From: Magnetococcales bacterium WMHbinv6
GTDB lineage: Bacteria > Pseudomonadota > Magnetococcia > Magnetococcales > Magnetaquicoccaceae
Reading direction: 5' to 3'
Length of the DNA stretch: 44,881 nt
Assembly (NCBI GenBank): GCA_002753135.1
Contig: PDZV01000035.1
Span: forward strand, 1-44,881
A model generated the notes under the pieces. That model saw only the letters and a program-made list of their open reading frames with translations, was not told the DNA's origin and did not search any database. The position numbers and the translations under genes are program-made. Below, in pieces: positions 1 through 44,881 of the stretch (positions within the stretch are counted from its first letter, which is position 1; each line of letters begins with the position of its first letter).

Positions 1-447
1 ATCGAGGAATTTATCATCAACCAGGATTGGAATTCAGAACGATCCAACGAATTCGAACTGTGGGCAGAGATTCCCAGCCAGTGGGGCAATCAGCGGCTTT
101 GGGTGGTTTATCACGAAGATACCGGTTATTTGCAGTTTAATTGTTATCTGAACCTGAAAATTCCTGCCCGGCAGTTTCTTTCTGCCGTCCACACCCTCAC
201 CTTGCTCAACGAGCGGGTCTGGCTGGGTCATTTTGAAGTCTGGAGCGAAGAGCAGGTACCGGTCTTTCGGGTAGTATTACCGCTGCGCAATACCGAACTG
301 CAGGAGTCGCAACTGGAGGACGTAATAAACGCCATGCAGGATGAAACAGACCGTTTTTTCCCTGCCATTCAATGGGTTATCTGGGGCGGCAAAACCCCGG
401 AAGAGGCCATTGCCGCCGCCATCGTTGAGACAGAAGGCGAAGCATAG
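1..447 (+). CDS. YbjN-like domain protein, 5' end outside window
   Basis: The reading frame is open from the first base and ends at TAG 445-447, so the true start lies to the left. The 148 visible residues have the alternating pattern of the YbjN / type III secretion chaperone-like fold: an aromatic-rich strand region (WVVYHEDTGY), then LNLKIP, a helix and a final amphipathic helix. YbjN-family proteins are small soluble proteins with no established catalytic activity. No catalytic motif, signal peptide or membrane segment is visible. The family call rests on overall pattern and size only. It could be another small alpha/beta domain. Confidence 0.55.
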   Translation: MEEFIINQDWNSERSNEFELWAEIPSQWGNQRLWVVYHEDTGYLQFNCYLNLKIPARQFLSAVHTLTLLNERVWLGHFEVWSEEQVPVFRVVLPLRNTELQESQLEDVINAMQDETDRFFPAIQWVIWGGKTPEEAIAAAIVETEGEA

Positions 448-549
448 CCGCCTGTTGCGCACCCCCGACAAGGCAACCAACAACACTGGCATGCCATTTG
501 CTTCATTGCTGCGAAGAGTGATCTGTCGACGTTATTGTCTGGAGTCATC

Positions 550-771
550 ATGCGCAGAATTGAACCGATGGGACGCATGTCCGCCGTACCGCCCACCCAT
601 CAGGGGACGGTGAGTAACGCCCTGCTGCCGAAAAATCAAGCGGATTGTTTTTATGACCTGCTGCAGGATGCGGCCAGCGCCTGTCACCGGACACCGGGAC
701 GCTTTGCCGGTCGCTTTCGCTCGCGCAGCGTGGCACAACCGGCAAGCGTGCGCAAAGGGTTGTATGGTTGA
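550..771 (+). CDS. Small hypothetical protein (73 aa)
   Basis: I do not recognise this ORF. ATG 550 has a GGAG at 541-544, five bases upstream, which is why I prefer it to the ATG at 535. The product is basic, rich in Arg and Pro, and has one short predicted helix around NQADCFYDLLQDAASA. It lies between the YbjN-like gene and the promoter of the zapA block, and overlaps no other supported gene. It may be a spurious ORF in a spacer. Confidence 0.35.
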   Translation: MRRIEPMGRMSAVPPTHQGTVSNALLPKNQADCFYDLLQDAASACHRTPGRFAGRFRSRSVAQPASVRKGLYG

Positions 772-821
772 ACAGGGCGAGCGCCCTTGCTGTCGGCCTG
801 CGCCGCAGCGTGCGGCAACGC

Positions 822-851
822 TTGACAGAAGGCGGCGGCTCACCGTAATCT
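822..851 (+). promoter_or_regulatory. Candidate sigma-70 promoter for the coiled-coil / zapA block
   Basis: A perfect TTGACA (822-827) is followed 18 bases later by TAATCT (846-851). It lies about 65 bases before the coiled-coil gene at 917. The -35 is strong and the -10 weak; TATAGG at 851-856 is a poorer alternative. Confidence 0.45.
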
Positions 852-916
852 ATAGGCATAGCAGAGGCTTCTGTATTCTCTACGGTTCTCCGTAAAACGC
901 CGGCTACGAGGCAGTC

Positions 917-1219
917 ATGAACGAATCGCACCCCATGGGCTTTCACCCGGATCATTCTGCCACCCATTACGGTTCCAGTCGCAGCGATCCTCTCGCCGAA
1001 CTGGAGTCGCGATGGGAAAAGCTGGCGCGTAGTCTGCATGAGTCACGCACAGAAAACCGTGCCCTGCATGAAGAACTGAGCGTCCATGAATCCCACTTGC
1101 AACAAGTGGAACGGGAATTGGCCGACCGTATGGACGAAATTGCGGCCTTGCACGAAGAAAAACAGCGGTTCGAGGCCCGGATCAACAACCTGCTGAACCG
1201 TTACGATGAGATCGGATAA
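917..1219 (+). CDS. Small coiled-coil protein, TIGR02449-like, upstream of zapA
   Basis: This is a 100-aa soluble protein whose last 75 residues form one long heptad-patterned helix (LAELESRWEKL through NNLLNRYDEI). TIGR02449-type proteins of this kind sit directly upstream of zapA in many gammaproteobacteria and resemble the coiled-coil division factor ZapB. Their exact function is not settled; a role near the Z ring is inference from position. The first 25 residues are a low-complexity His/Ser-rich tail. ATG 917 has GAGG at 909-912, and ATG 935 is a possible internal start. zapA follows 46 bases downstream, probably in the same transcript. Confidence 0.75.
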   Translation: MNESHPMGFHPDHSATHYGSSRSDPLAELESRWEKLARSLHESRTENRALHEELSVHESHLQQVERELADRMDEIAALHEEKQRFEARINNLLNRYDEIG

Positions 1220-1265
1220 GCGACCATGACCTGCCATTTCCCCTTCTACCGTCAGGAACGGGACC

Positions 1266-1550
1266 ATGTCCGATCTGCTTGAGGTACGCATCCATGGCCA
1301 ACTGTTTCGCTTGCGAGCAGGCAATGATCAGGATTATGTGCGGGATCTGGCCGCCTATGTCGATGATGTGATGGAGAAAATATCACGACAATCCGGCACC
1401 GCCTCGGTGGAGCGGACTGCCATTCTGGCAGCCCTCAATGTCACCGATACCCTGTTTCGTCTGCAGCAGCGCACCGATTCTGCTGCCCAGGCTGTCGATG
1501 AGAGAATTACCAGACTGGTCGCCTTGAGCGATCGTCTGTTGGAAGGCTGA
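1266..1550 (+). CDS. zapA: Cell division protein ZapA
   Basis: This 94-aa protein has the ZapA pattern: an N-terminal strand pair (VRIHGQLFRLRAG), the DYVRDLAAYVDDVMEKI helix, a central segment with the family's conserved small-residue helix (ERTAILAALNVTDTLFRLQQ) and a C-terminal coiled coil. ZapA crosslinks FtsZ protofilaments at midcell. The length is typical. The order coiled-coil gene, zapA, 6S RNA, 5-FTHF cyclo-ligase is conserved in proteobacteria and supports the call. Confidence 0.9.
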   Translation: MSDLLEVRIHGQLFRLRAGNDQDYVRDLAAYVDDVMEKISRQSGTASVERTAILAALNVTDTLFRLQQRTDSAAQAVDERITRLVALSDRLLEG

Positions 1551-1557
1551 TTTCGTC

Positions 1558-1743
1558 ACACTCCCCTGCGGTGTTCGTGAGAAATGCATTCCTCCTGAGC
1601 CGATACTTCATGAGCCCAGGAATCTTGCACTGATCGTGAAGTGTGAGCCCGATTCATCGGGATTGCCGGAAGCGATTACCAGGAGTCCACTTTATTAAAC
1701 GGGTTCAGAGGACGCAAAATCCACGGCACAGGCGGGGGTTTTA
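1558..1743 (+). ncRNA. ssrS: 6S RNA (ssrS)
   Basis: 6S RNA mimics an open promoter and sequesters sigma-70 RNA polymerase. The segment CTGAGCCGATACTTCA (1595-1610) is nearly identical to the conserved 5' side of the central bubble in E. coli 6S, and GTGAGCCCG follows on the 3' side. The 5' end ACTCCC (1560-1565) pairs with GGGGGT (1734-1739), with further CTG/CAG and GTG/CAC pairs inside, which closes the long hairpin. The location between zapA and 5-FTHF cyclo-ligase is the classic one. Ends are set by the closing stem and are good to a few bases. Confidence 0.92.
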
Positions 1744-1744
1744 T

Positions 1745-2365
1745 ATGATGGAACAGGATAAAGAGCTGATACGCCGCCGCCTGCGTGCCAGGCGACGCGC
1801 TCTGAACTCCGATATGGTGCAGCGCCACAGCGCGGCCATCTGTCAACGTGCCCAGGAAAGTGATTTTTTCCGGCAGGCCCGGAGTGTTGCGCTTTATCTG
1901 GCAACCGATAACGAAGTCGATCCCTCCTCTCTCCTCCACGCTGCCTCGCTTGCAGGCAAGGCCATCTATCTGCCGGTCGTTGATCGGCAAAATCATGCGT
2001 TGCAATTGGTTCGTTACCGCCCGGGTGATCCGTTACGGGTGGGAGCTTACGCGATTCGCGAACCGCTCCTGCCGACAACGACAGAGGTGGAACGTGTTGA
2101 AGTAACCGATTTGGATATACTTTATTTGCCATTAATCGCTTTTGACCGGACAGGTTGGCGGTTGGGCTACGGCGGTGGCTACTATGACCGCCTGCTTGGC
2201 CGCTTGGCGGACGAAGCCTGCAAACCGCTTCGTATCGGCCTGGCCTACCATTTTCAGCTTGTCGCTGATCTGCCGCATGCGGCGCACGATGTGCCCATGG
2301 ATCGAATTGTCACTGAGCAGGAGGAAATCCTCCGCCAATCAGCGGCAGAGCAGCATTTCAGATGA
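1745..2365 (+). CDS. 5-formyltetrahydrofolate cyclo-ligase
   Basis: This enzyme converts 5-formyl-THF to 5,10-methenyl-THF using ATP, returning stored folate to one-carbon metabolism. Visible family features are the basic N-terminus (KELIRRRLRARRR), LYLATDNEVD, LPLIAFDRTGWRLGYGGGYYDR (the nucleotide/folate loop, family signature GxGGGYYDR) and the late HDVPMDRIVT motif. ATG 1745 or ATG 1748 is the start; an upstream in-frame ATG at 1643 lies inside 6S RNA and is rejected. The G-rich 3' end of 6S RNA (1731-1738) is correctly spaced to act as the ribosome-binding site, so mRNA and 6S sequences abut. The gene is called ygfA or fau in other species. Confidence 0.92.
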   Translation: MMEQDKELIRRRLRARRRALNSDMVQRHSAAICQRAQESDFFRQARSVALYLATDNEVDPSSLLHAASLAGKAIYLPVVDRQNHALQLVRYRPGDPLRVGAYAIREPLLPTTTEVERVEVTDLDILYLPLIAFDRTGWRLGYGGGYYDRLLGRLADEACKPLRIGLAYHFQLVADLPHAAHDVPMDRIVTEQEEILRQSAAEQHFR

Positions 2366-2404
2366 AGCTTTTCCGCCCTGCAGGGTGGTGTTGGGGAGTT
2401 TTTT

Positions 2405-3964
2405 ATGGAAATTTTTGTTCTATTGGTCGGTATACTGGTCGGCGCGGGCGGCGTGCTGGCCTTCAATTTACAGCAGCGCAAAGTGCGGGAAAATCTCTTT
2501 GCACAAAAAGAGGAGCAGATCCAACATCTTATTCGCAGCGCCGAAGAAAAAGCAGCCGCCGCCAATCGGGAAATTGAACTGACCATGCAGGCCGAACGGC
2601 TGCGGGTCCAGGAAGAGGTGGAAAACAAGTTCAAAGAGCAGGATCGGGAGCTGGAGCGGCAAAAACGGCGTCTGGACAAACGGGAAGAACAACTCGACCG
2701 CAAATTCGACCATCTGGACCAGCGGGAGAGCGAGCAGGAAAAACGCCGCCTGCTGTTGGAAGAGGAGAAAAAACACCAGGAAAACGCTGCCCTGAAGCTG
2801 CAGGAAAGCCTGCACGAGGCGCAGAAACGGCTGGAAGAGATTGCCCGCCTGTCGGAAGAGGAGGCCAAACGGCAATTGTTGGCTGGCTTTGAAGAGTCGG
2901 CCCGCCGGGAGTCGGCCCGCCTGTTCAAGCAGTTGGAAGAGGAGGTCAAAGAGCGGGCCAACCACACCGCCCAGGAGGTGATTGCCACCGCCATTCAGCG
3001 CCATGCCAGCGAATTTGTCGCCGAAAAAACCGTCTCGGTGGTGCCGTTGCCCTCCGAGGAGATGAAAGGACGGATTATCGGTCGTGAAGGGCGCAACATT
3101 CGTGCCCTGGAGGCGGCCACCGGCTGTGATCTGATCATCGACGATACGCCGGAAGCGGTGGTCATTTCCGGTTTCAATCCGGTGCGCCGTCAGGTGGCCC
3201 GCCTGGCGTTGGAAGAGTTGATCGCCGACGGACGCATTCACCCGGCCCGCATTGAAGCAGTGGTACGCAAGGCAAGCAAAACCATCGAGCAAGAGATTCG
3301 CGAGGCGGGCAAACAGGCCATTTTTGATGTCGGCCTCAACGAAGTGGCCCCGGAGATCGTGCGCCTGCTCGGCACCCTGAAATATCGCACCTCTTACACC
3401 CAGAATGTGTTGGCCCATTCGGTGGATGTGGCCTTTTTTGCCGGTATCATGGCCGATGAACTGGGGCTGGATGGCAATCTGGCCCGCCGTTGCGGCCTGT
3501 TGCACGACATCGGCAAAGCCCTGGACCATGAAATTCAGGGCTCGCATGCGGTGATTGGCGGCCAGTTTGCCAAAAAGTATAAAGAGCATCCCACGGTGGT
3601 CAACGCCATCTGGTCGCACCATTTCGAGATTGATCCCACCTCGGTCTACGGTCCGCTGACCAACGCCGCCGATGCCCTGTCGGCAGCCCGTCCGGGGGCG
3701 CGTCGGGAAAATATGGAGACCTACATCAAACGTCTGGAGAGTCTGGAACAGATTGCCAACCAGTTTGATGGCGTCGACAAATGTTTTGCCGTGCAGGCCG
3801 GGCGTGAGTTGCGGGTGATCGTCAGCTATGACCGGGTGCAGGACGAAGGGGCGATGATGCTGGCCCGGGAGATTGCCCAGCGGGTGGAAAACGAACTGAC
3901 CTATCCGGGCCAGATCAAAGTGACCGTCATCCGCGAGATGCGGGTGACGGAGATTGCCCACTGA
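2405..3964 (+). CDS. rny: Ribonuclease Y
   Basis: RNase Y is a membrane-anchored endoribonuclease that starts mRNA decay. The 519-aa protein has one N-terminal membrane helix (residues about 2-20), a long charged coiled coil (about 30-200), a KH RNA-binding domain with [15 protein letters not shown], and an HD domain containing [22 protein letters not shown] and WSHH, the metal-binding His/Asp residues. The length matches the family. It starts 39 bases after the cyclo-ligase stop and is probably cotranscribed with it. RNase Y is less usual than RNase E in well-studied proteobacteria, which is a taxonomic hint. Confidence 0.96.
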
Positions 3965-3977
3965 CAAGGAAACCACC

Positions 3978-4739
3978 ATGGATGCCCCCCTCCCCTCCCC
4001 GGAAGTACCGGTTCCCGCTGGTGAAGTGGCCAAACGGACGCTGCATTTTTTCTGGCTGGCCGACTGTTCCGGTTCGATGACCGGCGCCAAGATGGCCACC
4101 CTCAACCAATCGATCCGTGAAGTGTTGCCGGAAATTGAAGAGGTGGTCAAAGATCATCCGCAGGTGCGGGTGGAGATGCGGGCCATCCGTTTTGCCAGCC
4201 AGGCCGAATGGCATGTCGGACCGGCCCCCTTGCCCTTGGGCAGTTTCAGCTGGCCTGACCTGCGCCCGGAAGGGGCGACAGCCACGTCGCAGGCCCTGCG
4301 CCTGCTGGCCCGGCAGCTGGCAATCAGCAACATGCCGGAACGGGGGCTGCCCCCGGTCTGTATTTTAATCTCCGACGGCTTCTGCACCGACAGCGCCGAG
4401 GAGTACGAACGGGCCATCCTGGAGCTGGACACCCTGCCCTGGGGGATGAAGGCGGTGCGCCTGGCCATTGCCATCGGCGATGAGAGCCACTATGACGAAC
4501 AGGAACTGCTCAAGTTTGTTTCACCTGGGTTGCGCAAAGAGGTTGGCATTCTCAAAGCACACAACAAAAGTGATCTGCTCAACCATATCAAATGGGCCAG
4601 CACCGCCGCGGTGCGCTCCTCCTCCAAAAGTTATGTGGATGAGTCGGTGCGTGGTACCAGCTCCAATCGTCTGCAGACCAACGTGGTCATGGGTCCGCCC
4701 CCGGCCCCGCAAATTACGGACAGCTCGGATGTTTTCTGA
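3978..4739 (+). CDS. TerY-like von Willebrand factor A domain protein
   Basis: This is a 253-aa soluble vWA protein. The metal-ion-dependent adhesion site begins with D29-x-S31-x-S33 (LADCSGSM), and later elements GATATSQAL and ILISDGFCTD supply the other MIDAS residues. TerY-type proteins are thought to scaffold or sense metal in stress pathways, and they recur beside a PP2C phosphatase and a zinc-ribbon kinase (the TerY-P triad), both of which are present at 6692 and 7558. ATG 3978 follows AAGGAAA; the in-frame ATG 3954 overlaps rny and is less likely. The last 40 residues are a flexible Ser/Pro-rich tail. Confidence 0.85.
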   Translation: MDAPLPSPEVPVPAGEVAKRTLHFFWLADCSGSMTGAKMATLNQSIREVLPEIEEVVKDHPQVRVEMRAIRFASQAEWHVGPAPLPLGSFSWPDLRPEGATATSQALRLLARQLAISNMPERGLPPVCILISDGFCTDSAEEYERAILELDTLPWGMKAVRLAIAIGDESHYDEQELLKFVSPGLRKEVGILKAHNKSDLLNHIKWASTAAVRSSSKSYVDESVRGTSSNRLQTNVVMGPPPAPQITDSSDVF

Positions 4740-4773
4740 AATTTTTCCCCGGCATATCCCATCGCCCTTGCTT

Positions 4774-4816
4774 GCCAGGCAGCCCTCCTCGCTGCTTGGC
4801 TGCTGATTTTTTTTTT
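4774..4816 (+). terminator. Rho-independent terminator after the vWA gene
   Basis: Arms GCCAGGCAGC (4774-4783) and GCTGCTTGGC (4791-4800) pair with one G-T wobble around a 7-base loop. A run of ten T (4807-4816) follows after six bases. It would separate the rny/vWA transcript from the chemoreceptor. Confidence 0.65.
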
Positions 4817-4919
4817 GCGATACAGCAGACATTCACGTATACTCTCTGCGGTGCAGCATTGCAGAAAATAAATTGATTTATCGCAAATATAACCCGTTTA
4901 CCGAGAAGAGGATCGTGAC

Positions 4920-6632
4920 ATGCAGTGGCTCAAGGATGTGCAAATCGGTCATCGTTTACTGGCCTCATTTTTGGTTTTTTCCGTATTGATGGCCATCGTC
5001 GGCTGGGTTGGCATCAGCAACATGGGTGCCATCGATGCGGCGGATACCATTTTGTACGAACGGGAACTGAAAGGGGTCAGTATTGTCAAGGAGACCAATA
5101 TCGATGCCCTGGGTATCGTGCGGGCCCAGTTGAATCTGCTCTTGAGCAAGGATGAAGAACAAAAAAGAGGATATGCCAAGCAGGTCGCCGACGGTCACGC
5201 CAAATTGCAACAGGATCTGATTGAAGTAAAAGCAAAATTTTATACCGATCGGGGCAAAGCTCTGGTCGCCAAACTGGAGGCCGCCTACGCTGAATGGAAA
5301 CCGCTGCAGGAGGAGGTGGTCAAGCTGGCCATGGCTGGTGAGATGGAAAAAGCCGTCGCTCTCTCTTCCGGCAAAGCTCGCGACAGCTTGCGTAGCCTGG
5401 ACACGACTCTCGACGAATTGGCCAAGCTCAAGGAAGAGGTGGCCAAAAAAGCCTCGGATGACAACACGCTGCTCTATGAGAGCAGCCGCACGTTGATGAT
5501 CGGCCTGATTCTTGGCTCTGTGGCGCTGGGTCTGTTCATGGGCTGGGGCATCTCGCGCTCCATCGTGGTTCCGTTGACTGAGGGTGTCCGTTTGGCAGAG
5601 GCTTTATCTGCCGGGGATCTGACCAAATCCATTCAGGTCAACAGCCAGGATGAAGTGGGGCAACTGGCCAAAGCGATGAACAACATGGCAGGAAAGCTGC
5701 GGGAAGTAATCGGTGATGTCTCGACAGCGTCCGAACAGGTCTCCATCGGCAGCAACGAAATTTCCGACGCCGCACAAAATCTCTCCCAGGGGGCCACCGA
5801 ACAGGCCGCCTCGATTGAAGAGACCTCCTCGGCCATGGAAGAGATGTCCTCCAACATTGCGCAAAACTCCGACAATGCCGGCATGACGCAAAATATTGCC
5901 CAGAAGGCGGCCAAAGATGCGGAAGAAGGCGGCGCGGCGGTGGGCGAAGCGGTGCAGGCGATGAAGGAGATTGCCTCCAAGATCGGCATCATCGAAGAGA
6001 TTGCCCGGCAGACCAACCTGCTGGCCTTGAATGCGGCCATTGAGGCGGCCCGGGCCGGTGAGCATGGCAAGGGGTTTGCGGTGGTGGCTGCCGAGGTGCG
6101 CAAGCTGGCCGAACGGAGCCAGACGGCAGCCGGTGAAATCAGCCACCTCTCCGCTTCAAGCGTCGAAGTGGCCGAAAAAGCAGGCGGCATCATCAACAAG
6201 CTGGTGCCGGACATTCAGCGCACCGCCGAATTGATCCAGGAGATCAACGCCTCCAGCCAGGAACAGAATCAGGGAGCGGGTCAGATCAATCAGGCGATTC
6301 AGCAGCTGGACCAGGTGATTCAGCGCAACGCCGGCGCTTCGGAAGAGATGGCCGCCACGGCAGAAGAGTTAAGCGCCCAGGCCGATTTGATGTCGCAATC
6401 GATCGCCTTCTTCAACCTGGGACAAGGCACCCGCACGGTTCGCCATGCCCCCGCCCGGGCAGCAGTTGCCAAAGCACCGGCCAGCAAAGGCAAAGCAACG
6501 GTCAAAGCGTTGCCAGCGGCTCCCCGTCCAGCCGCGAAAAGTTCCGCCCCAGCCATTGCCCATAAACCGGCTGCCAGCAAGGGGGCTGTGTTGGACATGA
6601 GGGTGGATGACAAAGATTTTGAGAAATTTTAG
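4920..6632 (+). CDS. Methyl-accepting chemotaxis protein
   Basis: This is a 570-aa transmembrane chemoreceptor. The order is a membrane helix (about 13-32), a helical periplasmic domain of the 4HB_MCP type (about 33-190), a second membrane helix (about 192-212), HAMP (about 213-265) and a cytoplasmic signalling coiled coil. The hairpin tip [22 protein letters not shown] contacts CheA and CheW. After an Ala/Pro/Lys-rich linker the protein ends in DFEKF, which fits the aromatic-x-x-aromatic form of the CheR/CheB-docking pentapeptide (NWETF in E. coli). It lies between the vWA gene and the PP2C/kinase genes, all on the same strand, which is unusual for a TerY-P locus. The ligand is unknown. Confidence 0.95.
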
Positions 6633-6640
6633 TCGCTCTC

Positions 6641-6672
6641 TGCGCCTGTCCGCTTTGCCCCGGACAGGCGCA
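6641..6672 (+). terminator. Strong hairpin after the chemoreceptor gene
   Basis: A perfect 12-bp inverted repeat (6641-6652 and 6661-6672, TGCGCCTGTCCG and its complement) encloses an 8-base loop nine bases after the chemoreceptor stop. No T-run follows, so it may stabilise the mRNA or attenuate rather than terminate. The PP2C gene starts 20 bases later. Confidence 0.45.
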
Positions 6673-6691
6673 ACGGCATAGGGCTGAATGA

Positions 6692-7555
6692 ATGATGGAC
6701 TCCCCCCTGCACCACCCTTTGCCACCCTATGGCACGCTGTTGGGGGCATGGCGTACCGGTGCCGCCCATCGACGACGCCAGCAGCCCTGCCAGGATGCTG
6801 CCCTGTGGCAGTGGCAAGAGACGGCGACAGGCACGCATCTGTTGTTGGCCGTGGCCGACGGTCATGGCGGCAGCCACTATGATCGCAGCGAACAGGGAGC
6901 CCGACTGGCGGTGGTGGAGGGGCTGCGCCTGTTAAGCGAATGGCTGCAGGCCTTTTCCCATCCGAGCCAGTTGCTCAACAGTTGGCGCAGTGATTTTGCC
7001 CGTTTTCTGCAGCGGCGCTGGCGTGCAGCGGTGTTGCAGCACCATGCGCAACAGGCCAATGAGGAAGAGCCTGCTGCAGAAAATCCCCATGATCCAGAGG
7101 ATCCAACCGCCATTGTCCGCCGTTACGGAGCCACCTTGCTGGTGGTTTTGGTGCAGGCGGATCGGATCTATGCCGGGCAGATCGGTGATGGCAAACTGCT
7201 GCGCATTCCCCAGGGTGGTCCCCCCTGTGAACCCCTCCCCGCCGATCCGGCTCTGCTCGGCAGTGAAACCCACTCCCTCTGTTCCGAAGCGGTCGACAAA
7301 TTGTGGCAGAGTGCCACCTGGCAGCGTCAGGACGACGAGACGCTGCTGTTCTGCACCGACGGCCTTTCCGACTCGTTTGCCGGCCCGGAGGAGTTTTATC
7401 GTTTTGCCGAAAGTTTACCGCTGCTGCTGCAGGAGCGTGGCAGCGAAACCATCGCCCGCCATCTGCCCGAATGGCTGGATCGCTATTCCGAAGAGGGCAG
7501 CGGCGATGACATGACTTTGTTATTGTTACATCCAACGCTTGATGCGGGAGTTTGA
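6692..7555 (+). CDS. PP2C-family protein serine/threonine phosphatase
   Basis: This 287-aa soluble phosphatase has the PP2C metal-binding motifs in order: ADGHGG (D56, G57), the IGDGKLLRI core, CTDGLSDSF and GDDMTLLLL near the C-terminus. It would dephosphorylate Ser/Thr residues with Mn or Mg, and the obvious opposing enzyme is the kinase whose ATG lies just beyond its stop codon. ATG 6692 or ATG 6695 is the start, with AGGG about nine bases before. With the vWA protein at 3978 it matches two parts of the TerY-P triad. An Arg/Glu-rich insert around residues 120-145 is probably a disordered loop. Confidence 0.9.
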   Translation: MMDSPLHHPLPPYGTLLGAWRTGAAHRRRQQPCQDAALWQWQETATGTHLLLAVADGHGGSHYDRSEQGARLAVVEGLRLLSEWLQAFSHPSQLLNSWRSDFARFLQRRWRAAVLQHHAQQANEEEPAAENPHDPEDPTAIVRRYGATLLVVLVQADRIYAGQIGDGKLLRIPQGGPPCEPLPADPALLGSETHSLCSEAVDKLWQSATWQRQDDETLLFCTDGLSDSFAGPEEFYRFAESLPLLLQERGSETIARHLPEWLDRYSEEGSGDDMTLLLLHPTLDAGV

Positions 7556-7557
7556 GC

Positions 7558-8886
7558 ATGGCCCTGGCCAACGGTCATACCCTATTGTCCACCGAGTTGC
7601 AGCTGCCGCTGCGGATCGGCAAAAAGCTGGCCGAAGGGGGCCAGGGAGAGATCTATCAGGTCAGCGCGGCGGGTCGCAGCTATGCCCTGAAATGGTACCA
7701 TCCGGCACAGGCAACCGCCGAACAGAAAGGGGCCATCGCCGCCCTGGTCAAACACGGTCCCCCCAAAGGCAAAGCGGGCAGCCGTTTTTTGTGGCCGATC
7801 GATCTGGTGGAAGAGAGCAAAAGCGGTGCCTTCGGCTATGTGATGCCCCTGCTGGACAGCAGCCGTTTTGCCACCCTTGGGCAGGTGCAGGCGCACCGCA
7901 AAGCCGCCCCCGGTTACGGCAGCATGTGCCGCATCTCCTTTCAGGCGGCCAGCAGCTACAAGCAGTTGCACATGGCCGGTTATTGCTACCGGGATATTTC
8001 CCGCAACAATCTGCTCTTTGATCCGCACAGCGGCGATATTGTCATCTGCGACAACGATAACGTCGGCATCAGCAACCAGTCGGCCTGTCAGGTGCTGGGC
8101 ACCATGGAGAATATGCCCCCGGAGTTGATTCTCAACCGGGCGGTCCCCTCGACGCAGAGTGATCTGCACGCTTTGTCGGTGCTGCTCTTTGAGCTGTGGA
8201 TCTGGCACCATCCGCTGCACGGACTCAAGGAGTATCAGGTACGCTCCTGGGATCTGCCCGCCAAAATTCGCATCTACGGCGAAGAGCCGCTGTTTGTCTT
8301 TGACCCGGAAAACGACAGCAACCGCCTGCCGGAAGATCCAGAGTATCAAACGGCCCGCCGTCGCTGGCAACAGTGCCCGCCTTCGGTACAAGAGCTGTTT
8401 CTGAAAGCCTTTACGGTCGGCCTGCAGCAACCGCAACAGCGGGTGACCGAAGGACAATGGCAGCGCACTTTTTTGCGCCTGCAGGACAGCATGCTCTCCT
8501 GCCCCGCCTGCCGCGCCGAAAATTTCAGCCCCCCTGCTGGCAACACCCCTGCCGACTGCTGGCACTGCCGGAGCAGACTGGTACTGCCGCCTCGCCTGCT
8601 GGTCAAACATGCCCGTGGCAGCCATGCCTTCACCCTGTTGTTGGGCAAATCGCTCTCCACCCTCTTCTGCCACCCGGAAGAGGAAGAAAAAGCCCGCCTT
8701 TTCGGTGAGGTCAACCAACACCCCAACAACGCGCAGATTTGGGGTATCCGCAATCTGACCGAGCAGAGCTGGTCGATTCGCCTGCCGGATGGCAGCCGCA
8801 AAGAGGTGCCTCCGCAACGATCTGCGCCCCTGACCATCGGGTTGGAACTTGACTTTATCGGCTTAAACGGCCAAATTGTCTCCTGA
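7558..8886 (+). CDS. Protein kinase with zinc ribbon, TerY-P type
   Basis: This is a 442-aa cytoplasmic Ser/Thr protein kinase. Visible elements are the glycine loop EGGQGEIY, catalytic K45 (YALKWY), the catalytic loop YRDISRNN (D146, N151) and a metal-binding D165 in CDND in place of DFG. A zinc ribbon follows with two CxxC pairs (C315/C318 and C334/C337), then a beta-rich FHA-like tail of about 100 residues. A kinase plus zinc ribbon beside PP2C and vWA is the TerY-P triad described from comparative genomics; substrates are unknown. ATG 7558 with GGGAG at 7546-7550 is the start, three bases after the PP2C stop, so the two are probably coupled. Confidence 0.9.
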   Translation: MALANGHTLLSTELQLPLRIGKKLAEGGQGEIYQVSAAGRSYALKWYHPAQATAEQKGAIAALVKHGPPKGKAGSRFLWPIDLVEESKSGAFGYVMPLLDSSRFATLGQVQAHRKAAPGYGSMCRISFQAASSYKQLHMAGYCYRDISRNNLLFDPHSGDIVICDNDNVGISNQSACQVLGTMENMPPELILNRAVPSTQSDLHALSVLLFELWIWHHPLHGLKEYQVRSWDLPAKIRIYGEEPLFVFDPENDSNRLPEDPEYQTARRRWQQCPPSVQELFLKAFTVGLQQPQQRVTEGQWQRTFLRLQDSMLSCPACRAENFSPPAGNTPADCWHCRSRLVLPPRLLVKHARGSHAFTLLLGKSLSTLFCHPEEEEKARLFGEVNQHPNNAQIWGIRNLTEQSWSIRLPDGSRKEVPPQRSAPLTIGLELDFIGLNGQIVS

Positions 8887-8980
8887 CCCTGGTTTTCGTC
8901 ACCCCCTGTCAGCAGGTTCGGGTTGCCATCCTGTTTTGTCATGAATCATATTATATAAAAAATATCCATAAAGGTTTACC

Positions 8981-10078
8981 ATGGCGGTTTTTAATGAAAT
9001 GCTTCGTGTTCGGCTGCAAGAGTTGCTGCACAATCATGGCCGAACCTTGTTGCAGGAGCCGCGTCGTCTGGAGGCGTTATTACGCGATTTGAGCGACGGA
9101 CAAAGCGGATCAGATCTGCACCTGTTGATGCAGGGGTTGAAAACCGGTATACCAGCGCAGTTAAGCGACGATCTGGAGCGGGGCTTGCCGCTCGGCAGTA
9201 TTTTGCCCCGCCTGGTGCAACGACTGGAAGAGGCGCATATTGCCCCCAAGGCGGCGCAATGGTGTGTGGACAGCTGGTGTCTGGCCCTGGGCCATGAACC
9301 GCCACCACCGCCAGAGGCCTCCCCGCAACGCAAAACACCCGTGGATGAGCGCTATCCGATCCATCCCGAACCGCTGCCAGCAGAGCGGAGCTGGCAGGAT
9401 CCGCTGTTGGCGATGGCTTTTGTCTGGGTTCCGGCGGGCACCTTTTTGATGGGCGATCTTTTTGAAGAGGGAGGAGCCGACGAACAACCGGTGCATGAGG
9501 TGACCTTGAACGGTTTTTGGCTGGGCAAATATACGGTCACGCAGGGCCAATGGCAGCAGGTGATGGGCAACAATCCCTCGCACCGTGCCCGGGGCGACAA
9601 CCATCCGGTCGATCAGGTCTCCTGGGAAGATGTGCAGCTGTTTATCAGCAAATTCAATGAAATGAGTAAAGAGCGTTATCGTCTGCCCAGCGAAGCGGAG
9701 TGGGAGTATGCCTGCCGTTCCGGCGGCTACGAGCAACGGTATGCCGGAGGCGATAACGCCGACTCTGTCGCCTGGTTTGCCGACAACAGCCGGGAGAGCA
9801 GCCATCCGGTCGGCCAGAAGAGCGCCAACGGTTTGGGCCTGCACGATATGTCCGGCAATGTCTGGGAGTGGTGCGAAGATTGGTACGATGACATGGCCTA
9901 TGCCAAAGCCGGGGCGCGGGTCAGCAATCCGCTGCGCCGCAACGAAGCCAGCGGTGATCATGTGTTGCGCGGCGGCTCGTGGAGCGATCAGGCCAAATAT
10001 GTGCGTGCCTCCTATCGCGATTGGGGGCGGCGTGATTATCGCGGTTATGATTATGGCTTCCGCCTGGTACGCCTCTGA
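8981..10078 (+). CDS. SUMF1/FGE-sulfatase-fold protein with helical N-terminal module
   Basis: This 365-aa protein has two parts. Residues 1 to about 105 form a helical module (LLQEPRRLEALLRDL, LKTGIPAQL, AQWCVDSWCLALG) that I have seen attached to various signalling domains. Residues about 140-365 form a SUMF1 domain: GTFLMG, VTQGQWQQVMG, RLPSEAEWEYA, DMSGNVWEWCEDW, LRGGSW and GFRLVRL. True formylglycine-generating enzymes carry a catalytic Cys pair after RGGSW, and this protein does not, so sulfatase activation is unlikely. It follows the kinase by 95 bases on the same strand and is a candidate substrate or effector of the TerY-P module. Paralogues lie at 38407 and 42567. Confidence 0.88.
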   Translation: MAVFNEMLRVRLQELLHNHGRTLLQEPRRLEALLRDLSDGQSGSDLHLLMQGLKTGIPAQLSDDLERGLPLGSILPRLVQRLEEAHIAPKAAQWCVDSWCLALGHEPPPPPEASPQRKTPVDERYPIHPEPLPAERSWQDPLLAMAFVWVPAGTFLMGDLFEEGGADEQPVHEVTLNGFWLGKYTVTQGQWQQVMGNNPSHRARGDNHPVDQVSWEDVQLFISKFNEMSKERYRLPSEAEWEYACRSGGYEQRYAGGDNADSVAWFADNSRESSHPVGQKSANGLGLHDMSGNVWEWCEDWYDDMAYAKAGARVSNPLRRNEASGDHVLRGGSWSDQAKYVRASYRDWGRRDYRGYDYGFRLVRL

Positions 10079-10119
10079 GTTGGCGGAAAATTTTTTTTGC
10101 ACCGGCGGCTGTGTGCGCC

Positions 10120-10779
10120 ATGCTTGACCCGGCAGAGAGCCGCCCTTGGCGGCAACAGATGATTGAACGCCAGTTGCTGGCACGAGGGGTCAGCAACCGG
10201 GCGGTGTTGCAGGCCATGCAAGAGATACCCCGGGAGCTGTTTGCGGTCAATCTGCCGCTGGAGTTGGTTTATCGTGATGGGCCGTTGCCGATCGGGCAAG
10301 GGCAAACCATCTCGCAGCCCTTCATGGTGGCAGTGATGGCGGCACTGCTGGCCCTGCCCGCCGAGGGCAAGGTCTTGGAAATCGGGGCCGGTTCCGGCTA
10401 CGGTGCGGCGGTACTCTCCCGTCTGGCCCGGCAGGTGGTCGCCGTGGAACGGCTGCCCGAACTGTTGCTACAGGCCGAAAAGCGCTGGCAGCAGTTGGGC
10501 CTGCACACGATTCACCCTGTACTGGCCGACGGCTCCATCGGTTGCCCGGAACAGGCACCGTTTGACGGCATTGTGGTCACCGCCGCAGCCCCGGCCATAC
10601 CGCCGTCGTTACTGCAGCAGTTGCGGCCCGACAGCGGGCGACTGGTCGTGCCAGTCGGTGGCCGCGCCGAACAGATTTTGCAGGTGGTCAGCCGCGATGC
10701 GGCGGGCCGTATCACGGTGAGCGATCAATTCGCTTGCCGCTTTGTCCCTTTGTTGGGCCGGGAAGGGTGGCCTTGCTGA
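10120..10779 (+). CDS. pcm: Protein-L-isoaspartate O-methyltransferase
   Basis: PCMT methylates isoaspartyl residues with S-adenosylmethionine and so starts repair of damaged proteins. The 219-aa product shows the family N-terminus (MIERQLLARGVSNRAVLQAMQEIPRELF), GQTISQPFMVA, the SAM-binding motif EIGAGSGYGAAVL, VVAVERLPEL and the late DGIVVTAAAP and LVVPVG motifs. Length is typical. ATG 10120 and GTG 10111 are both possible starts; there is no good ribosome-binding site for either. mfd follows 39 bases downstream. Confidence 0.95.
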   Translation: MLDPAESRPWRQQMIERQLLARGVSNRAVLQAMQEIPRELFAVNLPLELVYRDGPLPIGQGQTISQPFMVAVMAALLALPAEGKVLEIGAGSGYGAAVLSRLARQVVAVERLPELLLQAEKRWQQLGLHTIHPVLADGSIGCPEQAPFDGIVVTAAAPAIPPSLLQQLRPDSGRLVVPVGGRAEQILQVVSRDAAGRITVSDQFACRFVPLLGREGWPC

Positions 10780-10818
10780 CCACGCTTCAAACTTTTCGTG
10801 TCGATGTGGTGTTGATGT

Positions 10819-13800
10819 ATGGATCCCCAATTACTTGCCCATCCGTTGTTGGGGCCGCTTAAGGCCCATCTGCTGCAACGTGGTTCTCCTTATCCGATTT
10901 TATGCGACCTGCCGGGCGGCTCTTTTGCCTGGTTGGCAACCGCCCTGGCGCGGGAGTGGCATCGCCCTTTGCTTCTGGTCACCGCCAGTGCCAGCCGAGC
11001 CGATGCCCTGTTTCGGGAGGTGCTGTTTTTTTCCGAACATTACAAGCAGCCTCTGCCCCTGCTCTCTTTTCCAGCCTGGGAAACGCTCCCTTTTGAACCT
11101 CTCTCTCCTTTTGGTCCGCTGGTGGGCGAACGCATCGCCACCCTGTTCCGATTGACGCAAATGACGGGCAGCGGTCCGGTTTTGGCGGGCAACGAGGCCG
11201 GTGATACCCGTGCGGTCATCGTCACCACTGCCGCCGCCCTGATGCAGCGGGTGATGCCGGCGCAACTGCTGGCCCAGCACGGTCTGGCGATCAAAAAAGG
11301 GGATCAGCTCAATCTGACCGTGATGCGCGAGTTTTTAACCCTCTCCGGCTACCGCCATGCCTCGCAGGTGGCCGAACCGGGGGAGTTTGCCATTCGCGGC
11401 GGCATCGTCGACTTTTTTCCGCCCGGCCATGACAATCCGGTGCGTATTGAGCTGTTTGGCGATGAGGTGGAGACCCTGCGCCAGTTTGATCCGGTCACCC
11501 AGCGCTCCACCGATCCGATTCCCGGCGTCCAGGCCCTGCCCACCAGCGAAGTGTTGCTCAACGAAACAACCATCCGCACCTTCCGTACCCAATACCGGCA
11601 GGTTTTCGGCGGCCAGTCGGCAGAAGATACGATGTATAAAGAGATTTCCAAAGGGTGCAAAGTGCAGGGCATGGAACATCTGCTGCCCCTGTTCTACGAA
11701 CCGGCGGCCACTTTTTTTGATTATCTGCCGGAGGGTTCCACCTTTTTGTTGGAAGAAAATGCTCTGGCCGCCGTTGAACAGTTTGCGCAGGAGGTGCAGG
11801 AGCGTTATCGTCTGGTCAACACGCCGCAAGAGAGCCGTTCGGGGCTGGCCCGCAACAGCCGTTATTTACCCTCTGATGCCCTCTACCTGAGCAGGGAACA
11901 GTGGCAGGCGTCGCTGCAACCCTTTACCGTTTTTGCCAGCCGCTCCGGGGCGGAAAAGGGGGCCATTTCGCTGGCCTTTGATCCGGTGATCGATTTTACC
12001 GGCCAGAGCGCACCGGTCACAGTCAGCGACAACAGCAAAGGCAACAAAGAGAGTACCCTGGATCGGGTGGCGCAGACCATCCGCACGGCACAAAACAACG
12101 GTTTTCGTATCGCCATGAGCGTGCGCACCATCGGGCAACGGGAACGGCTGCGCGAGGTGTTGGAAGATCATAAAATTGCCACCCGTCTGGCCCCGCATTG
12201 GGATGCGGTCCTCAACGCCCCCCCGGGAACGACCTGGCTGGTGATCGGCGATGTGGAACAGGGTTTTGCCCATGGCCGTATCGGGGTGGTACTGATTCCT
12301 GAGGAGTCCATTTTTGGCCGCCGCACCCGGCGTCGCCAGCGGGATCAACGCTATCTGGAACAGCTGCTGGCCAGCTTTTCCGATCTGCAGGAAGGCAATC
12401 TGGTGGTGCATGCCGATCACGGCATCGGTCGTTTCGGGGGGTTGCATCCGCTGGATATTGGCACGATCAAGAATGAGTTTTTGCTGATCACCTATCAGGA
12501 TGAAGACAAACTCTATGTGCCGGTGGAAAATCTGGACCGGGTCAGCAAATATTCCGGGGCCGAAGAGATTGCCCTGGACAAGCTGGGCAGCGCCAAATGG
12601 GAAAAGACCAAAGAGCGCACGCGCAAAAAAATTCTCGAGATGGCCCACGAACTGGTCCATTTACAGGCGTTGCGTGCTGCCACCCAGGGTTTTACCTTTG
12701 CCGGAGCCGATCCCCTTTACCAGGAGTTTGCCGCCACCTTTCCCTTTGAGGAGACCCCCGACCAGGCCCAGGCCATTGAAGCGGTACTGGCCGATATGGC
12801 CTCCAGCCGTCCCATGGATCGCCTGGTCTGTGGTGATGTGGGCTTCGGCAAAACCGAGGTGGCCTTGCGGGCCGCTTTCCGGGCGGTGATGGATGGCAAA
12901 CAGGTGGCGGTGCTGGCCCCGACCACCATTCTGGCCCAGCAACATTTTGAAACGTTTTCCCGCCGTCTTGCCCCGTATCCGGTCAAAATTGAGTTGCTCT
13001 CCCGTTTTCGCACCCCCGCAGAACAGAAACTGGCCCTGCGCCGCCTGAGCAGCGGCGATGCCGATATTGCCATCGGCACCCATCGTCTGCTGCAAAGTGA
13101 TGTCCATTTCAAAGACATTGGCCTGCTGGTGGTCGACGAGGAACAGCGTTTCGGGGTGTCACACAAGGAAAAACTGAAAACTTTTCGCGCCACGGTGGAT
13201 ATTTTAACCCTGACGGCGACACCGATTCCACGCACCCTGCATCTGGCGATGGCCGGCGTGCGGGATATTTCGATCATCGCCACTCCGCCCCTGGATCGTT
13301 TGGCCATTCGCACCCTTATCACCCAATATGACCGGACACAGGTACGCGAGGCCATTTTGCGGGAGATTTACCGCGGCGGTCAGGTCTATTATCTCTATAA
13401 CCGGGTGCAGGATATTGAAAAATTTGCCGCCCAACTGGGCGAACTGGTACCGGAAGCCAAGCTGGGTGTGGCGCACGGGCAGATGCGCGAAGGGCAGTTG
13501 GAACGGATCATGTTCTCCTTTTATCAGCAGGAGTTTAACGTTCTGCTTTGCACGACGATCATTGAAAACGGCGTGGACATTCCCTCGGCCAACACCATCA
13601 TCATCCATCGGGCGGACAAGTTCGGTCTGGCGCAGTTGCATCAGTTGCGCGGTCGGGTAGGCCGTTCCAAACATCGGGCCTACGCCTATCTGCTGGTTCC
13701 CCCGGCGCACAATCTGACCGAAGATGCCCGCAAGCGTCTGGAGGCGTTGGAGACCTTGGGCGATTTGGGGGCCGGTTTCAGCCTGGCGACCCATGATCTG

Positions 13801-14505
13801 GAAATTCGTGGTGCGGGCAACATTTTGGGTGATGAGCAATCCGGGCAGATTCGCGAGGTTGGTTTTGAGTTGTACAATCAGATGTTGCGCGATGCCATTC
13901 AAGGTTTGGCCAACCAGGCGGCAGCCACCGAGGTAGCCCCGGAGCGGGTGGAAGAGATATTGCCCAACATCAGCCTGCATGTTTCGACGCACATTCCCAA
14001 CGATTTTGTACCCGATGTGCATCAGCGTCTGACCCTGTACAAACGGATCGCCGAACTCAACAGCGGCGAGGAGATCAGCGAAATGCGTTCCGAGTTGTTG
14101 GACCGTTTCGGACCGTTACCGGAATCGATTATGAACCTGCTGCGTCTGGTCGGGATTAAGCGCAGCTGTCGGCAATTAAAAATTCTCAAGCTGGAGGCGG
14201 GCCCGAAAGGGGCGACGCTGCAGTTTCACCCGCAACCGGCGGTCAATCCGCAAGCGATTATTGAGTTGATTCAGCAAGGTGGTGGTTCGGTCACCTTCAA
14301 CCATCAGAGCAACACGCTGGCGGTAAAAAACCGTTTATGGGATGTGGAGGAGGTTCGTTTGCGCGCCCTGGAGGAGTTATTGGACCGCCTGCGCCCCGAT
14401 CCAGCGCAGTCAAAGGCGATGATCTCCCCCACCCCCCACCACCACCCCGGCAAAGCCCACAGTAGCCACGCACTCCATATTGACAAGCGGCGCAAAAGTG
14501 TGTAG
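10819..14505 (+). CDS. mfd: Transcription-repair coupling factor Mfd
   Basis: Mfd is an ATP-driven translocase that removes RNA polymerase stalled at lesions and recruits UvrA. The 1228-aa protein has the UvrB-like N-terminal region (FPAWETLPFEPLSP, GGIVDFFPPG), the CarD-like RNA-polymerase-interacting domain (NLVVHADHGIGRFGGL), the helicase core with Walker A GDVGFGKTEVA, DEEQ box VVDEEQRFG, TATPIPRTL and RGRVGRSKH, and a C-terminal TRCF domain. Full length, with a short His/Lys-rich tail after the last domain. pcm lies upstream on the same strand. Confidence 0.97.
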   Translation: MDPQLLAHPLLGPLKAHLLQRGSPYPILCDLPGGSFAWLATALAREWHRPLLLVTASASRADALFREVLFFSEHYKQPLPLLSFPAWETLPFEPLSPFGPLVGERIATLFRLTQMTGSGPVLAGNEAGDTRAVIVTTAAALMQRVMPAQLLAQHGLAIKKGDQLNLTVMREFLTLSGYRHASQVAEPGEFAIRGGIVDFFPPGHDNPVRIELFGDEVETLRQFDPVTQRSTDPIPGVQALPTSEVLLNETTIRTFRTQYRQVFGGQSAEDTMYKEISKGCKVQGMEHLLPLFYEPAATFFDYLPEGSTFLLEENALAAVEQFAQEVQERYRLVNTPQESRSGLARNSRYLPSDALYLSREQWQASLQPFTVFASRSGAEKGAISLAFDPVIDFTGQSAPVTVSDNSKGNKESTLDRVAQTIRTAQNNGFRIAMSVRTIGQRERLREVLEDHKIATRLAPHWDAVLNAPPGTTWLVIGDVEQGFAHGRIGVVLIPEESIFGRRTRRRQRDQRYLEQLLASFSDLQEGNLVVHADHGIGRFGGLHPLDIGTIKNEFLLITYQDEDKLYVPVENLDRVSKYSGAEEIALDKLGSAKWEKTKERTRKKILEMAHELVHLQALRAATQGFTFAGADPLYQEFAATFPFEETPDQAQAIEAVLADMASSRPMDRLVCGDVGFGKTEVALRAAFRAVMDGKQVAVLAPTTILAQQHFETFSRRLAPYPVKIELLSRFRTPAEQKLALRRLSSGDADIAIGTHRLLQSDVHFKDIGLLVVDEEQRFGVSHKEKLKTFRATVDILTLTATPIPRTLHLAMAGVRDISIIATPPLDRLAIRTLITQYDRTQVREAILREIYRGGQVYYLYNRVQDIEKFAAQLGELVPEAKLGVAHGQMREGQLERIMFSFYQQEFNVLLCTTIIENGVDIPSANTIIIHRADKFGLAQLHQLRGRVGRSKHRAYAYLLVPPAHNLTEDARKRLEALETLGDLGAGFSLATHDLEIRGAGNILGDEQSGQIREVGFELYNQMLRDAIQGLANQAAATEVAPERVEEILPNISLHVSTHIPNDFVPDVHQRLTLYKRIAELNSGEEISEMRSELLDRFGPLPESIMNLLRLVGIKRSCRQLKILKLEAGPKGATLQFHPQPAVNPQAIIELIQQGGGSVTFNHQSNTLAVKNRLWDVEEVRLRALEELLDRLRPDPAQSKAMISPTPHHHPGKAHSSHALHIDKRRKSV

Positions 14506-14548
14506 CTTTTCTGTCCCTGGCTGTTTCAGCAGAAAACTTTTCCCAGAC

Positions 14549-14624
14549 GCCGGTATAGCTCAATTGGCAGAGCAACGGATTTGTAATCCGTAGGTTCGGG
14601 GTTCGATTCCCCGTGCCGGCTCCA
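14549..14624 (+). tRNA. tRNA-Thr (anticodon TGT)
   Basis: A complete cloverleaf is visible. The acceptor stem GCCGGTA pairs with TGCCGGC, with one G-T pair. The D arm contains AGCTCAATTGGCAGAGCA. The anticodon stem ACGGA/TCCGT holds the loop TTTGTAA with anticodon TGT, and the T arm GGGGTTCGATTCCCC is canonical. CCA is encoded (14622-14624). The gene borders a decayed island carrying an integrase gene, so its 3' end is the likely integration site. Confidence 0.97.
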
Positions 14625-14717
14625 ATATTTTCAAACAGTTACGGTCACTCACAAGGTGGCTGTTTCTGTTTTTGGCGTTTTTGGGTTCCCCTATGGGTTC
14701 CTTTTGCTTTTTGGGTG

Positions 14718-14758
14718 TACCGCGCCACATGGTTTTAATATTACCGCGCCACATGGTT
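14718..14758 (+). repeat. 17-bp tandem direct repeat
   Basis: TACCGCGCCACATGGTT occurs at 14718-14734 and 14742-14758, a period of 24 bp with a 7-bp AT-rich spacer. It could be a recombinase arm-binding site or the scar of an insertion near the tRNA. Function is unknown. Confidence 0.7.
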
Positions 14759-14768
14759 CTACAATAGC

Positions 14769-14915
14769 GTAAAACGACACCTATATTGGAAACAAAATAC
14801 TCTTACTGTCCCAGCAAAAAGCTTTATCGGTCCAGTCAGGCCAAAACAACTGGTTTCAAGAATGTAAAGTGACGCATTCTCAGAGCAAAGCAACATCTGT
14901 ATTGATAGCGAAGCG
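14769..14915 (+). repeat. Three degenerate units related to the Mu-like repeats near the right edge
   Basis: GTAAAACGACACCTATATTG at 14769-14788 matches GTAAAACGACATCTGTATTG at 43779 and 43970 with two differences. AAGTGACGCATTCT at 14867-14880 resembles the AAGTGACGCTTCTATTG unit. CAACATCTGTATTGATAGCG at 14891-14910 matches GACATCTGTATTGATAACG. All are in the same orientation as the right-hand array. They probably are transposase-binding sites left by a related element. Confidence 0.5.
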
Positions 14916-15084
14916 GATGAACAGAATATCCTCTTTCTCGTCGTAGTCGATATTCATAACCTCTCCTCCATACAGGCATGGTTGGTCATCTTCGGGTTGG
15001 TGAGCTTCATAGAAGCCCTATTGGGGGTGAAGGAGTCCCCTTTTTCCCGCCGTCGCGGTAGGCCGGGCATTCGTTCGCGGGTTG

Positions 15085-15351
15085 TCAGGCCAGCAATGCT
15101 TCTGGATGACGTTCAGCGATACGCAGCAGGGAGGCCGCCGGACCGGATGGCTTGCGCCGCCCTTGTTCCCACTCCTGGACGGTCCGCACACTCACCCCCA
15201 GGATGCCAGCGAAAGAAGATTGGGAAAGCGCCATCCTGTCCCGAATCTCTTTGACATCACCCGGAATCTGCACGGTGACTCGCCGTCCCTGGCCCGCCTT
15301 GATCGCCTGCACACTTTCGAGAAGCTCTTGCCCAATGTCGCGTTTGTTCAT
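15085..15351 (-). CDS. XRE-family antitoxin / DNA-binding protein (HigA-like)
   Basis: This 88-aa protein has a helix-turn-helix of the XRE/lambda-Cro type in its second half (MALSQSSFAGILGVSVRTVQEWEQGRRKPSG). The first half (DIGQELLESVQAIKAG) resembles antitoxins of the HigA/RelB-associated kind. Its ATG overlaps the stop of the toxin gene (ATGA at 15351-15348), the order toxin then antitoxin being typical of higBA. It would bind the toxin and repress its own operon. No operator was identified because the promoter must lie upstream of the toxin or of the integrase. Confidence 0.85.
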   Translation of the reverse strand: MNKRDIGQELLESVQAIKAGQGRRVTVQIPGDVKEIRDRMALSQSSFAGILGVSVRTVQEWEQGRRKPSGPAASLLRIAERHPEALLA

Positions 15352-15677
15352 AGCCCGTCAATCTCCTCTTTCAGTTGTCGCAAAACAGCCGCAGTCATAT
15401 TTTCCGTTTCGTTCTTGGCGTAGATGGTCAGCAACCAGATTTCCCCCTGCCGGGTGCGCCAGTAGTAAATTACCCGCACACCCCCGCGCTTTCCTCGCCC
15501 TGCAACACACCATCTCAGCTTGCGCACACCGCCACTGCCGGGAATCACAACACCCGTTTCTGGATGCAACGCCAAAGACCACTGCATGGCCGCATACTCG
15601 GCATCGTCCAGATAGTCATGAATCAGCCTGGAAAATGCCGGTGCCTCAATAAAGGTGATCTCTGTACTATACGTCAT
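15348..15677 (-). CDS. RelE/HigB-type toxin
   Basis: This 109-aa protein has the HigB2/RelE-like pattern: ITFIEAPAFSRLI at the N-terminus, GSGGVRKLRW, RGKRGGVRVIYYW (the central beta-strand with basic residues) and IWLLTIYAKNE followed by a C-terminal helix. Such toxins cut mRNA on the ribosome. The start at 15677 (MTYSTEIT) is preferred to 15695 because family members begin just before the first strand. The pair lies within the island and probably stabilises it. The toxin looks intact. Confidence 0.85.
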   Translation of the reverse strand: MTYSTEITFIEAPAFSRLIHDYLDDAEYAAMQWSLALHPETGVVIPGSGGVRKLRWCVAGRGKRGGVRVIYYWRTRQGEIWLLTIYAKNETENMTAAVLRQLKEEIDGL

Positions 15678-15701
15678 TGACGGAATGCCCTGCAAAAGAA
15701 A

Positions 15702-16616
15702 TCATGCCATCACCCGCAACGGCACCACGTTGGTTTCCGGTTGTCCGGTCACAATCGCTTCCAACCGCCTGCCCCAGGCATCCAGAGCAAGGCGCTTTTC
15801 CGCATCGTAACTGTGCCGATCATAGACCGCCGTTATGCCCTGCTCTACATGGTTCAGGATCTTGGAGACCACCAGCCTGGAAACGCCCATGCCGGTCATC
15901 AGACTGGCTGCTGTGCGCCGCAGATCGTGCGGGGTGAACTGCTCCACACCCAACACGGCCAGATTCTTTCTCAGTGCATGGTCAACGCTGGTTTGCCCCA
16001 CATGCCGCCCAGGTATCCGGGAGGGAAACAGCCAGGGAGAGTCACCGGAAAGCGCCTTGATTCGTTCCAGTATGCTCAACGCCTGGCTGGAAAGCGGGAT
16101 ACGGTGCGCCATTTTGTTTTTTGAGGACTCAACAGGGAGGGTCCACCATCCACCCACCAGGTCAAAATCAGCCCAACTGGCGGTCACCACCTCTCCCTTT
16201 CGAGTGGCGGTGAGAAATTGCAGCTTCAGAGCCAGACGGGTTCCCTCACTCATGCCCGCCTGATCCAGACCGTTCCAGAAGGCGCGCATCTCCTCCAGCG
16301 TCAACACCCGGTCCCGTTGTCGTTCAGCGACAGGGGCTTGCACTCCCAGGCAAGGCGACACGTCGACCACTCCACGCGACACAGCAAAATTGAACATCTT
16401 GCGTACACAGGCCAGGGTCCGGTTGGCGGTGGTTGTTGCCCCCCGGTCCTGCATTTCGTCCAGCATTTTGACCACGTCATGCCGGGTGATCTCTTTGGCT
16501 TTTCGCCTGCCCCAGCGTGGCAGCACATCCTTTTGCAACATGCGTTGATCTTCCGGCCAGGTTCGTTTGCGTGGCTTGGCCCACCGTTCAAGGTATTCCT
16601 CCACCACCCGTACCAT
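15702..16616 (-). pseudogene. 5'-truncated tyrosine recombinase (integrase)
   Basis: About 304 residues of a phage/island integrase remain. The core-binding domain begins at once (VVEEYLERWAKPRKRTW), and the catalytic domain keeps R (LTATRKGE), K (SSKNKMAHRI), HDLRRTA, NHVEQG and the nucleophile Tyr in AVYDRHSY. The N-terminal arm-type DNA-binding domain of about 90 residues is missing; in its place lies the 3' end of the ATPase gene. An ATG one base after the ATPase stop (16616-16614) could still allow translation. The catalytic core could be active but would lack arm-site binding. The integrase adjoins tRNA-Thr, as expected for a tRNA-targeting island. Confidence 0.8.
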
Positions 16617-16617
16617 C

Positions 16618-17703
16618 TCAAGGTCTCCCGCCCAGCACATTGCGTTTCCATAGCTCACCCATGGCATACTCTTGCAACCACCCCTCCAGTTCGCTCCTTT
16701 CAAAGCGCCGAAAGATGGAAGCCCCATTTTCTTGATCCACCACGATGACCTCCTCAGGTTCCAATTCATTGACCAATTCGACCGACTGTGTGGAAACGAT
16801 CAATTGGCGCGATTCGGCTACCTGCTGGAAAATATCGGCCAGAACGGAGATGGCGTAAGGGTGCAAACCCAGTTCCGGTTCATCAATCAGAACGGTATCA
16901 GGCAATAGTTCGACGGGTTGCAACAACAGAGTTGCCAGACAAATAAAGCGCAATGTCCCATCAGAAAGGACATGCGCTTTGAACGGGGTGTCGGGACTCC
17001 CTTTTTGGCTCCACTCCAATTCGATGGTTTCAGGCTCCTCTGGACGGTGGACAAAATCTCCAAAAAAAGGGGCCACCAGACGAATGGTTGCGACGATTCT
17101 CTGATAGGATTCTGGATGTTTCTGGTACAACATTCTGAGATAGGCGGCCAGATTGGCGGCATCCTCTTTCAAGCGCAGATTGTCATTGCTGAGATGGCGT
17201 TGTTTAACCCTGGCTTTCTCGCCGGTATCGTGGAAGTGATAAACGCGCCATTTTTTTACTGAATCGCGAACATACGGAGAGTATTTATCACTCGCCTCCT
17301 TCAATTTTGATTCGGCATGACCAGTTCCAAGAAGAGCTGGATGAGGAGTGGTAGAATAATACATACCCTTGAATCGGCTTGATTCTTGTTTGAATACCAA
17401 GCGATTATCTGATGTTGGCACCAAATCAAAATCGTATCCGTTATGCCCAAAATGAAATTCAGCATGCAATCGTTCCGTCTGTTCTCTTCCAAAATACAAA
17501 ATAGCGTCTGGTCCTCCCTGCTTCTGAACATATAGTTGGAATTGTTGCTCATACATCTCATTGAGCATGCGGAACATACTGATAAAATTACTCTTGCCAG
17601 CACCATTGGCACCAATCAATACGTTCAAGCTTCGCAAAGAGAGATTTTTTAACTCCCTGATGGACTTGAAACCAATGATGGAAAGTTCGTCTACATGGGA
17701 CAT
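16618..17703 (-). CDS. AAA-family ATPase (AAA_21 / OLD-like SMC-type)
   Basis: This is a 361-aa protein with an ABC/SMC-like ATPase head. Walker A is GANGAGKSNF (about 31-40), followed by a signature region (HVLSDGTLRFICLATLL), Walker B VLIDEPELGLHP and a late switch STQSVELVNEL. Proteins of this type, often next to a DUF4276 or other small partner gene, occur in phage-defence and mobile islands. No intact partner remains: the next frame is an integrase fragment. It begins with ATG 17703 just downstream of the HsdS fragment. Function is unknown; defence is inference from family and setting. Confidence 0.85.
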   Translation of the reverse strand: MSHVDELSIIGFKSIRELKNLSLRSLNVLIGANGAGKSNFISMFRMLNEMYEQQFQLYVQKQGGPDAILYFGREQTERLHAEFHFGHNGYDFDLVPTSDNRLVFKQESSRFKGMYYSTTPHPALLGTGHAESKLKEASDKYSPYVRDSVKKWRVYHFHDTGEKARVKQRHLSNDNLRLKEDAANLAAYLRMLYQKHPESYQRIVATIRLVAPFFGDFVHRPEEPETIELEWSQKGSPDTPFKAHVLSDGTLRFICLATLLLQPVELLPDTVLIDEPELGLHPYAISVLADIFQQVAESRQLIVSTQSVELVNELEPEEVIVVDQENGASIFRRFERSELEGWLQEYAMGELWKRNVLGGRP

Positions 17704-17734
17704 GGTTAGCTTGTCCAGAATTCATGAAATATAT

Positions 17735-17911
17735 TCATAGTATTTTCTCCACTATTTTTTCCGCCTCACGCAGCCGGATTTGACCGGAAATCAACATAGG
17801 CAGGAGCAGATCACGGAGTTGGGTGCCGGATTCACGTTTATTTGCCTCTACCTCACCGGCACGATCCAGCAATTTTTCCACCCTGGCCATCACCGCGTCT
17901 TCGATCAGGTA
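17735..17911 (-). pseudogene. C-terminal fragment of a type I restriction specificity subunit (HsdS)
   Basis: The last 58 residues of this frame read MARVEKLLDRAGEVEANKR then TQLRDLLLPMLISGQIRLREAEKIVE, which is the conserved C-terminal helix and tail of HsdS proteins (LRDxLLPKLISGEL). No target-recognition domain, HsdM or HsdR is present. The frame is fused in-line to an IS630 fragment. It is the remnant of a lost restriction-modification locus. Confidence 0.7.
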
Positions 17912-18016
17912 TTCTGCCATATTCAACCAACTGCCGTGTTTCGGCGTGTAATGGATCTCAAGACGATCCAGTATCCTGCGTGCCACCTCATCAAAAATTG
18001 TTGAGTACCAAACCAA
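17912..18016 (-). pseudogene. IS630-family transposase fragment fused to HsdS fragment
   Basis: Residues DEVARRILDRLEIHYTPKHG followed by SWLNMAE match the C-terminal DDE region of IS630 transposases, where the final catalytic Glu is in this motif. Only about 35 codons remain, with no upstream catalytic Asp, and the frame runs directly into the HsdS tail. Not functional. Confidence 0.75.
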
Positions 18017-18144
18017 ATGGACCCCCCTGCGGGATAGACAGCGGATTGCCCACGAATGATACAGGATTGGACTGTCGGAAACCAGGAATCTCTGACAGAT
18101 CCACTGGTGGAATGGAGTTCATAATTTCTATTTTTTCAATAGGT
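18017..18144 (-). other. Unassigned open frames between mobile-element fragments
   Basis: Two minus-strand frames are open here. One reads MNSIPPVDLSEIPGF and continues to IPQGGPFGLV before a stop at about 18000; the other continues upstream from the IS630 fragment. Neither resembles a family I recognise. The stretch is AT-rich toward 18120-18150 and probably is another gene scrap. Confidence 0.3.
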
Positions 18145-18240
18145 TTAGAAAATTTCACCAAGCTTCTGGCTCCACAAATTCAGGGCATCGCGTTTCTTTT
18201 GGGTATAGGAATACCGGTCATAGACATCTGTCACTCGCGG
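18145..18240 (-). pseudogene. C-terminal tail of a second tyrosine recombinase
   Basis: The frame reads VTDVYDRYSYTQKKRDALNL then WSQKLGEIF and stops at TAA (18147-18145). It aligns with the tail of the island integrase at 15702 (AVYDRHSYDAEKRLALDAWGRRLEAI), including the nucleophile Tyr, but is clearly divergent. About 30 residues remain, joined to an IS1182 fragment upstream. It shows that a second, different integrase once resided here. Confidence 0.6.
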
Positions 18241-18515
18241 AGTTGCTCTTTGTTGGCTTCAGTCTCTTTCTTTGGTCTGCCCAACGTCTTGCCACCAAAG
18301 CGGATTCCCTTGTCTTGGCAATAACGCCGATTTTCTCGTGTTCCGTAAATGCCATCCGCCAGAACCACTGCCGGATAGTGACCATGCCGTTTCTTGAATG
18401 CTTCCACTTGCCCCATGCCACCGGTGTCTGCATCGGCAACATGTAATGCAGTCGTTTTACCCACAGCCCGCCAACAAGCATGGTGATTGACAATGGCAAC
18501 GGAAAAAATCAACAA
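18235..18515 (-). pseudogene. IS1182/IS5-type transposase fragment
   Basis: The frame contains QVEAFKKRHGHYPAVVLADG, IYGTRENRRYCQDKGIRF and GKTLGRPKKE, the middle part of IS1182-group transposases, including the second catalytic Asp region. It ends by frameshift and junction into the integrase tail; the N-terminal part (MLIFSVAIVNHHACWRAVGK) is degraded. Both ends of the transposase are missing and no terminal inverted repeat was found. Confidence 0.7.
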
Positions 18516-18574
18516 CGGGACTGTCCGGTGCCGATCAATCCCGTTCGGATCTGTCCAGTCAGGAGGAAGCTGTC

Positions 18575-18759
18575 ATGAGTATTGCCGCAGAACCAAGCAC
18601 ATCGACACAGGCTTTCTGTTCGACACGTACAGTTATGTGCGTCGCCTTCGGGAAGCGGGAATGAATGAGGATCAAGCGGCTATCATGGCGGAGACGCTGG
18701 TTTCGATTATGGAAATCCGCTTGTCTTTTGCGGCACAGAGGTTTACAGTGCTGTTGTAA
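18575..18759 (+). pseudogene. Frameshifted fragment of a DUF1640-like coiled-coil gene
   Basis: ATG 18575 has an excellent AGGAGG (18561-18566) and begins MSIAAEPSTSTQA. The family's conserved start, FDTYSYVRRLREAGMNEDQA then AIMAETLV, lies in another frame from about 18624, so a frameshift separates start and body. The coiled coil then breaks off after LVSIMEIRL and stops at 18759; intact members run another 60-100 residues. DUF1640 proteins are small, membrane-tailed coiled-coil proteins of unknown function. Non-functional remnant at the right edge of the island. Confidence 0.6.
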
Positions 18760-18808
18760 CATGACAAATTGGTCTATGACGATTGAAAGGAATCAAGGAG
18801 AGTTCGTC

Positions 18809-19117
18809 ATGTCCGGGAGTATATCTGCGCAACAGTCAGAGGGAGGGCTGTTGATTTGTGTGCAGGGGCGGTTTAATTGCGAAATGCACCTGCCCTTTCG
18901 TGCCACCTATGAAGGTAAACTGAGCCACAAGCAAGAGATCGTCGTCGATCTTGCCGCAACGGAATATATCGATTCGGCAGCCCTTGGCATGCTGCTGCAT
19001 CTTCGTGAGCAGGCCAACACCCATGAATCTTCCGTCCACCTCATCCATGTGCCGCCGGACGTGCGCCATATTTTGGAAGCCTCCCACTTTCAGCGCCTGT
19101 TTAAAATCTCCTCTTGA
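18809..19117 (+). CDS. STAS-domain protein (anti-sigma factor antagonist type)
   Basis: This 102-aa single-domain protein has the STAS fold: VQGRFNCEMH, EIVVDLAATEYIDSAALGMLLHL and a final HLIHVPPDVRHILEASHFQRLFKI. Ser56 in IDSAALG occupies the region where anti-sigma antagonists are phosphorylated. In partner-switching pathways a kinase phosphorylates this Ser and a SpoIIE phosphatase removes the phosphate; a SpoIIE protein lies at 33051, but no HATPase anti-sigma kinase is in the window. ATG 18809 follows AAGGAG. The CULT gene starts four bases after its stop, so they are cotranscribed. Confidence 0.9.
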   Translation: MSGSISAQQSEGGLLICVQGRFNCEMHLPFRATYEGKLSHKQEIVVDLAATEYIDSAALGMLLHLREQANTHESSVHLIHVPPDVRHILEASHFQRLFKISS

Positions 19118-19121
19118 TAAA

Positions 19122-19550
19122 ATGCGGTTGTCCGATACACGGTGCAAAGTCAACTTGCCGGGGGAGTTGAGCCGCTTCGCTGATTTTGCTTCGCTGCGCG
19201 ATGTCAGCCTGCAGGAGACGCAAAAAAAGGGCGAACAGTGGCTCTACTGCGCCCAATGTCAGACAAAAATTGCCCAAACCGCCCATCGCCTGCCGATCAA
19301 CGGCCAGGAGATCTACACCTTTGCCAACCCACATGGCTACGTTTTTCTGATCGGCTGTTTCCACAGCGCCAGCAACTGCAGCGGCGTCGGACCGATCAGC
19401 AAAGCCTTCAGCTGGTTTCCCGGCACCGCCTGGCAGATGCTCCATTGCAACTTGTGCCACTGCCACCTGGGCTGGCTCTACCGACACAACGACGGCAGCC
19501 ACTTTTACGGTCTGATCCTGGCCCGCTTAACGGAGAACCCCTCCCCCTGA
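19122..19550 (+). CDS. CULT-domain (cereblon-like) protein
   Basis: The 142-aa protein resembles the thalidomide-binding CULT domain of cereblon and the single-domain bacterial homologue MsCI4 of Magnetospirillum. It has two zinc CxxC pairs (C43/C46 and C109/C112), the segment FANPHGYVF, and three Trp at expected positions: W98 in SWFPG, W104 and W118 in LGWLY. In cereblon, three Trp form the cage for glutarimide or uracil-like ligands. The protein ends HFYGLILARL, as in the family. It probably binds a small cyclic-imide or pyrimidine-like ligand; the natural ligand in bacteria is not established. Its pairing with a STAS gene suggests signalling. No signal peptide is seen. Confidence 0.87.
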   Translation: MRLSDTRCKVNLPGELSRFADFASLRDVSLQETQKKGEQWLYCAQCQTKIAQTAHRLPINGQEIYTFANPHGYVFLIGCFHSASNCSGVGPISKAFSWFPGTAWQMLHCNLCHCHLGWLYRHNDGSHFYGLILARLTENPSP

Positions 19551-19603
19551 CCACCGCGAAAAGGCCGTGTCGCTTTCCGTGGGGGGTTGGCACGGCAGAC
19601 AGG

Positions 19604-20608
19604 TCAATGCTGGGTAAAGGTGGTGGTCATCAGACGGTTGCGTCCCGCCTCTTTGGCCCGATAGAGCTGTTGATCGGCCTGCTTGATCATATCCTCCACC
19701 AGCCAGGCCTCTTGCGGTACCAGACTGATCCCTCCCAGGCTGAGGGTGACATGTTTGGCCACTTTGGAATGGTCATGCGGCAGATACAGAGCCCGCACCG
19801 CTGCCTGCAGGCGGTTGCCAACCTGCAACAGGCCGTCGCCGGGGGTTCCCGGCAAAACACAGACAAACTCTTCGCCACCGTAACGGGCGACCAGATCAGC
19901 CGAGCGGGGCAAGGCGCTGGCCAAACTTTGTGCCACCTGCTTCAGACAATGATCTCCCGCCGTATGACCGTAGTGATCATTGAAAGGTTTAAAATAGTCA
20001 ATATCCATCAAAATCAAAGACATCCACTCATGCCCCCGCCGGGATCGATTCCACTCCTGCTGCACGAAATCGTCAAAGCGACGCCGGTTGGCAATGCCGG
20101 TCAAACCATCGACCATGGCCATGTTTTTCAGGGTCATGTTCAGGGAACGCAGCTGTTCATTCTGATCGGCCAGACGACTGTTGAGCAGATGCAACTCCGC
20201 ATTCAACTGCCGCTCGCGCAGCAAACCACGCCGCAAAGTGAGATGAGTCCGCACCCGGGCCTGAACGATGGGTGGTGAAATCGGTTTGGTAAGATAATCC
20301 ACCGCCCCCAGAGCAAAGCCACGGGCCTCATCCTCCACATTGTTCATCGCAGTGACAAAAATGACCGGAATATCAGCGGTGAACGGGTTGGCCTTCAAAT
20401 GGCGCAACACCTGATAGCCGTCCATATCCGGCATCATGATATCCAGCAGAATCAAATCAGGCGGCATGCTCGATTGCGCCCGCTGCAGAGCCTGTTTGCC
20501 ATTTTTGGCCAACAAAATCTCATAGTCCGGCTCCAACAGCTCGGTCAACACGTTCAGGTTGAACCGCTCATCGTCAACGATCAATAATGTGCTTTTTTGC
20601 CCGTCCAT
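19604..20608 (-). CDS. Response regulator with GGDEF domain (diguanylate cyclase)
   Basis: This 334-aa protein has a receiver domain (residues 1 to about 125; acidic VDDE, phospho-acceptor D56 in LLDIMMPDMDG, conserved Lys in YLTKPI), a short coiled linker and a GGDEF domain. The active-site motif is GGEEF, and an inhibitory RxxD (RSAD) lies five residues before it, so product feedback is likely. It should make cyclic di-GMP when phosphorylated. ATG 20608 is preferred because GGGGA lies eight bases upstream; in-frame alternatives are 20617 and TTG 20623. It follows the sensor kinase by 25 bases and is the likely output of that kinase via the HPt protein at 22892. Confidence 0.93.
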   Translation of the reverse strand: MDGQKSTLLIVDDERFNLNVLTELLEPDYEILLAKNGKQALQRAQSSMPPDLILLDIMMPDMDGYQVLRHLKANPFTADIPVIFVTAMNNVEDEARGFALGAVDYLTKPISPPIVQARVRTHLTLRRGLLRERQLNAELHLLNSRLADQNEQLRSLNMTLKNMAMVDGLTGIANRRRFDDFVQQEWNRSRRGHEWMSLILMDIDYFKPFNDHYGHTAGDHCLKQVAQSLASALPRSADLVARYGGEEFVCVLPGTPGDGLLQVGNRLQAAVRALYLPHDHSKVAKHVTLSLGGISLVPQEAWLVEDMIKQADQQLYRAKEAGRNRLMTTTFTQH

Positions 20609-20633
20609 TTGAATCATCCCCAACAGTCATCCG

Positions 20634-22685
20634 TCACTCCAAGGACAAATGCAACGCGGCAGCCATCTGCCGTAATGTTTCCAGCGCCTCTTCATACTCA
20701 TATTCATCGATCAGTGCAGCGATGCGGGTCAAAGCAGGCAACTCCACATCCCCGCAGCGCTGGCGAAGCGTCGCCAGGCGGGAAGCGGCCTTGGTATTGC
20801 CCGCCTCCAGCAGTTGCCATAACTCCTGCAACAGCGGCAGCAACAACTGCCAATCCACGGCGCAGAACTGGCCGATCTCCTCTTCCTGCCGATCATTTTC
20901 TTGCAAAACAGGTGTCAATTGCAATACATTCTGTGATACCGACAACATGAAGGGGCTCTCTGCTTCCGCATGTACCGTAAAATCAATGTGAATTAAAAAG
21001 CGGGAACCAACCCCCTCCTCGCTGCTGACCGTCAAAACACCCCCCATCCGTTCCAACAACGGTTTGCAGATGGCCAGGCCCAGGCCGGTACCTCCGTAAC
21101 GACGGGTTGAAGAGCCGTCACCCTGGGTAAACGGTTGAAACAGACGGGCCAGCAGATCGTTGTCCATACCGATGCCGCTGTCCCAGATCACAAATTGCAG
21201 TTGTACCTGATCTCCCCGCCGCTGCAACGCCTCCACCTCCAGCCCGGCCTGACCATGCTCGGTAAACTTGACAGCATTGTTGAGCAAATGGTTCAACACC
21301 TGCCCCAAACGCAACGGATCACCGATCAGTGTCCGTGGCACCTCAGCCCCCACCGTCAAACGCAAACCCAACCCTTTTTCCTGCGCTTTAAGCTGATAGC
21401 GGGTAAAGAGGGGGGCCAAGAGATCATCCAACTGAAACGGCACCGCCTGTAGCTCCACTCCACCGGACTCCAGACGGGAAAAATCAAGAATATTATTGAT
21501 TAAATTTAATAATGATTGGGAAGAAACCTCCATTTTGCGCAAATAATCCCGCTGCGCATCGTCAACCTGCGTCTGCAGCAACAAATGGGTCATACCCATG
21601 ATGGCGTTCATCGGCGTGCGCAATTCGTGGCTCATGTTGGCCAAAAATTCACTTTTCATGCGGTTGGCCTGCTCTGCCGTGCTTCTGGCCACCTGCAACG
21701 CCTGTTCGATGGATTTGTGGGCGGTCAAATCGGTCATCATACCGACAAATTGCCGCTCTTGTCCGATACCGATTTCACTGACTGCCAAATCCACCACCAC
21801 CAACGAACCGTCCCGACGCCGGGCGGTTACCTCTCGTCCTTTGCCGACAATGCGCCCTTCTCCGCTGCTCAAATAGTTCTGCAAATAGCGATCATGGGCC
21901 TCCCGATCCGGTGAGGGCATCAACAGGGAGACATTCTGGCCCACCACCTCCGCCGCCGTATAACCGAACAAGCGCTCCGCCGCCGGGTTGAAAAGCTGGA
22001 CAATACCGTGAATATCGATGGCGATGATCGTGTTGACCGATTTCTCGACGATGGCCCGTATGGTCGCCTCGCTGCGCCGCAACCGTTCCTCTGCCACCTT
22101 GCGTTCGCTGATGTCGGTAATGATGCCGACAAACAGCCCCTGCTCTCCCAACTGCATGCGACTGATGCGCAACTCAATCGGAAACACATGTCCATCGGCA
22201 TGCAAGCCAACCACCTCAACGGCCTGGCCAATCACCCGTGCGGTACCACTTTGCAAAAAGCGCTGCATCCCCTGCCTATGGGTTGCCCGGTAGGCCTCCG
22301 GCATCAAAACAGTAACCGAACACCCCAACAGGGCTGCGCGCTGATAGCCGAACATGCGCTCGGCAGCCGGATTGATCGATTGAATGGTACCCTGTTCATC
22401 AATGGTCAGCAGACCATCCACCGCCGTTTCGACGATTGCCCGTTGCAGTTCGCTCAACCAGGCCTGTTGCCCGTGCGAATGGTGCAGCGCTCTTTCACCC
22501 TGTTGCAGTTGCGCTTCATACCCGGCATAACTTTCTGAAACCTGCCTCAAGAGCATGCCGATTCCCTGCAACAAGGCGCGCTCAACGCTGGCACTGGCAC
22601 CGCCTTCACCCTGCAGCCATTGCGCGACCTCCTCGCTGTTTGCAGCCAGAATCTGTTCCAACTGCTGCCGTAATCGCTGGTGCAT
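20634..22685 (-). CDS. PAS-PAS sensor histidine kinase
   Basis: This is a 683-aa soluble kinase. An N-terminal helical region (1 to about 85) is followed by two PAS domains ([20 protein letters not shown] and [19 protein letters not shown], each ending in a PAC-like ITDISER / MTDLTAH motif), HisKA with H in [16 protein letters not shown], and HATPase with DSGIGM and [10 protein letters not shown] helical C-terminal domain of about 100 residues, like the tails of hybrid kinases, follows, but no receiver domain is present. No membrane helix is visible, so it senses an internal signal. Start ATG 22685 has GGGGAG at the right distance; upstream ATGs at 22709 and 22718 are possible. Confidence 0.92.
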
Positions 22686-22805
22686 CCTGCTCTCCCCAAG
22701 CAACCTCATCTTGTCCATTGTACCGATTGGGAGAGTAATCTTCTTTGCCCAACCTTTCAATCCATCCCGACCATGACAAACACAATATATCGGCAACAAT
22801 CAAAC

Positions 22806-22834
22806 TTGACAAAAATTGAATATCAAGCAATAAT
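22806..22834 (+). promoter_or_regulatory. Candidate sigma-70 promoter for the HPt gene
   Basis: TTGACA (22806-22811) is followed after 17 bases by AATAAT (22829-22834), five of six matches to the consensus -10. It lies about 60 bases before the HPt start codon, in the AT-rich divergent region between the kinase and HPt genes. Confidence 0.55.
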
Positions 22835-22891
22835 GGAAAACCAAGAACACAATCCTGCAAATTTTGCTTTATTGCTCAAAAGGAGCGCACC

Positions 22892-23278
22892 ATGTGTCAA
22901 GAGGGGGTAGAGATGATCAACCTGGAGGCGTTGCAGCGGTTGCGTCAGGATACCGGTACGGGCTTTGAGAGAGTGTTGGCACTGTTTCTGAAAAATATTC
23001 CCATCCGTCTGCTTACTCTGGAGGAGGCGTGGCGCAATCAGGATCGTCTGCTGCTGCGCCAGACTGCCCACAAATTGAAAGGCACCTCGGCAACTTTCTG
23101 TGCCGAACCCTTTTCGCAACTCTGTGCCCAATTGGAAAAAAGCGCCGATGCCGCCTCCGATCCAGAAATTGCCTCACTTCTGGAACAAATTCAGCAACAA
23201 GGAGAACAGGTTAAAGAGAGACTGCAAAGGCTGTTACTGCAGAGCTTGACCGGAGAGCAAAGATCTCTCCACTTATAA
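22892..23278 (+). CDS. HPt domain phosphotransfer protein
   Basis: The 128-aa protein is a four-helix HPt module. The phospho-acceptor His60 lies in TAHKLKGTS, preceded by the typical FLKNIPIRLLTLEEAWRN helix and followed by the C-terminal coiled helices. ATG 22892 has AGGAG at 22881-22885. It is divergent from the PAS-PAS kinase, which lacks a receiver and HPt, so a link kinase to HPt to REC-GGDEF is inference from proximity. A separate receiver would be needed between kinase and HPt in a standard relay, and none is seen nearby. The last 20 residues are a charged tail. Confidence 0.9.
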   Translation: MCQEGVEMINLEALQRLRQDTGTGFERVLALFLKNIPIRLLTLEEAWRNQDRLLLRQTAHKLKGTSATFCAEPFSQLCAQLEKSADAASDPEIASLLEQIQQQGEQVKERLQRLLLQSLTGEQRSLHL

Positions 23279-23439
23279 AACAGGGCAACCAATCGGACAA
23301 TCGGGGATCGACCTGTTGACATTCGCCCCCAAACCACGTGCCGGTCCGCTCCACTGCCCACAGCAGGCGGCACATCCTCCCTGGTCTGTGCCAAATGGCC
23401 ACCTGCGGCACGGCGCTTTTTTGCAGGCAAACCCAACCA

Positions 23440-24177
23440 TTATTGCGACCCAACCTCATCACGGGGACAAAGCAAGGCATCCTCTTGCATGGCATCGTTG
23501 GCAATCCGTCCACTCAACAACTCTGGATGCACACCCAGCCGCTTGCTCTCTTCGGCGATCACCGCTGCTGTCACTTCGGCCAGCAGGCGGTAAGGTGCTG
23601 TTGCCTCCTGCTGCCGCACCCCATCGACAAAAGCATTAAGCCAACGACCCAAATGCTGCTCCATAAATTTGCTCGCCGCATCTTCGGTCACCGCCAAAGG
23701 CTCCAGCCAACCCTCATCCATGGCATAGCCCTGTTTGAGCAACAACACGCTGTAAAATTCCAGTTCGGTCGCCAAATGGTCAGCGGGAACCGGATCCTGT
23801 TCCGACAAGGTCATGCCAAACGCCTTGTAAAAGCCCCGAATATCGGCCAACTCTCGTGGTTTCCCCGCGATGCGTTGCCCATCGCCATAGGCGGTTTCGT
23901 GCAACGAACAGGGGGCAGAACCTAAAAAGAGGCGCATATATTCCTGCGCCAACGACTCATCATTGCTCTCTTCCCAGGCCGCCAGCAAACCAGACCAATC
24001 CGCCGCACCGATACCGGCATGCTGGGCCATGTTGCGCATGGCGCTGAGCAACAAGGCACCATTGCCGGGCTCAGGATAGACAAAACCATGTGCCAACAAA
24101 CGAAACAGAGCCGCCCGTTCAATCAGCCCCTGCAACGCCGCCTCGGTCACCACCTCTTCCTGCCTCATTTCCGTCAT
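23440..24177 (-). CDS. TorD-family molybdoenzyme chaperone
   Basis: This 245-aa all-helical cytoplasmic protein has the TorD/DmsD/NarJ pattern: LFRLLAHGFVYPEPGN near the start, EYMRLFLGSAPCSLHETAYGD in the middle (the family's conserved E-Y-x-x-L-F and P-x-x-S motifs), DHLATELEFYSVLLLKQG and a C-terminal helix. Such proteins guide cofactor insertion and Tat export of a molybdenum catalytic subunit. It is the last of four genes (alpha, beta, gamma, chaperone), and ATG 24177 is preferred to the far upstream ATG 24279. A hairpin lies between it and the gamma gene, so its level may be lower. Confidence 0.9.
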   Translation of the reverse strand: MTEMRQEEVVTEAALQGLIERAALFRLLAHGFVYPEPGNGALLLSAMRNMAQHAGIGAADWSGLLAAWEESNDESLAQEYMRLFLGSAPCSLHETAYGDGQRIAGKPRELADIRGFYKAFGMTLSEQDPVPADHLATELEFYSVLLLKQGYAMDEGWLEPLAVTEDAASKFMEQHLGRWLNAFVDGVRQQEATAPYRLLAEVTAAVIAEESKRLGVHPELLSGRIANDAMQEDALLCPRDEVGSQ

Positions 24178-24331
24178 CGTCTGACCACCTTCACCCAACC
24201 ACCTGTTGATAATATTGCCTGCCAGCAGACAGGCGCTTGTTGCCTCCGCCAGAGAATCAATCATCCGGCATTGTGCCAACGACCGGGCCTGTCGGCAAGC
24301 CGTCGCATAGTAAAAAAAAGACCACCCCGAA

Positions 24332-24367
24332 TAAAACAGCCGGGAAGAGGATTCCCTTCCCGGCTGT
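24332..24367 (-). terminator. Rho-independent terminator or attenuator between gamma and chaperone genes
   Basis: On the minus strand, ACAGCCGGGAAG (24367-24356) and its complement (24347-24336) form a perfect 12-bp stem around an 8-base loop, followed by TTTTAT. It lies about 40 bases after the gamma stop and 155 bases before the chaperone start. Confidence 0.75.
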
Positions 24368-24405
24368 CAACATCAAACCATCGCACGTGCCAATGGTGTC
24401 GGCAT

Positions 24406-25272
24406 TTATTGGCCCAGGCTCAGGTTCACCCAGTCTGACCAAGCCTTGCGCGACCCCACCTCCTGACTGCCACCATCCCACACCGCCACTGCGACGACGG
24501 TTTTGCCACCAACCGCCAGCTTGGGCGCATTCTCACCGGCGGGGGCCATCGGCACTGTGATGGTCACATGCCAACTGCCATCCTTGTATACCCCTTTGCC
24601 GGTCGCCTGCGGCTGCGAACGGGCTGTCAAGGTGCCGAATCCTTCGGCCATCATGTCCAAAACCGGGCTGCTGCCCTGGAGTGCTACCGCATTACCCAGA
24701 CCTTTGGCACCCAGATAGGGTTGTCCCGCCTCTTTCGACAAACGGTCGGTGTAATAGAGATCGGCATCCGGTGCGTTGGGATAGATATCCTGAATCTTCA
24801 TCTCGCGACCCCGGTCCAGATCTTTCTGCATCGAGGCACGCCATTGCAGCACGTTGACCCGGCTGCCCACATTGCCCATCATCGGCGATGGCGGCGATTT
24901 TTCATCGTAGACAACCGGCAGCTCGATGGCAATCTGATCAGCAAAACCATCCACCACCACCGTATCGCTCTTGGTGTAATCCTGCCACTCCAATTGCAGC
25001 GCCAACCACTCGCCGTTGTGCAGCGACCGGACCGTAACCTCTTTGATCGCCGGGGTCGGGTTGGTCGGTACGGCAACCACCTGCGGCTGCATGGCCACTT
25101 TGACTGCCTTGGCCTGGCTCCAGATCGCGCCACCCACATCGGTGATCGGACCCTTGCCGCTTACCCGCAGCGCCTGCAACGACTCAGGGGCAGACTCCGC
25201 CGCCTGAGACACGCCTGCCACGCACATGCCCAGCGCGGCGGCGAGAAACAGTGTTGAAAACATGCGTTTCAT
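24406..25272 (-). CDS. Type II DMSO-reductase-family gamma subunit (heme b-binding)
   Basis: A 288-aa periplasmic subunit of the ethylbenzene dehydrogenase / chlorate reductase / selenate reductase gamma type. A signal peptide (MKRMFSTLFLAAALGMCVAG, cleavage near SQA-AE) leads to a beta-sandwich domain with LHNGEWLALQLEWQD, ELPVVYDE, MQKDLDRGREMKIQDIYPN and a C-terminal WHVTITVPM strand. In EbdC and relatives a single heme b is held by Met and Lys. It passes electrons between the beta subunit and a c-type cytochrome. ATG 25272 follows GGGAGGAAG. It lies 13 bases after the beta gene. Confidence 0.88.
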   Translation of the reverse strand: MKRMFSTLFLAAALGMCVAGVSQAAESAPESLQALRVSGKGPITDVGGAIWSQAKAVKVAMQPQVVAVPTNPTPAIKEVTVRSLHNGEWLALQLEWQDYTKSDTVVVDGFADQIAIELPVVYDEKSPPSPMMGNVGSRVNVLQWRASMQKDLDRGREMKIQDIYPNAPDADLYYTDRLSKEAGQPYLGAKGLGNAVALQGSSPVLDMMAEGFGTLTARSQPQATGKGVYKDGSWHVTITVPMAPAGENAPKLAVGGKTVVAVAVWDGGSQEVGSRKAWSDWVNLSLGQ

Positions 25273-25285
25273 GACTTCCTCCCTC

Positions 25286-26413
25286 TTACGTGGCATTGCT
25301 GCGGTGGGTTTGGAACTGCTCGTCGAATCCGGGACGAACAAAAATCGGCTCCTTGAAGGGTACCCGCACCAACTCTTCACCCTTCTTGTTGACAGCAATC
25401 GCCTGACCATTCTGGGCACTGAACCCGGAAATAATGCTCGGCGTGGAGCCAAACAGCAACAAGGCCGACAACAGTTTGTTGTCATCCGCTGCCTTGCGAT
25501 AGGCCTGTTGGGCCGCTTCCACATCGGCACCAAACATCTGCTTCAGGAAGGGTGACGGCACATGAATCGGCGGAATATAATAGACATTCGGCTCCAGACC
25601 GAATTGCGGATACAACGGTTTGGCCACTTTGGCAATCCGCACCAGATAATCGATCGGATTATCTTCCCGCTCTTTGCCCGGCGGCGAAATGAACCCCTGC
25701 AGACGAATTTTACCGATGCAGGTCATGGTGCATTGCGTTTGCCGACCCTGTTCCACCGCCGGATAACAACCGACACACTTTTCAGAGGTACGGGTGACGC
25801 TGTTGAAGAACGGCTTTTTGTAGGGGCAACCGCGCACGCACTCGCGATAGCCCTGGCAACGGCTCTGATCGATCAGAACGATGCCATCTTCCGGGCGTTT
25901 GTAGATCGACTGCCGTGGGCAGGAGGCCAGGCAGGCCGGATAGGTGCAATGGTTGCAGATACGCGGCAGATAATACATCCACTGCATGTGCGGCATCTGC
26001 AGGAAACCACCTGTGTCCATCTGACCGACCGAATCATCTTCAGAGATGTTCGGATTGGCATAGTCGACATCTTCCGGCAGATAGCCCAATACCATCGTGC
26101 CGTCCGGGGCGGACTCAAACAAGGTTTTGCCCGCGTAAACCGGGCCGGAAATATCCTGCACCCCGTGCCGGCTCAAAATATTCACATCCCAACCCAACGG
26201 ATAGAAACCGTAGGGTTTGGTCTCCACATTGTTCCAGAACATGTATTCCTGGCCACGGCCCGAGGTCCAGGTGCTTTTGCAGGCCACTGTACAGGTCTGG
26301 CACGAAATACATTTATTGGTATCGATGATCATCGCAAATTGCGCATCCGGACGCTTCCCCTCATAGGGATAGTCCATCTCCCGCCCGATTTGCCAGTTCA
26401 TTACCTTCGGCAT
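25286..26413 (-). CDS. Type II DMSO-reductase-family beta subunit (iron-sulfur)
   Basis: The 375-aa protein is an electron-transfer subunit like NarH. Four cysteine groups are visible: CISCQTCTVAC, CNHCTYPACLASCP, CQGYRECVRGCP and CVGC with QTQCTMTC. In the third group the second position is Tyr rather than Cys, as Trp is in NarH, so one [3Fe-4S] and three [4Fe-4S] clusters are expected. It has no signal peptide and is presumably exported with the Tat-tagged alpha subunit. ATG 26413 follows GAGGAG; TTG 26419 is a weaker alternative. It begins 27 bases after the alpha stop. Confidence 0.93.
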   Translation of the reverse strand: MPKVMNWQIGREMDYPYEGKRPDAQFAMIIDTNKCISCQTCTVACKSTWTSGRGQEYMFWNNVETKPYGFYPLGWDVNILSRHGVQDISGPVYAGKTLFESAPDGTMVLGYLPEDVDYANPNISEDDSVGQMDTGGFLQMPHMQWMYYLPRICNHCTYPACLASCPRQSIYKRPEDGIVLIDQSRCQGYRECVRGCPYKKPFFNSVTRTSEKCVGCYPAVEQGRQTQCTMTCIGKIRLQGFISPPGKEREDNPIDYLVRIAKVAKPLYPQFGLEPNVYYIPPIHVPSPFLKQMFGADVEAAQQAYRKAADDNKLLSALLLFGSTPSIISGFSAQNGQAIAVNKKGEELVRVPFKEPIFVRPGFDEQFQTHRSNAT

Positions 26414-26440
26414 TGACAATCTCCTCTTCTTTCTCGGTCA

Positions 26441-29400
26441 CTATGCTTTGGAAATCTTGACATATTCACCCTGAAGGAACTGCTTCATGGCGGCACTCTC
26501 GTTGGAGGGGCGCAATCCCAATTTTACCGGACGCCACACCCCTTGCCCCCCAATACCGCCATCTTCCGCCTTGGTAAATTTGGCAATGGATTCCCGTGGC
26601 GCATTGGTCACACAATGGACATCCACATTGAACCCTTTGGTCACTTCGTTGGTCCACGACTTCCGGGTAATCAGCGTCGCGGTCTGATGGGTCGGCTTCA
26701 ACCAACTGCGGGTCAGACTTTGATGCCCACCATAACGGAACAGCGCCTGATAATTGGTTTCGGCATTTTTGGCCAAACCGTCTGGACGGGTTTCATGGGC
26801 TTTCACCGAACCCGGTGTGGCCATGTAACCGTTGAACCACATCCGTGTGACACCACGCGGCGTACCCGGATAATAACGGGCACGACACATCAGGCGAGCC
26901 ACTTTATATTCGGCTTTGCGTTCCGGATTGTTCCAGCCACGGAAGGGTAAATCGTTGGGGTCACCATCGACATAGACATAGTCACCGTCGTTGATATTCA
27001 TTGCTTTGGCATCTTCCGGATGAATATCCACATACATTTCACCGGTACCCGGCATACGTTTGTCGCGACGATACATATCACCGAACGGACCAAACATCAC
27101 CATCTGCAGATCGGTATCGATCGGTGTGGTGTGCGAACCATGACGGAATTTCGGGGTGTGGAAGATATATTCCCAACCCTGATCCCTGAGCGGATGTTTG
27201 GAAGCAAGCACCTGTTCGACGGTCATCATCACGTTGCGCATCTGCCGGGTCTGGTGGGAACGATCCCCGGCTTCAATACCCCAGTCAGAGGGAGTTTTGG
27301 GCCGCATCGCCGGATGGGCTGCCGCGACGATGGCGCAGGGCTCATGGAAAGTGGCATCGGAGGGTTCCCGATGGACAATCATGTTTTCTCCGGCTTCGAT
27401 AAACTCCACTTCCGGACGATAAAATTCCAAACGACCGGTCTTGGTGTACCAGGGACGGGATTCGGTCACCTGCTCATAGCTGTTGCCACGCGGATAGGTG
27501 CGGGTGTTCATCAAGGCCGGCACACCCTTCATGGCATCGGCGACCAGTTTTTCCACCTTGTAGCCTTTGAGGGGGGTCGAACCATCGATGATCCGTTGCA
27601 GATAGATATCCGATTTGCCTTCGGCGATAAATTTCCAGACATCCTCGAGGCGGCTGTCACCGGTCAACTTGCTCAAGGCACGCGCCACACCCAGGTAGGT
27701 CTCGTTGTCATGCACCGTCTTGTAGTTGCGCTGCATCGGCGTCGGCGGATACATCTGCACGAACGGATTGGAGTTGGAGGCGGTCATGTCGGCCTGTTTG
27801 AACTCAATCCAGGCATCCACACCGTAGATGATGTCCGAATATTCGCAGGAGGCGGTCCACCACCATTCGTTGTAGACCACACACTCCGCCTTCGGCAGGG
27901 TGTTGAAGACCACATCATAATGGCCTTTCTGGTTACCCAGGCTGGAGTTGGAGTTGACCTGCCAGATCGCTTTGGTCGGGGTGGGCACATGCTTGCCGGT
28001 GGTGATCTTTTTGTTGCCAGCCTTCATGATCCGCTCGCCGTTGGCCCAGTAGTGCATCGACTCGGGACGGATATAGAGTTTCGGCGTCACCTTGCCGGCG
28101 GGATCCAACTGCAGATTGAAGGGATCTTCCAGGACAAAACGGGGCACACCGGAAAAAAGGGTATTTTTGTAGGTACCGGCGTAGGAGCCAACGTTACCAC
28201 CGTTGCGACCCAGGTTGCCGGTCAAGGCTGCCACCAGATGAATGGCCCGGTCTTTGTTGTCGTTATTCCAGAACTGGTTGGGACCCATACCGCAGGCAAA
28301 CAAGGTTTTGCCATTATTTTTGGCAATATCGCGGGCCAGAGAGACAATCGCCTCTTTGCTGGTGCGGGTCAGGGCGGCCACTTTTTCCACCGTCATGTTT
28401 TCATCCAGATACTGCTTGGTCAGATCAAACACAGTGCGGCAGGCCACTTTTTTGCCATCGGCCAGGGTCACCTCAAAGCTGCCGAACAGTTCCGGATTGG
28501 TCTGGAAATGTTTACCCACCTGATCGTGTCCCACCGCCTGCGGCTGACCACCAGCCCAGACCACATAATCGGCAAACTCACCGACCAACCCTTCCAACAC
28601 CTGCACACCCTTTTGCAGCGGGGTCGGCGCGGGCATTTGATCTTTGGGGATCACCTGGGTCCAGTTTTCCAGTTTGCTGTTGACATGGTTGGGGAAAACG
28701 TCCGACGCCTTCAACCGCTCCAGGGTATCCATGCGCACCAGGCTGGAGAGGTCGGTAAACTGCCGCACGAATTCGGTATCATACAGTTTTTCGTTGACCA
28801 ACACGCTGGCCACACCCAAAGCAAAAGCCGGGTCGGTACCGGGACGAATAATGATCACATCGTCCGCTTTATTGGCTGTGGAAGAGTATTCCACCGTCAC
28901 CGCCACCGTTTTGGCCCCTTTCAGACGGGCCTCGGTCAGCCAGTGACCATCCGGCATTTTGGTGGAGATCCAGTTCATGCCCCACACCACCACCAGTCCG
29001 GCATTTTCGGTATCAAACAGCTCAAAGTCGTTGGTCTGTTCGCCATGCACCATCGGATGGCCCGGCGGCAGGTCGGTATGGAAGGAGTAGGAGTCCCAGG
29101 TACCACCACCCATCGCCTTGGCCGGTTCAACGTTGCGCAGTTTCTGGTCGAGCAAAGCCATCGAGTTGGCAAAACGGAAGGCACCAAAAATACGTACCGC
29201 CCCCTGTTTGGCCATACCACCACGGAATTTCATCACCCGTGTACCGGCACCCTCGGCAGCGGCGACCATGTCCGGATCATAGTCCTGGGCGAGCAGATAC
29301 GCTTTGCCCTTGTCGCCGGTATAGGTTTCGGCAATATTTTTCAGGGCCATGGCATGATAGCGATAGGCATCCTCGTGGCTGACCCGCACAAAGGAGTCCC

Positions 29401-29914
29401 AACCGCGATTCATCAACTCACGCGCCGGTGCGCCGGTCTTCGGATCACGTTTGAACCCCTCATCCACCCATTTTTTGAAATTTTTGCGGATGAAAGCACC
29501 ATTGACCCGGCGATCACCGTAAAAACGACGGGCCAGAACCAGACCTTTCTGGCAGCAACGGGGATCCCAACGATGGGATGCCTGATTGTTGTACAGATCT
29601 TTGGCCTGTCCATAGCCATAGGTCGGTTCGATACGCACCACCACATCATTCTTGATGTAGGCATTCAACAAACAGTTGTGGGTATCATTGGGGCAGCACA
29701 TAAAAACAAACTGGCTGTCCGTTTTGAAAATATCCCGGTACATCTTTTCCCAATCCCGGTTGGGATAGCCCGCCAGCGGATTTTCCACCGTCACCGGCGC
29801 AAGAAACTTGTAATCGGCAAAGAGCTGGCCCGGCACCACCGCCGCTCCAAACCCCGCCGCGCCCAGCAGTTGCATAAACCGCCGCCGCGTCACTTGTTCT
29901 TTGGGTAAATTCAT
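26441..29914 (-). CDS. Periplasmic type II molybdopterin oxidoreductase, catalytic alpha subunit (nitrate reductase / nitrite oxidoreductase-like)
   Basis: The 1157-aa protein has a Tat signal (TRRRFMQLLG, residues 9-18). CCPNDTHNC (73-81) with CC at 120-121 forms the iron-sulfur site, with Asp77 where the NarG pattern has Cys. Asp in HTDLPPGHP is the likely molybdenum ligand, as in NarG. The N-terminal region (WEKMYRDIF, PNDTHNC, HRWDPRCCQKG, RRFYGDRRV) resembles periplasmic NXR and related nitrate reductases as I recall them, but selenate, chlorate or other type II enzymes cannot be excluded. It needs bis-MGD molybdenum cofactor. ATG 29914 follows GAGGAGG. The operon is alpha, beta, gamma, chaperone. 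Confidence 0.85.
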   Translation of the reverse strand: MNLPKEQVTRRRFMQLLGAAGFGAAVVPGQLFADYKFLAPVTVENPLAGYPNRDWEKMYRDIFKTDSQFVFMCCPNDTHNCLLNAYIKNDVVVRIEPTYGYGQAKDLYNNQASHRWDPRCCQKGLVLARRFYGDRRVNGAFIRKNFKKWVDEGFKRDPKTGAPARELMNRGWDSFVRVSHEDAYRYHAMALKNIAETYTGDKGKAYLLAQDYDPDMVAAAEGAGTRVMKFRGGMAKQGAVRIFGAFRFANSMALLDQKLRNVEPAKAMGGGTWDSYSFHTDLPPGHPMVHGEQTNDFELFDTENAGLVVVWGMNWISTKMPDGHWLTEARLKGAKTVAVTVEYSSTANKADDVIIIRPGTDPAFALGVASVLVNEKLYDTEFVRQFTDLSSLVRMDTLERLKASDVFPNHVNSKLENWTQVIPKDQMPAPTPLQKGVQVLEGLVGEFADYVVWAGGQPQAVGHDQVGKHFQTNPELFGSFEVTLADGKKVACRTVFDLTKQYLDENMTVEKVAALTRTSKEAIVSLARDIAKNNGKTLFACGMGPNQFWNNDNKDRAIHLVAALTGNLGRNGGNVGSYAGTYKNTLFSGVPRFVLEDPFNLQLDPAGKVTPKLYIRPESMHYWANGERIMKAGNKKITTGKHVPTPTKAIWQVNSNSSLGNQKGHYDVVFNTLPKAECVVYNEWWWTASCEYSDIIYGVDAWIEFKQADMTASNSNPFVQMYPPTPMQRNYKTVHDNETYLGVARALSKLTGDSRLEDVWKFIAEGKSDIYLQRIIDGSTPLKGYKVEKLVADAMKGVPALMNTRTYPRGNSYEQVTESRPWYTKTGRLEFYRPEVEFIEAGENMIVHREPSDATFHEPCAIVAAAHPAMRPKTPSDWGIEAGDRSHQTRQMRNVMMTVEQVLASKHPLRDQGWEYIFHTPKFRHGSHTTPIDTDLQMVMFGPFGDMYRRDKRMPGTGEMYVDIHPEDAKAMNINDGDYVYVDGDPNDLPFRGWNNPERKAEYKVARLMCRARYYPGTPRGVTRMWFNGYMATPGSVKAHETRPDGLAKNAETNYQALFRYGGHQSLTRSWLKPTHQTATLITRKSWTNEVTKGFNVDVHCVTNAPRESIAKFTKAEDGGIGGQGVWRPVKLGLRPSNESAAMKQFLQGEYVKISKA

Positions 29915-30059
29915 CGAGTGCCTCCTCAAGTTGAGAAAATCCCCGTCCGGTTGCCCCGGACGCGTCATTCAAATATTGCTGCCGCTGGTCACGCCGTCAA
30001 TCACCCGTTGTGTGCGGCCTGCACAGCCCCTCCTGCGTAGTCGTAAAAAGCTCTATTTA

Positions 30060-30117
30060 TTACAACCATTTATCACCACAACTCTCCGATCAGACAATCC
30101 GAAAATTCTGGTTGTAA
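30060..30117. promoter_or_regulatory. Inverted repeat, candidate operator
   Basis: TTACAACCA (30060-30068) and TGGTTGTAA (30109-30117) are perfect complements separated by 40 bases, upstream of the molybdoenzyme operon. TTACAA/TTGTAA words also recur upstream of the Pit gene at 35230-35375. They may bind one of the two PhoB-like regulators; this is inference. Confidence 0.35.
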
Positions 30118-30166
30118 CAATATGGTGGCATACGCTAGTCCATCCCGAATGGTTTCTCAAGGCATG

Positions 30167-30176
30167 TGATCGATCA
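30167..30176. promoter_or_regulatory. 10-bp palindrome TGATCGATCA
   Basis: Perfect palindrome about 250 bases upstream of both divergent genes. It resembles fused FNR/CRP-type half-sites but has the wrong spacing (2 instead of 4). It may be an operator or chance. Confidence 0.25.
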
Positions 30177-30434
30177 TAATTAACCCAGGTCAAGCCAACG
30201 ATAGATTTTCCGGCGAACCTCTGCATTGCAGCGCATCAAACCGTCATGGTTGCCCATCCGTTTGACCCAGCGAAGAAAAAGAGTGAGAGGAATCGTCAAA
30301 TGGCAGGCACAGAGGCAAACAAAAGGTTGCATTGGTATCGATTTCCTGTAATATTTTTTGCGAATATGTTACAAACCAAGACAAAACACCAATCAAACTC
30401 CGTTGCACACCACCCCCATTCCGGCGGAACGAAT

Positions 30435-31148
30435 GTGTCTACCATCCTGATTGTCGAAGATGAAAAAGATTTGGCAGTGGTCCTGGAATACAACCTGAAA
30501 CGGGAAGGTTTTCAGGTCCACATTGCCCATTCCGGCGAAGAGGCTTTCGCCTGGATCAACCACAACGCTCTCCCAGACCTGGTCATTCTCGATATTGTCT
30601 TGCCCGGCATGTCTGGCGTAGAACTCTGTCGCCGCTGGCGACAACAGGAGGCTACCCGCGCCTTGCCCGTGCTGTTTCTCAGCGCCCGTGGCGAGGAGAC
30701 CGACCGCATCATCGGTTTTGAAATGGGTGCAGACGACTATATGGTCAAACCCTTCCATGTCCGTGAACTGCTGTTGCGCGTGCGGGCCATCCTGCGTCGG
30801 CAGCAACCGCTGTCGCCGACACCTCTGGCTGCCGAACGGCTCTCCAGCGGCTCCCTGCTGCTGGATCGCAAAAAACATCAGGTTTTCATCCACGAACAGG
30901 AAATTCCCCTGACCAGCATGGAATTCAAACTCCTGGAAATACTGCTGACCCATAAAGGAGAGGTACAGTCCCGCGACACCTTGCTGGCCGCCGTCTGGAA
31001 CGTCAACAATAACGCCATCCAGACCCGCACGGTGGATGTCCATGTCAAACGTCTGCGCAGCAAACTGGGGAGCATGGGAGAGTTGATCGAAACCGTGCGC
31101 AATATCGGCTATTGCCTTCGTGAAGCCACACCGGGACCGCCACGATGA
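30435..31148 (+). CDS. PhoB-like OmpR-family response regulator
   Basis: The 237-aa regulator has a receiver domain (VEDEKD, phospho-acceptor Asp in VILDIVLPGMSG, Lys in YMVKPF) and a C-terminal winged helix (LTSMEFKLLEILLTHKGEVQSRDTLL, RTVDVHVKRLRSKL, ETVRNIGYCL). GTG 30435 is chosen since the receiver begins directly after it and GGCGGA precedes it; in-frame ATGs upstream would add an unlikely basic tail. The kinase gene overlaps its stop by four bases (ATGA). It is divergent from the molybdoenzyme operon, so it may control it or phosphate genes. Confidence 0.92.
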   Translation: MSTILIVEDEKDLAVVLEYNLKREGFQVHIAHSGEEAFAWINHNALPDLVILDIVLPGMSGVELCRRWRQQEATRALPVLFLSARGEETDRIIGFEMGADDYMVKPFHVRELLLRVRAILRRQQPLSPTPLAAERLSSGSLLLDRKKHQVFIHEQEIPLTSMEFKLLEILLTHKGEVQSRDTLLAAVWNVNNNAIQTRTVDVHVKRLRSKLGSMGELIETVRNIGYCLREATPGPPR

Positions 31149-32905
31149 ATTTCAGCGTCCGCGCCCGCTGCCTGATCTCTTTCATGCTGCTGACCTGCAT
31201 GGCACTGGGCGTGGTGGCCGTTTACCTGGAACAAACCCTGGGGGAGTGGTCCGATACCCATGTCCTTTCTGAACTGCGTCGCTACGCTTTAAGCGGTCGT
31301 GCCCTGATCGAAGCCCAGGAAACGCCGTTGACCAGCGAATCGGTGGATGCCATGGCCAACCTGCTTGGCCAGGATTTGACCGTGCGGGTCACCTTTATCG
31401 CCGCCGACGGGATGGTGCTGGGAGATTCGCAGCTGGATGGGGCCGACCTTCTCGCCATGGAAAACCATGCCAACCGCCCGGAAGTGCTGGCCGCCTGGCA
31501 AGAAGGGTTCGGACAAAACAAGCACTATTCCACCTCCCTCTCCCGCCCGATGCTGTATGTGGCCATCCCCTTTCACAACATCAGCGGCACCAGCGGCGTC
31601 GTGCGCACCGCCATCTCCCTGCAGGATGTGCAGGCCATCCATACCCGGCTCGATTGGGCCCTGTTTATCGGCGGACTGATCTTTATTGCCGTCTGGATCC
31701 CGATGAGCAACCTGACCGCCCGCTGGACCTTCCAGCCGTTACGTTTCATCGCTGCCCAGGTCCACCACATGGTGCGCGGCTCCCGCATCAGTCGCTTCCC
31801 GGTATTGGGCAACGATACCCTGGCCGGATTGGCCGATTCGCTCAATCAACTGGCCGAGGAAAAAGAGGATATGTTGACCCTCCTGGCCCGACAGCAGAGC
31901 AAAATGAGCGCGGTGTTGCAAAGCATGAGCGAAGGGGTGATCGTCATCGACAGTCAGCAGAGGATCACCCTGATGAACCGTTCGGCCATTGATCTGTTGC
32001 AGACGCAAGAAAGCTGGCATGAGCAATCCCTACAACAGCTCTTGCCCGCCCCGATCGTCGCCATTTTGCCCCAGGAGAGCGGCGCTCCCCTGTCGCCCCC
32101 CCATTGCGAATTTGAACTGCCCGGCCCTCCCGACCGGCGCATTCTTGCCTTCATCACCCCCCTGCAGGACCATCCTGGTTCGCTGATCGTCCTGCGCGAT
32201 GTCACCGAACGCCGCCGACTGGATCGCATTCAACGGGAGTTTGTCGCCAACGTCTCGCACGAACTGCGCACCCCGATCAGCATCATTCAGGCCAACGCCC
32301 AAACATTACTCGACGGCGGCCTTGATGATCCCGAATACAGCCGCATTCTGACCGCCGCCCTGGAACGCAATGCCACCCGCCTGGGTAAAATCATCGCCGA
32401 TCTGCTGGAACTCTCCCGCCTGGAGGCCAAACAGGATTCGGTTCCCTTGACCTCGCTGCCGCTGCTGCCCCTGGTGCGGGAAGCAGTAGAACTGGTCCAG
32501 GAAAAGAGCGAAGAAAAACGACAGCGCATCACCATCCATATCCCGGAAAACACAATCATCCGTGCCAACGCCGATCTTCTGCACCGCATTCTGGCCAACT
32601 TTCTCGACAACGCCATCAAATATACCCCGGAAGAGGGCCATCTGCTGCTGCAATACCGTCGCCACCACGATCGGGATCGCCTGGAGTTGATCGATAACGG
32701 CCAGGGGATCGCGTCCCACCACCGGGAACAAATCTTTGAACGTTTCTACCGTGTCGATCCGGGACAAAACCGCCACATGGGCGGTACCGGTCTCGGTCTT
32801 GCCATCGCCAAACATCTCGCCGAACGCATGGGACTGCAGGTCGGTGTCGAAGAGGTACAACCGCACGGCTCCCTCTTTTGGCTTTCGCTGTCAACTAACG
32901 AATAA
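31145..32905 (+). CDS. PhoR-like membrane sensor histidine kinase
   Basis: The 586-aa kinase has a membrane helix (about 9-28), a periplasmic sensor region (about 29-170), a second membrane helix (about 172-192, FIGGLIFIAVWIPMS), HAMP, PAS (GVIVIDSQQRITLMN), HisKA with VANVSHELRTPISII and HATPase with DNGQGI and [10 protein letters not shown]. The order follows PhoR, but the periplasmic domain is large, so it senses something outside the cell rather than through PstSCAB alone. ATGA overlap with the response regulator indicates translational coupling. Confidence 0.93.
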   Translation: MNFSVRARCLISFMLLTCMALGVVAVYLEQTLGEWSDTHVLSELRRYALSGRALIEAQETPLTSESVDAMANLLGQDLTVRVTFIAADGMVLGDSQLDGADLLAMENHANRPEVLAAWQEGFGQNKHYSTSLSRPMLYVAIPFHNISGTSGVVRTAISLQDVQAIHTRLDWALFIGGLIFIAVWIPMSNLTARWTFQPLRFIAAQVHHMVRGSRISRFPVLGNDTLAGLADSLNQLAEEKEDMLTLLARQQSKMSAVLQSMSEGVIVIDSQQRITLMNRSAIDLLQTQESWHEQSLQQLLPAPIVAILPQESGAPLSPPHCEFELPGPPDRRILAFITPLQDHPGSLIVLRDVTERRRLDRIQREFVANVSHELRTPISIIQANAQTLLDGGLDDPEYSRILTAALERNATRLGKIIADLLELSRLEAKQDSVPLTSLPLLPLVREAVELVQEKSEEKRQRITIHIPENTIIRANADLLHRILANFLDNAIKYTPEEGHLLLQYRRHHDRDRLELIDNGQGIASHHREQIFERFYRVDPGQNRHMGGTGLGLAIAKHLAERMGLQVGVEEVQPHGSLFWLSLSTNE

Positions 32906-33050
32906 TTCTGTCTGCTTGGAGATATTATTCAACAAATATCATTTTTTAGATGAGAAAAATAAATGGCACGGCGCAAGCCAGGGATTGCCATCCCCCTGAC
33001 GACGTGGCAGCATAACCGCCCTTCTTTTCCTTTTTTTCTAAAGAGCTGCA

Positions 33051-35186
33051 ATGCTGGGAGACTTCGCAAGGCGTTTGCCGTTCAATTGGCTGCTGGTTCT
33101 GCTGCTGCCTCTCTGGTTGGCGGTCTGGTACGGCGGCTGGAAAATCATGGCCGGGCAGGAGAGCAAGCAACAAATGGAAAAAATCCTGGGCCTGACCGAA
33201 CTGGCCAATGACCTGGGTACCCTGGTCCATACGTTACAGAAAGAGCGTGGACTGAGCATGGGCTTTATGGGCAGTCACGGCAATCAATTCCAGCAGGCTT
33301 TGGCCACACAACGAGCGCAGAGCGACCAGCAACTCACCCGCATGCAACCACAGTGGCAGGTTGTTGAGCAGCAACCCGCCGATGCACCCTTGGCAAAAAA
33401 CAGTGCTTTCGCCCGCTCACTGTTGCAGCACCTTGCCGAAATCCGCCTCTATGTCGACCAACCACAGCAAGCCTGGTTACCGGTATTCCACTACTACAGC
33501 AACCTCAATCGATCCTTGTTGCATAACATTGCAGCCATCGCCCGCCTGGCGGAAGGGAGTGCAGCCGACGATCTGGCAGCAGCCTATGTACAGATTGTGA
33601 CACTGAAAGAGTTGGCCGGACAAGAGCGGGCTTTGATAACCGCCGCTTTGACCGACAGCGGCATGACCCCGGAGATTTTACGCCGAGCCATTATCCTCGA
33701 CGCAGAACAAGAGGCAAACGCCAGCCGCTTTGGCCAGCTTGCTCCCCGCCTGAATCAGCAGTTGCAGCAACGTCTGCAGGAGGTGGATGCCGAGGAGATG
33801 AACCGCCTGCGTGAGAGAGTGGTCAACCTCAGCCAATGGCAACAAGGCGGCGAGAGGTTACCCGTAGATGCCGAGCATTGGTTTCACAGCGCCACCAACC
33901 GCATTGAGGTATTGCGGGAAAGCGAAGAACAGAGCGCTGCCGCCTTGCGTACACAGGTAGACCAGTTGGCCGATAGCGCCAGGCAATCGTTTTGGCTCTC
34001 CCTGCTGGCCACCGTGTTGGCCACCCTTGCCGCCTCCTCGCTGGCGCTGCTGATGTTTTGGCAAACGCGCCGTGCCCACTGGGAACAGATTCAGCTGCTG
34101 ATGCGTTACACCCCACACGCCATGGCCCTGTTCGACCGCAACATGCACTATCTGCAAGCCTCCCATCGCTGGATGGAAGAGCATAACCTGGACCCGGAAC
34201 AGACCCTGGGACGATCTCATTACCAATTATTGCCCAACCAGGCACCCCGGTGGCGGGAAATTTACCAAACCGGTTTCCAGGACCGTTGGGCACGACAGGA
34301 AGCGGAATTTTTTCCAGGAGAAGGGGGAAAAGCGGATCAATGGTTCACCTGGGAGGTGCGTCCCTGGCGTACCGCCTCCCACCATGCAGGGGGTATTATT
34401 CTCTTCGTGGAAAATGTGACCGAACGGGTCAATATGCAGGAACAGCTCCGCAAACAGCGGGATAAATTGGCCTATGAACGCCACTTTATCGAAAATGTCA
34501 TCCTGCGCATGCGACAAGCGGTCAGCTTTCATCCAGGGAGGTTGAACTACATTCTCTCCCCGGTTGAACGCACGGCAGGAGATTTGCTGCTCTCTGCCCT
34601 GCACCCGCAGGGTTGTCAATACATCATGCTCGGTGACTTTACCGGCCATGGTCTGCTGGCCGCCATGGGTGGCCCCATCGTCTCCGATATTTTTTATACC
34701 ATGACCAGCAAAGGGTTCGCTTTGTCGGAAATCATCGTCGAAATCAACCGCAAACTGCAGCAAAAAATGCCGGTAGGCATGTTCATGGCCGCTATTTTTC
34801 TGGAATGGCATCAGCACGAACATCGGGCAACCGTCTGGAACATGAGCATGCCGGATGTTCTCTGCTATCGCCATGCAACGCAACAATGGCAACGCATTCC
34901 CTCCCATCACCTGGCCTGCGGTATTCTGGCCAACCAACCGCTGCGGGCAACTCTTCTGCCTTTCCAGCCACACGACCGCCTCTATTTCACCTCCGACGGC
35001 GTTGTGGAAGCTGAACATCCCGAAGCCGGTCCCCTCGGTATCGACTCCCTTCAGGATATCCTCCACCATATCGTCCTCCGTCAGGAACCCCTACAGGTCG
35101 CTGAAACCATCGTCAAAGCCTATCTGAACAAAAATGAGCAGGCCGACGACATCAGCCTGGTTGAAATGATCTGTCCCACCGACTGA
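33051..35186 (+). CDS. NIT-domain PAS SpoIIE-type phosphatase
   Basis: This 711-aa membrane protein has a first helix (about 12-32) and a long helical periplasmic domain starting VHTLQKERGLSMGFMGSHG, the NIT (nitrate/nitrite-sensing, PF08376) signature. A second helix (about 310-332, LSLLATVLATLAASSLALL), a PAS domain and a PP2C-like SpoIIE domain follow, with metal Asp residues in RTAGDLLL, GDFTGHGLLAAMG, TSDGVVE and ADDISLVEM. It would dephosphorylate a STAS-type partner when nitrate, nitrite or a similar ligand binds outside. It lies between the molybdoenzyme/PhoBR block and Pit. The nearest STAS gene is at 18809. Confidence 0.88.
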   Translation: MLGDFARRLPFNWLLVLLLPLWLAVWYGGWKIMAGQESKQQMEKILGLTELANDLGTLVHTLQKERGLSMGFMGSHGNQFQQALATQRAQSDQQLTRMQPQWQVVEQQPADAPLAKNSAFARSLLQHLAEIRLYVDQPQQAWLPVFHYYSNLNRSLLHNIAAIARLAEGSAADDLAAAYVQIVTLKELAGQERALITAALTDSGMTPEILRRAIILDAEQEANASRFGQLAPRLNQQLQQRLQEVDAEEMNRLRERVVNLSQWQQGGERLPVDAEHWFHSATNRIEVLRESEEQSAAALRTQVDQLADSARQSFWLSLLATVLATLAASSLALLMFWQTRRAHWEQIQLLMRYTPHAMALFDRNMHYLQASHRWMEEHNLDPEQTLGRSHYQLLPNQAPRWREIYQTGFQDRWARQEAEFFPGEGGKADQWFTWEVRPWRTASHHAGGIILFVENVTERVNMQEQLRKQRDKLAYERHFIENVILRMRQAVSFHPGRLNYILSPVERTAGDLLLSALHPQGCQYIMLGDFTGHGLLAAMGGPIVSDIFYTMTSKGFALSEIIVEINRKLQQKMPVGMFMAAIFLEWHQHEHRATVWNMSMPDVLCYRHATQQWQRIPSHHLACGILANQPLRATLLPFQPHDRLYFTSDGVVEAEHPEAGPLGIDSLQDILHHIVLRQEPLQVAETIVKAYLNKNEQADDISLVEMICPTD

Positions 35187-35748
35187 TTGCCAACGCACCC
35201 CGGGATATTCCCCGCCTGCTTTTCCTCTCCGTTACAATACGGCCGCAATACTATTCTAAAGACAATAGAATTGTAACTATTGCGACCTTCTTATGACGTT
35301 GCCGTTCACAATTGTAAATACTATTACAGAATATTTACAATTGTGTCATTGACGCTTTGCCATAATTTTACAATAAAAACTTTTACTTAGATCAAATTAT
35401 CCTCTACCATCTTCAACCAGTGATCAGCCAGAAAATGATCAGAAAGCACGGGTTATCACCATTGCTGACTGTTGATAATCTCACACGATTTTTACAGAAC
35501 AAGATAATATGTCAATGGCTTTATCTTCAGGAGACAGCGCTTTGTCATTTTGCATACGAATACACAAAAAGTAGAAACATACCTTTAACCAATACCCAAG
35601 AGAGGTCAAGGAAACCAGATCATGTGTACAACCCAGACCATCCGTTGGCAACAGCGACGTGCGCGGCCATGCAGCCGTCTGCCTGTCTGCTGTTTGGCAA
35701 TGGCACTTCATCAGACTCATCGCGGAGAGGAGGCGCAGAAACCCAACC
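35187..35748. other. AT-rich gene-free region upstream of Pit
   Basis: It holds a 14-bp perfect inverted repeat at 35307-35345, nested repeats CGCAATA / TATTGCG at about 35243-35283, and several TTGTAA/TTACAA words. A 118-codon ORF (35420-35776) overlaps the Pit start, has no ribosome-binding site and no recognisable domain, and is not accepted. The region is probably a multi-site promoter region for Pit/DUF47. Confidence 0.6.
35307..35345. promoter_or_regulatory. 14-bp perfect inverted repeat, candidate operator
   Basis: CACAATTGTAAATA (35307-35320) and TATTTACAATTGTG (35332-35345) flank an 11-base spacer. The arms are AT-rich and there is no T-run, so an operator for a dimeric regulator is more likely than a terminator. 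It lies about 400 bases before the Pit gene. It does not match the E. coli Pho box (CTGTCAT repeats). Confidence 0.5.
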
Positions 35749-36804
35749 ATGGATAGCAATACCATTTACATGCTGATGTGGAGCACGATCATTATCGTGT
35801 TGATCTTCGATTTTACCAACGGCTTTCACGATGCCTCCAACATTACCGGTACCATCATCGCCTCACGGGCCATGACACCGATTCAGGCCTCCATCCTGAC
35901 AGGCGTTTTCCACTTCATCGGCCCGATGCTGGGCGGTGTGGCGGTCGCCAACACCATCGGCGGCTTCGTCAAGATTGACGATCTGCCGAAACTGATGTCA
36001 CTGAGCATCGTCCTGTGCGGTATTTGCGGTTCCATCTTCTGGAACCTGTTGACCTGGTTTTTCGGCCTACCCTCCTCTTCGTCGCACGCCCTGGTGGGTG
36101 GTGTGGCCGGTGCCGTCCTGTTCGCCGCCGGTGCCGATCACGTCAACTGGGGTTTCCAGGTCTTTGTGGAAAAAGGTAAAATGTCCGGGGTAACCAAGGT
36201 GCTGCTCTCCTTGTTTATTTCGCCGGTACTCGGTTTTATCGTTGCCTATATTCTGCAGAAAATCGTCCGTCGCCTGACCAACGCCGCCAAACCCTCCATC
36301 GACCGCTTTTTCAAAGGCAGTCAATACATCAGTGCCGCCGCGCTCTCCTTCTCGCACGGCACCAACGATGCGCAGAAAAGCATGGGCATCATCGCCCTGG
36401 CCCTCTTTCTGGGTGGCAACATCGATAAATTTTTTGTCCCCTACTGGGTCATCGTTGTCTGTGCCGGCATCATCACCATGGGCAACATGATGGGCGGTTG
36501 GCGTATCGCCCGCACCGTCGGTTTCGGTATCTATCGGGTGCGCGCCATCCACTCTTTCAACTCGCAACTGACCTCCTCTGCCGTCATCTTTGGCGCAGCA
36601 CTGGTCGGTGCCCCGGTCTCTACCACCCATGTGGCCAGCTCTTCCATCATGGGCGTTGGTTCCGCCGACCGGCCAAAAGCGGTAAAATGGCGTAAAGGAA
36701 AAGAGATTCTGGCAACCTGGCTGCTGACCATGCCCGGCTCCGGCCTGGTCGGTGGTGTGACGTACCTGCTGGCCCATCTGCTGTTCAACGTTGGGGCCAG
36801 ATAG
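35749..36804 (+). CDS. Inorganic phosphate transporter, Pit family
   Basis: This 351-aa inner-membrane protein has about ten hydrophobic helices and both PiT signature repeats: DFTNGFHDASN near the N-terminus and GTNDAQKSMGI in the second half. Pit proteins import metal-phosphate with protons. ATG 35749 lies about 16 bases after AGGAGG (35727-35732), long but usable. DUF47 follows within 80 bases on the same strand, the usual partner. The regulator PhoB-like gene lies after a terminator. Expected when phosphate is not limiting. Confidence 0.94.
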   Translation: MDSNTIYMLMWSTIIIVLIFDFTNGFHDASNITGTIIASRAMTPIQASILTGVFHFIGPMLGGVAVANTIGGFVKIDDLPKLMSLSIVLCGICGSIFWNLLTWFFGLPSSSSHALVGGVAGAVLFAAGADHVNWGFQVFVEKGKMSGVTKVLLSLFISPVLGFIVAYILQKIVRRLTNAAKPSIDRFFKGSQYISAAALSFSHGTNDAQKSMGIIALALFLGGNIDKFFVPYWVIVVCAGIITMGNMMGGWRIARTVGFGIYRVRAIHSFNSQLTSSAVIFGAALVGAPVSTTHVASSSIMGVGSADRPKAVKWRKGKEILATWLLTMPGSGLVGGVTYLLAHLLFNVGAR

Positions 36805-36881
36805 TAACTGAAGCGCTCATTGCGCTTGACATGTAACGCATATACATACACTTCAAATTTGGCATTGATAGGAGAATATAC

Positions 36882-37577
36882 ATGGGTGGATCCAATCCCG
36901 TCGTCGGTGGTTTGTTGGATAACATTTTTCCCCGCGTCCCACCGTTTTTTCGTTACCTGCACGAGCAGTCGGAACTGCTCGTCAAAACCTTCAGCGCCCT
37001 GGTCATCTATATGGAAAAGGGTGAACACAGCCGCGCCGAAGAGATCGTCAGCGTTGAACAACAATCCGAAGATATGAAGGAAAGATTGCTGATTATCCTG
37101 AATAACGCCTTCTCCACCCCCATGGATCGGGAAGATGTGTTCCGCTGCATCACCTCCATCCATTCGCCGATCTGGTCGGCACGCATCGCCGTGGAAGAGA
37201 TGGAGTCCCTGGGCATTGGCGTCGACAACTTTGCCCTGGAAATGGCCACCACCCTGCGGGAGGCGGTCATCTCTCTGCAGCGGGGTTACGAAAAGCTGGA
37301 ACGCAATCCCGCGACCGCCGACGGTGAGGCCATCTCCGCCTCCAAAGTCCATCTGAGCATCGACAAAACCTATCGTCGGGCACTCGCATCGCTCTACAAC
37401 ATCGACCACGCACTGGCTGCGCTGCAAAGCGATGCCCCCGGTGCCAAGGAAGAGGCGATGAAAAAGGTAGTGGACATTCTCAAACGGCGCGAGTTGTATC
37501 GTCACATTCACATGTGCGGTCGCCAAGTGGCCGATGCCGGTACCGTGCTGCACGGCATTGTCGTGCAATTGAGTTAG
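36882..37577 (+). CDS. DUF47 / PhoU-like protein (TIGR00153)
   Basis: This 231-aa cytoplasmic all-helical protein has the PhoU-like DUF47 pattern: FFRYLHEQSELLVKTFSALV, EDMKERLLIILNNAFSTPMDREDVF (metal-binding acidic residues E and D) and DILKRRELYRHIHMCGRQVADAG. Family members sit beside pit genes and are thought to regulate the transporter. It shares a transcript with Pit and ends in a strong terminator. Confidence 0.92.
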   Translation: MGGSNPVVGGLLDNIFPRVPPFFRYLHEQSELLVKTFSALVIYMEKGEHSRAEEIVSVEQQSEDMKERLLIILNNAFSTPMDREDVFRCITSIHSPIWSARIAVEEMESLGIGVDNFALEMATTLREAVISLQRGYEKLERNPATADGEAISASKVHLSIDKTYRRALASLYNIDHALAALQSDAPGAKEEAMKKVVDILKRRELYRHIHMCGRQVADAGTVLHGIVVQLS

Positions 37578-37590
37578 TCCCTTCTGTCCT

Positions 37591-37629
37591 GCCGGTGCTG
37601 CCTGTAATCAGGGGCAGCACCGGCTTTTT
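37591..37629 (+). terminator. Strong Rho-independent terminator after DUF47
   Basis: GCCGGTGCTGCC (37591-37602) and GGCAGCACCGGC (37613-37624) form a perfect 12-bp GC-rich stem around a 10-base loop, followed by TTTTT (37625-37629). It separates Pit/DUF47 from the regulator gene at 37656. Confidence 0.92.
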
Positions 37630-37655
37630 CCCGCCATTCACCCACCCAGCCTGCA

Positions 37656-38381
37656 ATGACCAACATTCTCATTATCGATGACGAACCGGATCTTCTGACC
37701 GTCCTGGAATATAATCTGCGCCGCGAAGGGTACCAAACCCAGGCCTTTCGCAATGGTGAAGAGGGACTGCAATGGGCCTTGCAACAAGAGACGCCCGATC
37801 TGGCTTTGTTGGATGTCATTCTGCCCGGCATCTCTGGAGTAGAGGTCTGCTACCGCCTGCGGGCCAACGACAAAACCCGTCATATGCCGATTGTCTTTCT
37901 CAGCGCCAAAGGCAATGAAATCGATCGGGTGATCGGCTTTGAGCTGGGTGCCGACGACTATATCGTCAAACCGTTCAACATCCGTGAATTGTTGCTGCGT
38001 ATCCGCGCCATCCTGCGCCGAGGCACAGAGACCACGGCCCCCCCATCCGATCAATCCATTCTGGTCTGCGGGGAGATTCGACTGGAAAAAAAGGGGCGTC
38101 AACTGCGGGTGAACAACCAGGAAGTGCCTTTGACCACCATCGAATTCAATCTGCTGGCCGCCCTTTTGAGCCGTCAGGGATATATTTTGTCCAGAGAAGA
38201 GTTATTGCACGAGGCTTGGGGAGAACAGGTCACGGTCCATGTACGGACTGTGGATGTCAACATCAAACGTCTGCGGGAAAAGCTGGGGCAAGCGGGCTAC
38301 CGCCTGGAAACCATCCGTGGCATCGGCTACCGCATGCGCTGTGACGCCCTCCCAGCCACAGCGCATACGCAGACCGCATAG
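37656..38381 (+). CDS. PhoB-like OmpR-family response regulator (second)
   Basis: This 241-aa regulator has a receiver (IDDEPD, phospho-acceptor Asp in LALLDVILPGISG, Lys in YIVKPF) and a winged-helix output (LTTIEFNLLAALLSRQGYILSREELL, RTVDVNIKRLREKL, IRGIGYRM). It is clearly a paralogue of the regulator at 30435 (similar linkers RELLLRIRAILRR). No kinase lies next to it. Since it follows Pit and DUF47 it may be the true PhoB, but the terminator before it indicates its own promoter. Confidence 0.9.
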   Translation: MTNILIIDDEPDLLTVLEYNLRREGYQTQAFRNGEEGLQWALQQETPDLALLDVILPGISGVEVCYRLRANDKTRHMPIVFLSAKGNEIDRVIGFELGADDYIVKPFNIRELLLRIRAILRRGTETTAPPSDQSILVCGEIRLEKKGRQLRVNNQEVPLTTIEFNLLAALLSRQGYILSREELLHEAWGEQVTVHVRTVDVNIKRLREKLGQAGYRLETIRGIGYRMRCDALPATAHTQTA

Positions 38382-38406
38382 ATCCATTCATCAGAGAACA
38401 GATGCC

Positions 38407-39162
38407 CTAGCGCACCATCACCAGTCGCAGACCAACATTGCTGAACTGGCTGTCCGGGGCCAGATTGAAACGGTAGGCGGAACGGATCCGACCTTCGGCA
38501 TTATTCCAACTGCCACCCCGCAAGACCCGCGTACTCCCTTCTTTCGGCCCCGAGGGATCCAATACCGGCGAGTCGTCATAGTAACGGGCACCGTAATAAT
38601 CCTGGCACCACTCATGCACATTGCCCAGCATGTCGTGCAACCCCCAACCGTTTGGCTTCAACCGTCCGACGCTGCGCACGCTCTTGACCCCGTTTTCCGG
38701 ACCGCCACACCAGGCATACTGGGCAATCTCCTCTGCCCCATCTCCCCAATGACGGTTGGTGACCGTAGCAGCACGCGCCGCATACTCCCACTCCGCCTCG
38801 CTGGGCAAACGATAGGACTGGCATTTTTCCAGCTCATTCAAGGCCTGAACAAAGGCTTGCGCATCCTCCCAACTGATCCGCTCCACCGGCAAGGTGCGCC
38901 CTTTGGCCGCGCTGGGATTGCTGCCCATCACCGTCACCCATTGCTGCTGTGTGACCGGATATTTACCCAGCAAAAAGGGTTTGCTGATGGTGACCGTATG
39001 TTGTGGCAACTCATCACCCGCCGCCATGCCATCAAAATGGAGATCGGCACCCATCAAAAACGATCCAGCAGCAATCGGCACAAACTCCATGCCGATACTG
39101 TTGGTAAAAGGTTTATTCATCTCAGCCGGTTTGACATTTCCCATCGGCGTTTTTGCTCGCAT
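38407..39162 (-). CDS. SUMF1/FGE-sulfatase-fold protein (second)
   Basis: This 251-aa protein is a single SUMF1 domain with SFLMG, VTQQQWVTVMG, RISWEDAQAFVQAL, RLPSEAEWEYAARA, GLHDMLGNVHEWCQDYY and LRGGSWNN. The catalytic Cys after RGGS of true FGE is absent (RGGSWNNAEGRIRSAY), so another ligand-binding or iron-dependent role is likely. ATG 39162 has GAGGAG about ten bases before. The last gene in a minus-strand group Sel1, DUF3467, CheX, SUMF1. No signal peptide. Confidence 0.85.
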   Translation of the reverse strand: MRAKTPMGNVKPAEMNKPFTNSIGMEFVPIAAGSFLMGADLHFDGMAAGDELPQHTVTISKPFLLGKYPVTQQQWVTVMGSNPSAAKGRTLPVERISWEDAQAFVQALNELEKCQSYRLPSEAEWEYAARAATVTNRHWGDGAEEIAQYAWCGGPENGVKSVRSVGRLKPNGWGLHDMLGNVHEWCQDYYGARYYDDSPVLDPSGPKEGSTRVLRGGSWNNAEGRIRSAYRFNLAPDSQFSNVGLRLVMVR

Positions 39163-39314
39163 GATCCATCTTCTCCTCTGTCCAATCGCGGAAAATTTTG
39201 TCTCACACCTGCCTGCCACTCTTTTCATCGCTGGCAAACAGGCTTCAATCCAGAAAGCAAAACAACATCAACAACCTGTTAATATAATCGTCTTACGACT
39301 TTATCAACAGTTTG

Positions 39315-39821
39315 TCAACCCCCCGCCCAGAAGAAAAATTCGACATAAAACGGACCACTGCCTGTCTTGAAATATTGTTTGATGCTGTCAAAATTGGATT
39401 TGTACTGCATGCGATAATCCTTGCCAGCGATCAAGGTAGGCGGTGTCAGTTGTATTGCGCTGAACCGTTTGGAGAGTCTGGTCTGTACCCCACCGGCAAT
39501 CATATTGCCCAACTCACCAAAACCATCACCCGCTTCACCAAAGAGGGTGTCATACATTTCTCCCGAAAAATTGCCCGCCAGCAGCAGTGCCAGATGTAAC
39601 GGTGAAGCCAAATGGATTCCACCGTGAATACCCCCGGAAAAGTTGATCACCACCGTCACCTCAGTCTCCGGCGGACGATATTCATCATCCTCCCGTTTCA
39701 TCACCAACGGACCGGGTGAAAAGTCAACCGACAAGAAGGTGGAAAATACTTCCTGCACCGATTCCTTGATCAAATCGGCAAACTCTTTTTTGATCGTTAC
39801 ACTGGACAAATCCACTTTCAT
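39315..39821 (-). CDS. CheX-like chemotaxis phosphatase
   Basis: The 168-aa protein has the CheC/CheX/FliY pattern: an N-terminal helix (FADLIKESVQEVFSTFL), VTVVINFSGGIHGGIHL, DTLFGEAGDGFGELGNMIAGG with the E-x2-N catalytic pair of CheX, and a final basic segment with IAGKDYRMQY. CheX dephosphorylates CheY-P. ATG 39821 is chosen to match the N-terminal helix; the ORF extends to 39902. It lies upstream of the second SUMF1 gene. The only chemoreceptor in the window is at 4920, so no direct pairing is implied. Confidence 0.82.
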   Translation of the reverse strand: MKVDLSSVTIKKEFADLIKESVQEVFSTFLSVDFSPGPLVMKREDDEYRPPETEVTVVINFSGGIHGGIHLASPLHLALLLAGNFSGEMYDTLFGEAGDGFGELGNMIAGGVQTRLSKRFSAIQLTPPTLIAGKDYRMQYKSNFDSIKQYFKTGSGPFYVEFFFWAGG

Positions 39822-40011
39822 GCCCTGCTTACTCCTGCGGTCAGAGAAATCGGTTGCGTACACCTTTCCATAACGGCACCATAGTAACAAACGGTACACC
39901 ACTCTGTAAAAGAGAAAAAACCATTACCATCAACAGATAGCCGCTTGCATATGAACGAAAGTCACCCTTGCTGGCAAGCAAAGAGAGGCCGTTTGGCAAC
40001 AAACTGACGGA

Positions 40012-40314
40012 TCAGAGCTTCAAGGTGCCGAAACGCTCTTCGTACTGCCGGATCGCCATATCCAACATCACCTGCAACCGTTTGGCCGCATAGGGATTCA
40101 TCACCACCCGGTTGGTCAAATTGACTTTGACCTCTTTTTGTCCTGATTGCCATGCCTGGTTGGAACCAAACAGAATCATGATCTCTTCCCTCGTACCCAA
40201 CACATTGCATACGTTGGCAAAAGAGGTCTGCATGTGTGCATCGTCCCAGACAATTTTGGGATCATCTTCCGCACCATCACGACGGGTTACCACCGGCTCA
40301 CTCTCGTTAACCAT
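40012..40314 (-). CDS. DUF3467-like small protein
   Basis: This 100-aa protein shows the DUF3467 pattern: TSFANVCNVLGTREEIMILFG, VNLTNRVVMNPYAAKRLQVML and IRQYEERFG. The family is soluble, of unknown function and common near DNA or stress genes. ATG 40314 follows AGGATTGATG; the ORF has no better upstream start. It lies in the Sel1 to SUMF1 group. Confidence 0.75.
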   Translation of the reverse strand: MVNESEPVVTRRDGAEDDPKIVWDDAHMQTSFANVCNVLGTREEIMILFGSNQAWQSGQKEVKVNLTNRVVMNPYAAKRLQVMLDMAIRQYEERFGTLKL

Positions 40315-40437
40315 ATCATCAATCCTCGCAATAAAAATCTTTCGGTTGTTCCGCATACCATGCAGAATACATTCCTGAATGGTACAATCAAGTATTACTG
40401 TATTTTCGCCAAACAGCAATCTTTGGCTTTATAATTT

Positions 40438-41505
40438 TTAACGCCAAAATGAGGCCAAGACCGGATCCGGCACACGTGGTCGCCAGAGTTTGCCCTTTTG
40501 ACGCAGTGCGTTGCGCTGTTCCTCAGGCAAGCGGCTCGCCAACGACTCAAACAGACGATTGGCCTCCTGATCGCCGCTCACCGCAGCAATCGCCAGCCAG
40601 GTGCAGGCGGGCACCAGCAACGATGCGTCGGCAGCAAGTTGCAACGCCCACCCTTTTTGTGCCGCCGGGTAGCCTTGTTCTGCCGCTGCACGCAGCCAGG
40701 TCAACCCCTGCAGACGCTGCCGCACCTCCTCCTTCTTTGCCAGCAGAATGGTGGCCAAGTTATACTGGGCTACCGGATACCCCTTCTCCGCCGCCAGGCG
40801 AAACCAGTATATCGCCTCCTGGTGACTGGCGGCAACACCCTGTCCCTGATAATACATCACACCCAGATTGTGCTGGGCAACCCGATCGCCCTGTTGCGCC
40901 GCCCGGCGCAACCAGTGCATCGCCCGGCGATGATCGACGGCACCTGCCTGCCCCTGGTAATAGTTCACCGCCAACTGATATTGCGCCACAGCATGGCCCC
41001 GCTCCGCTGCATGACGAAACCAGCCAAACGCCTCCTTCGGCTTGACCGGCACACCGATACCCCGCTGAAAAGAGAGGGCCAAATTATAATAATCGGCTGC
41101 TTCCAACAGTGTTTCGCTGTTTGTGGCTCGATCGGCTTCACTGCTGCCCCCCAATAAGCTGACCAGCACCTGCCCGCTCAGATCACCCTTTGCCGCCGCT
41201 CGCTGCAGCCACAACAAACCCTGTTTTTCATCCTTCGGATTGCCCAGACCAAGCCAGCGCATCAAGCCGAACTGCGTCTCTGCCACCGCATCCCCCCGCT
41301 CGGCAGCCAGCGCAAACCAAAAATAGGCCTTGGCCTCGTTTCTGGGCAGATCACTGCCCTGCAGATAACGCAACCCCATGGCGGTCTGCGCCTGTACGTT
41401 GCCCGCCACGGCCAGGGCACGCAAGGCATCACTTTCCATCTCGCCACACCAGCCGCTGCTCAACCACAAAGCCAGCGGAATGATCCCCCACCACACCCTT
41501 TTCAA
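40438..41505 (-). CDS. Sel1-repeat (TPR-like) protein, secreted
   Basis: This protein has about seven Sel1-like repeats of 36 residues (AKAYFWFALAAERGDAVAET, AFGWFRHAAERGHAVAQYQL, AMHWLRRAAQQGDRVAQHNL, AIYWFRLAAEKGYPVAQYNL). The N-terminus is a signal peptide (LKRVWWGIIPLALWLSSGWC) when started at TTG 41505; an upstream ATG at 41652 would add an unlikely hydrophobic segment. Sel1 proteins act as protein-binding scaffolds, often in the periplasm. Divergent from PPK2. Start is uncertain. Confidence 0.75.
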   Translation of the reverse strand: MKRVWWGIIPLALWLSSGWCGEMESDALRALAVAGNVQAQTAMGLRYLQGSDLPRNEAKAYFWFALAAERGDAVAETQFGLMRWLGLGNPKDEKQGLLWLQRAAAKGDLSGQVLVSLLGGSSEADRATNSETLLEAADYYNLALSFQRGIGVPVKPKEAFGWFRHAAERGHAVAQYQLAVNYYQGQAGAVDHRRAMHWLRRAAQQGDRVAQHNLGVMYYQGQGVAASHQEAIYWFRLAAEKGYPVAQYNLATILLAKKEEVRQRLQGLTWLRAAAEQGYPAAQKGWALQLAADASLLVPACTWLAIAAVSGDQEANRLFESLASRLPEEQRNALRQKGKLWRPRVPDPVLASFWR

Positions 41506-41672
41506 GCTGCCGCACACCCCCCCCGACAAAAAAAATGCACTCAAACTCTCTCCGCAGAGCAAAACATGCAAGAAGAAACTTGAATGATACTGAACTCCCA
41601 GCCAGAATAGAGGGCTGTTGCCATCTCGGCTTATATGCATTTTGGCTCCCAATCACTTAAGAAAGGCTGGAT

Positions 41673-42514
41673 ATGTCCAATAACGATAAGAATTCCAATA
41701 CCCCCACTCTGGGCAAGGCACCGAAAAAACCTTTCGAGGAGCTGGTCCGGGGACGGGAAAAAGAGATCACCCGCCTGCTGGCAGAACAGGATTATCTGAA
41801 CATTATCACCCCGCTGCAACAGGAACTGGTCAAATTGCAGCAGTGGGTCGTCGCCAATAAACTGAAAATCGTCATCCTCTTTGAAGGTCGTGACGCCGCC
41901 GGCAAAGGGGGAACCATCAAGCGGTTCATGGAGTATCTGAGCCCCCGCGTCTGCCGCATCGTTGCCCTGGAAAAACCGACCGACCAGGAGAGAACGCAAT
42001 GGTATTTTCAACGCTATATTAAACAATTGCCCCATGGTGGCGAAATCATCTTTTTTGACCGCAGCTGGTACAACCGGCCCGGCGTGGAAACCGTCATGGG
42101 CTTCTGCACCCCGGAGCAGACCGAGGTATTTTATCGCCAACTGCCGAAAGTGGAAGAGATGTTGATCGAATCCGGCGTCAACCTGATCAAATTTTGGTTC
42201 TCGGTCGATCGCAGCTCCCAGGAAGAACGCTTCTCCTCCCGTGAGACCAATCCGCTGAAAATCTGGAAGCTCAGCCCGGTCGATAAAGAGGCGCAAGCCA
42301 AATGGGATGATTATTCCAAAGCCCGCGATGTGATGTTGAAAAAAACCAACCTGAAATTTGCCCCGTCGTGCGTTCCGACAACAAAAAGCTGGCCCGCATC
42401 AATGCCATCCGTCACGTGTTGAGCCGCTTCGATTATGAGGGCAAAAACAACTCCCTGTTGAAGCTGGATCCGGGCATCATCACGCCGGTTTCTGAAGAGA
42501 TCGGGCGTTCCTGA
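41673..42514 (+). pseudogene. ppk2: Polyphosphate kinase 2, frameshifted near the C-terminus
   Basis: PPK2 uses polyphosphate to make nucleoside triphosphates or the reverse. Frame one runs 41673-42422 and holds the Walker-like GRDAAGKGGTIKR, DRSWYNRPGVE, and WDDYSKARDVML. At about 42362-42370 it leaves the family sequence: the correct frame continues VVRSDNKKLARINAIRHVLS to a stop at 42512-42514. The family's invariant APW...VV region has lost its Trp. A 7-base deletion between CCGT repeats would explain it. It may be a sequencing error or a real inactivation. ATG 41673 follows AAAGG. Confidence 0.85.
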
Positions 42515-42566
42515 GCCTGTTGTGCTGAAACCCTCGACCGTACCGCAGGAATAAGGAGTCGTTGCC

Positions 42567-43301
42567 ATGTCATCCGCCCCGGAACCACTCCCCCCGGACT
42601 CTATCCAGGCAACCAGCTGGCACTGCCCGATTACCGGCATGCCGTTTGTCTGGATACCGGGGGGCACGTTCCGGATGGGCGATGACAGCATGGAAGCCCG
42701 CAACCACGAGCAACCCGCCCATGAAGTGCAACTGAACGGCTTCTGGCTTGGCAAATTTCCGGTCACCCAGGGCCAGTGGCAACAGGTCATGGGCAACAAT
42801 CTGGCCCACTTCAAACGGGGGCCAGAGTATCCGATGGAATCGATCTCCTGGCATGACACCCAGGAGTTCATCCAGACGCTCAACCGCTTGGGGGAGGCCC
42901 GCTTTCGTCTGCCCAGCGAAGCCGAATGGGAGTATGCCGCCCGTTCCGGCGGTTTGCCGCAACGCTACAGTGGCGGCGAACAGGCGGATGAACAGGGCTG
43001 GCATAGCGAAAACAGTGAAGGGGCATCCCATCCGGTCGGCCAAAAAGCGGCCAACGGTCTGGGGCTGCATGACATGAGCGGCAATGTCTGGGAGTGGGTT
43101 GCCGACTGGTATGATCCGGCCTATTACGCCGAATCGGCCCGCGACAATCCACCGGGACCGGACAAAGGCATCCATCGCGTCAAACGGGGCGGCAGTTGGC
43201 AAAGCGCCCCCACCCTGACCCGCACCACCTTCCGCTTCGACAGCGATCCCAGCGGCTGGTACGAAGATTTGGGCTTTCGTCTGCTGCGGGAAGCGGACTG
43301 A
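42567..43301 (+). CDS. SUMF1/FGE-sulfatase-fold protein (third)
   Basis: This 244-aa SUMF1 protein shows GTFRMG, VTQGQWQQVMG, RLPSEAEWEYAARSGG, GLHDMSGNVWEWVADW, RGGSWQS and GFRLLREAD. It lacks the FGE Cys pair after RGGS. It is closest to the module at 8981 (shared EVxLNGFWLGK, GQWQQVMGNN, HPVGQKxANGLGL). ATG 42567 has AAGGAG at good spacing. The HEPN gene overlaps its stop region by sharing the same transcript. Confidence 0.88.
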   Translation: MSSAPEPLPPDSIQATSWHCPITGMPFVWIPGGTFRMGDDSMEARNHEQPAHEVQLNGFWLGKFPVTQGQWQQVMGNNLAHFKRGPEYPMESISWHDTQEFIQTLNRLGEARFRLPSEAEWEYAARSGGLPQRYSGGEQADEQGWHSENSEGASHPVGQKAANGLGLHDMSGNVWEWVADWYDPAYYAESARDNPPGPDKGIHRVKRGGSWQSAPTLTRTTFRFDSDPSGWYEDLGFRLLREAD

Positions 43302-43307
43302 TTGGTC

Positions 43308-43745
43308 GTGGCACTGAATTTCACCGCCCTGGCCCGCTCCATCCAAACCCTGGAAGCCTCTCTGAACCACCTGGAACAGACAGAAGGCCAACAGCTGCTT
43401 TATGAAGTTTTCCGTAACGCTGTCAGCAAAGGATTTGAATTGACCCTGGAGAGTTCCGGTACTGCCTTGCGCAAGGTGTTGCGGGAGTATCACGGTGATC
43501 CAGGCGTGGTCAACCGATTGGTCTTCAAAGATCTGTTTCGCCACGCCGCCCGTCACGAGCTGTTGTCGCCGGAAGCGGTGCAACGCTGGCTCCTCTATCG
43601 CGATCTGCGCAACGATACCGCGCATCAATACGGTGAAGCCTTGGCCAAGCAAACCCTGGCACAGATGCATGCCTTTATTGCCGACGCCAAGGCGCTTCAT
43701 CTCGCTTTGGAGAGCCAGCATGGCGACACCCCCCCTGCCACTTGA
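43308..43745 (+). CDS. HEPN-domain nucleotidyltransferase substrate-binding protein (HI0074-like)
   Basis: This 145-aa all-helical protein has the HEPN active-site-like motif R101-N-D-T-A-H106, in a helix followed by Tyr, as in NTase substrate-binding partners (PF08780). Such proteins usually pair with a minimal nucleotidyltransferase as a toxin-antitoxin unit. No MNT gene is found on either side; downstream is the Mu-like remnant. GTG 43308 is the preferred start; TTG 43302 overlaps. It starts seven bases after the SUMF1 stop. Could be an RNase toxin or a silenced orphan. Confidence 0.8.
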   Translation: MALNFTALARSIQTLEASLNHLEQTEGQQLLYEVFRNAVSKGFELTLESSGTALRKVLREYHGDPGVVNRLVFKDLFRHAARHELLSPEAVQRWLLYRDLRNDTAHQYGEALAKQTLAQMHAFIADAKALHLALESQHGDTPPAT

Positions 43746-43773
43746 TCTGTGCAACCACAGCAATTGGCTGAGT

Positions 43774-44008
43774 TGTTGTAAAACGACATCTGTATTGATA
43801 ACGATCCACACTTCTATTGATAATAAAAATCGCTGATCCGCCGTTTTCGCCCCAAAAAGTGACGCTTCTATTGAGAATGAAACTCTCAACCCCCGCAAAA
43901 AATGACGCCTGTATTGATAATAAAATGCCCTGATCGGCCACGAAACGCCCAAAAAAGTGACGGCTGTTGTAAAACGACATCTGTATTGATAACGATCCAC
44001 ACTTCTAT
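43774..44008 (+). repeat. Array of about six transposase-end-like repeats with a 44-bp perfect direct repeat
   Basis: A 44-bp sequence occurs exactly at 43774-43817 and 43965-44008. Within the array a roughly 22-bp unit recurs: GACATCTGTATTGATAACGA (43785), CACTTCTATTGATAATAAA (43808), GACGCTTCTATTGAGAATGA (43861), GACGCCTGTATTGATAATAA (43904), GACATCTGTATTGATAACGA (43976) and a partial last copy. A spacer motif CCCAAAAAAGTGACG also repeats. It lies beside a MuA-type DNA-binding domain, so multiple transposase-binding sites are the best explanation. Confidence 0.7.
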
Positions 44009-44057
44009 AGCAATCAGCGTCGGCAGCGTCGGTGAGTTGTCCGGAATTTCCGGACAA

Positions 44058-44278
44058 CTGCCTGTCTCCTGGCGCTCCTGTAGCGCCTGGCGGGCTGCCA
44101 GGGGCAGCAGGCCGGTGTGATACTCATACCCTTTGCCGCTGCGCTTTTTGCGCTTGAGCAGATCCAGCCGCTCGGCCAGCAGACGGACGCCGCGTTCCGA
44201 TTGCGGCATCTCCGGCAACCCGGCCAGTTCCGCCGCCGTCGCCCAGATGGTCTGCTCTGTGAGGGTTGTCTCGCTCAT
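44058..44278 (-). pseudogene. N-terminal fragment of a MuA-type transposase
   Basis: About 73 residues match the Mu transposase N-terminal DNA-binding domain (PF02316): IWATAAELAGLPEMPQSERGV, RLLAERLDLLKRKKRSG, KGYEYHTGLLPLAARQAL. MuA begins with the same W-x-x-x-x-x-A-x-LPGLP and late YNxxSLPxEA pattern. The frame then runs into the repeat array, where the translation is meaningless, so the DDE catalytic domain is lost. ATG 44278. The remnant marks a deleted Mu-like transposon or phage. Confidence 0.82.
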
Positions 44279-44781
44279 GCTCCGCGCTCGTCCAAAGTTG
44301 ATAATGGCCCGTCACGTGGGCCAGACGGTCACCGCCTTGTGGGAGAGTGGCGCTCCGGGAATCGGCGTCTCTGGTCGTCTGTTCCTCCGGGAATCTGTAC
44401 CTCTGGGGTATCTGTTCCTCCGGGAATCCGCGTCTCTGGCCGTCTGTTCCTCTGAGCTTTGGCACAATCGGTGACTGCCGGCGTTTTACGGCACCCCCGG
44501 CTTGCCGACAAAAAAGAGTCACCACGACCTCCCGCAGGAGGTTTCGCCGCATCACGGCTCATCAGGTGGTGTGTTTGCCTCAAAACGGGGGCGGCAGATC
44601 GTTGTTATCCAGCATCAGGCGCGGCAAGCATGCGAAAACAGATGCACTATCAATGACATCCCGACTCGATGCTTTATTGGCCAGTATCGACGTACTGAGA
44701 AGATGCAGGTAGCCGGGTGACCATTTGTTTCCTGTTGCTCAAACATGCTATGAGCTTGGAAAAACTGATGTAATTCCATTT
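44279..44781. other. Region upstream of the transposase fragment, no supported gene
   Basis: Several short ORFs overlap on both strands but none has a convincing ribosome-binding site or domain. It contains a tandem repeat of about 32 bp (44353-44449). The rest shows nothing I can name. In Mu-like elements this position usually holds ner and repressor genes, but none is recognisable. Confidence 0.45.
44353..44449 (+). repeat. Three tandem copies of a 32-33 bp repeat
   Basis: Units at 44353-44384, 44385-44417 and 44418-44449 each begin CTCCGGGAAT and end CTGTTC. A degenerate CTCTGAGCTT follows. The copies differ at internal positions. Function unknown; possible regulator-binding array. Confidence 0.8.
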
Positions 44782-44881
44782 CTAAATCAAAAGTGCATTA
44801 ACTATCCACGGCCATGCCGTGATTGATCTGATACGGTCACGATCATTTTCCAGGGCAAGGAGTGCTGATTCCAGGTGTCTC
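44782..44881 (-). other. 3' end of an unidentified reading frame entering from the right
   Basis: A minus-strand frame is open from the window edge to TAG 44784-44782 (32 residues, ESALLALENDRDRIRSITAW then PWIVNALL). It may be the C-terminus of a transposase, but the fragment is too short to assign. Confidence 0.3.

Follow-up and report, generated by a model that had tools for sequence, protein, structure and literature searches.

The closest described relative of the protein studied here is MsCI4 (MGR_0879, 'cereblon isoform 4', PDB 4V2Y and others), which binds uracil and uridine (PMC4287342) and whose deoxyuridine complex is a solved structure (4v31, also among our Foldseek matches). Human cereblon recognizes C-terminal cyclic imides (PMC11974815). 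In 2015, the CULT domain was reported mainly from delta-proteobacteria, together with a few alpha- and gammaproteobacteria and one spirochete (PMC4287342). Bacterial CULT proteins serve as cereblon stand-ins in drug design. Here, we analyzed a CULT gene that directly follows a STAS gene in a stretch of 44,881 nucleotides (hereafter the window; contig PDZV01000035.1) from the genome of Magnetococcales bacterium WMHbinv6.

The CULT-domain protein of 142 aa is encoded on the plus strand at 19122..19550 (ATG at 19122, stop at 19550), with core residues at about 37–141. Its translation carries two CxxC pairs at the right spacing as zinc ligands (C43/C46 and C109/C112) and the cage tryptophans W98, W104, and W118, all of them invariant when 19 CULT proteins of the Magnetococcales are aligned; the frame is open and intact, and each of the 16 residues invariant in that alignment is kept. 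Among solved structures, phmmer retrieved MsCI4 of Magnetospirillum gryphiswaldense with E = 1.9e-17 and the cereblon CULT domain at about 1e-13, well outside what chance would give. The initial annotation had placed a 142-aa CULT protein at this position, with both CxxC pairs and the three tryptophans, and its coordinates and residues proved correct. Pfam returned no CULT model and NCBIfam nothing for this protein; the closest Pfam family was Yippee-Mis18 (PF03226) with 18 bits versus a gathering cut-off of 26.6, and membership in Yippee/Mis18 was rejected on account of this score. Pfam likewise gave no match to a LON domain within the 142 aa, which thus comprise CULT only, without the DDB1-binding region, arguing against cereblon proper, the E3 ligase substrate receptor. 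Judged by sequence and model, the product is a genuine bacterial CULT relative with an intact Trp cage.

An AlphaFold2 model, for which 19 members of the order served as input, reached an overall pLDDT of 83.6, with the core mostly at about 90 or more and the N-terminal 36 residues poorly modelled. The CULT-type beta-tent fold is present in this predicted model of the window protein. MsCI4 structures ranked first (Foldseek, VIA-align; 6r0q with Z 18.8 and an rmsd of 1.8 over 105 residues), such that the structural match to CULT anticipated in the initial annotation was found; the Foldseek TM (target) for 5amj was 0.90, and the cereblon CULT domain followed next in the ranking with Z about 17. 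Structural alignment to the MsCI4 structure 5amh (36% identity, offset of 19 residues) equates W98/W104/W118 with MsCI4 W79/W85/W99, and N69, F96, and Y120 with MsCI4 N50, F77, and Y101. Human cereblon has a His at the position of F96.

When 61 genomes were searched, 20 proved to carry a CULT gene, among them that of the window, and all 20 belong to one order, the Magnetococcales; in the phylum, 21 of 398 genomes gave a match, the 21st being marginal and containing stops. Scanning of genome contigs for CULT with the single protein gave no matches. A second CULT-like place in the window genome, at C56, is weak (E 0.03) and has two stops. A degenerate DNA pattern built on the spacing of the cage and zinc residues matched 20/20 known CULT loci and retrieved at least 118 CULT loci, from Desulfobacterota, Gamma- and Alphaproteobacteria, Myxococcota, Spirochaetota, Acidobacteriota, Ignavibacteriota, Nitrospirota, Verrucomicrobiota, and others; several residues are fixed by the pattern, so that their invariance among pattern-found loci is not independent evidence. 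The survey set comprised 135 distinct CULT loci, drawn from the Magnetococcales and some ten phyla, a range well past the mostly delta-proteobacterial set of 2015 (PMC4287342). In the CULT tree, the window protein clusters with two same-genus copies (SH-aLRT 84–86) on a long branch of 1.15 changes per site versus 0.13 and 0.35 in these copies. Tests for a viral or plasmid origin gave no matches.

The preceding gene (18809..19117, plus strand; coding 18809–19114, TGA 19115–19117) encodes a STAS domain protein of 102 aa of the anti-sigma-factor-antagonist type. It exceeds both Pfam cut-offs (STAS_2 PF13466, 1.8e-13, 50.9 bits; STAS PF01740, 8.8e-12, 45.2 bits), remains under the NCBIfam ant_ant_sig cut-off, and carries a putative phospho-serine, S56, in the stretch IDSAALG that fits the DSxALG motif. 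No cognate kinase or phosphatase gene adjacent to it was evident from Pfam; genes of this sort are located at C57 and at other places in the genome. Its start is preceded by the Shine-Dalgarno sequence AAGGAGAG (18795..18802, plus strand) with a strong duplex energy of -8.5 kcal/mol. The CULT start follows after a junction of four bases (19118..19121, plus strand), as the initial annotation had noted, and here the duplex energy is +0.6 kcal/mol (random median -2.5), the strong Shine-Dalgarno sequence of STAS and the lack of one at CULT lending additional support to the argument from spacing. No terminator-like site was detected in our scan between or just after the two genes, and a promoter scan added nothing. 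As the STAS gene has a strong Shine-Dalgarno sequence and the CULT gene has none, re-initiation at CULT after the STAS stop is likely; co-transcription with probable translational coupling agrees with the four-base gap and the missing ribosome site. The coupled start is evidence for a common transcript rather than for a common function.

Conservation of the STAS–CULT pair was assessed with a STAS profile search, which recovered 29 of 30 Pfam STAS loci in a control; at least 330 bases of flank were covered upstream in 128 and downstream in 125 of the 134 other CULT loci. Within this set the window alone was positive, with a STAS gene beside CULT at 0/134 other distinct loci. This negative is based on the profile search and not on the Pfam STAS listing, although among the Pfam STAS matches listed for the 19 other CULT-bearing Magnetococcales genomes none lay beside CULT either, the next-closest being 30 kb away (G007:C56). 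Of the two same-genus genomes that carry the closest CULT genes, one has CULT after a thioredoxin gene (G003), the other between opposite-strand genes (G004). STAS is a multi-copy family, with 5–29 Pfam matches per genome among the matches listed for the 20 CULT-bearing Magnetococcales genomes. The window genome's canonical STAS, at C57, is 50% identical to the window STAS and adjoins a fused REC-SpoIIE-HATPase protein that is HsbR-like (PP2C-HATPase regulator). Since the pairing was found in the window genome alone, a signalling pathway is left without comparative support. Hence, of the STAS link drawn in the initial annotation, co-transcription and likely coupling (four-base gap, no ribosome site) can be retained, but its proposal that the operon reveals the role of CULT, ligand binding feeding a partner-switching or stress signal, is not supported: the pair was present in no other genome examined, the outcome that the initial annotation had itself named as refuting.

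Upstream of the STAS gene, the region back to mfd (14982..18560, from the ORF list) is filled with mobile-element debris, namely an HTH/RelE-like pair, an integrase, an AAA ATPase, and IS630 and other transposase fragments. The AAA ATPase was assigned by Pfam, the integrase and HTH/RelE labels stem from reading of the translations, and the IS630 remnant (NCBIfam, E=1.5e-4) is under its cut-off. On the other side, outside the STAS–CULT pair, Pfam identifies a module of a REC-GGDEF cyclase (minus strand), a PAS-PAS histidine kinase (minus strand), and an Hpt protein (plus strand) at 19604..23278. Elsewhere in the window, a vWA-like protein, a PP2C phosphatase, and a protein kinase are clustered at 3954–8886, resembling the TerY-phosphatase-kinase triad; three formylglycine-generating-enzyme-like (SUMF1) proteins were recognized in the translations over the 45 kb (8981–10078, 38407–39237, and 42567–43301); and a polyphosphate kinase 2-like ORF at 41673–42422 terminates in an abnormal C-terminal part, perhaps owing to a frameshift. 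A pcm-like gene at 10111–10779, labelled from its translation, would act on isoaspartate damage. As a damage-theme partner of CULT it is tempting, but it lies 8 kb off with mfd and the mobile debris in between, and was discarded.

Taken together, we consider it probable that the window protein is a free-standing CULT reader of the MsCI4 type that has come to lie secondarily behind an orphan STAS paralog, the latter serving a network elsewhere. The placement would have followed a rearrangement of this stretch, where mobile-element remnants abound, CULT now probably being translated by coupling to STAS; and the STAS protein would more likely belong to the partner-switch network of the genome, with its canonical members elsewhere, than to a CULT-specific pathway. 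Two points count against this reading: the long branch means that the ligand or partner of CULT may have shifted, and selection within a single lineage could account for how tightly CULT is coupled to STAS. If STAS and CULT instead formed a true two-gene signalling unit, ligand-bound CULT would bind STAS and alter its phosphorylation or partner, resulting in a partner switch. The four-base gap without a Shine-Dalgarno sequence before CULT, the retained S56 phospho-site motif, and the presence of partner-switch genes in the genome would fit such a unit, and a change of partner could account for the long CULT branch; yet the pair is found in no other genome examined, the nearest relatives keep CULT without STAS, and no anti-sigma kinase adjoins the pair, leaving us to regard this possibility as quite improbable. 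A wiring of CULT to the STAS switch in this one lineage, in which capturing a ligand in the Trp cage would gate the partner of STAS, appears very improbable to us; if true, it would equip a cereblon-like sensor of bacteria with an output into signalling.

It is also conceivable, but unlikely, that the STAS protein works with the neighbouring cyclase, histidine kinase, and Hpt protein (19604–23278) in a manner resembling HsbA and HsbD of the Pseudomonas aeruginosa HptB cascade, with CULT as a bystander. In P. aeruginosa, the anti-anti-sigma factor HsbA interacts with the diguanylate cyclase HsbD (PMC5085249); in the window, STAS, cyclase, kinase, and Hpt all fall inside 4.5 kb, and the canonical STAS of the genome has the HsbR-like neighbour. 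However, the same-genus genome G006 conserves the cyclase (83%) and the kinase (65%) with neither STAS nor CULT within 1.4 kb beyond the cyclase, the STAS and cyclase genes are convergent and do not form one operon, and HsbD is a membrane cyclase whereas that of the window is of the REC-GGDEF type. Membership of STAS in the cyclase-kinase-Hpt module was not supported by the synteny test in G006. Finally, the long CULT branch and the upstream mobile-element debris might be taken as signs of a CULT gene decaying after rearrangement, its junction with STAS having no function, but the intact open frame, the retention of all order-invariant residues, and the confidently predicted fold render this highly doubtful.

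Neighbours of CULT differ from clade to clade. Genes around the other loci were called with a simple home-made caller, and the Pfam neighbour counts cover the 25 most frequent families, so that single STAS matches could escape them, the reason for using the STAS profile search. Directly upstream of CULT, CobA-HemD (uroporphyrinogen-III methyltransferase/HemD) was found at 11 Desulfobulbales-type loci (L081, L085, L096, L098, L101, L122, L143, L164, L174, L177, and L183), overlapping or at a distance of no more than 50 bases and fused where whole; this neighbour is better conserved than STAS. A HAD-type hydrolase gene lies downstream of CULT at nine gammaproteobacterial loci (L080, L090, L107, L108, L113, L160, L173, L187, and L190), at several of which a 6-pyruvoyl/carboxy-tetrahydropterin synthase-like gene comes next. 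Five Magnetococcales loci (L026, L028, L037, L038, and L041) have a conserved rhodanese gene downstream, and BatD is upstream of CULT in one genus; no neighbour shared across these clades was found. Clade-specific neighbours such as CobA-HemD and HAD are better leads to the job of CULT than STAS, whose link does not reveal it.

As to the ligand, the small zinc beta-tent of CULT would bind a flat cyclic imide-like group in its three-Trp cage. By analogy with MsCI4 and cereblon, from which we carry over the ligand class, the window protein probably reads uracil-type or cyclic-imide groups, and would most likely serve inside the cell to read uracil/uridine or cyclic imides, among them those left at the C-termini of damaged proteins. 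Compared with the known systems, the window STAS resembles HsbA-type anti-sigma factor antagonists in its domain and in the DSxALG serine at position 56, but differs from them in having no adjoining kinase/phosphatase partner and in scoring under the ant_ant_sig cut-off. The thalidomide-binding domain of eukaryotic cereblon has the fold and cage of the window CULT (Z about 17, 31–34% identity), whereas the LON domain and the DDB1-binding part are peculiar to cereblon in this comparison. Closest is MsCI4, likewise a single-domain bacterial CULT protein (Z about 18.5), from which the window CULT differs by the location of its gene behind a STAS gene and by an N-terminal extension of ~36 residues, predicted with low confidence and in length partly shared with the MsCI4 N-terminus. 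The zinc cysteines, the W cage, and the equivalents of N50/F77/Y101 are common to both. With the window protein, the family gains a further member whose cage is intact.
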